Source: an uncultured Pelagibacteraceae bacterium (GTDB taxonomy: Bacteria > Pseudomonadota > Alphaproteobacteria > Pelagibacterales > Pelagibacteraceae). From it: a DNA stretch of 37,537 nucleotides. Location: positions 1 to 37,537 of the forward strand of contig CACDEK010000004.1 of NCBI GenBank assembly GCA_902551735.1. Direction: 5' to 3'. A program made the translations under genes and the position numbers. Below the pieces are notes generated by a model that saw only the letters and a list, made by a program, of their open reading frames with translations, did not search any database and was not told where the DNA came from. Below, one piece after another: positions 1-37,537 of the stretch (position 1 is the stretch's first letter; every line of letters begins with the position of its first letter).

Positions 1-108
1 GACTGGAGTTTTGCATCAGCTATGGGACTTATGCTGCTAACAGGTGTTTTAGTTGTTTACTGGATTTATAACAAACTTGTTGGAATCGATAATATTAAAT
101 TAGGATAG
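1..108 (+). CDS. ABC transporter permease, C-terminal fragment (PotB type)
   Basis: The window opens inside this gene. Frame 1 reads DWSFASAMGLMLLTGVLVVY and ends IDNIKLG before a TAG stop. This is one last membrane helix plus the short cytoplasmic tail typical of PotB/PotH-type permeases of spermidine/putrescine-family importers. The next gene, a PotC-type permease, starts 8 bases later, as in pot operons. The fragment is exactly the piece missing from the chimeric permease at 16165-17640 and duplicates none of it, so both are probably halves of one gene (inference). Family assignment rests on a short sequence and on context. Confidence 0.75.
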   Translation, partial: DWSFASAMGLMLLTGVLVVYWIYNKLVGIDNIKLG

Positions 109-116
109 AGATAAAT

Positions 117-971
117 ATGGCTTTACCAAAATATACAGAAACTCGTTATAGAATTTGGCACTATACATATTTAACAATTTGTAGTTTTGTATTTTTCTTT
201 TTAATAGCTCCATTGTTTGTAATTTTTCCTCTGTCATTTAATGCTGAAGAATTTTTAGTTTTTTCAGATGGAATGAAAAGACTTGATCCTGATGCTTTTT
301 CTTTAAGATGGTATCATGATATGGTTTACGGTACTAAAAATCCATGGGGACTTGCAGCAAAAAATAGTTTTATTATTGCAATATTCGCAACGATGGGAGC
401 TGTATTACTTGGAACAGTTGCTGCTTTAGGGTTAAGCAGTAGACATATGCCATATAAAGGATTGATAATGGCAACTTTAATTTCACCAATGATTGTTCCT
501 CTTATTATTTCAGGAGTCGCAATTTTCTTTTTTATTGCAAAAATTGGATTGGCAGCAACACATCTTGGAATTATTATAGCCCACATAATATTAGGAACTC
601 CATTTGTGGTCATTACTGTTACTGCTACGCTATCAGGTTTTGATCACAGTGTAACTAGAGCCGCAGCAAGCCTTGGAAGTGATCCTGTTAATACTTTTAT
701 GAAAATAACTTTACCTTTAATTTTACCCGGAGTTATATCCGGCGCATTGTTTGCATTTGTTACATCTTTTGATGAAGTTGTGGTAGTTTTATTTTTAGCA
801 GGATTAGACAATACAACAATACCAATTCAAATGTGGACTGGTTTAAGAGAACAATTAAGCCCAACTATACTTGCTGTTGCTACTTGTTTAATTGTTCTTT
901 CGACGCTAATACTTGTTACTGCAGAACTTTTAAGAAGAAGATCTGAAAGAATAAGAGGTATTAGTAGATAA
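117..971 (+). CDS. ABC transporter permease, PotC/PotI type
   Basis: This inner-membrane subunit of a spermidine/putrescine-family ABC importer has 284 residues, the usual length. An N-terminal helix (about residues 17-38) is followed by a periplasmic loop and five further helices. The cytoplasmic EAA-type loop that docks on the ATPase is visible near residues 180-205 (TRAAASLG...LPLILPGV). It follows the permease fragment at 1-108 by 8 bases. Its natural partners (ATPase, binding protein and the first part of the PotB permease) are at 16165-20042 on the other strand. The operon therefore appears split by an inversion or assembly break. The substrate cannot be read from the sequence; polyamines or related amines are the family norm. 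Confidence 0.88.
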   Translation: MALPKYTETRYRIWHYTYLTICSFVFFFLIAPLFVIFPLSFNAEEFLVFSDGMKRLDPDAFSLRWYHDMVYGTKNPWGLAAKNSFIIAIFATMGAVLLGTVAALGLSSRHMPYKGLIMATLISPMIVPLIISGVAIFFFIAKIGLAATHLGIIIAHIILGTPFVVITVTATLSGFDHSVTRAAASLGSDPVNTFMKITLPLILPGVISGALFAFVTSFDEVVVVLFLAGLDNTTIPIQMWTGLREQLSPTILAVATCLIVLSTLILVTAELLRRRSERIRGISR

Positions 972-994
972 TTTACACTAGCACATTTCAAATT

Positions 995-3217
995 ATGGAA
1001 ATAAAAAAAGTTGTTGTTATAGGCTCAGGAACCATGGGCAGTGGTATAGCTGCTCAGTTATGTAATGCAAATATACCAGTAACTTTATTAGATTTAAAAA
1101 CAGAAATAAGTCAAAAAGCAAAAGATAGAATTTTTAAATCAAGACCACCTTTATTAATTGATAAATCAAATATTGATAACATCAAAGTCGGCAACATTTC
1201 AGATGATTTTAATATAGTAGGTGAGGCTGATTGGATTGTTGAGGCAGTGGTGGAGAGAATAGATATAAAACACAATATTTATGATAAAATATTTAAAAGT
1301 AGAAAAGAAGGAGCTATTGTATCTTCAAATACTTCATCAATACCTATTAAAGTATTATCCCAAAATTTAACTGAAGAACAAAAAAAAGATTTTTGCATTA
1401 CCCACTTTTTTAATCCAGTTAGATATATGGGCCTTTTAGAAATAGTTAAAAATGAAAACAATGATCTTAATAAAATTAATTCTTTAAAAGTTTTTTGTGA
1501 AAATCTTTTGGGAAAAGGTGCAATTATTTGCAATGATACTCCTGGATTTTTAGGAAACAGAGTAGGGGTTTATGCAATGCAAGTTGCGATGACAGAGGCG
1601 TTCAAAATGAAGTTATCCATAGAAGAGGCAGATGCAGTGTTCGGTAGACCAATGGGAATTCCAAAAACTGGAGTATTTGGTTTATATGACTTAATCGGAA
1701 TTGATTTGATGGCCGATGTATTAAAAAGCTTTATTAAAGAATTACCACAAAATGATGAATTTCAAATTGTTGCTAAAGAAATTCCATTAATAAAAAAATT
1801 AATTGAGAGTGGTTATACTGGTCGAAAAGGTAAAGGTGGATTTTACCGTATGAATAAAACAGATGGTAAGAAAATTCTTGAAGCAATTAACTTAGAAACA
1901 GGAAATTATTCTGTTTCTAAAAAAATTGATTTAAAATTAGACAAAGTAGACCTTAAAACTCTAATCAATAGAAAAGATAAATACGGTGAATATGCCTGGT
2001 CGGTTATTTCAAAAATAATAAAATACGCTTCTTCATTAGTTCCAGGAATTACTGATAAATTTAATGATATTGATGAAGCTATGAGACTTGGTTTTAATTG
2101 GGTTAAAGGACCATTTGAAATGCTAAAAGAAATAGGAGTTAAAAATTTTTTTGAAAAAGTTGATAGTTTTGAAAATAACAAATTTTTAGAAAATTTATCC
2201 AAAAAAAAAGATGAAAATTTTTACGGGGAAAGACAACTTTATACAAACATAGAAACTGTTGGTAAAATTAAACCAAAAGCTATCAAAGTTGATAAAAACA
2301 ATTCGGCAGAAATTTATAGATTTAAGGATTTTAATATTGTGGAATTTACCACTAAGGCAAATACTTTAGATTATGAATCAATGGACTCACTAAAAAAAGC
2401 AACAGACAAACCACTAATAATTATTAATGAAAGTATGCAATTTTCAGCAGGAGTAAATTTAACTTATACAATGGATTTTGCTGACAAAGGAGATTTCAAA
2501 TCCATTGAAAAGTTTATCAAATATTTTCAAGAAACTTGTAAACATTTAAAGTACTCAAAATACCCAGTAGTTTCTGCTCCTTCAGGTTTAACTTTAGGAG
2601 GTGGATTTGAGGTGCTTGTTCAAAGTAATTTTGTTGCATCTCATACAAACATTGTAGTTGGATTAGTAGAGACAATTGTTGGATTGGTGCCAGCAGGTGG
2701 TGGTTGCAAAGAAATGCTGTGGAGATGGTTCCAGTCAGACGAAGCTAAAAAAGACCCAGATTATGCTCCACTAAAAGTATTCGAAATTATTGGATATGCA
2801 AAAACTGCTACATCTCCAACAGAAGCTGAACCTTTAAAATATTTAAGGCCAGAGGATGAGAAGATAATGAATAGAAATAGCTTGCTGTCAGTATCAAAAA
2901 AGATTTTAGAAAAAAATAAAAATTTTGTACCTCCTAAAGAATGTGAATTTAATTTATCTGGAAAACCGCTTAAAGAAAAAATGATTAAGGTTTTAGAAAA
3001 ACTTTATAATGAAAAAGTTATTTTAGATCATGGAGTTGAGGTTGGAAAAGAATTGGCTAATGTTTTAAGTGGTGGCGAAACATCAATAGATAAAACTTTA
3101 ACTGAAAAAGATTTATATCAATTAGAGTTAAACTCTTTTATGAAATTGATCGAAAATCAAAAAACCCAAGACAGAATTAGGCACACTTTGTCTTCTGGTA
3201 AACCGCTTGTAAATTAG
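995..3217 (+). CDS. 3-hydroxyacyl-CoA dehydrogenase / enoyl-CoA hydratase fusion, FadN-like order
   Basis: This 740-residue bifunctional beta-oxidation enzyme should hydrate enoyl-CoA and oxidise 3-hydroxyacyl-CoA with NAD. The dehydrogenase domain comes first: the nucleotide-binding GSGTMGSG is at residues 10-17, SNTSS follows, and the catalytic histidine lies in THFFNP. The second half is a crotonase domain with both expected catalytic glutamates, in LGGGFE and VETIVGLVPAGGG. This order, dehydrogenase then hydratase, matches the Bacillus FadN type and is the reverse of E. coli FadB. It starts 23 bases after the PotC-type permease and probably belongs to that transcript. The acyl-CoA substrate is unknown. 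Confidence 0.9.
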   Translation: MEIKKVVVIGSGTMGSGIAAQLCNANIPVTLLDLKTEISQKAKDRIFKSRPPLLIDKSNIDNIKVGNISDDFNIVGEADWIVEAVVERIDIKHNIYDKIFKSRKEGAIVSSNTSSIPIKVLSQNLTEEQKKDFCITHFFNPVRYMGLLEIVKNENNDLNKINSLKVFCENLLGKGAIICNDTPGFLGNRVGVYAMQVAMTEAFKMKLSIEEADAVFGRPMGIPKTGVFGLYDLIGIDLMADVLKSFIKELPQNDEFQIVAKEIPLIKKLIESGYTGRKGKGGFYRMNKTDGKKILEAINLETGNYSVSKKIDLKLDKVDLKTLINRKDKYGEYAWSVISKIIKYASSLVPGITDKFNDIDEAMRLGFNWVKGPFEMLKEIGVKNFFEKVDSFENNKFLENLSKKKDENFYGERQLYTNIETVGKIKPKAIKVDKNNSAEIYRFKDFNIVEFTTKANTLDYESMDSLKKATDKPLIIINESMQFSAGVNLTYTMDFADKGDFKSIEKFIKYFQETCKHLKYSKYPVVSAPSGLTLGGGFEVLVQSNFVASHTNIVVGLVETIVGLVPAGGGCKEMLWRWFQSDEAKKDPDYAPLKVFEIIGYAKTATSPTEAEPLKYLRPEDEKIMNRNSLLSVSKKILEKNKNFVPPKECEFNLSGKPLKEKMIKVLEKLYNEKVILDHGVEVGKELANVLSGGETSIDKTLTEKDLYQLELNSFMKLIENQKTQDRIRHTLSSGKPLVN

Positions 3218-3230
3218 TTAAAGTATATCT

Positions 3231-3674
3231 ATGAGCACTGAAACGATTTCTTTTAATTGGAAATGTAAACATACTTGGATACAAAGTGCGAAAAATACTG
3301 CTTGGTGTGTATTGGGTTGTTCCATAGGCGATTTTGGAACGATATTATTTTTTCAGTTAAGTCAAATACCTTTTCCTTTAATTGGAATAATGACATTAGC
3401 AATAATTAATGGATTGATAACCAGCATAATGCTTGAAACATTTATAATGATTAAACAAAAATTTAGTTTTGTTGAGGCATTTAAAGCGGCAACCGGTATG
3501 AGCCTTATATCTATGATAGGCATGGAAGTTGCAATGAACCTTACTGATTATCTTTTAACAGGAGGAGCAATCTTAACACTTTCAGTAATACCAATAATGC
3601 TTGTCGTGGGTTTTTTAACTCCTTGGCCTTATAATTACTTTTTACTTAAAAAATTTAATAAAAGTTGTCATTAA
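3231..3674 (+). CDS. DUF4396 family membrane protein
   Basis: This is a 147-residue integral membrane protein. I recognise the DUF4396 pattern: a short N-terminal segment with Trp and Cys (WKCKHTW), an early WCVLGCSIGD, then GMSLISMIGMEVAMNLTDY and a proline/tryptophan-rich end (FLTPWPYNYF). Four hydrophobic segments can be picked out. No biochemical function is established that I can name. It starts 13 bases after the beta-oxidation fusion gene and is likely cotranscribed. Its stop codon overlaps the stop of the convergent cyclophilin gene through a shared TTAA. Confidence 0.7.
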   Translation: MSTETISFNWKCKHTWIQSAKNTAWCVLGCSIGDFGTILFFQLSQIPFPLIGIMTLAIINGLITSIMLETFIMIKQKFSFVEAFKAATGMSLISMIGMEVAMNLTDYLLTGGAILTLSVIPIMLVVGFLTPWPYNYFLLKKFNKSCH

Positions 3675-4315
3675 TTCAACATTTTAAAAAAATTTATAAA
3701 ATCAGGCCTTAATACATACTCACCTTTATCACTATATTTAATTTTTTTTAATACCTCTAAACCATAAATTACTTTTCCTACAGGTGTATACTCTCCCTCA
3801 AATAATGGAGCATCTTGAAGTAATATAAAAAATTGACTATCTTCAGTATTTTTTTCATCTGTTCTAGCTAATGCAACTGAACCTTTTTTAAAATCAAATT
3901 TTTTTTCTAGCTCTGATTTTATAGTTCCATATTTAGATTTTCCTGTTCCTATATAAGCGTAATTTAAATTACTTTTTTTTCCAAATTCTAAATCACCAGA
4001 TTGAACTAATACATTTTTTATAACTCTGTGAAAAGCAACATTATTATACTCTCCAGACTCAATTAACATTTTAAATCTTTCAACAGAATTTGGTGAAACA
4101 TCTGGATAGAGTTCTATAATAACATTTCCACAGTAAGCATTTAGTATTGCAATATTTTTTGGTTTTACAAAATTTATTTTTTTTGGGTCATAATTTTTTA
4201 CAAATAAACATTTGTTTTTTATCACTATGAAAGATCCAAAGAATAAAATTGCTAAAACTATAACAAATAGCAACAGAACTTTTTCAGATGAAGTTTGTTT
4301 TAATTTTTTTATCAT
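3671..4315 (-). CDS. Peptidyl-prolyl cis-trans isomerase, cyclophilin type, membrane-anchored
   Basis: This prolyl isomerase probably acts in the periplasm. A hydrophobic N-terminal anchor (about residues 13-33) precedes a cyclophilin domain from about residue 50. Visible cyclophilin features are GNVIIELYPDVSPNSVERF, FHRVIKN, SVALART and SQFFILLQDAPLFEGEYTPVGKV. The usual FMIQGGD motif is changed to VLVQSGD, a conservative variation seen in divergent bacterial members. The start ATG immediately follows the TAA of the upstream minus-strand gene with no gap, so the two are translationally coupled. Both may serve envelope protein folding and turnover (inference). Confidence 0.88.
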   Translation of the reverse strand: MIKKLKQTSSEKVLLLFVIVLAILFFGSFIVIKNKCLFVKNYDPKKINFVKPKNIAILNAYCGNVIIELYPDVSPNSVERFKMLIESGEYNNVAFHRVIKNVLVQSGDLEFGKKSNLNYAYIGTGKSKYGTIKSELEKKFDFKKGSVALARTDEKNTEDSQFFILLQDAPLFEGEYTPVGKVIYGLEVLKKIKYSDKGEYVLRPDFINFFKMLN

Positions 4316-5056
4316 TTAATTAAAATTAAAATTTTCATCAATTTTTAAGATATTTTTTTTTATAAAAAGTATTTTTTTATTTAGAATGGGATCCAGTAAG
4401 GCTTTATTTTCTATTTTTTTACTATCAATTATTAGAAAAGAAAATACTTCAGCCATATCTTCAGAAGCAGTGGACATGGAGTATTCTGTTACAAATCCTT
4501 TATTTTCTTTTATTAACGATAAATCTAATCGGTCTGAGCAAGTTGAACATTTGGCATATTTAAATTCTGAATTATTAAAATTTTTCCAAATTTCATAATA
4601 AAATTTTTCTTTATGACTTTCATTTATCATATGAAATATTTCATGATGTAATACTCTTTCAAAATATTTTTCATTAAATTTTATATCAATTACTAACGTT
4701 TTAGTTTTTGGATTTGGAACACCTGCTCCACTAATTTGAGATACTGAAAGATTTTCACATAGAACAATATATTTAAGATTAATTTTTTTTAAAAAGGTAG
4801 AGGTGTACTTATTCAAATTTTTTTCAATTATAGGCATTTTTTTTTCAATTTCTTTTTCACTAGAATTAAAACATGAAACGCTGTTATCTTTTATTCCTAC
4901 CTCAAATGGTTTCATTGCTTTTAAATATTTAAGACCATTTTTAGAATTGCTACTATGTATTTCCAAGTTTGGTATTTTAATTAGGTAGTAAATTGTGTTA
5001 GCATTAACAGGTGAAATAAATATAAGAATTGATAGAATAATTTTTAAAAATTTCAT
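4316..5056 (-). CDS. Secreted HEXXH putative metalloprotease, family unrecognised
   Basis: The ORF track starts at 5095, but an ATG at 5054-5056 gives a 246-residue protein opening with a textbook signal peptide (MKFLKIILSILIFISPVNA). I prefer that start because the upstream one would overlap the divergent agmatinase gene. The mature part has a zinc-protease HEIFH at residues 138-142. A downstream SEDMAE (about residues 198-203) could supply the third glutamate ligand of a gluzincin. A CSTC pair lies between them. I do not recognise the family, so proteolysis is an inference from motifs. It is directly coupled to the cyclophilin gene. Confidence 0.65.
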   Translation of the reverse strand: MKFLKIILSILIFISPVNANTIYYLIKIPNLEIHSSNSKNGLKYLKAMKPFEVGIKDNSVSCFNSSEKEIEKKMPIIEKNLNKYTSTFLKKINLKYIVLCENLSVSQISGAGVPNPKTKTLVIDIKFNEKYFERVLHHEIFHMINESHKEKFYYEIWKNFNNSEFKYAKCSTCSDRLDLSLIKENKGFVTEYSMSTASEDMAEVFSFLIIDSKKIENKALLDPILNKKILFIKKNILKIDENFNFN

Positions 5057-5067
5057 AAGCAAATATA

Positions 5068-6033
5068 ATGAAAAAAAAAAGAAATAAAAACCCAATACAG
5101 CCAGTATTAGGAACTAAAGTTCCAAGATACGCAGGACCTAATACATTTGCAAGATTACCAGAGTTAAGAGATGTCGAAAGTTGCGACGTCGCTATAGTTG
5201 GAATTCCCTTTGATGCTGGAACAAGTTATAGACCTGGAGCTAGATTTGGACCGCAAAGTATAAGACAAGCTTCAAGACATTTAAGAACAAATTATCATCC
5301 AAATTATGATGCGGAACCTTTTAAAGTACAACAAGTTGCTGATGCAGGTGACATCTCATGTAATCCATTCAATATAAATGAAGCAATTAAACAAATTGAA
5401 AAAGGTGCAACAGAACTACTAAAAAAAGTAGGAGGTATAATTAGTATGGGAGGAGATCACACAATTGCTTTTCCTTTATTAAGATCGATTAACAAAATTA
5501 ACAAGGGCCCGGTAGCTTTAGTACATTTCGATGCACATCTTGATACTTGGGATACTTATTTTGGAGCACCATACACTCATGGAACACCATTTAGAAGAGC
5601 GCGAGAAGAAAATTTATTTTTAGATGACGCATCAATGCATGTAGGAATAAGAGGTCCGCTTTATAGCAGAGATGATTTAAAAAACGATGCAAGTTTTGGA
5701 TTTAAAATAATTCACTGCGATGAATTTCAAACTCAAGGAATTGATAAAATAGTTGAAAGAATTAGAAAAAGAGTAGGTGATAAACCATTATATTTATCAA
5801 TAGATATAGATGTTTTAGATCCCGCGCATGCTCCCGGAACAGGCACTCCTGAAATTGCAGGCATGACCACAAGAGAAATAGTAAATGTTTTAAGAGGACT
5901 TTCAGGTATGAATTTGATTTCTGCTGATGTTGTTGAGGTTGCACCCGCTTATGATCATGCTGAGCTTACATCCTTAGCAGCAGCAACAATAATTTATGAA
6001 TTAACAAATTTATTTGCAAATAAAAAACTTTAG
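5068..6033 (+). CDS. speB: Agmatinase-family ureohydrolase
   Basis: This 321-residue manganese- or nickel-type ureohydrolase hydrolyses a guanidino compound to an amine plus urea. Metal ligands are intact: GGDH (His131), DAHLD (Asp155, His157, Asp159) and SIDIDVLDPA (Asp246, Asp248). Length and motifs fit SpeB-type agmatinases, but guanidinobutyrase and other guanidinases share them, so the substrate is uncertain. An aldehyde dehydrogenase starts 14 bases downstream. That pairing would suit oxidation of 4-guanidinobutyraldehyde followed by urea release, or putrescine catabolism after agmatine cleavage (inference). The start lies only 11 bases from the divergent metalloprotease start, so each promoter must overlap the other gene. 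Confidence 0.85.
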   Translation: MKKKRNKNPIQPVLGTKVPRYAGPNTFARLPELRDVESCDVAIVGIPFDAGTSYRPGARFGPQSIRQASRHLRTNYHPNYDAEPFKVQQVADAGDISCNPFNINEAIKQIEKGATELLKKVGGIISMGGDHTIAFPLLRSINKINKGPVALVHFDAHLDTWDTYFGAPYTHGTPFRRAREENLFLDDASMHVGIRGPLYSRDDLKNDASFGFKIIHCDEFQTQGIDKIVERIRKRVGDKPLYLSIDIDVLDPAHAPGTGTPEIAGMTTREIVNVLRGLSGMNLISADVVEVAPAYDHAELTSLAAATIIYELTNLFANKKL

Positions 6034-6047
6034 GATAAATTTGCGCA

Positions 6048-7481
6048 ATGTTAGATAAAAAAAATTTTTATATTGATGGTAAGTGGACTTCTCCAATCGA
6101 ACCCAGAAATTTTAAAGTTATTGATCCTTCAAACGAGGAGATATGTGCAGAAATCTCTCTTGGAGGAAAAAAAGATATAGATAAAGCTGTTACTGCAGCA
6201 AAAAAAGCTTTTGAAACTTGGGCTTTCACTAAAAAAGAAGAAAGAATTGAATTATTAGAAAAATTATATGTTATTTATAAAAAAAGATGGGCCGAAATGG
6301 CAAAGCTCATTACTCTTGAAATGGGAGCGCCAATGAAATTTTCCACAGAAATGCAAGCAGCTACAGGTGCTAGCCATATAAAATCTTTTAAAAATATATT
6401 GAAAGATTTTAAATTTGAAAAAGATTTAGGAGAAGAAAAGAATAATCAAAAATTATTGTATGAACCCAAAGGAGTTTGCGCCTTGATCACACCTTGGAAT
6501 TGGCCAATAAACCAGGTTAACTTAAAAGTAATTCCAGCACTAGCGTCAGCATGTACAGTGGTTTTAAAACCTTCAGAGATTGCACCTTTATCATCAATGT
6601 TGCTTGCAGAAATGATTGATGAAGCAAAATTTCCTGCTGGTGTTTTTAATTTAGTTAATGGAGATGGAGCAATTACTGGCGATGCTTTAACTAGCCATCC
6701 TGATATTGATATGATTTCATTTACCGGCTCAACAAGAGCTGGCGCTTTAATTTCACAAAATGCAGCAAAAGATTTTAAAAGAATAAGTTTAGAATTGGGT
6801 GGAAAAGGTGCAAATATAATTTTTAAGGATGCTGACTCAGAAGCGGTAGCAAGAGGTGTTTTAAGATGTTTTAGAAATTCAGGACAATCGTGCAATGCTC
6901 CTACAAGGATGCTTGTTGAAAAATCAATTTATAACGAAACTGTTGAAAAAGTTAAAGAATTAGCAAATAACACCAAAGTAGATTCTCCTGAAAAAGACGG
7001 AGATCATATTGGACCAGTAGTTTCTGAAGTGCAATTTAATAAAATTCAAACTTTAATTCAAAAAGGAATTGATGAAGGTGCAAAATTAGTTGCTGGAGGT
7101 ACTGGAAAACCTAAAGGCTTAGAAAAAGGCTATTATGTAAAACCAACGGTTTTTGCTGATGTGAATAATCAAATGGAGATAGCAAGAACTGAAATTTTTG
7201 GCCCAGTATTATCTATAATTCCTTTTGAAAACGAAGAAGAGGCAATTTCAATTGCTAATGATACTCCTTATGGATTAACAAATTATATTCAGACACAAGA
7301 TAAAGAAAAAGTAAAAAGAGTAGCAAGAAAACTTAGATCAGGAATGGTAGATGTGAATGGAGTTGGTATAGCTGTAGGTTCACCATTTGGTGGTTATAAA
7401 CATTCTGGAATTGGTAGAGAAGCTGGAACTGAAGGTTTAATTGAATTTTTAGAAGTAAAAACAGTTGGTGGGTGGAATTAA
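6048..7481 (+). CDS. NAD(P)-dependent aldehyde dehydrogenase (copy 1)
   Basis: This 477-residue aldehyde dehydrogenase oxidises an aldehyde to the acid. The cofactor-binding TPWNWPINQ is near residues 148-156, the general base is Glu249 in LELGGKG, and the nucleophile is Cys282 in SGQSCNAPT. The C-terminal PFGGYKHSG is also present. It directly follows the ureohydrolase gene and probably shares its transcript, so a guanidino- or aminobutyraldehyde is a reasonable substrate (inference). A second aldehyde dehydrogenase at 28596-30026 is a paralogue, roughly 60% identical by eye. Confidence 0.9.
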   Translation: MLDKKNFYIDGKWTSPIEPRNFKVIDPSNEEICAEISLGGKKDIDKAVTAAKKAFETWAFTKKEERIELLEKLYVIYKKRWAEMAKLITLEMGAPMKFSTEMQAATGASHIKSFKNILKDFKFEKDLGEEKNNQKLLYEPKGVCALITPWNWPINQVNLKVIPALASACTVVLKPSEIAPLSSMLLAEMIDEAKFPAGVFNLVNGDGAITGDALTSHPDIDMISFTGSTRAGALISQNAAKDFKRISLELGGKGANIIFKDADSEAVARGVLRCFRNSGQSCNAPTRMLVEKSIYNETVEKVKELANNTKVDSPEKDGDHIGPVVSEVQFNKIQTLIQKGIDEGAKLVAGGTGKPKGLEKGYYVKPTVFADVNNQMEIARTEIFGPVLSIIPFENEEEAISIANDTPYGLTNYIQTQDKEKVKRVARKLRSGMVDVNGVGIAVGSPFGGYKHSGIGREAGTEGLIEFLEVKTVGGWN

Positions 7482-7631
7482 ACTTTTTTCATAAAACATT
7501 ATTTTTTAAATAATCAAAATATCCATTTTGGGTTAAATTAATATTATATATCAAGGTTAAAAAAAACCATCAAAAATTTTCATTTACATAAGTTTTAAAA
7601 TGTTTAGCGTTTGCTTTAAACTATATAGAAG

Positions 7632-7638
7632 AAAGGAG
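7632..7638 (+). promoter_or_regulatory. Ribosome binding site deciding the NCS1 start
   Basis: AAAGGAG lies 6 bases before the ATG at 7645. It argues for that start over the ORF-track start at 7600, whose extra 15 residues (MFSVCFKLYRRKENI) do not look like part of the family. Confidence 0.7.
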
Positions 7639-7644
7639 AATATA

Positions 7645-9099
7645 ATGGGTAAATCTTCTAAACTATACAATAAAGATTTAGCTCCAACACCAAGTAGTGA
7701 AAAAAAGTGGGGTTGGTTTGAAATCTTTAACGTATGGGCAAATGATGTACAAAGTTTATTTGGATATACTTTGGCAGCATCATTATTTTTAGCCTCAGGG
7801 CTAAATGGTTGGGCTGTATTTATAGCATTAATCCTTGCAGGATTTTTTATAATGTGGCTTGTCAACTTATCAGGTAAACCAAGTGTTAAACATGGTATTC
7901 CTTACCCGGTATTTGCAAGAGTTAGCATGGGCGTATTTGGAGCAAACTTTCCAGCCATGGCTAGAGGACTTGTTGCAATGTTTTGGTATGGAGCACAGAC
8001 TTACGCAGCTTCAACAGCTGTAGCACTTTTAATAACTGCTATTACTGGAATACAAGGGGAAGTAATGTTCCTTGGAATGACAGGTGTAATGTGGGTATCT
8101 TTTATATTTGTGTCTGCATTTCAAGTATATTTATTCTGGCAAGGTGTAGATCTTGTTAGAAGATTCTTAAATTTTGCAGGACCTGCTGTTTATGTTGTTA
8201 TGTTAATTTTAATGATAGCAATATGGGCTAAAGCTGGCGGAGGACTGTTATCAGAAGTTGGTGAAATATTTTCTGGTGGAGCGCGTTCTGGTGGTTTTGA
8301 AGGTTTAGGATCATTTGGAGCTTTCTTAGCTGTATTTTCGATTATGGTTGGTTATTTTGCAGCAGTAGTAATAAACTTTGGTGACTTCGCTAGATTTGTT
8401 AAAAATGAAGATGAAATGAAAAAAGGAAATCTATGGGGATTAGTAGGTAACGTTGTTTTCTTTTCATTTATAACTTTAATGATTACTGGAGGAACAATTG
8501 CAATATTCGGAGAATATATTGCACAACCCACAGATATGGTTGCAAAAGTAGACAATCTACTTTTAACTATTATTGCAGCTTTTGCATTCTTTGCAGCTAC
8601 AGTTGGTATTAATATGGTTGCTAACTTTATACCTCCTGCATATGACCTTGCTAATTTAATGCCTAGCAAAATTAATTTCAGAATTGGTGGACTAATAACT
8701 GCAATTTGTGGATTTATAATTGGAGGAATGTGGGTAGCGGTAATTACTAAAATGGGAATGTTTCCATTTGTTAATACGCTTGGAGCAATTTTAGCACCAG
8801 TGTTTGGTATAATGATTGTCGATTACTATATAATAAAAAAACAAAAACTAGATGTAGATGATTTGTTTTCAGAAAGTGCTAGTGGAAAATATCACTACAA
8901 TGGTGGTTTTAACGGAAAGGGAATGTTAGCTTGGGCATTATCTGGTTACATTGCAGTTGGATCCGTATGGCCAAACATACTAGTTTTAGGACTTGGTGAT
9001 TTCTTCGCTAATTTAGGCGGAGGTGGTGGATATGCTTGGATGATAGGAGCAGCATTAGGTGCTATCATTCACTTAGCTATATCTGGTAGACAAAAGTAA
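7645..9099 (+). CDS. NCS1 family nucleobase/allantoin-type cation symporter
   Basis: This inner-membrane transporter has 484 residues and about 12 hydrophobic segments. NCS1 hallmarks are clear: an N-terminal WGWFEIFNVWANDVQSLFGY, then KHGIPYPVFARVSMGVFGANFPA and FWYGAQTYAAST, which line the substrate path in Mhp1-type proteins. Family members import hydantoins, allantoin, uracil, cytosine or thiamine with Na+ or H+. The substrate here cannot be assigned. The gene is monocistronic: 163 bases separate it from the aldehyde dehydrogenase gene, and a strong terminator follows. The neighbouring 5-oxoprolinase genes make a cyclic amide substrate possible but unproven. Confidence 0.85.
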   Translation: MGKSSKLYNKDLAPTPSSEKKWGWFEIFNVWANDVQSLFGYTLAASLFLASGLNGWAVFIALILAGFFIMWLVNLSGKPSVKHGIPYPVFARVSMGVFGANFPAMARGLVAMFWYGAQTYAASTAVALLITAITGIQGEVMFLGMTGVMWVSFIFVSAFQVYLFWQGVDLVRRFLNFAGPAVYVVMLILMIAIWAKAGGGLLSEVGEIFSGGARSGGFEGLGSFGAFLAVFSIMVGYFAAVVINFGDFARFVKNEDEMKKGNLWGLVGNVVFFSFITLMITGGTIAIFGEYIAQPTDMVAKVDNLLLTIIAAFAFFAATVGINMVANFIPPAYDLANLMPSKINFRIGGLITAICGFIIGGMWVAVITKMGMFPFVNTLGAILAPVFGIMIVDYYIIKKQKLDVDDLFSESASGKYHYNGGFNGKGMLAWALSGYIAVGSVWPNILVLGLGDFFANLGGGGGYAWMIGAALGAIIHLAISGRQK

Positions 9100-9120
9100 A
9101 CAATATATTTTAAATTTTAA

Positions 9121-9154
9121 ACTCGCCGCATTAAATTGCGGCGGGTTTTTTTTT
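9121..9154 (+). terminator. Rho-independent terminator after the NCS1 gene
   Basis: The hairpin CTCGCCGCA/TGCGGCGGG has a 9-10 bp G+C-rich stem (one G-U pair) and a 6-base loop, and a run of nine T residues follows it. It ends the NCS1 transcript and faces the end of pxpA. Confidence 0.9.
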
Positions 9155-9160
9155 AGATAA

Positions 9161-9934
9161 TTAATTAAATTTTTTCATTTTATTTAATGGTTTTAATATC
9201 AAACCATTTGACAATAAATTTTCTTTTATTGATTTAGCTGTTGCAAGAGAACTTAGATTGTCTCCGTGTATACAAACAGAGTCAATTTCACAAGGTATTT
9301 GTTTACCAGAAAAACAGTTTAAAGCTTGATTTTTAACCATACTGAGCACATGTTTTTTTGCTATTTCAGGATCAGTTATTAAGGCGTGTTCTTTTGATCT
9401 TGATACAAGATTTCCATTATCTTCATAGTTTCTATCAGCGAAAATTTCACATGCTATTTTCATATTTAATTTTTTAGCAGCAATTTCCATTTTAGATCCT
9501 GTAGGTGCAAGAAAAATTATGTTTTTATCAATACTGGATATTGCTTTAGCAATAGTATTTGCCAAATCCAAATCTTCACAAGCCATATTGTTAAGCGCTC
9601 CATGAGGTTTTATATGAGTTACATCTTCGTTATTTTTTAAAGCTATTTTTTGTAAAATTTCGTATTGATCAATAATTAATTTAGTTACTTCTGAAGAAGA
9701 AAGATTGATTCTTTTCCTACCAAAATTTTCTGGATCCTTAAATGATGGATGGGCTCCAATACTTACACCGTTTGCTTTAGAAATTTTAATAACCATGTTC
9801 ATTGTTTCATCATCTCCAGCATGATAACCACATGCAATATTAGCTGAATTAACTATATTCAGTAACTCAGGGTCATTTTCAATAGAATGAAACTTTGATT
9901 TTTCTCCTAAATCACAATTGATATTAATTTCCAT
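9161..9934 (-). CDS. pxpA: 5-oxoprolinase subunit A (LamB/YcsF family)
   Basis: PxpA works with PxpB and PxpC to open 5-oxoproline (pyroglutamate) to glutamate with ATP. I place the start at the ATG at 9932-9934, giving 257 residues that begin MEININCDLGE, the conserved LamB/YcsF opening. The track's 10 extra residues are not family-like. Other family signatures are ANIACGYHAGD, GAHPSFKD, HIKPHGALNN and FADRNY. It is divergent from pxpB, with only 28 bases between the start codons, so one short control region must serve both directions. Splitting pxpA from pxpBC onto opposite strands is less common than a pxpABC operon. Confidence 0.9.
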   Translation of the reverse strand: MEININCDLGEKSKFHSIENDPELLNIVNSANIACGYHAGDDETMNMVIKISKANGVSIGAHPSFKDPENFGRKRINLSSSEVTKLIIDQYEILQKIALKNNEDVTHIKPHGALNNMACEDLDLANTIAKAISSIDKNIIFLAPTGSKMEIAAKKLNMKIACEIFADRNYEDNGNLVSRSKEHALITDPEIAKKHVLSMVKNQALNCFSGKQIPCEIDSVCIHGDNLSSLATAKSIKENLLSNGLILKPLNKMKKFN

Positions 9935-9962
9935 AATATTAATAGTTGAAGTATAACACGAC

Positions 9963-10637
9963 ATGATAAAAAATATATCAAATCTTGGTGACGCAGCATT
10001 ATATTGTGATTTTGGTGAAGAAGTTAATAAAGAAATTAATTCAATAGTAATTAATTATTTTAACAATATAAAAGAAAAAAAAATTTTAGGAATTACCAAT
10101 ATTGCTCCCTCATATAACAAATTAATTATAACTTTTGATTTAAGCTTAACAAATTTTGACAAAATAAGTGAGATAATAAAAGGTATAAATATAAAACCTT
10201 ACGAAAACAGTAAAAATAAATTAATAAAAATTCCTATATGTTGTGATGACGAGTTCGCATTAGATATTGATAGACTTGAAAAAAATTTTGAAATTTCAAA
10301 AGATCAAATCCTAAAAACTTTTTTTTCTAAAGAATATTTTTGTTACATGACAGGTTTTATTGCAGGTATGCCTTTCTTAGGAGATATTGATCAAAACATC
10401 AGATTAAAAAGATTAGAAACTCCAAGAGTAAAAGTTCCCAAAGGATCTGTAGGTATAACAGAAAAATTTTGCAATATCTATACATTTGAAAGTCCAGGTG
10501 GTTGGAACATTATTGGAAACTCACCAATAAAAGTTTTTGATAAATCCAATAAGGTAAATCCGGCTCTAATTAATCCTGGTGATACTGTTAGTTTTTACAA
10601 AATTAATATGAAAGAATATAAAAATTGGAATGAGTAA
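9963..10637 (+). CDS. pxpB: 5-oxoprolinase subunit B (KipI family)
   Basis: This 224-residue cytosolic subunit resembles the N-terminal part of allophanate hydrolase subunit 1. Recognisable elements are GDAALYCDFG at the start, GFIAGMPFLGDID and the conserved PRVKVPKGSVGI...ESPGGWNIIG. With PxpA and PxpC it forms the ATP-dependent 5-oxoprolinase. The stop overlaps the start of pxpC by 8 bases, implying translational coupling. Confidence 0.88.
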   Translation: MIKNISNLGDAALYCDFGEEVNKEINSIVINYFNNIKEKKILGITNIAPSYNKLIITFDLSLTNFDKISEIIKGINIKPYENSKNKLIKIPICCDDEFALDIDRLEKNFEISKDQILKTFFSKEYFCYMTGFIAGMPFLGDIDQNIRLKRLETPRVKVPKGSVGITEKFCNIYTFESPGGWNIIGNSPIKVFDKSNKVNPALINPGDTVSFYKINMKEYKNWNE

Positions 10638-11580
10638 TTATAATTTTCAAGTTTTGCGAGCAGGAATAAATACTACTTTTCAAGATAAAGGTAGAAATAA
10701 TCTTTATCATATAGGAATACCTTTTAGTGGAGCAATGGATAATCGTAATTACCTAATAGCAAACTATTTAGCTGGTAATAAAAAAAATACAACAGTTATA
10801 GAATTTGCTTATCAAGGTCCATTATTAAAATTTAATGGTGAAAAAATTTGTTTAGTAATAACAGGGGATGTAACTTTTAATATTATAAAAAAAAATTTAA
10901 ATGTAGAAAAGGGAAACTGTTATCAATCATATTATCTTACAGATGGTGACCAAATAGATATTTTATCAACCAATAGATCGGTTTATGGTTATTTGGCAGT
11001 AAGTGGAGGTTTTAACGTTGAATTATTCTGGAATAGCAGTTCCACAAATACTAAAGCAAGAATAGGAGCTAATAATGGTGAAAAGATTAAAAAGGATAGT
11101 TTAATAGAAATATTAAAACCCCAAAAAATTTATCCGTTAAAAAAATTGAAATATTTCAATTCAAAAATCGAGCAAATTAGAATTATTAAAGGAACTAACT
11201 ATAGTTATTTTTCAAAAGATGGAAAAAAAAATTTTTTGGAAAAAAAATTTATTGTTTCTAAATTAACGGACAGAATGGGTATGAGATTAGAGGGCCCTAA
11301 AATAGAAAATATTGTTGATACAAATATAAGATCTGAAGGTTTAATTAAAGGAGTAATACAGGTACCACCGGATGGAAATCCAATTATTATGCTGTCTGAT
11401 CATGGAACAATAGGAGGTTATCCTAAAATTGGAGTAGTAATTAGTGCTGATTACGATAAGTTAGTTCAACTTCAGCCAGGATCAAAAATAAAATTCAAAG
11501 AGGTAAGTCTTTTTGAAGCAGAGAATTTATACAAAATATATTCTATGGAAACACAAAATATACTAAATCAAATAACATGA
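10630..11580 (+). CDS. pxpC: 5-oxoprolinase subunit C (KipA family)
   Basis: This 316-residue third 5-oxoprolinase subunit is of the biotin-dependent carboxyltransferase-like KipA/urea amidolyase family. The diagnostic N-terminus INTTFQDKGR...GIPFSGAMD is present, as are SGGF, MGMRLEGP and a C-terminal LSDHGTIGGYPKIGVV. It overlaps pxpB by 8 bases and the downstream EamA transporter by 4 bases (ATGA), so the three are one transcript. Recycling of 5-oxoproline to glutamate would recover nitrogen and carbon from an amino-acid damage product or from dissolved organic matter. Confidence 0.9.
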   Translation: MSNYNFQVLRAGINTTFQDKGRNNLYHIGIPFSGAMDNRNYLIANYLAGNKKNTTVIEFAYQGPLLKFNGEKICLVITGDVTFNIIKKNLNVEKGNCYQSYYLTDGDQIDILSTNRSVYGYLAVSGGFNVELFWNSSSTNTKARIGANNGEKIKKDSLIEILKPQKIYPLKKLKYFNSKIEQIRIIKGTNYSYFSKDGKKNFLEKKFIVSKLTDRMGMRLEGPKIENIVDTNIRSEGLIKGVIQVPPDGNPIIMLSDHGTIGGYPKIGVVISADYDKLVQLQPGSKIKFKEVSLFEAENLYKIYSMETQNILNQIT

Positions 11581-12443
11581 ATTTAATTTCTAAATTACCA
11601 GGTCCTTTACTGGTTTTTTTTGGAGCTATTACACTTAGTTTTGGTGGAATAATTGTAAAATCTTTTGAAGGTGCAAATCTTTGGCAAATACTTTTTTGGA
11701 GACAAATTTTTTTTTCAATTACTGTTGTTTTATATTTACTTTTTACCTATAAAAAAAATTTTTTTAAATCATTTTATGACTCCGGTTTACCAGGTTTTTT
11801 TGGTGGTTTAGCATTATCAGTTGGATTTGCAGCATATGTATTTGCCATGTATACAACTACTGTAGCAAATACAAATTTTATAATTACTTTAGAGACAATT
11901 TTTTTAGCATTGTTTGGTTATTTTTTTCTAAAAGAAAAAATTAATTTAATCACATTAATCTCAATAATTTTAGGAATATCTGGAGTTTTAATAATACTTG
12001 GAAACTCTTTAACTATTCAAACTAGCGAACAATTTTTAGGAAATATTGTTGCACTTATAATGCCAATATCTTTTGCTGTGCTTGTTATTATTGTTAGAAA
12101 ATATCCAAATGTAGATATGGTTCCATCTCAATTCACCGCCGGAATTGCAGCAGCATTAATAGGTTTTTTTATAGCTGACCAATTAATTATGTCATTTAAA
12201 GATTTTATTTTGGCTTCTATAGCTGGAATTTTTCAAATAGGATTTGGGTTTATTTTTATTACAGTAGGTTCGCGCACAACACCTGCGGCCGTAGTTGGGG
12301 TTTTAATGTTAACAGAGTCTGTTTTCGGTCCCTTATGGGCATGGCTTTTTATTAATGAAGTGCCACCCCTGACTGTACTTTTTGGTGGTGGTGTGATTAT
12401 TTCTGCAATTTTATTCCAGTCAGTTTTTGGTAAAAAAGAGTAA
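11577..12443 (+). CDS. EamA/DMT superfamily transporter
   Basis: This 288-residue membrane protein has about ten hydrophobic segments arranged as two EamA repeats. The first repeat ends around ANTNFIITLETIFLALFGYFFLKEKI, and the second ends at VLMLTESVFGPLWAWLFINEVPPL. Both show the glutamate-plus-basic ending that marks the repeat. Drug/metabolite transporters export or import small metabolites, and the substrate is not predictable. It is coupled to pxpC through an ATGA overlap, so transport of an amino acid or 5-oxoproline-related compound is a contextual guess only. Confidence 0.85.
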   Translation: MNLISKLPGPLLVFFGAITLSFGGIIVKSFEGANLWQILFWRQIFFSITVVLYLLFTYKKNFFKSFYDSGLPGFFGGLALSVGFAAYVFAMYTTTVANTNFIITLETIFLALFGYFFLKEKINLITLISIILGISGVLIILGNSLTIQTSEQFLGNIVALIMPISFAVLVIIVRKYPNVDMVPSQFTAGIAAALIGFFIADQLIMSFKDFILASIAGIFQIGFGFIFITVGSRTTPAAVVGVLMLTESVFGPLWAWLFINEVPPLTVLFGGGVIISAILFQSVFGKKE

Positions 12444-12444
12444 A

Positions 12445-13689
12445 ATGAAAATTGCTGTAATTGGTTCTGGCATATCGGGTCTAAGTGCTGCTTATTATTT
12501 ATCAAAAAAACATAATGTTGATTTATTTGAAAAAGAAAATCATTTTGGTGGCCATTCTCATACTATAAATGTTGCTTATACTGAAAAAAAACAAATACCA
12601 GTAGATATAGGTTTTATTGTTTTTAACGAATTAACTTATCCAAATTTAATTAATTTTTTTAAAGAAAATAAAATTCAAGTTGAAAAAAGTAACATGTCTT
12701 TTTCTGTTTCTGTAAAAGATACAAATATTGAATATTGTGGTAAAGGAATTAGTGGAATTTTCTCGAACAGAAAAAATTTTTTTAATTTTAAATTTATAAA
12801 AATGTTTTTTGAGATTATTAATTTTTACAAAAAATGCTCAAATATTGATTTTAATACTCTTAGTAGCGAGACATTAGAAAATTTTTTAAAAAAAGAAAAT
12901 TTATCTGACTACTTTATAAACTATCATATTATCCCCATGGTTGCTGCGATATGGTCTATGCCACCATATGAAGCGAGACAAATGCCACTAAATTTTTTTA
13001 TAAATTTTTTTAAAAATCATGGTTTATTTAATTTAAAAAATAGACCTCAGTGGTTTACTGTATCAAATAGAAGCAAAACTTACGTAAATAAAGTAATTAA
13101 TCAAATAAGTGGAGAGTATTATAAAAACTACGCTATAAAAAAAATATCAAGAAATAATAATAATATTAAAGTTTACTATGGATCAGAAAATGAGTTTTTT
13201 AACTATGACAAGGTAGTTTTAGCTACTCATGCAGATCAAGCCTTATCTTTAATAGAAAACCCTTCCTTGGAAGAGAAAAATATTTTAAAAAATTTTAAAT
13301 ACAAAAAAAATTTAGCAGTCATTCATTCAGATCAAAGTTTTATGCCAACTAACAAAAAGGCTTGGTCTTCATGGAATTCTTCAATTCTAAAAAACGATAA
13401 AACTAAAAGTTCAGTAACATATTGGTTAAACTTATTACAAAATCTTAAAATAGAAAAAAATATTTTTTTAACTTTAAACCCGTACTACGAAATTCCTAAG
13501 AATCAAATTTATGAAAAGGTTCATTTTACACATCCTTACTATGATTATAATGCTTTAAAATCTCAAAATGAACTTAGTATATTACAGAACAAAAAAGATA
13601 TATTATTTTGTGGTAGTTATTTTGGTTACGGATTTCATGAAGATGGCATTAAATCAACTCTAGAAATGTTAAAGTATATAAATGATTAA
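12445..13689 (+). CDS. FAD-dependent amine-oxidase-like oxidoreductase
   Basis: The track start at 12427 would overlap the previous gene. The ATG at 12445 gives 414 residues opening with the dinucleotide-binding motif (AVIGSGISGLSAAYYL) and the following GG motif (FEKENHFGGHSHT), so I use it. The fold is the flavin amine oxidase/desaturase type. It heads a tight set with DUF1365, a cyclopropane-fatty-acid-synthase-like methyltransferase and DUF3833. That combination recurs in proteobacteria, where the flavoprotein is thought to act on fatty acyl chains of membrane lipids, as in furan or methylated fatty-acid formation. Role inferred from synteny. Confidence 0.82.
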   Translation: MKIAVIGSGISGLSAAYYLSKKHNVDLFEKENHFGGHSHTINVAYTEKKQIPVDIGFIVFNELTYPNLINFFKENKIQVEKSNMSFSVSVKDTNIEYCGKGISGIFSNRKNFFNFKFIKMFFEIINFYKKCSNIDFNTLSSETLENFLKKENLSDYFINYHIIPMVAAIWSMPPYEARQMPLNFFINFFKNHGLFNLKNRPQWFTVSNRSKTYVNKVINQISGEYYKNYAIKKISRNNNNIKVYYGSENEFFNYDKVVLATHADQALSLIENPSLEEKNILKNFKYKKNLAVIHSDQSFMPTNKKAWSSWNSSILKNDKTKSSVTYWLNLLQNLKIEKNIFLTLNPYYEIPKNQIYEKVHFTHPYYDYNALKSQNELSILQNKKDILFCGSYFGYGFHEDGIKSTLEMLKYIND

Positions 13690-14449
13690 CTCTTCGTTTA
13701 TTTATAATGGTAATGTAATTCATAAAAGATTTAAACCTAAAGAACATTTTTTTAAGTACAAAGTATTTTCTCTTTTAATTGATTTGTCTGAATTAAATTT
13801 ATTAGAAAAAGAACTTAAATTATTTTCGTATAATAAATTTAATATATTAAGTTTTTATGACATTGATCATGGTCCAAGAGATGGAACTTCTTTAATTACA
13901 TGGGTTAAAGAAAATTTGTCCAAAAATAATATAAATACTGAACAAATCACTATTAAACTTCTATGTTACCCTAGAATATGGGGTTATGTATTTAATCCAC
14001 TAAGTGTATTTTTCATTTATGATAAAAATTTTAATTTGATATCAATTCTTTACGAAGTAAAAAATACATTTGGAGAGCAACACACGTATATTTTTAAAAT
14101 AGAAAAAAATAATCATTTATTTGAACATTCTTGTAAAAAAAAATTTCATGTTTCACCATTTATTGAAATTGACTGTACATATTTTTTTAAAATTTTAAAA
14201 CCTGAAAACAAACTTTCAATAGTTATTAATCAAAATGATGATCAAGGAAAACTTCTCTTTGCCTCCCAAGATGGCGAAAAAAAAGATTTAAATAGCAAAA
14301 ATTTGCTAATTTCATACTTATCTCACCCTTTAATGTCCTTTAAAATTATTGGGGCGATACATTTTGAGGCATTAAAACTTTGGTTAAAAGGAGTTAAGTT
14401 GGTAAAAAAGAAACTCAAAATTAAAAATAATATAACTTTTGAAAATTAA
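13682..14449 (+). CDS. DUF1365 family protein
   Basis: This 255-residue cytosolic protein is recognised as DUF1365 by its start (FIYNGNVIHKRFKPKEHFFKYKVF), by PRIWGYVFNPLSVFF and YDKNFNLISILYEVKNTFGEQHTY, and by a C-terminal SYLSHPLMSFKIIGAIHFEALKLW. It overlaps the flavoprotein gene by 8 bases and is followed after one base by the Cfa-like gene. DUF1365 is found almost always beside these two partners, so it probably serves the same lipid modification. No activity can be read from motifs. Confidence 0.82.
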   Translation: MINSSFIYNGNVIHKRFKPKEHFFKYKVFSLLIDLSELNLLEKELKLFSYNKFNILSFYDIDHGPRDGTSLITWVKENLSKNNINTEQITIKLLCYPRIWGYVFNPLSVFFIYDKNFNLISILYEVKNTFGEQHTYIFKIEKNNHLFEHSCKKKFHVSPFIEIDCTYFFKILKPENKLSIVINQNDDQGKLLFASQDGEKKDLNSKNLLISYLSHPLMSFKIIGAIHFEALKLWLKGVKLVKKKLKIKNNITFEN

Positions 14450-14450
14450 T

Positions 14451-15626
14451 ATGATCCAAACTTTTTCTGATAATTTAATTTTTAGTGCATTAAAGCTTAT
14501 TAAGCATGGAAATCTTGAATTAACAAATTTTGATGGCAAAAAGTACAATTTTGGAGAAAAAGATAAAAATTTAAATGTAAGTTTAAAAATCAATAAACCT
14601 GGGTTTACTTTTAACGTAATTCGAAAGGGTAGTATTGGTCTTGCAGAGTCATACATGCGTGGGGAGTTTGAAACAAATAATCTTTCAGATTTAATTGAAT
14701 TAACAGCAAAAAATATCAAAATTATTTATAAATTTTCCGGTATATTTGATTTTACACTTATTAATTCTATAAAAAGTGTTTTTATTAAAAATACAAAAAA
14801 AAAAAGTATAGAAAATATTTCAAAACATTATGACCTTGGAAATGAATTTTTTTCTTTGTGGCTTGATAAAACTCTTACATACTCAAGTGCGATATTTGAA
14901 AATGAAAAAAATAACCTTGAAGATGCACAAATAAACAAATATCAAAAATTAGTTAGTCTTTTAAAACCAAAAATGGGAGATAAAATTTTAGAAATAGGTT
15001 GTGGCTGGGGAGGATTTGCAGAATACCTAGGTAAAAACTTTGATATAAAAATGGATTGTATTACTATTTCTAAGAAACAATTTGAATTTTCAAAAGAAAG
15101 AATATTTAAAAACAAGCTTAATGAAAAAGTTAACATACAAATGATGGATTATAGAGATGTTAAAAATAAATATAATTCGATCGCATCTATCGAAATGATA
15201 GAAGCAGTGGGAAAAAATTATTTAAAAAGTTATTTTCAAAAAATTAAAGAAAATTTAGGCCAACAAGGAGTTGCAGCGATACAAGCAATAACGATAGATG
15301 ATAAATTATTTGATAGATATAAAAAAAAAGAAGACTTTATTCAAAAATATATATTTCCTGGTGGATTTTTACCTTCAAAAAAAAGTTTATATAAATATGC
15401 TAAAGACTCGGGCTTAAGTATGGAAGAGTATAATTCATATGGATCGCATTATTCAAATACATTAAATATTTGGAGAGGTGAATTTATTAGTAAATGGGAA
15501 GAAATTTCAAAACAGGGGTTTGATTTGACTTTCAAAAGAATGTGGAATTTTTATTTATCTTATTGTGAAGCTGGATTTAAATCTAAAAATATAGATTTAA
15601 TTCAGTTTTCGATGCAAAATAGATAA
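14451..15626 (+). CDS. Cyclopropane-fatty-acyl-phospholipid synthase-like methyltransferase
   Basis: This 391-residue SAM-dependent enzyme acts on unsaturated fatty acyl chains of membrane phospholipids. I chose the ATG at 14451, one base after the DUF1365 stop. The track uses a TTG at 14439 inside the previous gene. The SAM-binding motif KILEIGCGWGGFAEYLG is near residues 178-194. Cfa-family markers SKHYDLGNEFFSLWLD, TYSSAIF, FPGGFLPS and NIWRGEF are present. Known relatives in such clusters make cyclopropane, or methylated precursors of furan fatty acids, so the exact product is open. Confidence 0.87.
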   Translation: MIQTFSDNLIFSALKLIKHGNLELTNFDGKKYNFGEKDKNLNVSLKINKPGFTFNVIRKGSIGLAESYMRGEFETNNLSDLIELTAKNIKIIYKFSGIFDFTLINSIKSVFIKNTKKKSIENISKHYDLGNEFFSLWLDKTLTYSSAIFENEKNNLEDAQINKYQKLVSLLKPKMGDKILEIGCGWGGFAEYLGKNFDIKMDCITISKKQFEFSKERIFKNKLNEKVNIQMMDYRDVKNKYNSIASIEMIEAVGKNYLKSYFQKIKENLGQQGVAAIQAITIDDKLFDRYKKKEDFIQKYIFPGGFLPSKKSLYKYAKDSGLSMEEYNSYGSHYSNTLNIWRGEFISKWEEISKQGFDLTFKRMWNFYLSYCEAGFKSKNIDLIQFSMQNR

Positions 15627-15631
15627 TAGTA

Positions 15632-16168
15632 ATGAAAAAAAAACTACTTTTATTTTTTTTAATATTTGTAATTTTTTTTATATTTTTAAATAAAGACGAT
15701 ATGAAACCAGAAGATTTTAAAAACACCGAACCAGTGATGCGAATAGAAAGTTATTTTGATGGAAATGTCAAAGCTTGGGGTATTTTACAAGATAGAAAAG
15801 GTAAAGTTACAAGGCAATTTAAAGCTAATATGTTTGGAAAATTTGAAGATAACATGCTTACACTTGATGAAGAATTTTTTTGGAAGGATGGAGAAAAACA
15901 AAAAAGAATTTGGAAAATTAAAAAAATTGATGAACATAATTATATAGGTACTGCTCCGGATGTCGTTGGAGAAGCGAAAGGATTTTCATATGGTTCTGCA
16001 TTTAAATTTGAATATGATTTATTAATACCTATAAAAGGAAAAAATATTAAAATTAGATTTGATGATTGGATATTTAAACAAGATGAAGAAGTTGCAATTA
16101 ATAGAGCAACATTAACAAAATTTGGTTTTAAAGTTGGTGAGTTAACAGTAGTTTTTCAAAAATATTAA
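15632..16168 (+). CDS. DUF3833 family lipoprotein-like or membrane-anchored protein
   Basis: This 178-residue protein has a hydrophobic N-terminal helix (LLLFFLIFVIFFIFL), so it is anchored or secreted. The rest matches the DUF3833 pattern: PEDFKNTEPVMRIESYFDGNVKAWGILQDRKG, FKANMFGKF, then LDEEFFWKDGEKQKRIW and WIFKQDEEVAINRATLTKFGFKVGELTVVF. It follows the Cfa-like gene after 5 bases. In proteobacteria DUF3833 accompanies this lipid cluster, often together with an SDR. The C-terminal half of an SDR does lie convergently next door, and the two stop codons overlap at TTAA. Confidence 0.8.
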   Translation: MKKKLLLFFLIFVIFFIFLNKDDMKPEDFKNTEPVMRIESYFDGNVKAWGILQDRKGKVTRQFKANMFGKFEDNMLTLDEEFFWKDGEKQKRIWKIKKIDEHNYIGTAPDVVGEAKGFSYGSAFKFEYDLLIPIKGKNIKIRFDDWIFKQDEEVAINRATLTKFGFKVGELTVVFQKY

Positions 16169-17640
16169 CGACCAACTAGTTTCATTCCTTTTTTTACAAG
16201 TTTTAAATAAAGCCAATTAGGCATAATTTGTAAAATTTTCATAATAAACGTAAATTGTTTTGGAAAATGAATTTCAAAAGCATTCGATTGAGTTAAACCC
16301 TTAAACATTTGATTGGCAGCATACTCTGGTGATTTTATCATAGGCATAGGAAAATCATTTTGGTCTGTCATAGGAGTTTTTATAAATCCAGGGTGTACAA
16401 CAGAAACTCTTACGTCAAATCTTTTTAAGTCAAAATATAAACTTTCGGCGTAATTAGTTAATGCAGCTTTAGATGCACAGTAAGCACCACCTGCTGGGAG
16501 ACCCCTATATCCAGCCACTGATGAAACTATTGAAATATGTCCAGATGCACCACCAACCAGAGCAGGAGTAATGTAATATCCAATTGCAAGTATAAATACT
16601 AATAAACAACCTGCTCCTATACCGGGTATTGTTAATGGGAAATAAACTTTCCAAAAAGCTACAAAAGGCGTGCCTCCTAAAGATTTACCTGCTCTCATTA
16701 AGCTAGGAGATATTGTTTTCATAACGCTATACAAAGGTAATACCATAAAAGGCAAAAGAATTTGCGTCATAGCTATATAGGTACCAGTTTTATTATACAT
16801 CATCTCTGGCCTACTATCGTCACCAACCAATCCTATCCAAACAAAAAAGTCATTTACAATGCCTTGTTGTTGTAACAAAATCATCCAACTCGCTGTTCGC
16901 ACAAGTAAAGAAGTCCAAAAAGGTAAAAGAACACAAATCATTAATAAATTACTGTATTTCATTGGTAGTGTTGCTAACAAATGTGCAATTGGATAACCCA
17001 TTAAAAAACAAAGAATTGTCACAACAACAGCTACCTCTAGAGTTCTTAACCAAAGTATTCTATGTATTCTTCTATCCTCTTCTACTTGAACAACTTTTCC
17101 ATCCTCATCAAAATACATATCCATACCCTTTAGGTATTTTCCCGCAGTATACGGAGGAGCTGTTCTTTTTATTGCTTGCCAATATTTAACATCCCTAAAT
17201 CTTTTATGAACTGCCATAATTTGTTCTTTAACATTACCTTCCTCAAATTTTTTCATTTTTCTCCATAACTTTTTGAGAATTGTATTAAATCCATTTTTTT
17301 CTTTATTTAGCCTTTGACCTAGTTTTCCGTGTTCTTTTTTTTCAGCAAGGGCTTTGAAATCCGATAAAAAACTAGCAAAAACTTCTTCTGAAGGTAGTTC
17401 TTTTCCATCCCAAGTTTCCATTGCTTTAAATGTTTTGGGCAACATATTTGTAACCATTCTGTCATCGATACTTCTTGTAAACATTTCACCTATTGGAAAA
17501 ATATAAGTAATAATTATAAAAAGTAGTAATGGAGCAACTAAAAGAAAAGCTTTAATTTTATTTTTCTTTTCTGCTTTTTTTAGACTTACCTCTAGCGGGA
17601 TTCCGTCTGTAGTTAAAATTTTTTGTGTTTCACTGCTCAT
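16165..17640 (-). CDS. Chimeric ORF: PotB-type permease N-terminal part fused to SDR C-terminal half
   Basis: Residues 1-367 are a PotB-type ABC permease. There is a first helix (about 30-50), a large periplasmic insert (about 55-195), further helices, and the EAA loop LMRAGKSLGG...FPLTIPGI. At ALVGGASG (residues 361-367) the permease stops and a short-chain dehydrogenase begins: IVSSVAGYRGLPAGGAYCASKAAL, with catalytic Ser and Tyr387/Lys391, to the end at 491. The SDR lacks its TGxxxGxG Rossmann half, and the permease lacks its last helices, so neither part should work. The SDR end is tightly convergent with DUF3833, which suggests it is in its native place. The missing permease end matches 1-108. 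An inversion or assembly join is the best explanation; a genuine fusion protein is unlikely. Confidence 0.85.
   Translation of the reverse strand: MSSETQKILTTDGIPLEVSLKKAEKKNKIKAFLLVAPLLLFIIITYIFPIGEMFTRSIDDRMVTNMLPKTFKAMETWDGKELPSEEVFASFLSDFKALAEKKEHGKLGQRLNKEKNGFNTILKKLWRKMKKFEEGNVKEQIMAVHKRFRDVKYWQAIKRTAPPYTAGKYLKGMDMYFDEDGKVVQVEEDRRIHRILWLRTLEVAVVVTILCFLMGYPIAHLLATLPMKYSNLLMICVLLPFWTSLLVRTASWMILLQQQGIVNDFFVWIGLVGDDSRPEMMYNKTGTYIAMTQILLPFMVLPLYSVMKTISPSLMRAGKSLGGTPFVAFWKVYFPLTIPGIGAGCLLVFILAIGYYITPALVGGASGHISIVSSVAGYRGLPAGGAYCASKAALTNYAESLYFDLKRFDVRVSVVHPGFIKTPMTDQNDFPMPMIKSPEYAANQMFKGLTQSNAFEIHFPKQFTFIMKILQIMPNWLYLKLVKKGMKLVGR
16531..16554 (-). other. Chimera junction between permease and SDR sequence
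   Basis: The change from permease-like to SDR-like protein falls within GGASGHIS. Both families plausibly carry a similar stretch here (GGxSGxMIS in PotB-type permeases, GxGHIxxxSS in SDRs), so a short shared DNA word may mark the breakpoint. The exact base cannot be fixed without intact relatives. Confidence 0.65.
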
Positions 17641-17672
17641 AAATAAAAAGGGCGGTTATTAAATAACCGCCC
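17641..17672 (-). terminator. Hairpin terminator/attenuator between binding-protein and permease genes
   Basis: On the minus strand GGGCGGTTA pairs with TAACCGCCC (9 bp), followed by CTTTTTATTT. It lies between the binding-protein stop and the permease start, so it probably lets most transcripts end after the binding-protein gene. Confidence 0.8.
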
Positions 17673-17709
17673 TAAATATAATATATAATTTTAGTCTTTA
17701 AAACTTAAA

Positions 17710-18825
17710 TTATAGACCAGCTTTCATAGCTTCCCATTTTTCACCAAGCTCTGTGCCGTTATCAGCCCAAAAGAATGGGTCAACTAGGAAGTAATTTTTT
17801 GTGTTTGCTGGCGCTGTTGGCATATGTGGTACCATGTTTGTTTTACCATCTTTATACCAAGGCTCTCCTGCTTTCATAACTTCGATAGAAGATTTTCTCC
17901 AAGGAGCGTAAGCAATATACTTAGCGCTTCCAGCTAACATTTCTGTGTTAGTCATCATAGAAAGAGCTTTCATAGCGTTTTCTTGATCTGGACCACCTTT
18001 AACAAGTGCAAAATATTCATAGTCAAGACCTTGAGCGTCCCAAACTTGAACGATCGGTGCACCTTCTCCAACTGTAGCGTTAAAGAATCTTCCGTTCCAA
18101 CCAGTTGCCATAACAACTTCACCACTCATTAATAATTCTGGTGGTTGAGCACCTGCTGACCAAAACACACAACCTCCGTTAGGATCTGTGCAAAGTTTTT
18201 TGATCTTATCCATTGCTCTTTTAACACCTTTTTCAGTGTTTAAAGCTTCATAGATTTTTGCTCCGCCTTTTTTTGGTTTAATACCATCTGCTGCTAAAGC
18301 AATCTCCAGGTTTGTTAGAGCAGATTTATAGATAGCTCTTTTTCCAGGAAATTTTTTAGTGTTAAAAAAATCTTTTATAGTTTTTGGAGTACCTTTAACA
18401 TTGTCGCTGTTATAAGCATAGTTCCAAGAATATAAAATATTTCCTACAGCACATTTACTAGGCATTGAAGTGAAGAAGTCTTCACTTGCAGGTGTACCAT
18501 CTGGAGCTGCTGGAAAGTCTTTGTCAAAATCAAATTCAACAAATATACCTTCGTCACATCCATTAATTGTATCAAATGCAAATACGTCAATTATATCCCA
18601 TACAATTGCACCTGCTTCCTTTTGTGCTTTAATTTCCGATAATCCACCCGAGTAGTCTACCCAGTTAATTTCTATGCCTAATTTTGCAGCAGTAGGATCA
18701 CCGTACCCTAATTTTTGAGACTCTGTATAAGCTCCACCCCAAGATGCAATAGTAACTGCAAATGCAGATGAAGTTATAGAAAGAGCAAAAGATAGAGCAA
18801 GTAACAATTTACTTAATTTTTTCAT
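17710..18825 (-). CDS. Periplasmic substrate-binding protein, PotD/PotF type
   Basis: This extracellular solute-binding protein of the spermidine/putrescine family has 371 residues. A signal peptide is visible (residues 1-23, ending SSAFA), followed by VTIASWGGAYTESQK, the family's first strand. Later family features include WDIIDVFAFD, NILYSWNYAYN, FPGKRAIYKS and VVMATGWNGRFFNA. The ATG is preceded by a GGAGG Shine-Dalgarno 4 bases upstream. A good promoter lies in the 128-base gap upstream and a hairpin follows the gene, so it is set up for expression above the other transporter subunits. The ligand is not predictable: polyamines are the family default, but neighbouring ectoine-type hydrolases raise other amines. 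Confidence 0.9.
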   Translation of the reverse strand: MKKLSKLLLALSFALSITSSAFAVTIASWGGAYTESQKLGYGDPTAAKLGIEINWVDYSGGLSEIKAQKEAGAIVWDIIDVFAFDTINGCDEGIFVEFDFDKDFPAAPDGTPASEDFFTSMPSKCAVGNILYSWNYAYNSDNVKGTPKTIKDFFNTKKFPGKRAIYKSALTNLEIALAADGIKPKKGGAKIYEALNTEKGVKRAMDKIKKLCTDPNGGCVFWSAGAQPPELLMSGEVVMATGWNGRFFNATVGEGAPIVQVWDAQGLDYEYFALVKGGPDQENAMKALSMMTNTEMLAGSAKYIAYAPWRKSSIEVMKAGEPWYKDGKTNMVPHMPTAPANTKNYFLVDPFFWADNGTELGEKWEAMKAGL

Positions 18826-18860
18826 TTATCCTCCGTTTAAACGTTTTTTTTAAAAATTGA

Positions 18861-18889
18861 ATTACAACAAGTAAGAAAAATGGAGTCAA
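18861..18889 (-). promoter_or_regulatory. Sigma-70-type promoter for the binding-protein gene
   Basis: On the minus strand TTGACT (18889-18884) and TGTAAT (18866-18861) are separated by 17 bases, each one mismatch from consensus. The site lies about 35 bases before the start codon. The palindrome CGTTTAAACG follows, next to the GGAGG ribosome binding site. Confidence 0.6.
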
Positions 18890-18953
18890 CCTCTGATTTG
18901 GCCTAAAATCATTATAATTGTGCTAAAAATACTTAGAATTTTTCTAAACTATT

Positions 18954-20042
18954 TTACTTTGGGTCTAATGCTCTTGCGTCTTGGCTATTCCAACCAACGT
19001 TAATTTCATTCCCAAGTTTTATATCCATCCTCGCAGAACTATTAGGAACCTTAAGTATAAAGTCTTTATTGCCTAACAAATCTAATCTAACTCTTGTGTG
19101 ATCGCCATGGTAAATGACTTCTTCTATTTTACCTTTATGTTTATTATCCATTTTATTTTCAGGGTCTATAGTCGCTCTCTCAGGTCTTAAAGAAACAATA
19201 GTTCTTTCACCTTTTGATTTTACTCTAATCGGATTTGAAAATATTTCTACACCAGAATCTAATTTAACCTTGCACTTGTTTTCTGATATATCTGTGACCT
19301 CTCCTGAAAAGGTATTATTCTCTCCAATAAACTCAGCTACGAAAGAATTTACAGGTTCTTCATAAAGTTTGTCTGGACTTGAAAGTTGTTGAACCTTACC
19401 ATCATTAAATACTGCTATTCGATTTGACATTGTTAAAGCCTCACCTTGATCGTGAGTAACGTAAACTACAGTAACGCCAATACTTTCATGTATATGTTTT
19501 ATTTCATATTGCATACTTTCTCTTAAATTTTTATCTAAAGCTCCTAACGGTTCATCCATTAGTACTACTTGAGGATCAAATACTAAAGCTCTTGCTACAG
19601 CTACTCTTTGTTGTTGCCCACCAGATAATTGTCCTGGCATTCTTTTTTCAAAGCCTGAAAGTGAAACCATTGATAAAACTTTATCAACTTTTTTATCTAT
19701 TTCATCTTTTGCAATTTTTCTAACCTTTAAAGGAAATGCTAAATTTTCATAGACAGTCATATGAGGAAACAAAGCATAGTTTTGGAAAACCATTCCAATT
19801 CCTCTTTTATGAGGGGGAATATTTGAAATAGGATTTTGATCTAAAAAGATTTCTCCATTAGTTGGTGTTTCAAATCCTGCTAACATCATAAGGCATGTTG
19901 TTTTTCCAGAACCAGAAGGTCCCAACATTGTTATAAATTCACCCTCTGCAATATTTAAATTTAAATCTTTAACTACTAAAATTTTACCATCGTAGCTTTT
20001 ATCAACTTTATCAAATTTAACGAATTCCTGGTTCTTTGACAT
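18954..20042 (-). CDS. ABC transporter ATP-binding protein, PotA type
   Basis: This 362-residue cytosolic ATPase energises the Pot-type importer. Walker A is GPSGSGKTT (41-49), the signature is LSGGQQQR (139-146), Walker B is VLMDEPLGALD (160-170), and the switch histidine lies in VYVTHDQGEAL. A TOBE-type C-terminal domain (about 245-360) is typical of PotA/MalK relatives. It lies upstream of the binding-protein gene, separated by 128 bases with its own promoter. In the restored order the transporter reads ATPase, binding protein, PotB, PotC. Confidence 0.92.
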   Translation of the reverse strand: MSKNQEFVKFDKVDKSYDGKILVVKDLNLNIAEGEFITMLGPSGSGKTTCLMMLAGFETPTNGEIFLDQNPISNIPPHKRGIGMVFQNYALFPHMTVYENLAFPLKVRKIAKDEIDKKVDKVLSMVSLSGFEKRMPGQLSGGQQQRVAVARALVFDPQVVLMDEPLGALDKNLRESMQYEIKHIHESIGVTVVYVTHDQGEALTMSNRIAVFNDGKVQQLSSPDKLYEEPVNSFVAEFIGENNTFSGEVTDISENKCKVKLDSGVEIFSNPIRVKSKGERTIVSLRPERATIDPENKMDNKHKGKIEEVIYHGDHTRVRLDLLGNKDFILKVPNSSARMDIKLGNEINVGWNSQDARALDPK

Positions 20043-20082
20043 GAGAAGTTAAAACATTTGTGGAGTTTTTTTTCAAGCTATT

Positions 20083-21249
20083 TTATTTTATGTGCAAATC
20101 TCTAGAGTAATTGCAGAATAATTCGCTTCCACTATCGGTTACTCTTACAGACTCTGAAGCTTCAACTCCCCATTCACCAAATTGCATGACAGCAATCATA
20201 TGAAAACATACATTGGGCTGCAAAACTGTCATGTCACCTTTATAAATATTTAATGTGTGTTCACCCCAATCTGGTGGATACCCGATTCCAATAGAATAAC
20301 CTGTTCGAGATTCCTTTTTAATATTATACTTGTCTAACACTCCCCAAAACTTTTGAGCTACATCATTTGCTGTATTTCCAGGTTTTGTAGCAGATATACC
20401 TGCATCGAGAGCTTCATTTGTTGCTTTCATAGCATCAATTTTTTTTTGGTCTGGTTTTCCAAGAAGAACTGTTCTAGCCATTGGACAATGATATCTTTTG
20501 TTAACTCCTGATAGCTCAATTATAGTGGCTTCTCCTTTAACAAACTTTTCATCTGTTGCCGTTAAATGTGAGGCTGAAGTTCCTTTGCCTGTTGGTAATA
20601 ATGTTGCGATGCTTGCATATTCCCCACCAATTTCAGGTGTCCCTCTAAAAAGTGCTCTTTGTATTTCAGCAACTGCATCACATTGTCTAACTCCTGGATT
20701 AATATTTTCCATAGCTACCTTCATTCCTTCTTGAGATATTAAAGCTGCTCCTTTCATAAGGTTTATTTCTGCTTCAGATTTTACTAGTCTTGCCCAATTA
20801 ACAAGTCTTTCGGAGTCTTTAATTTTTGCATTAGGTAGTCCTTGTTTAAGTTTTTCATAACAATACGCAGTAAAATAATGACTATCCATTTCAACGCCAA
20901 TAGTTAACTTGTCCCAATTATTTTTCTTTATTAGTTCAATTAAAGGATCATATGGATGCATTGGCCATGTATGTATATATTTTTCTTCATAAACAATTAT
21001 ATTTTCTCTTTTTAAATAAGTTTTAATATATGCACCGCCAGCATCTTGGGCTCTTACAAAACACAAAGGTTCATCAGAATTTACATGAACTATTACACAT
21101 TGAGAGTAATAAAATGACCAAGCATCATATCCAGTTAAATAATTAATGTTATTTGTATCTTGAGAAATTAGTAGTTCAATACTCTTCTCTTGCATTGAAT
21201 TTTGAACTTTTTTTAATCTGTTTTTATATTCTTCTTTTGTAAATAACAT
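20083..21249 (-). CDS. doeA: M24/creatinase-fold hydrolase, ectoine hydrolase DoeA-like
   Basis: This 388-residue pita-bread-fold enzyme has an N-terminal creatinase domain (about 1-150) and a catalytic domain. The usual M24 metal ligands are absent: the first pair's region reads IIELSGVNKRYHCPMARTV, with Glu and Pro where aminopeptidases have Asp. It therefore looks like the non-metallo creatinase/ectoine hydrolase group. DoeA-like features are NYLTGYDAWSFY, HPYDPLIELI, SASHLTATDE and GYSIGIGYPPDWGEHTLNIYKGD. DoeA opens ectoine to N-acetyl-diaminobutyrate. An EutA-like gene lies 2 bases upstream, supporting ectoine-type catabolism. No DoeB deacetylase is in the window, so the substrate remains an inference. 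Confidence 0.7.
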   Translation of the reverse strand: MLFTKEEYKNRLKKVQNSMQEKSIELLISQDTNNINYLTGYDAWSFYYSQCVIVHVNSDEPLCFVRAQDAGGAYIKTYLKRENIIVYEEKYIHTWPMHPYDPLIELIKKNNWDKLTIGVEMDSHYFTAYCYEKLKQGLPNAKIKDSERLVNWARLVKSEAEINLMKGAALISQEGMKVAMENINPGVRQCDAVAEIQRALFRGTPEIGGEYASIATLLPTGKGTSASHLTATDEKFVKGEATIIELSGVNKRYHCPMARTVLLGKPDQKKIDAMKATNEALDAGISATKPGNTANDVAQKFWGVLDKYNIKKESRTGYSIGIGYPPDWGEHTLNIYKGDMTVLQPNVCFHMIAVMQFGEWGVEASESVRVTDSGSELFCNYSRDLHIK

Positions 21250-21251
21250 TT

Positions 21252-21998
21252 TTAATTTGCTGAAAAAAGTTTTCCAAAACCATTTATTGAATCATTAATA
21301 CCAATCTTTTTTAAAGTATCCCATATTAAAGCTTGATTGCTAGACAAAACTATTTTATTCAGTTTTTTTTCAAGCTTATCGATTATTGATAAAGCAGGCA
21401 AAGCTGTACATGAAATAAATAAGGCATCAGCTCCATTCAAATCCATTTTTAATAATACTTCGTACAAATAATCAGGATCAACCTTTCCAATATCTATATC
21501 TGATTCAATGTCAAAATAAGAGTTTGCGGTAATTTGAAATTTTTCTTTTTTAAAAAAATTTATTACCTCATCATTTAATTTTTTTGGATAAGGAGTAAAA
21601 ATTGCAATTTTTGTTAAATTTAATTTTTTAAGTGCTATAATAGAAGATGTACTTGGAGTTGTTACTTCTGCTTCTGGTTTTGCTTTTTTAATTTTGCTTT
21701 TTATAGAATCGTATCCTGCTGCAATTGTTCCTGAGGTACAGCCATAAACTACGCAATCGATTTTCTCTCCTGGAAGTATGTCTTGCGTTACATCGGTTAC
21801 GTTTTCAGACATTTTGATTAAATTTTCACGTGTTAGAGGATTAAAGCACTCAATTCTATTTACAAAAAAATCAATTCTTTTGTCTTTGATTACATTAATA
21901 AAATCTTTTTCGATCATATAGTCACTTGCAAGTGCAATTAAACCTATTTTTGGATTTTGATTATTGTTGAATTTTGGATCTATTTTTGTTGAATACAT
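21252..21998 (-). CDS. eutA: Asp/Glu racemase-superfamily protein, EutA/maleate isomerase-like
   Basis: This 248-residue protein carries the two cysteine motifs of the maleate isomerase/arylmalonate decarboxylase branch, VVYGCTSGT and ALFISCTALPAL. Its opening, KIGLIALASDYMIEKDF, and late SSNQALIWDTLKKIG resemble EutA of ectoine-utilisation operons. EutA's reaction is not well defined. The gene is 2 bases upstream of the DoeA-like gene in the same direction, matching the eut context, while eutB, eutC and eutE are absent here. It is divergent from the dehydrogenase at 22058, with 59 bases between starts. Confidence 0.68.
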   Translation of the reverse strand: MYSTKIDPKFNNNQNPKIGLIALASDYMIEKDFINVIKDKRIDFFVNRIECFNPLTRENLIKMSENVTDVTQDILPGEKIDCVVYGCTSGTIAAGYDSIKSKIKKAKPEAEVTTPSTSSIIALKKLNLTKIAIFTPYPKKLNDEVINFFKKEKFQITANSYFDIESDIDIGKVDPDYLYEVLLKMDLNGADALFISCTALPALSIIDKLEKKLNKIVLSSNQALIWDTLKKIGINDSINGFGKLFSAN

Positions 21999-22057
21999 TT
22001 TTCAAAAAGAAATATATCATACGCTTTTGAATATTCATTAAAATTAAAGAGGTTAAT

Positions 22058-22999
22058 ATGAAAATAGGTTTTATAGGACTTGGAAACGTAGGTGGAAAGC
22101 TTGCGGGTAGTTTAATAAGGAATAAATTTAATTTAACTATTAAAGATTTAGATAAAAAAATCGAAAAAGGTTTTGTTGATAAAGGAGCAAATATTGCAAA
22201 TAATGCTAAAGAATTAGCTGAGAATGTTGATTTGATAATCACTTGCTTACCTTCACCTCAAATTTGTGCTGAAGTTATGGAGGCAGCAGATGGTGTAATA
22301 AATGGTCTTTCTAAAAATAAAATTTGGCTAGAAATGAGCACAACTGATGAATCTGAAGTAAAAAGATTAGGAAAATTAGTTTCTGCAAAAGGAGCAATTC
22401 CTCTTGATGGTCCTGTAAGCGGAGGATGTCACAGAGCTGCAACTGGAAATATTGCTGTGTTTGTTGGTGGTGAGAGAAAAGCTTTTGAAAAAATATTACC
22501 TGTCTTAACTGTTATGGGTAGAAAAGTTTTACATACAGGTGATCTTGGTACTGCTTCAATTTTAAAATTAATTACTAATTATCTAGCTTCAACACATTTA
22601 GCTGCATTAGGAGAAGCCTGGACTGTTGCTAAAAAATCTAATTTAGATTTAGTTAAAACTTATAAAGGTATTGCAGTTTCATCTGGAAATTCATTTGTTC
22701 ACGAAACAGAAAGCCAAGTAATTTTAAATGGTTCTTATAATATTAATTTTACAATGGATTTAGTTGTAAAAGACATAACTTTATTTGATAATCTGGCCAA
22801 CAAATTAAATGTACATCCTGAAATTTCCCCACTAATAGTAAAAATATTTAAAGATGGTCAGAAAAAGTATGGCTCTAGAGCTTGGTCCTCTATGATAGTT
22901 AAAAGAATGGAAGATCAAAATAATATAGATTTTAGAGAAAAGGGTTTTCCTTCAGAATTAGTCGATAATGAGCCTGAAGAAAAAGGTAGTGAGATATAA
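22058..22999 (+). CDS. 3-hydroxyisobutyrate dehydrogenase family (beta-hydroxyacid) oxidoreductase
   Basis: This 313-residue NAD(P)-dependent dehydrogenase carries the dinucleotide motif GFIGLGNVGGKLAGSL at the N-terminus, the substrate-binding GPVSGGCHRAATG, and the catalytic lysine in KLITNYL. The family oxidises 3-hydroxyacids such as 3-hydroxyisobutyrate, tartronate semialdehyde products or 4-hydroxybutyrate-like acids. It stands first in a plus-strand series with BHMT and DMGDH (56-base gap), so it may handle a related C3-C4 hydroxyacid. The specific substrate is unknown. Confidence 0.85.
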   Translation: MKIGFIGLGNVGGKLAGSLIRNKFNLTIKDLDKKIEKGFVDKGANIANNAKELAENVDLIITCLPSPQICAEVMEAADGVINGLSKNKIWLEMSTTDESEVKRLGKLVSAKGAIPLDGPVSGGCHRAATGNIAVFVGGERKAFEKILPVLTVMGRKVLHTGDLGTASILKLITNYLASTHLAALGEAWTVAKKSNLDLVKTYKGIAVSSGNSFVHETESQVILNGSYNINFTMDLVVKDITLFDNLANKLNVHPEISPLIVKIFKDGQKKYGSRAWSSMIVKRMEDQNNIDFREKGFPSELVDNEPEEKGSEI

Positions 23000-23055
23000 A
23001 ATTTATATTTCTTTTTACTTAAAATGAGATTAGGCTTTTAAAAAAAGAGAAATTT

Positions 23056-24102
23056 ATGAGTAAGAATTTAATAGAAAGACTTAACAACGGACCTGTTCTT
23101 TGCGCTGAAGGATATTTATTTGCTATGGAAAGAAGAGGATATCTGCAAGCTGGAGCATTTGTTCCTGAAGTAGTATTAGAACATCCAGAGGTAGTTTCAC
23201 AATTACATAGAGAATTTATAAGATCTGGAAGTGAAGTTGTTCAAGCATTCACTTATTATGGACATAGAGAAAAACTTAGAATAATTGGTAAAGAAAAACT
23301 TCTTGAGTCTCTACAAAAAAATGCATTAAAAATTGCAAATGATGCAAGAAATGAATTTAAAGATCTTGATCTAATGGTTGCAGGAAATGTTGCTAATACA
23401 AATGTTTATGATCCAAACGAAAAAAAAAGTAATATAGAATGTCAAAAAATGTTTGAAGAGCAAGTAGCTTGGGCTAAAGAAGCTGGTGTTGATTTTATAA
23501 TTGCAGAAACAATTACTTGGGTTGAAGAATTAAAAATTGCACTTAAAGTTATAAAAGATGCAGGACTCATTGCTGTTTGTAACTATGCTTTTAGAAGAGA
23601 TGGTAAAACAAGAGACGGGTACTCACCTGGAGATGCCTGTAAAGTTTTAGAAGACAATGGAGCTGATGTAGTTGGTTTAAATTGTTTTAGAGGACCTAAA
23701 ATGACAATGAAGCTTTTGCCAGAAATAAGAAAAGCAGTTTCTTGCCATGTTGCTGCACTTCCTGTCCCTTATAGAACTACAGAAAAAGATCCTGGTTTTT
23801 TAAATCAAAAAGACGATGGTTGCGATTGTATACCTGGAGGAAATGCTTTTCCTGTAGCGCTAGATAATTTGTATTGCAATAGATATGAAATGGCTGAATT
23901 TGCAAAAGAATGTGCTGAAAAAAAAATAAATTTTATAGGAATTTGCTGTGGTGCAGAACCTCATCATGTTCGAGAAATGGCGGTAGCTTTAGGAAGAAAG
24001 CCTATTTCATATAAATATTATCCTGACATGACCAAGCATTATGCTCACGGAAATGACCCAACTTTGAAAAAACATAATACAGACGCAGCAAAAACATTAT
24101 AA
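23056..24102 (+). CDS. bhmT: Betaine-homocysteine S-methyltransferase
   Basis: This 348-residue zinc methyltransferase moves a methyl group from glycine betaine to homocysteine, giving methionine and dimethylglycine. Zinc ligands are visible: Cys210 in GLNCFRGP and Cys297/Cys298 in GICCGAEPHH. The N-terminal LCAEGYLFAMERRGYLQAGAFVPEVVLEHPE fits the BHMT branch rather than MetH. DMGDH starts 9 bases downstream, so product and next enzyme are encoded together, and a betaine-type binding protein and permease follow. The context makes betaine demethylation the likely job. Confidence 0.9.
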   Translation: MSKNLIERLNNGPVLCAEGYLFAMERRGYLQAGAFVPEVVLEHPEVVSQLHREFIRSGSEVVQAFTYYGHREKLRIIGKEKLLESLQKNALKIANDARNEFKDLDLMVAGNVANTNVYDPNEKKSNIECQKMFEEQVAWAKEAGVDFIIAETITWVEELKIALKVIKDAGLIAVCNYAFRRDGKTRDGYSPGDACKVLEDNGADVVGLNCFRGPKMTMKLLPEIRKAVSCHVAALPVPYRTTEKDPGFLNQKDDGCDCIPGGNAFPVALDNLYCNRYEMAEFAKECAEKKINFIGICCGAEPHHVREMAVALGRKPISYKYYPDMTKHYAHGNDPTLKKHNTDAAKTL

Positions 24103-24111
24103 GGAAAACTA

Positions 24112-26517
24112 ATGGAAAAGCATGCGAAGGTGGTAATAATTGGAGGAGGTGTTGTAGGCTGCTCTATACTTTATCATCTATCAAAATTTGGATTAAAAGA
24201 TTGTATTTTATTAGAAAGAAATGAATTAACATCAGGATCTTCTTGGCATGCCGCTGGCAATGTTCATGTAATTTCTTCTGATCCCAATATTTCTAGAATG
24301 ATGGCCTATACCATAGGTCTTTATAAAGAAATTGAAAAAGAGTCTGGTCATGCAATTGGTTTCAAACCAAGCGGTGGTTTTTACTTAGCTTCTAACGAAG
24401 TTTGGGCCGACTATTTAAAAAGAGAAAGATCTAAAGCAAGATATATGGGTCTTGATCAAGAATTTATTTCTCTTGATGAAGTAAAAAAAAAAAATCCTCT
24501 AATAGATCCAAAAAGATATCTTTTAGCTTTATGGGATCCAATAGATGGTGAAGTAGATCCTTCGGGTGTTACTTATGCTTTTGCAAAAGCTGCAAAAGTC
24601 CATGGTGGAAAATATTATACTCATACAACTGTTAAAGAAACTAAACAAAAAAAAGATGGCTCATGGGATGTAATTACTGATAAAGGAAATGTTAATGCCG
24701 AAATAGTTATTAATGCTGGAGGGTTATGGGCTAGAGAAGTTGGTAAGTTAGCTGGTATAAATTTACCTGTCCAACCTATGGAACATCATTATTTAATTAC
24801 AGAAGCAATTCCAGAAATTGAAGCTATGGGTAATCAAAGATTACCTATCGGTACTGACTTTGAAGGAAATATTTATTTTAGACAAGAAGGAAAAGGAATG
24901 CTTCTTGGAACTTATGAACCTAAATCTACTGCTTGGAAAGTAGAAGGTACACCAATAAACTTTGGTCATGAACTTTTAGAACCAAAGCTAGATAATATTC
25001 AGGATAGGTTGGCAATTGGATTTGAAAGAATGCCAGCTTTAGAAAAAGCTGGAATTAAAAATATTGTAAATGGTCCTTTTACTTTTGGGCCTGATGGAAG
25101 TCCATTAATTGGTCCTGTACCAGGAATGAAAAATTATTGGGTAGCAGTAGGTGTGATGGCTGGCTTCTGTCAAGGTGGAGGAGTTGGCAAATGTATTGCG
25201 GAATGGATAATAGATGGAGAACCATCGATTGATGTTTGGGCAATGGATGTTGCAAGATTTGGAGATTATGCATCACCTCAGTACGGAACAATAAAATCTT
25301 CAGAAAATTATGAGAGAAGATTTATAATGACTTTTCCTAACGAAACTTTGCCAAAAGGAAGAAAACAAAAAACTACAGCTTTGTATGATCGTTTTGTTTC
25401 AAAAGGAGCTGTTATGGGAGATAGTTTTGGTTTAGAAAACGTTCTGTGGTTTGCAAATAATAAAGAAGATGCTCATGAAGAACCAACAATTAAAAGATCA
25501 AGATCACACGATTATGTGTCTAAGGAAGTATTAAATGTTAGAGAAAATGTAGGAGCTATTGAAGTTGCAAACTTTTCAAAACATGAATTTAAAGGACCTG
25601 ATGCTGGAAAATTTTTAGATCATATTTTAGCAGGCAAATTACCCAAACCTGGAAGAATTTCATTAAGTCCAATGCTAACATATAGAGGTAAATTGTATGG
25701 AGATTTAACCGTTGCTTGCCTTAAAGAAAATCTATTTATGATTTTTGGATCTGGTGCAGCTCAAGAAATGCATAGAAGATGGTTTGAAAGTCATATTGAT
25801 AAATTTAATGTAAAATACTCTAATAGATCCGATGATTTTCATGGGATAGCTATAGCTGGTCCAAAGTCTAGAAAATTATTTCAAAAATTAGTTAGGGAAG
25901 ATGTATCCAATGAAAATTTTAAATTTAGAGATACAAGACAAATGTTTGTTGCCGGTGTGCCTGCAATAGTTAATAGAATTTCTTTTACTGGAGAACTTGG
26001 GTACGAAATTTATGTTGCTCCACATTTTCAATTAAAACTTTACGAAGAAATAGAAAATGCTGGTAAAGAATTTAACTTAAAGCCTTTTGGTGGAAGAGCC
26101 CTAATGTCAATGAGACTGGAAAAAAGTTGGGGTGCTTGGACATTAGATTTTAGGCCAGATTTTACAGCTAAAGAATCTGGTTTAGATATTTTTATTGATT
26201 GGAAAAAAGATTTTATTGGTAAAAAAAGTGCAGAAAAAGATATGAGCAACCTTAAACTCACTCCAATGATTGTTGAAACAAAGGATATTGATGTGACAAA
26301 TAATGAAGCTGTAATAAAAGATGGCAAAAGTATTGGTTACATCACATCAGGTGGTTACGCTCACTTTGTAAAAAAAAGTGTCGCATACTCTTATTTAGAT
26401 AAAGAAATTTTAAAAACGAATAGTAAATTTCAGGTTGAAATTAATGGTGATTATTACAATTGTTCAATAATAAAAGAGCCATTATATGATCCACGTGGAA
26501 CAAAAATGAGGTCATAA
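24112..26517 (+). CDS. dmgdh: Dimethylglycine dehydrogenase (FAD/folate)
   Basis: This 801-residue flavoprotein demethylates dimethylglycine to sarcosine, passing the one-carbon unit to tetrahydrofolate. The N-terminal DAO-type domain has GGGVVGCSILYHL (residues 11-23) and SSWHAAG with His46, the expected covalent-FAD site. The C-terminal half (about 430-800) is a GcvT-like aminomethyltransferase domain with the final TSGGY...SVAYSYL motif. Length fits DMGDH/sarcosine dehydrogenase. BHMT immediately upstream favours DMGDH. The methylene-THF could feed methionine, serine or energy metabolism. Confidence 0.88.
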   Translation: MEKHAKVVIIGGGVVGCSILYHLSKFGLKDCILLERNELTSGSSWHAAGNVHVISSDPNISRMMAYTIGLYKEIEKESGHAIGFKPSGGFYLASNEVWADYLKRERSKARYMGLDQEFISLDEVKKKNPLIDPKRYLLALWDPIDGEVDPSGVTYAFAKAAKVHGGKYYTHTTVKETKQKKDGSWDVITDKGNVNAEIVINAGGLWAREVGKLAGINLPVQPMEHHYLITEAIPEIEAMGNQRLPIGTDFEGNIYFRQEGKGMLLGTYEPKSTAWKVEGTPINFGHELLEPKLDNIQDRLAIGFERMPALEKAGIKNIVNGPFTFGPDGSPLIGPVPGMKNYWVAVGVMAGFCQGGGVGKCIAEWIIDGEPSIDVWAMDVARFGDYASPQYGTIKSSENYERRFIMTFPNETLPKGRKQKTTALYDRFVSKGAVMGDSFGLENVLWFANNKEDAHEEPTIKRSRSHDYVSKEVLNVRENVGAIEVANFSKHEFKGPDAGKFLDHILAGKLPKPGRISLSPMLTYRGKLYGDLTVACLKENLFMIFGSGAAQEMHRRWFESHIDKFNVKYSNRSDDFHGIAIAGPKSRKLFQKLVREDVSNENFKFRDTRQMFVAGVPAIVNRISFTGELGYEIYVAPHFQLKLYEEIENAGKEFNLKPFGGRALMSMRLEKSWGAWTLDFRPDFTAKESGLDIFIDWKKDFIGKKSAEKDMSNLKLTPMIVETKDIDVTNNEAVIKDGKSIGYITSGGYAHFVKKSVAYSYLDKEILKTNSKFQVEINGDYYNCSIIKEPLYDPRGTKMRS

Positions 26518-26599
26518 TCTATTTTTGGTTGAATCTTATTTGATTTTTTCCCTTAAATATGTTTCTTTTTATAAATATAAACTTACGTAAGGGGAAATA

Positions 26600-27625
26600 A
26601 TGAAAATAAAAAAAATAATAATTTCTGCACTTTCTGTTTTGTTGTTTGGAGCTTTTACTTCAGTAGCAAATGCAGATTGTGGGAAGCTAGTTGTTGCTGA
26701 GCAAAACTGGGCATCGGCTGAATTAATGGCTAATGTTGATAAAATTATTTTAGAAGAGGGGTACGGGTGCGAAGTAGAACTAGTTCCTGGTGCTACAATG
26801 CCAACTTTTACTTCTATGAATGATAAAGGAACACCAGATATGAACCCGGAACAATGGGCAAACGCAGTTGTTGAACCATTAAAAGAAGCTGTAGCTGCAA
26901 AAAGAATAATCGTAGCTAACAAAGCACCTATCACTGGTCTTGGTGAGGGTTGGTGGATTACTCCTGGAACTATTGCAAAAATTCCAGAAATAAAAGGCAT
27001 GACTGCTGTCGAGATACTAGAACACCCGGAATGGTTTCCAAGCAAAGAAGATCCTTCTAAAGGAGCTTTTGTTGGTTGTCCTGCTGGTTGGGGATGTCAA
27101 ATAGCTAACGCAAATCTTTTTAGGGCTTTTGAAATGGAAAAAAAAGGCTGGGTTTTAATTGATCCAGGTTCTGCTGCAGGTTTAGATGGTACAATTTCTA
27201 AAGCAGCTGACTCAGGAGATCCTTGGTTTGGATATTACTGGAACCCTACTTCAATGGTTGGAAAATATGATTTGCAAGCAGTTGATTTTGGAGTTCCTTA
27301 TGCAGGAGCTGAGAATTGGAACAACTGTATAATGTTGCCTGATGAACAGTGTGCAGATCCAAAACCATCAGCTTGGACTAAATCAGAGGTAAACTCTTTA
27401 GTTTCTGCAAATTTTGCAGCAACTGGAGGAAAAGACGTTTTAAAATATGTTGAAAAACGTACTTACCCTGGTCCTATAATGAATGGAATGCTAGTTTACA
27501 TGGCTGATAACCAAGCAAAAGGTTCTGATGCAGCAATTGAGTTTTTAGTTCGTCATCCTGAAGTTTGGGAAAAATGGGTAACACCAGCTGTTGCAAAAAA
27601 AGTTAAAGCTGGAATTGGTCTTTAA
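26600..27625 (+). CDS. proX: Glycine betaine-type ABC binding protein ProX/OpuAC (copy 1)
   Basis: This 341-residue periplasmic binding protein has a signal peptide (residues 1-25, ending VANA). It matches the OpuAC/ProX family, with VVAEQNWASAELMANV and many tryptophans that could form the aromatic cage for a quaternary ammonium group (ENWNN, GEGWWITPG). CPAGWGC may form a disulfide also seen in copy 2. The start has an AAGGGG ribosome site. It follows BHMT and DMGDH, suggesting glycine betaine or dimethylglycine as ligand. A strong hairpin separates it from the permease gene. Confidence 0.9.
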   Translation: MKIKKIIISALSVLLFGAFTSVANADCGKLVVAEQNWASAELMANVDKIILEEGYGCEVELVPGATMPTFTSMNDKGTPDMNPEQWANAVVEPLKEAVAAKRIIVANKAPITGLGEGWWITPGTIAKIPEIKGMTAVEILEHPEWFPSKEDPSKGAFVGCPAGWGCQIANANLFRAFEMEKKGWVLIDPGSAAGLDGTISKAADSGDPWFGYYWNPTSMVGKYDLQAVDFGVPYAGAENWNNCIMLPDEQCADPKPSAWTKSEVNSLVSANFAATGGKDVLKYVEKRTYPGPIMNGMLVYMADNQAKGSDAAIEFLVRHPEVWEKWVTPAVAKKVKAGIGL

Positions 27626-27643
27626 AATATAAAACTTAATTTT

Positions 27644-27675
27644 ACAACGAGCCTATTTAAATATAGGCTCGTTGT
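27644..27675 (+). terminator. Hairpin between proX copy 1 and its permease
   Basis: ACAACGAGCCTAT pairs with ATAGGCTCGTTGT (13 bp, 6-base loop). Only a weak T-rich stretch (GTTGTTTGG) follows, so it is more likely an attenuator or 3'-end stabiliser than a full terminator. Confidence 0.7.
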
Positions 27676-27691
27676 GTTGTTTGGAAACTAA

Positions 27692-28576
27692 ATGGAATTT
27701 TTTACAAAATTTCCTGTAATGGAGAGATCAGCTCTCGCTGAGTTAAGAAAAGGTATTGATTTTGTTTTTAGAGATTTTTCTAAAGCATACGGTGATGGTA
27801 TAGAAGCTTTTTTTGATCCAATATTATTTTTTTTGGTTAGATTTGAAAAAATAATGATTAATTCCCCTTGGCCAATAATAATTATTATTATTTGCGGTTT
27901 AGCTTGGATAGGATCAAGAAGCTGGAAGCTTGTTTTAGGAACAGCAATATCATTCTTTCTTATAGGTTACTTTGGTATGTGGAAAGACTGCATGGCAACT
28001 GTAGCAATTATTACAGTATGTACGATTTTATGTATAGCTGTGGGAATTCCTGTAGGAATATTAATGGCAAGATCAAATAGAGTGGAAAAAGCAATGCTTC
28101 CAATTTTAGATATGATGCAGACTATTCCTAGTTTCGTATATTTAATTCCAATACTTATGTTACTTGGGATAGGAAAAGTTCCTGGACTAATTGCTATTTG
28201 TATTTACGCAGTTCCTCCAATAATAAGATTAACAAATTTAGGTATAAGAGAAGTAGATAAAGAAACAATAGAAGCTAGTGAAGCTTTTGGAGCTACTAAA
28301 TTACAAAAATTAAGAACTGTTCAAATACCTTTGGCTTTACCGACTGTATTTGCGGGTGTTAACCAAACAATCATGATGGCTTTGGCAATGGTTGTTATTG
28401 CTTCAATGATAGGTGTTAAAGGTTTAGGTGTGCCTATTTTAAGAGCTGTAATGAACCAGTATCTAGCTTTAGGATTATTTAATGGTTTAGCTATTGTAGC
28501 AATAGCAATAATTTTTGATAGAATATCTCAAGAATACGGTCGAAGAATTCAAAAACATCGTGGTTTAAAAAGATAA
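27692..28576 (+). CDS. proW: Glycine betaine-type ABC permease ProW (copy 1)
   Basis: This 294-residue inner-membrane permease has about six hydrophobic segments. ProW/OpuAB features are clear: GIPVGILMARSNRVEKAMLPILDMMQTIPSFVYLIP, then the EAA loop EASEAFGATKLQKLRTVQIPLALPTVFAGVNQTIMMALAMVVIASMIG. It follows ProX copy 1 across a hairpin. No ATPase gene follows; the next gene is an aldehyde dehydrogenase. It probably borrows the ProV at 34104-35156, whose own permease shares the same loop (inference). Confidence 0.9.
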   Translation: MEFFTKFPVMERSALAELRKGIDFVFRDFSKAYGDGIEAFFDPILFFLVRFEKIMINSPWPIIIIIICGLAWIGSRSWKLVLGTAISFFLIGYFGMWKDCMATVAIITVCTILCIAVGIPVGILMARSNRVEKAMLPILDMMQTIPSFVYLIPILMLLGIGKVPGLIAICIYAVPPIIRLTNLGIREVDKETIEASEAFGATKLQKLRTVQIPLALPTVFAGVNQTIMMALAMVVIASMIGVKGLGVPILRAVMNQYLALGLFNGLAIVAIAIIFDRISQEYGRRIQKHRGLKR

Positions 28577-28595
28577 TATATAGTAAGCATTTAAA

Positions 28596-30026
28596 ATGCT
28601 TAAAAAAACAAATTTTTATATAAATGGAAAATGGGTACTTCCCTCAAAAACAAACGATTTTGAGGTAATCAATCCATCAAATGAGGAACCTTTTGCTGTT
28701 ATATCTCTAGGATTTAAAGAAGACACAGACTCTGCAGTAAAAGCAGCCAAACTAGCTTTTGTTAATTGGAAAGAAACTTCAAAAGAAGAAAGAATAAATC
28801 TTTTAGAAAAATTGCTTAAAATTTACAAAAAAAGATTTAATGAAATGGCCAAGGCAATGTCTATGGAAATGGGATCTCCTATCGATTATGCAATATCAAC
28901 TCATGCATCATCTGGACAGTCTCATCTAGAAGATTTTATTTTAAGACTAAAAAATTTTAAATTTGAGGAAAATTTTGACTCAAAATCTAATAATCGCATA
29001 TGCTACGAACCAATTGGAGTATGTGGCTTGATTACACCATGGAATTGGCCAATTAATCAGATAGCATTAAAGGTTATTCCAGCTTTATCGACTGGTTGTA
29101 CTATGATTCTTAAACCATCAGAAATAGCACCTATATCAGCAATGTTATTTGCTGAAATGATAGATGAGGCAAATTTTCCTGCTGGAGTTTTTAATTTAGT
29201 TAACGGTGATGGCGCAGGAGTTGGAACACAAATATCTAGTCATCCTGATATTGACATGATTTCATTTACTGGATCAACAAGAGCTGGAAAGCTAATTACA
29301 AAAAATGCTGCCAATACAATTAAAAGAGTTTGTTTAGAACTGGGTGGCAAAGGTGGAAATATAGTTTTTGCAGACTCTTATCCAAATGCTGTGAGAGATG
29401 GTATTAGAAATGTAATGAGTAATTCAGGACAATCTTGCGATGCACCAACAAGAATGCTTGTTGAAAAATCTATTTATCAAAGAGCCATTAAAGAAGCTGC
29501 AGATGAGGCAAATAAAATTCAAGTTGATGTTGCATCAAAAAAAGGGGATCATATAGGTCCAGTAGTTTCAAAAGCTCAATATGATAAAATAATTAATTTG
29601 ATTAATAGTGGAATTGAAGAAGGAGCTACTCTAGCGGCAGGAGGACCTGATCTCCCCAATGGATTAAATAAAGGTTATTTTATAAAACCAACTATATTTA
29701 CAGATGTTACAAATAACATGCAGATAGCAAAAAAAGAAATCTTTGGCCCGGTTCTTTCTATAATCCCATTTGAAAGTGAGGAAGAAGCAATTAATGTTAC
29801 TAATGATACAGAATATGGTCTTGGAAATTATTTACAAACAGAAGACAAAGAAAAAGCAAAAAGAGTTTCAAAAAAACTAAGATCAGGAATTGTTTATATT
29901 AATGGTAAATCACCAGACTCTGGAACTCCCTTTGGAGGATACAAACAGTCTGGAAATGGACGTGAAGGTGGTTCTTGGGGATTGGAAGAATATCTAGAGG
30001 TAAAAACAATTACTGGCTGGGATTAA
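28596..30026 (+). CDS. NAD(P)-dependent aldehyde dehydrogenase (copy 2)
   Basis: This 476-residue aldehyde dehydrogenase has catalytic Glu248 (LELGGKG) and Cys281 (SGQSCDAPT), with TPWNWPINQ and PFGGYKQSG. It starts 19 bases after ProW and is followed 8 bases later by a glycerophosphodiesterase gene. In this context betaine aldehyde (from choline released by glycerophosphocholine cleavage) or 4-trimethylaminobutyraldehyde (giving gamma-butyrobetaine) are the best substrate guesses. Sequence alone does not decide. It is a paralogue of the copy at 6048-7481. Confidence 0.9.
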   Translation: MLKKTNFYINGKWVLPSKTNDFEVINPSNEEPFAVISLGFKEDTDSAVKAAKLAFVNWKETSKEERINLLEKLLKIYKKRFNEMAKAMSMEMGSPIDYAISTHASSGQSHLEDFILRLKNFKFEENFDSKSNNRICYEPIGVCGLITPWNWPINQIALKVIPALSTGCTMILKPSEIAPISAMLFAEMIDEANFPAGVFNLVNGDGAGVGTQISSHPDIDMISFTGSTRAGKLITKNAANTIKRVCLELGGKGGNIVFADSYPNAVRDGIRNVMSNSGQSCDAPTRMLVEKSIYQRAIKEAADEANKIQVDVASKKGDHIGPVVSKAQYDKIINLINSGIEEGATLAAGGPDLPNGLNKGYFIKPTIFTDVTNNMQIAKKEIFGPVLSIIPFESEEEAINVTNDTEYGLGNYLQTEDKEKAKRVSKKLRSGIVYINGKSPDSGTPFGGYKQSGNGREGGSWGLEEYLEVKTITGWD

Positions 30027-30034
30027 AATTTTTA

Positions 30035-30682
30035 ATGACAGATCTGTTAATTCACAGAGGTATCGTAAACAAAAATTATAAAGAAAACCTTCTCAGGTCA
30101 TTTAAGGAGTCATTTAAAAAAGGCTATGGAATTGAAACTGACATCCATGCCACAAAAGATGCTGAATTTATTTGCTTTCATGATTTTACTTTAAATAGAA
30201 TTTTTAAAAAAAAAGCTAGTGTAAAGAATTTAAAATATTCTAAAATTAAAGAAATAAGTATCCAAAACAAAAAACCAATTCCACTGTTAAAAGATTTACT
30301 TAAAATATCAAAAAATAAATATCCTTTATTTATTGAAATAAAACCAATTTTCTCAAAAAAACTTTTACAAAAATTATTGAAAGAAACATCTAAATACACA
30401 AAGTGTGTATTTATTTCATTCAAGCATAAAAATATTTATAATTTGTTAAAAATAAGAAGTAATACAAAAGTAGGATTATCTTTTTCGACTTCTTCAGTTG
30501 CAAAAGTAATTATTAAAAAATCAAATAATAAAAAAATTAATTATTTAATTTTGGATAAATTTTTTTTAAAAAACAAAAGTATTCAAGATTTAAAAATTAA
30601 AAAATACTTTTATACAGTCAAAACAAAATTGGAATTTAATAAGTATAGTAAAAATAATAATTTGATATTTGAAAATTTATAA
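30035..30682 (+). CDS. Glycerophosphodiester phosphodiesterase (GDPD family)
   Basis: I use the ATG at 30035 (215 residues, MTDLLIHRG); the track start at 29975 lies inside the aldehyde dehydrogenase gene. Catalytic GDPD motifs are intact: HRG at the start, GIETDIHATKD with the metal-binding Glu and Asp, FHDFTLNR and FIEIKP. The family cleaves glycerophosphodiesters such as glycerophosphocholine to glycerol-3-phosphate and an alcohol. At 215 residues it is shorter than the usual 240-250, with a trimmed C-terminus. No signal peptide is seen, so it is probably cytosolic. Its stop is 2 bases from the convergent dioxygenase stop. Confidence 0.85.
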   Translation: MTDLLIHRGIVNKNYKENLLRSFKESFKKGYGIETDIHATKDAEFICFHDFTLNRIFKKKASVKNLKYSKIKEISIQNKKPIPLLKDLLKISKNKYPLFIEIKPIFSKKLLQKLLKETSKYTKCVFISFKHKNIYNLLKIRSNTKVGLSFSTSSVAKVIIKKSNNKKINYLILDKFFLKNKSIQDLKIKKYFYTVKTKLEFNKYSKNNNLIFENL

Positions 30683-30684
30683 AA

Positions 30685-31812
30685 TTATTTTTTTAAATAA
30701 TCTAACCTTCCAATAATTTCATCTCTGTCCATGTAATAACCTTGAAGATGTCTATGACCTGAATTTGGATTAAATTTAGTTCTGCCATGCAAAATTCTTC
30801 TGTTATTAAATGAAAAAATATCACCAGATTCCAACCTAAATTTTATTTGAAACTTATCATCGTGTAAAAGGTTTCCAAATCTATGATGTGCTTTATAAAC
30901 TTTATCCATAACATTTGGATGACAGTCTAAAGCATCCATAGTGGCCACACTAAATCTAATATCATTATAGTCACCATCTTTAGTTAAAGAAATTGCTGGA
31001 GCATAAAAACTTCTGTGAGCTTCTTGTGTGTAGTCTTTATCTTTAAATTTAAGAGGTATATTTACCAATGTTTCAAAAATTTCTTTTTCATTTTTTCTTA
31101 AATAATCTGCTACCGCAAATGCATCCACTGCTGATGAATCTCCACCTTCTGCAGAATTAATTAAACAATGAAGAAATTGATAGCCTGGAGGATTTTCGAA
31201 CCATGGTAAATCCATATGATTTTTTAAAGCGTGCGCTGTGTATGCTGAATTATTAGGTTTTGGAATATTAATAACCTCAAAAGGTGTTTTAAAAAAAGTT
31301 TCTCTTGTATGACTTATTCTGTTTAAAACTGTAAAAGCAGATTCTTTTTCTATGGGTGCATTTTTGACAATCGCAATTCCCTTATAATGTAAAAGTTCTA
31401 ACCACTTTATCAAACCTTTGTCAGAATTAATAATTTCATCGTGTTCTATTTTAATACCCTCTAAATTTTTTTGTAACAAACAGTCCCATAGTTGATAAGG
31501 AGAAATATATTTTTTATTATTATTTATAGTATAACAATTTTTTCTTAACCATTCTTGATCATAATAACTTACGTGATTTCCTTCACTCCACTCAATTTCT
31601 AATTTACCTTCATTATTAATTTTACATGTTTTTGGTTCAATATTTGTTGAAACTTCAAGTATATTAAACATCCTATGTCTTGAGTCTTTATCATGAGCTG
31701 AGGGACAGTTATCCCTTAACCACATATAGTGAAAATTACTTTTTTCACCATCACTCCACTCAACATTTAACGCTGAACCATTTTTTGAAATTTTAGAAAT
31801 TTCTATTTCCAT
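30685..31812 (-). CDS. Gamma-butyrobetaine dioxygenase-like Fe(II)/2-oxoglutarate oxygenase
   Basis: This 375-residue enzyme has the two-domain layout of gamma-butyrobetaine/trimethyllysine hydroxylases: an N-terminal DUF971-like domain (WSDGEKSNFHYMWLRDNCPS) and a TauD-type catalytic domain. Iron ligands are His199 and Asp201 (NHMDLPW) and His342 (ILHGRTKF). The N-terminal zinc site looks degraded. Only Cys36 of the expected cysteine cluster remains, with a histidine near residue 80. It is divergent from a ProXWV transporter operon. Hydroxylation of gamma-butyrobetaine to carnitine is the most likely reaction; trimethyllysine or another betaine is possible. Confidence 0.82.
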   Translation of the reverse strand: MEIEISKISKNGSALNVEWSDGEKSNFHYMWLRDNCPSAHDKDSRHRMFNILEVSTNIEPKTCKINNEGKLEIEWSEGNHVSYYDQEWLRKNCYTINNNKKYISPYQLWDCLLQKNLEGIKIEHDEIINSDKGLIKWLELLHYKGIAIVKNAPIEKESAFTVLNRISHTRETFFKTPFEVINIPKPNNSAYTAHALKNHMDLPWFENPPGYQFLHCLINSAEGGDSSAVDAFAVADYLRKNEKEIFETLVNIPLKFKDKDYTQEAHRSFYAPAISLTKDGDYNDIRFSVATMDALDCHPNVMDKVYKAHHRFGNLLHDDKFQIKFRLESGDIFSFNNRRILHGRTKFNPNSGHRHLQGYYMDRDEIIGRLDYLKK

Positions 31813-31846
31813 AAATTAATTGTTATTTTATTTAAATTTGTTTTCA

Positions 31847-31865
31847 ATTCAATTTATAATTGAAT
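31847..31865. promoter_or_regulatory. Inverted repeat in divergent control region
   Basis: ATTCAATT-TAT-AATTGAAT is an 8 bp perfect inverted repeat with a 3-base centre. It lies in the 176-base gap between the dioxygenase and ProX copy 2, close to the dioxygenase start. It could be a regulator site; AT-rich composition makes chance occurrence possible. Confidence 0.35.
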
Positions 31866-31924
31866 CTACAATATATATAATGTTTTTTCCTTAATTTATT
31901 AACATCTATTAATCTCATTAAAGG

Positions 31925-31953
31925 TTGTATTTTATTGCGTATCAAGTTTTAAT
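31925..31953 (+). promoter_or_regulatory. Candidate sigma-70 promoter for the proX-proW-proV operon
   Basis: TTGTAT and TTTAAT are separated by 17 bases and lie about 35 bases upstream of the start codon. GTTTAAAC (31961-31968) and a strong GGAGGAG ribosome site (31977-31983) follow. Confidence 0.45.
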
Positions 31954-31988
31954 ACGGCCAGTTTAAACTAACAAATGGAGGAGATTTC

Positions 31989-33014
31989 ATGAAATTTCTA
32001 AAAAAAATATTTCTTTCGATTGCTTTTATTGCTGTAGCAACACTTGGTACAACAAGTGCTAATGCTGCTTGTAAAGTACATTTGGGAGATTTTGATTGGG
32101 ATAGTGCTAACGTTCACACAGCTATTGTCGGTTATATTATTGAAAAAGGATATGGTTGCAATGTTGAGGTAACAAAAGGTAGTACTAGTCCAATAATGGC
32201 TGCTCATTACGACCAGCAACTAGATATCATTACTGAGGTTTGGAGAGATAATATTGTTCAAATGCATGAAGAAGCTGTTGCAGCTGGCAAAATTGTTGAA
32301 CTTGGAGTTAACACTCCATCATCTACTCAAGGATTTTACGTAGATAAACCTACTGCTGACAAATATGGTTTAGTAAGTGTTGAAGATATGATGAAACCTG
32401 AAATAGCGAAACTTTTTGCTGATCCAGAGACACCTGGAAAAGGTAGAATGACTAGCTGTATTTCTGGATGGACTTGTTACACTATTAACCTAGTGAAGCA
32501 CAAAGTATATGGTCTTGACAAATACTATACTAATTTTGATCCAGGTTCTGGTGGAGCATTAGATGCTGCTATTGCCGGAGCATTTAAAAAAGGTAAACCA
32601 GTATTTTCATATTACTGGACACCGACAGGTTTAATGGGAAAAGTTGATCTTGTTCAACTTAAAGAGCCAGCATACGACAATGCTTGTTGGACTAAAATGA
32701 TGGCGGTTGTTGAAAAGATCAAAGCTGATGGTCCTGATGCTTACACAGATACATGTGCAAGTGCTTATGTGGATATGGCTTTAACAAAATCTGCATCAAC
32801 TACTTTTGCTAATAATCCAGCTAATAAACCGATTATTGACTTTGTAAAAGCTTATACTTTGCCAACTCCTGAAGTAAACAAATCGTTAGCTTTTTACATG
32901 GATGAGTCTGGTGGAGATATGGAAGCAACAGCTGTGAACTTTTTAAAAGGTTCTGACGCATGGACTAAATGGGTTCCTGCAGACGTTGCTAAAAAAGTTA
33001 AAGCATCGCTTTAA
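31989..33014 (+). CDS. proX: Quaternary-amine ABC binding protein ProX/OpuAC (copy 2)
   Basis: This 341-residue periplasmic binding protein has a signal peptide ending TSANA at residue 26. The mature start, CKVHLGDFDWDSANVHTAIVGYIIEKGYGC, parallels copy 1, as does CISGWTC. It is clearly diverged from copy 1, so ligand preference may differ. The neighbouring dioxygenase, SDR and BKACE genes suggest carnitine or gamma-butyrobetaine. It leads the ProX-ProW-ProV-SDR operon, with a strong ribosome site in front and a terminator-like hairpin behind. Confidence 0.9.
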   Translation: MKFLKKIFLSIAFIAVATLGTTSANAACKVHLGDFDWDSANVHTAIVGYIIEKGYGCNVEVTKGSTSPIMAAHYDQQLDIITEVWRDNIVQMHEEAVAAGKIVELGVNTPSSTQGFYVDKPTADKYGLVSVEDMMKPEIAKLFADPETPGKGRMTSCISGWTCYTINLVKHKVYGLDKYYTNFDPGSGGALDAAIAGAFKKGKPVFSYYWTPTGLMGKVDLVQLKEPAYDNACWTKMMAVVEKIKADGPDAYTDTCASAYVDMALTKSASTTFANNPANKPIIDFVKAYTLPTPEVNKSLAFYMDESGGDMEATAVNFLKGSDAWTKWVPADVAKKVKASL

Positions 33015-33031
33015 TTTTTTAAATAATTCTT

Positions 33032-33065
33032 AAAACTAAGAGCCCTTACGGGCTCTTAGTTTTTT
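33032..33065 (+). terminator. Terminator/attenuator between proX copy 2 and proW copy 2
   Basis: AAAACTAAGAGCCC pairs with GGGCTCTTAGTTTT (14 bp, TTAC loop), and T residues continue to 33065. It looks like a full intrinsic terminator placed inside the operon, so read-through must supply the permease and ATPase. Confidence 0.85.
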
Positions 33066-33079
33066 ATAAGAAAGTATAA

Positions 33080-34099
33080 ATGGGAAAATATAAGAAACAC
33101 ATTTTTTATTCATTATATCTGATTGCTTTTGCTGCAATGGTATTTATTGCTTACACATCTTCTAAATATAGACCAGAAAGTGTTTCCGTTTTATTTACAG
33201 ATTTCTCATGGTTAGGAAATTGGCCTAAATGGTTAGATCTTCCTTTGATGCCATTCTTAAATGAAGGATTTGATAAACTTATAAGAGAGTATGGAATGTT
33301 CTTTGAGGGAATAAATAACTTTTTACTTGGACTTTACACTCAAATGAAAAATTTTATGGTTGGATTGCCTTGGCCATTATTAATGATAGGAATAATTGCC
33401 CTTTGCTATTTTGTTAGTGGAAGAAATACAGGAACAACTATCATGGTTGCTTTTTGTGTTTTTTTTCTTGGTTTTCTTAGCCCAAGATATTGGGATAAAT
33501 GTATTATGACTACTTGCATAGTAGTGATTGGAATGTTGCTTTGTTTAATAATAGGTATTCCTGTAGGTATAATGATGGCTAGAAATAAGAAAGTAAGAAA
33601 TGCATTGTTACCTGTTCTTGATTTAATGCAAACCATTCCGAGTTTTTGTTACTTAATTCCAGGAATATTATTATTTGGTCTAGGAGCTGTTCCGGCAATA
33701 TTTGCTATATTTGTATACGCAGTTCCTCCATTAATTAGATTAACTGATCTAGGAATCAGACTGGTTGATAAGGAAGTTGTTGAAGCGGCAGAAGCTTTTG
33801 GCGCAAGCAAAAAACAAAAATTGTGGGGAGTGCAATTACCATTAGCATTACCCAACATAATGCAAGGAATTAACCAATGCACAATGATGTCTTTAGCGAT
33901 GGTAGTAATTGCGTCAATGATTGGTACAAGAGGAATTGGAGATGAGGTATTGCTTGGATTACAACAATTAAACGTTGGCATGGCAACAGAAGCCGGTATT
34001 GCAATTGTTTTGTTAGCAATTATATTCGATCGAATTACACAATCTTATGGAGAAAAAATTCAGGAAAGAACCCATATAAAAAAGGATATAAAATTATAA
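33080..34099 (+). CDS. proW: Quaternary-amine ABC permease ProW (copy 2)
   Basis: This 339-residue permease has a longer N-terminal part than copy 1: an extra helix at about residues 8-25, then a tryptophan-rich periplasmic stretch (FSWLGNWPKWLDLP). The core is IGIPVGIMMARNKKVRNALLPVLDLMQTIPSFCYLIPG and the EAA loop EAAEAFGASKKQKLWGVQLPLALPNIMQGINQC. It starts 14 bases after the hairpin and is followed 4 bases later by its ATPase gene. Confidence 0.9.
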   Translation: MGKYKKHIFYSLYLIAFAAMVFIAYTSSKYRPESVSVLFTDFSWLGNWPKWLDLPLMPFLNEGFDKLIREYGMFFEGINNFLLGLYTQMKNFMVGLPWPLLMIGIIALCYFVSGRNTGTTIMVAFCVFFLGFLSPRYWDKCIMTTCIVVIGMLLCLIIGIPVGIMMARNKKVRNALLPVLDLMQTIPSFCYLIPGILLFGLGAVPAIFAIFVYAVPPLIRLTDLGIRLVDKEVVEAAEAFGASKKQKLWGVQLPLALPNIMQGINQCTMMSLAMVVIASMIGTRGIGDEVLLGLQQLNVGMATEAGIAIVLLAIIFDRITQSYGEKIQERTHIKKDIKL

Positions 34100-34103
34100 A
34101 TAT

Positions 34104-35156
34104 ATGAGCAAAATTGAAATTAAAAACGTTTATAAAATATTTGGCGACCAACCTTCAAAAGTTCTTCCAATGGTCCAAAATGGAGCAACAAAAGAAGAAG
34201 TGCTAGAAAAAACTGGACATACTGTTGGTCTAGATAATGTTTCTTTAAGTATTGAAGAAGGGGAAACTTTTGTTTGTATGGGTTTATCTGGTTCTGGAAA
34301 ATCTACACTTATTAGACATATAAATAGATTAATAGATCCAACTTCAGGAGTAGTTTCAGTTGAAGGAACAAATGTAATGGATTTAGACCAAAAAAAATTA
34401 ATTGATTTTAGAAGACATAAAATGAGTATGGTGTTTCAAAGATTTGGTTTATTTCCTCATAAAACAGTTTTGGAAAATGTTGGTTATGGTCTTGAAGTTC
34501 AAGGACAAAAACCTGAAGAAAGAAACAAGACAGCAATGGAAAAAATTGAAGCTGTTGGATTAACTGGTTTTGAACATCAATATCCAAATCAGTTATCAGG
34601 AGGAATGCAACAACGAGTTGGTTTAGCTAGAGCTCTTGCAACTAATACAGACATAATGTTAATGGATGAAGCTTTTTCTGCTCTAGACCCTCTAATTCGA
34701 AGTGATATGCAAAAACAATTAATTGATTTACAAAGTGAATTAAAAAAAACAATAGTGTTCATAACACACGACCTGGATGAATCTTTAAGATTAGGAGATC
34801 ATATAGGAATATTAAATGGAGGAAGGTTAGTGCAAGTAGGAACTCCAATAGATATTATTATGAACCCAGCTGATGATTATGTAGAGGCATTTGTTAAAGA
34901 TGTAAATCGAGCAAAAGTTATTAAAGCAAAAATTATTATGACACCCGCAAACAAATCTAACGATGTGGATAAATCAAATTTAGTTAAGATAGGAGAAGAT
35001 CAATTCTTAGATGAATTTCTTCCACAAATAGTTTGTTCAAATGCAAATTGTGAAGTTGTAGATAAAGAAGGAAATGTAAAAGGATACCTTACGCAAAAAG
35101 AGCTTTCTAAAGCTTTAACTAAAGAACATATGGCTAATGCCGTTAAGTCTGCATAA
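34104..35156 (+). CDS. proV: Quaternary-amine ABC ATP-binding protein ProV/OpuAA
   Basis: This 350-residue ATPase is of the glycine betaine/carnitine transporter class. Its N-terminal extension before the core (PMVQNGATKEEVLEKTGHTVGLDNVSL) is typical of ProV. Walker A is GLSGSGKST (60-68), the signature is LSGGMQQR (164-171), and Walker B is IMLMDEAFSALDP. The C-terminus has room for about one CBS-like repeat (VVDKEGNVKGYLTQKEL), fewer than E. coli ProV. Being the only ProV in the window, it may power both ProW permeases. Confidence 0.92.
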   Translation: MSKIEIKNVYKIFGDQPSKVLPMVQNGATKEEVLEKTGHTVGLDNVSLSIEEGETFVCMGLSGSGKSTLIRHINRLIDPTSGVVSVEGTNVMDLDQKKLIDFRRHKMSMVFQRFGLFPHKTVLENVGYGLEVQGQKPEERNKTAMEKIEAVGLTGFEHQYPNQLSGGMQQRVGLARALATNTDIMLMDEAFSALDPLIRSDMQKQLIDLQSELKKTIVFITHDLDESLRLGDHIGILNGGRLVQVGTPIDIIMNPADDYVEAFVKDVNRAKVIKAKIIMTPANKSNDVDKSNLVKIGEDQFLDEFLPQIVCSNANCEVVDKEGNVKGYLTQKELSKALTKEHMANAVKSA

Positions 35157-35922
35157 TAAAAAAATAGTTATTTCAGCTGGGGCATCAGGAATTGGTTGGG
35201 CTACTGCAAAAGTTTGTCTCGCTAAAGGAGCAGTAGTTTATCTTTGTGATATAGACATTAAATCTTTAAGTAAAATCAAAAAAAACCGTTTATATAATAA
35301 AAGATTATTTGCTTATAAATGCGACGCCTCTGAAGAAGATGAAGTTACAGATTTCTTCAATCAAATTAATAAAAAAACAAAAAAAATAGATGCAATACTT
35401 AATAATGTAGGCATAGCAGGTCCAACGGGAACTATTGAAAAACTAACTTCTGATGATTGGGAACAAACTCTAAAAGTAAATGTTATAAGTCATTTTTACT
35501 TTACTAAACTTGCAATACCTATGTTAAAAAAAAACAAAGGTGGATCCATAATTAATATTTCATCTGGAGCAGGAATTATGGGTTTTCCTTTGCGCGCTCC
35601 TTATGCTGCAAGTAAATGGGCCGTTATTGGGGTAACAAAAACTTTAGCTATGGAACTGGGTAAATTTAAAATTCGTGTCAATGCAATTTGTCCTGGAACT
35701 ATCAAAGGAGATAGAATGGTAAGAGTTATAAGAGATAAAGCAAAATTTCTAAAAACTTCTAGGAAAAAAATTGAAAAAGAGTTTGTTTCTATGGCTTCAA
35801 TGAATTGCTGGATTCATGAAGAGGATATAGGAAAAATTTGTTCTTTTTTAATTTCAAACGAAGGCGAGAGAATTTCAGGACAAACAATTCCTGTAGATGG
35901 AAACGCAACTAGATTGGATTAA
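35137..35922 (+). CDS. SDR family oxidoreductase, candidate step in carnitine breakdown
   Basis: This 261-residue classical SDR has a cofactor motif SAGASGIG (residues 13-20), NNVG near 89-92, catalytic Ser142/143, Tyr156 and Lys160 (YAASK), and a C-terminal GQTIPVDGN. The only usable start overlaps proV by 20 bases, implying tight coupling to the transporter. It sits between a quaternary-amine importer and a BKACE gene. That makes it a candidate for oxidising the imported or hydroxylated compound, for example carnitine to 3-dehydrocarnitine. Known carnitine dehydrogenases belong to the 3-hydroxyacyl-CoA dehydrogenase family, so this would be an alternative enzyme (inference). Confidence 0.85.
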   Translation: MPLSLHNKKIVISAGASGIGWATAKVCLAKGAVVYLCDIDIKSLSKIKKNRLYNKRLFAYKCDASEEDEVTDFFNQINKKTKKIDAILNNVGIAGPTGTIEKLTSDDWEQTLKVNVISHFYFTKLAIPMLKKNKGGSIINISSGAGIMGFPLRAPYAASKWAVIGVTKTLAMELGKFKIRVNAICPGTIKGDRMVRVIRDKAKFLKTSRKKIEKEFVSMASMNCWIHEEDIGKICSFLISNEGERISGQTIPVDGNATRLD

Positions 35923-35924
35923 TT

Positions 35925-36359
35925 TTATAAAGAGTTAATTAAATCTGGAGCAATTTTTTTTGATTTGGCTGTAAATCTTAACTTTTTGATTGCTTCAAGA
36001 TTGGACTTATCATCACCTACAACTACAAAGCCAATCATTCCCATACTTCTGTGAGGTGTGCACCAATAAGCATATATTCCGGGTATTGTGAAGGTATACT
36101 CAGCATCTTTATTAAATTTAGTTTTAAATTTATCTACTCCATTTGGAACTCCGCCTTTAATAAATTCTACATTATGACCTTTGTCAGTCGCTTTCCAAAA
36201 CACTGTGTCTCCAACATTTACTTTAACAACCTTTTTTGAATAAACCATTGTTTCCTTGCCTTGTTTATTTAACATTTCTATAGTTTCATCTGCCGCAAAA
36301 GCGCTAGTAGAAAATATTGTTAAAATAATAAGGCTAGCAAAGTATTTTTTAAGTTTCAT
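35925..36359 (-). CDS. Pseudoazurin-like blue copper protein
   Basis: This 144-residue periplasmic cupredoxin has a signal peptide ending TSAFA at residue 22. Copper ligands fit the pseudoazurin pattern: His62 (GHNVEF), then Cys100, His103 and a Met at 106 or 108 in YWCTPHRSMGM. It carries electrons between periplasmic redox partners. Pseudoazurin often serves nitrite or nitrous oxide reductase, but no such gene is present here. The partner may be a cytochrome or another dehydrogenase elsewhere. Its stop lies 2 bases from the convergent SDR stop. Confidence 0.88.
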   Translation of the reverse strand: MKLKKYFASLIILTIFSTSAFAADETIEMLNKQGKETMVYSKKVVKVNVGDTVFWKATDKGHNVEFIKGGVPNGVDKFKTKFNKDAEYTFTIPGIYAYWCTPHRSMGMIGFVVVGDDKSNLEAIKKLRFTAKSKKIAPDLINSL

Positions 36360-36473
36360 ATTGAGTAGTTTTCAGTAAAATTCATAATGATTATTTAGTA
36401 ATGAAAATTTTTTTATCAACTTAAAATAGTGCAACAAGTTGACACACATTACTTTATATGTCGCTGTTAAATT

Positions 36474-37358
36474 TTATTTATAATTTTTTAGCTTAAGTTT
36501 TTCTCTTGTTTCAGCGGGAGTCATTATTGACACACCAAGATCATTTACAATTCTTATTGCTTTTTCAACTAGTTGAGCGTTAGTTGCTAATTTACCTTTT
36601 TCTAAATATAAATTATCTTCAAGCCCTACCCTTGGATTTCCACCCATAATTACAGTTTGAGCAACAAATGGCATTTCATTTTTAGAAATTGCAAAACCTG
36701 ACCAAACACCTTCCTTAGGCATTACATCCTTCATTGCTTGCATAGCTAAAGGTGTAGCTGGTGCTCCCCAAGGTATACCAAGACACATTTGAAACATTGG
36801 AGGATCATTTAATAATCCCTCTTTATATAACTGCGCTCCAAACCACATATTTCCTAAATCAAAAGCTTCTACTTCTGGTTTTACATTTATTTCTTGCAAT
36901 CTTTTAGCAGCCTTTCTTAAGTCGTTAGGTGTATTTACTGTTATTACAGAACTGTCACCAAAGTTTAAAGTTCCGCAATCTAAGGTGCATATTTCTGGTA
37001 AAAATTGTTCTGCATTTGCAATTCTCTCCATAACATTTGCCATGTCTGTTAAAGGTCCAAACTCTAATGGATTTTTTCCTTGTCCTATATCTAAATCACC
37101 ACCCATTCCTGTTGTAAGATTTAAAATAACGTCAGTATCACTTGATCGTATTCTATCTACTACTTCCTTATATAATTCTAATCTTCTGCTAGGAGTGCCA
37201 TCTTCTTCTCTTACATGAATATGAGCTATAGCTGCACCTGCCTTTGCGGCTTCTATCGATGCTTTTGCTATCTGTTCGGGAGTTTTGGGCAAATCAGGAT
37301 GCTTTTTAGCTGTATCCCCAGAACCAGTTACTGCACATGATACGAAAACTTTGCTCAT
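36474..37358 (-). CDS. BKACE family beta-keto acid cleavage enzyme (DUF849)
   Basis: This 294-residue zinc enzyme condenses a beta-keto acid with acetyl-CoA and splits it to acetoacetate plus a new acyl-CoA. The TIM-barrel family is recognised by VSCAVTGSGD, by zinc ligands His46 and His48 in AHIHVREEDG, and by LNLTTGMGG, EAFDLGNMWFG and SGFAISKNEMPFV. Family members act on 3-keto-5-aminohexanoate, dehydrocarnitine, beta-ketoadipate and others. The nearby dioxygenase, SDR and quaternary-amine transporter favour 3-dehydrocarnitine giving betainyl-CoA (inference). It is divergent from a class II aldolase gene, with 35 bases between starts. Confidence 0.88.
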   Translation of the reverse strand: MSKVFVSCAVTGSGDTAKKHPDLPKTPEQIAKASIEAAKAGAAIAHIHVREEDGTPSRRLELYKEVVDRIRSSDTDVILNLTTGMGGDLDIGQGKNPLEFGPLTDMANVMERIANAEQFLPEICTLDCGTLNFGDSSVITVNTPNDLRKAAKRLQEINVKPEVEAFDLGNMWFGAQLYKEGLLNDPPMFQMCLGIPWGAPATPLAMQAMKDVMPKEGVWSGFAISKNEMPFVAQTVIMGGNPRVGLEDNLYLEKGKLATNAQLVEKAIRIVNDLGVSIMTPAETREKLKLKNYK

Positions 37359-37393
37359 TTTTTTTTTATAGAAAGTATACTATCATATTAAAA

Positions 37394-37537
37394 ATGGAAA
37401 GATCAGAAATTTTAAATGATTTAGCAGCTGTCTTTAGATGGACAGCAAAACTTAATATGCATGAAGGTGTTGCGAACCACTTTAGTGTGTGTGTTCCAGG
37501 CTCAAATGAAGATTTTTATGTTAATGGATCAGGAATG
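37394..37537 (+). CDS. Class II aldolase/adducin family protein, N-terminal fragment
   Basis: The gene runs off the window after 48 codons. The start MERSEILNDLAAVFRWTAKLNMHEGVANHFSVCVPG and the following FYVNGSGM fit the class II aldolase/adducin opening, with the conserved N-H-F-S substrate-loop pattern. Family members are fuculose/ribulose-phosphate aldolases, epimerases or decarboxylases. It is divergent from the BKACE gene, so it may take part in the same catabolism. Confidence 0.75.
   Translation, partial: MERSEILNDLAAVFRWTAKLNMHEGVANHFSVCVPGSNEDFYVNGSGM

Follow-up and report, generated by a model that had tools for sequence, protein, structure and literature searches.

The locus raises the question of why a potB gene should stand in two pieces on opposite strands of one contig, with its front joined in frame to half of an SDR gene and its end placed at the contig's first base. 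The window analysed here is the entire contig G000:C4 (37,537 nt, from base 1) of a SAR11 assembly, G000, which comprises 856,006 nt in 60 contigs (mean contig 14,267 nt, about 14.3 kb) at an estimated completeness of 63.5%. As the window is a complete contig, the assembly holds no sequence to the left of position 1. The nearest listed relatives of the genome are Pelagibacteraceae mostly bearing names of single-cell isolates (AG-/AH- type). We infer a single-cell origin for the source genome, as well as its amplification by MDA (multiple displacement amplification) and an in vitro origin of the join. With a probability of roughly 0.87, the split potB is an inverted MDA chimera in an incomplete SAR11 genome and not a real rearrangement.

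The contig opens within the 3' end of potB (1..108, plus strand), which encodes 35 residues followed by a TAG stop at 106-108. The translation of positions 1-105, DWSFASAMGLMLLTGVLVVYWIYNKLVGIDNIKLG, matches the full-length PotB of relative G020 over residues 383-417 with 100% identity. An intact gene for the permease subunit PotC follows on the same strand (117..971), with an ORF of 284 aa covering positions 1-181 of 184 in the BPD_transp_1 profile. PotC shares 92-97% identity with its counterparts in relatives, where potC likewise lies directly 3' of potB. The initial annotation had read this region as the end of a PotB-type permease with PotC behind it, and both the match to G020 and the intact PotC bear this out. 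The front of PotB lies about 16.5 kb from the tail on the opposite strand, in a chimeric ORF (16165-17640, minus strand) that is open and in frame over 491 aa and passes from PotB into the C-terminal half of an SDR. Its 5' potB part (16540..17640, minus strand; residues 1-367) shows 94% identity to residues 1-369 of G020 PotB. The in-frame SDR piece (16165..16546, minus strand), which runs from residue 126 to the end, shows 82% identity to residues 126-250 of the G015 SDR. This piece lacks the cofactor-binding N-terminal half, as adh_short covers only profile positions 119-189 and the N-terminal Rossmann TGxxxGxG region is absent. The permease domain of the chimera is incomplete as well, with BPD_transp_1 positions 3-136 of 184 represented versus 3-176 in an intact relative, and the remainder, minus 15 residues, is encoded by the tail at 1-108.

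Alignment to full-length G020 PotB places the two permease pieces at residues 1-369 and 383-417, which confirms that they belong to one potB. Against a full-length PotB, exactly 15 residues (45 nt) are absent between the pieces, a stretch that reads TLISNQIAYHMKATL in G020. In a scan of 109 relative loci, in which some genomes are represented twice, 104 have the motif and every one of these shows 15 residues between GGASG and the DWSFAS-type motif; the other 5 fall outside the pattern used. A gap of 15-25 residues had been estimated beforehand; the measured value sits at the lower edge of that range, and the chimera is short of nothing but the tail and these 15 residues.

The operon continues behind the chimera with potD (17710..18825, minus strand; SBP_bac_8) and potA (18954..20042, minus strand; ABC_tran and TOBE_2). 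Relatives carry the order potA-potD-potB-potC, contiguous and co-directional, whereas the window has potA-D-B' and potB''-C on opposite strands. In 78 of the 80 loci that bear a name, potB leads into potC, and the remaining two show no potC. The genes resemble a PotABCD-type spermidine/putrescine ABC transporter operon in having an ATPase, a substrate-binding protein and two permeases with matching Pfam domains, for a putative substrate of this kind. They differ from such an operon in that one piece of potB lies at the contig start and the other inside the contig in inverted orientation.

Between the two potB pieces lies a conserved block (9161..16168) of pxpA(-), pxpB, pxpC, EamA, FAD oxidoreductase, DUF1365, Cfa and DUF3833, which is followed in relatives by an intact SDR gene on the minus strand. 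The whole block from pxpA to the SDR occurs in G034 in the order and orientation of the window, and the part from the FAD oxidoreductase to the SDR is also found in L056, G008, G012 and G016. The SDR C-half of the window adjoins DUF3833 and is oriented as in the Pelagibacteraceae loci that have an SDR beside FAD oxidoreductase, DUF1365, Cfa and DUF3833, but in contrast to those loci the window's assembly lacks the first 125 SDR residues. In L056, a single contig holds potA-D-B-C, three ORFs that by eye resemble glycine-cleavage genes, FAD oxidoreductase-DUF1365-Cfa-DUF3833 and an intact SDR (minus strand). If the part of such an arrangement that lies between the potB and SDR break sites is inverted, the order of the window results. 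An inversion, as proposed in the initial annotation, is involved, and the block of 1-16.5 kb is reversed relative to the potA-potD-potB front when compared with relatives.

A few further features of these loci were recorded. In the window, NCS1 (ending at 9099) stands beside pxpA (starting at 9161) with a terminator-like hairpin between them, a pairing absent from the relatives' loci checked. Because of this adjacency, the block of 1-16.5 kb may itself contain a second join at NCS1/pxpA or have been rearranged naturally. The DUF1365 gene of L056 (17905-18670) was matched as two pieces (residues 1-154 and 156-255), possibly through a frameshift or a sequencing error. Homologues of the FAD oxidoreductase in G004, G005, G023 and G031 each have one in-frame TAA in the match.

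The junction between potB' and the SDR (16540..16546, minus strand) contains at most 7 nt (ATCTGGA) that can be assigned to either parent. The chimera reads GCATCTGGACATATT at the join, the PotB of relatives reads TCNGGNAC at the matching site, and the SDR of the closest relatives reads AA[AG]TCNGGNCA. The microhomology of up to 7 nt was deduced from the codons of relatives and not from the strain's own intact parents. A 72-residue peptide spanning the join was searched against 397 genomes of the family and, among the matches listed, was matched end to end in G000 only (E-value 3e-43). The next match (8e-19) covered residues 1-37 only. A spanning match in another genome would rank at the top of such a listing, and none of the 396 other genomes spanned the PotB/SDR join among the matches listed. 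No repeat pair was present at either breakpoint among the repeats listed.

The fate of the SDR N-terminal half bears on what lies beyond the contig's first base. The initial annotation had predicted an SDR N-terminus directly left of position 1, fused to the potB tail, and we consider this unlikely. A search of the 63.5%-complete assembly for the first 125 SDR residues recovered only other SDRs at 24-31% identity. The FAD oxidoreductase, one of the usual right-hand neighbours of the SDR in relatives, likewise found only matches of 23-29% in the assembly. A homologue of SELO, another right-hand neighbour of the SDR in relatives, is present on G000 C10 at 66%, and no further SDR neighbours were matched around it. 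The SELO match consequently did not place the SDR N-half. Near its N-terminus, this SELO-like gene (G000:C10:7739-9177, L141) gave two matches that overlap, possibly reflecting a frameshift.

The source cell's genome most likely carries an unbroken potA-D-B-C operon of the ordinary kind and a complete SDR gene. In the course of whole-genome amplification, the 3' end of a displaced DNA strand within potB would have re-primed on a nearby strand at a short match in the SDR gene, and synthesis would then have continued in the reverse orientation. From potB, the assembler's path would cross the inverted junction into the SDR C-half, return along the 16.5 kb block as far as potC and the tail of potB, and halt where already used potB sequence would be re-entered. 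A single artefactual fold-back would then account for both the chimeric ORF and the seemingly missing half at the contig start, which would be its two ends. To the left of position 1, the cell's own DNA would continue into the rest of an intact potB, in place of the predicted SDR N-terminus.

Published MDA chimeras resemble the window in several respects. About 85% of MDA chimeras are inverted, most carry 2-21 nt of complementarity, and at least 2 nt occur at the join in 76.8% (Lasken and Stockwell 2007, PMC1855051). The second segment of the window has the reverse of its normal orientation in the genome, the junction complementarity of at most 7 nt falls within the published range, and both parts stem from one genome neighbourhood. 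For the GORG-Tropics single-cell workflow, benchmark cultures gave a mean of 1.5 misassemblies in every 100 kb (PMC11247762), so that one misassembly in a 37.5-kb contig would be unremarkable if the genome was produced similarly. The window differs in its inferred span of 16.5 kb and in being known from an assembled contig, not from reads. In inverted MDA chimeras, the joined points lie less than 10 kb apart in 83% and more than 10 kb apart in 17%, and junction complementarity is rarer in chimeras spanning more than 10 kb (PMC1855051). In the inferred normal order, the points joined in the window are separated by about 16.5 kb, more than in most published inverted MDA chimeras, for which less than 10 kb is typical and not required, and this counts against an artefact. 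A plain fold-back in the assembly graph might also let the contig overlap the junction, but the contig instead stops 45 nt short.

The alternative of a real, strain-specific chromosomal inversion of about 16.5 kb that broke within potB and within the SDR gene, with a contig that ended by chance at the second breakpoint, appears improbable. The block is reversed relative to relatives and the SDR N-half is absent from the rest of the assembly, both as such an inversion would have it. It would destroy both genes, yielding potB'::SDR_C and SDR_N::potB'', and a streamlined SAR11 cell would be left without this polyamine-type uptake system. The simultaneous loss of potB and the SDR argues against it, as do the absence of the join from every other genome searched and breakpoints without a repeat pair among the repeats listed. 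The position of the contig end weighs most. A distance of 45 nt separates the contig end from the far side of the potB break, and the chance that a random contig end would fall this close is about 0.3% (45/14,267, a rough estimate). A fold-back walk must reach the other side of the break and stop there, so an amplification chimera accounts for the contig end and a real inversion does not. This is the strongest point in favour of an artefact.

Two further explanations carry very little weight. The assembler alone could have misjoined potB and the SDR gene with no chimeric molecule involved, yet the common sequence at the join amounts to about 7 nt at most. With so little overlap, k-mers of the usual length could not link the two genes unless a chimeric molecule was present. 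The misassembly rate of the GORG-Tropics workflow on benchmark cultures speaks for an assembler misjoin. A functional new fusion protein, with the permease front and the SDR C-half as one product, is equally remote despite the 491-aa ORF being open and in frame. The SDR piece lacks its cofactor-binding half and the permease piece the end of its domain, and the join occurs in one assembly only. Two incomplete domains and a unique join led us to reject this candidate.

With an amplification chimera as the preferred reading, the split of potB is an ordinary finding and a gene-fusion annotation should be avoided. Neither a PotB-SDR fusion nor a lost transporter should be annotated in this genome. 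A simple flag for such artefacts is a gene cut by an inverted join within a contig, with its remaining half lying at an end of that same contig. In further support of an artefact, a similar fold-back is found in pxpB/pxpC of the sibling genome G015, where contig C34 (L157:1-1608) starts at pxpB residue 128, carries pxpC up to residue 143 and there passes, in inverted orientation, into residues 1-33 of pxpB.

Follow-up and report, generated by a model that had tools for sequence, protein, structure and literature searches.

The window, which is the whole stretch of DNA analysed, is the entire contig C4 (G000:C4; 37,537 bp) of an assembly that comprises 856,006 bp in 60 contigs and is 63.5% complete. 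Its central feature is a single open reading frame of 491 codons in which the N-terminal part of a PotB-type ABC permease is followed, with no interruption, by the C-terminal part of an SDR-family oxidoreductase (Table 1). Pfam places BPD_transp_1 at residues 217-367 of this frame and adh_short at residues 357-427, the latter match being limited to profile positions 119-189 of 195, and NCBIfam assigns residues 197-368 to PotB and residues ~362-484 to SDR families. Similarity to the PotB proteins of relatives ends at residues 369-373, and SDR similarity begins at residues 365-366. The permease part (PotB-N) shares 80-96% identity with PotB of most same-genus relatives, and the dehydrogenase part (SDR-C) shares 82% identity with residues 126-250 of a 250-aa SDR in AG-414-L03. 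The profile matches and the matches to relatives confirm the first-pass annotation, which had described one uninterrupted PotB-to-SDR frame with both parts incomplete, PotB being without its last helices and the SDR without its Rossmann half. This half-permease, half-dehydrogenase anatomy is far beyond chance.

Table 1. Features of the 37,537-bp window, with their strands and the basis on which each was delimited.
Feature	Position	Strand	Basis or size
Chimeric ORF, PotB-N joined in frame to SDR-C	16165..17640	-	491 aa
PotB-type ABC permease, N-terminal 367 codons	16540..17640	-	Matches to relatives
SDR-family oxidoreductase, C-terminal half (~125 aa), native stop	16165..16546	-	Matches to relatives
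Junction microhomology ATCTGGA, Ser-Gly in the same phase in both genes	16540..16546	-	Alignment with PotB and SDR DNA of relatives
PotB C-terminal 35 codons, opposite orientation to PotB-N	1..108	+	Translation, relatives
Segment B, inverted relative to the remaining contig	1..16546		Synteny with relatives
Segment A': PotB-N, PotD, PotA, PepP and further genes	16547..37537		Synteny with relatives
NCS1/PxpA boundary, terminator-like hairpin between two intact genes	9100..9160		Relatives

The permease core matches the PotB model NF007044 at 1.7e-43, and the gene order PotA-PotD-PotB-PotC is likewise that of the known system. However, the frame lacks the last ~50 residues of PotB, and SAR11 PotB carries an additional long insert before the core. 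In these SAR11 genomes, PotB measures ~420-435 aa with the insert at residues ~60-195, compared with 285 positions in the PotB model. The dehydrogenase part corresponds to the C-terminal half of an SDR oxidoreductase (PF00106, PRK07024-like) and retains the YCASK active-site motif, but the Rossmann nucleotide-binding half, intact in relatives, is missing. The SDR end itself is native, as had been proposed, because its stop codon (16165-16167) overlaps that of DUF3833 (16166-16168) and the convergent DUF3833/SDR pair is retained in the relatives examined.

The missing end of PotB had been located at the start of the window in inverted orientation, and it does lie there: the first 108 nt encode DWSFASAMGLMLLTGVLVVYWIYNKLVGIDNIKLG followed by a stop codon, which is the PotB C-terminus, with PotC directly after it. 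In relatives, exactly 45 nt separate the GGASG codons of PotB from this tail, which adds the detail that 15 codons are missing from the window. PotB-N and the PotB tail are therefore on opposite strands, and the contig consists of two segments in inverted relative orientation, in agreement with synteny. Segment B carries the PotB tail, PotC, HCDH, PPIase, agmatinase, ALDH, an NCS1 permease and PxpA (LamB/YcsF), followed by PxpB, PxpC, EamA, a FAD enzyme, DUF1365, CFA synthase, DUF3833 and SDR-C. Segment A', read from the right, follows the gene order of relatives; in AG-435-N04 (L088), for example, an unbroken order extends from ProW2 through PotB and PotC to ALDH1.

Within Segment B, the boundary between NCS1 and PxpA was considered as a second misjoin, since none of the 60 relatives has the two genes side by side. 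This was rejected, because both genes are intact and are linked on a single contig of AG-426-P23, where they lie 2.5 kb apart; the boundary is probably a genuine arrangement of the lineage. In AG-426-P23 (L168/L169), the space between NCS1 and PxpA is occupied by a minus-strand module resembling allantoin/ureide degradation, in which allantoicase, ureidoglycolate lyase and a PuuE-like gene were recognized by eye.

At the junction, the PotB DNA of relatives reads GGT-GGT-GCA-TCT-GGA-ACA and their SDR DNA reads AAA-AAA-TCT-GG(A/C)-CAT, with synonymous variants occurring in both, and the window reads GGT-GGT-GCA-TCT-GGA-CAT. The word common to PotB and SDR, as judged from relatives because the intact PotB and SDR of this cell are absent from the assembly, is 6-7 nt long. 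Since PotB and SDR both read this word as Ser-Gly in one and the same phase, the frame stays open by accident. No inverted repeat of at least 20 nt pairs the two ends of the segment, a result that is not absolute given the 45 nt missing at the left end.

The comparison with relatives that the first-pass annotation had suggested found PotB and SDR intact and separate, and a homologue of the 491-residue fusion in none of the sequences searched, namely the 60 related genomes, the species-genome contigs and IMG/VR. Among the matches listed in the 60 relatives, no place matches both parts; each match covers either residues ~1-373 (PotB) or ~365-489 (SDR), always at separate places, and the corresponding open frames are mostly 416-437 aa long for PotB and ~250-270 aa for SDR. 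In all 80 further loci from species genomes, PotB-N runs on into the PotB tail. The native surroundings of the two genes form two blocks, one with the order AspRac-PepP-PotA-PotD-PotB-PotC-HCDH-PPIase-hypothetical-agmatinase-ALDH (NCS1 permease next in some relatives), and the other with PxpA-PxpB-PxpC-EamA-...-FAD enzyme-DUF1365-CFA synthase-DUF3833, convergent with SDR. In AG-404-N13 the block from PxpA to SDR is contiguous, as in the window.

In most relatives the PotB and SDR blocks are distant or on separate contigs, and in a relative assembled as a single contig of 1.34 Mb (G012) the two genes are 648 kb apart, compared with 16.5 kb as assembled here and ~9 kb in AG-426-P23. The latter is among the closest relatives (PotB-N 96% identical) and holds both blocks on one contig in the order PotB(+)-PotC ... 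FAD-DUF1365-CFA-DUF3833(+)-SDR(-). This order indicates that SDR can sit downstream of PotB in the opposite orientation, as an inverted chimera requires, and the linkage of PotB and SDR in the present cell leans on this genome. Among close SAR11 relatives (L170, L169, L178), the order of the PotB and PxpA-SDR blocks has been shuffled; for example, EamA adjoins agmatinase in AG-426-P23, and SDR lies near agmatinase in AG-439-C02.

Comparison of all 60 contigs of the assembly with themselves for inverted repeats revealed further chimeras of this kind in contigs C24 and C25, in both of which the arm pairs finish at the contig ends. C24 (L227, 1-16309) is a terminal palindrome with arms of 4,996 bp (1-4996 and 11314-16309) that differ by one mismatch. 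One arm continues into an intact gyrA (872-aa frame), and the other into a 264-aa frame in which GyrA-N passes in frame into RecG-C. The two parts meet at TCACAA, a word that both genes share and that reads Ser-Gln in each; its RecG side is taken from the fusion itself and the family motif. Relatives carry gyrA and recG as intact genes in opposite orientation, at a distance of ~6-7 kb. As in the PotB/SDR case, a short word in common links the N-terminal part of one gene, in frame, to the native C-terminal end of a neighbour in the opposite orientation; however, the spacing in C24 is ~6.3 kb, and C24 keeps both arm copies and hence also the intact gyrA. C25 (L228, 1-14772) is likewise a terminal palindrome, its arms of ~3,420 bp being 99.85% identical; on one side ctaA is intact, and on the other it is truncated and continues into a membrane-transport gene. 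In 152 loci of relatives (2.4 Mb), a search for inverted self-matches of ≥100 bp at 95% identity returned none; these loci constitute a partial control, their stretches being at most ~22 kb and centred on a few regions.

The fusion ORF is very probably an inverted chimera generated in vitro by multiple displacement amplification (MDA) with phi29 polymerase, and not a biological feature. Those of its closest relatives that have names are single amplified genomes (AG- identifiers), and from these together with the terminal palindromes in the assembly we infer that this DNA was amplified by phi29 and that the assembly represents a single cell amplified by MDA. Events in the tube probably took the following order. 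In the cell, PotB and SDR would be separate, intact and oppositely oriented genes lying near each other. During phi29 amplification of the SAR11 cell, a nascent strand whose end, ...GCATCTGGA-3', lay within potB may have been displaced. After annealing over ~6-7 nt to another displaced strand close by, within the SDR gene, it would have been extended back through DUF3833, CFA synthase and the genes beyond as far as PotC. The assembler would then have followed the chimeric copy, joining PotB-N to the inverted SDR-C, and the contig would have ended within the PotB tail, a stretch common to the true and chimeric paths.

This reading resembles the MDA chimeras described from single cells. Of 475 such chimeras, 85% were inverted (Lasken & Stockwell 2007; PMC1855051), most were joined at 2-21 nt of complementarity, a range that includes the 6-7 nt found here, and 83% of the inversions spanned <10 kb (PMC1855051). 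The likeness extends to the inverted second segment, the short shared word, a partner that may lie nearby and a probable single-cell template, the relatives being single amplified genomes. However, at 16.5 kb the PotB/SDR spacing exceeds the typical distance, C4 retains only one fold-back arm, and microhomology is less frequent in joins beyond 10 kb (PMC1855051). For the workflow behind the AG- genomes, benchmarks reportedly gave 1.5 misassemblies per 100 kb (PMC11247762), and at this rate one misassembly in a 37.5-kb contig is unremarkable. An origin at the amplification step implies that junction-spanning reads may well exist, and such reads alone are not proof of a real junction.

A pure assembler misjoin at the shared short word, in which the chimeric molecule never existed, is very improbable. 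It is in keeping with a contig end and a junction that fall within the same gene and with the presence of the shared word, but 6-7 nt is far under any usual assembly k-mer, the two sites share no longer repeat, and the kilobase-long inverted copies with sharp joins in C24 and C25 need chimeric template molecules.

Even less probable is a real, possibly reversible 16.5-kb genomic inversion in this cell, which in an often-reshuffled region would have inactivated polyamine uptake (potB) and the SDR together. A single inversion does explain the order and orientation of all genes, and rearrangements of the region occur in relatives (AG-426-P23, AG-439-C02). However, such an event would have destroyed both potB and the SDR gene in a streamlined genome, it is absent from every relative searched, its ends are without a pairing inverted repeat and share just 6-7 nt of homology at the junction, and MDA-type chimeras are demonstrable in the same assembly beside intact genes. 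A repeat-mediated inversion was rejected, as no inverted repeat pairs the segment ends. The reciprocal PotB-C/SDR-N junction is absent from the assembly, and SDR-N is absent from all 60 contigs, a fact of little weight in an assembly ~64% complete. Inspection of the window ORF translations revealed no recombinase or invertase gene. Of the earlier proposal of a ~16.5-kb inversion or misjoin, the inverted PotB/SDR geometry and the option of a chimera hold, whereas a genuine and possibly reversible rearrangement is not supported, given the absence of the join from relatives, the lack of a long inverted repeat and the two sister chimeras.

The chance that the frame is a genuine fusion gene for a permease-SDR protein is negligible: it is open over 491 codons, but it is missing the end of the PotB membrane domain as well as the SDR Rossmann half, is joined at microhomology and has no homologue in the genomes searched or IMG/VR, so that it is neither conserved nor complete in both domains.

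For the inverted MDA chimera, the left end of the contig provides a further detail. The 45 nt missing from PotB were not found elsewhere in the assembly. The default top k of SPAdes is 55. In the SCGC pipeline, 100 bp are trimmed off contig ends and contigs >2,000 bp are kept (PMC5519541), and the smallest contig in the present assembly is 2,070 bp. A contig built at k=55 that ended at the potB branch and was then trimmed would start 100-55 = 45 nt past the branch, which equals the gap. This fit is suggestive only and was rejected as a general rule, because it holds for C4 but fails for contig 34 of AG-414-L03, where the gap is 282 nt. The latter contig (L181, 1-1608), from a sibling single-cell genome, carries another inverted chimera, in which PxpB residues 1-33 are joined to inverted PxpC at position ~712 and the contig begins at PxpB residue 128.

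The PotB/SDR case is a warning more than a discovery, in that inverted amplification chimeras can yield convincing in-frame fusion genes in single-cell genomes that serve as species representatives. The frames survive in both PotB/SDR and C24 because each shared word is translated into an identical residue pair in the two genes it joins (Ser-Gly and Ser-Gln, respectively). Protein databases could take up such ORFs as new domain fusions, and genes broken by chimeras could be miscounted as pseudogenes. Simple warning signs are a terminal palindrome, or a gene that holds both a contig end and an internal break. Elsewhere in the assembly, a 64-bp unit that includes a tRNA D-arm-like stretch (GCTCGGTAGTAGAGC) occurs as three perfect tandem copies at positions 18251-18448 of contig C17 (L202), where ARAGORN detected no tRNA.
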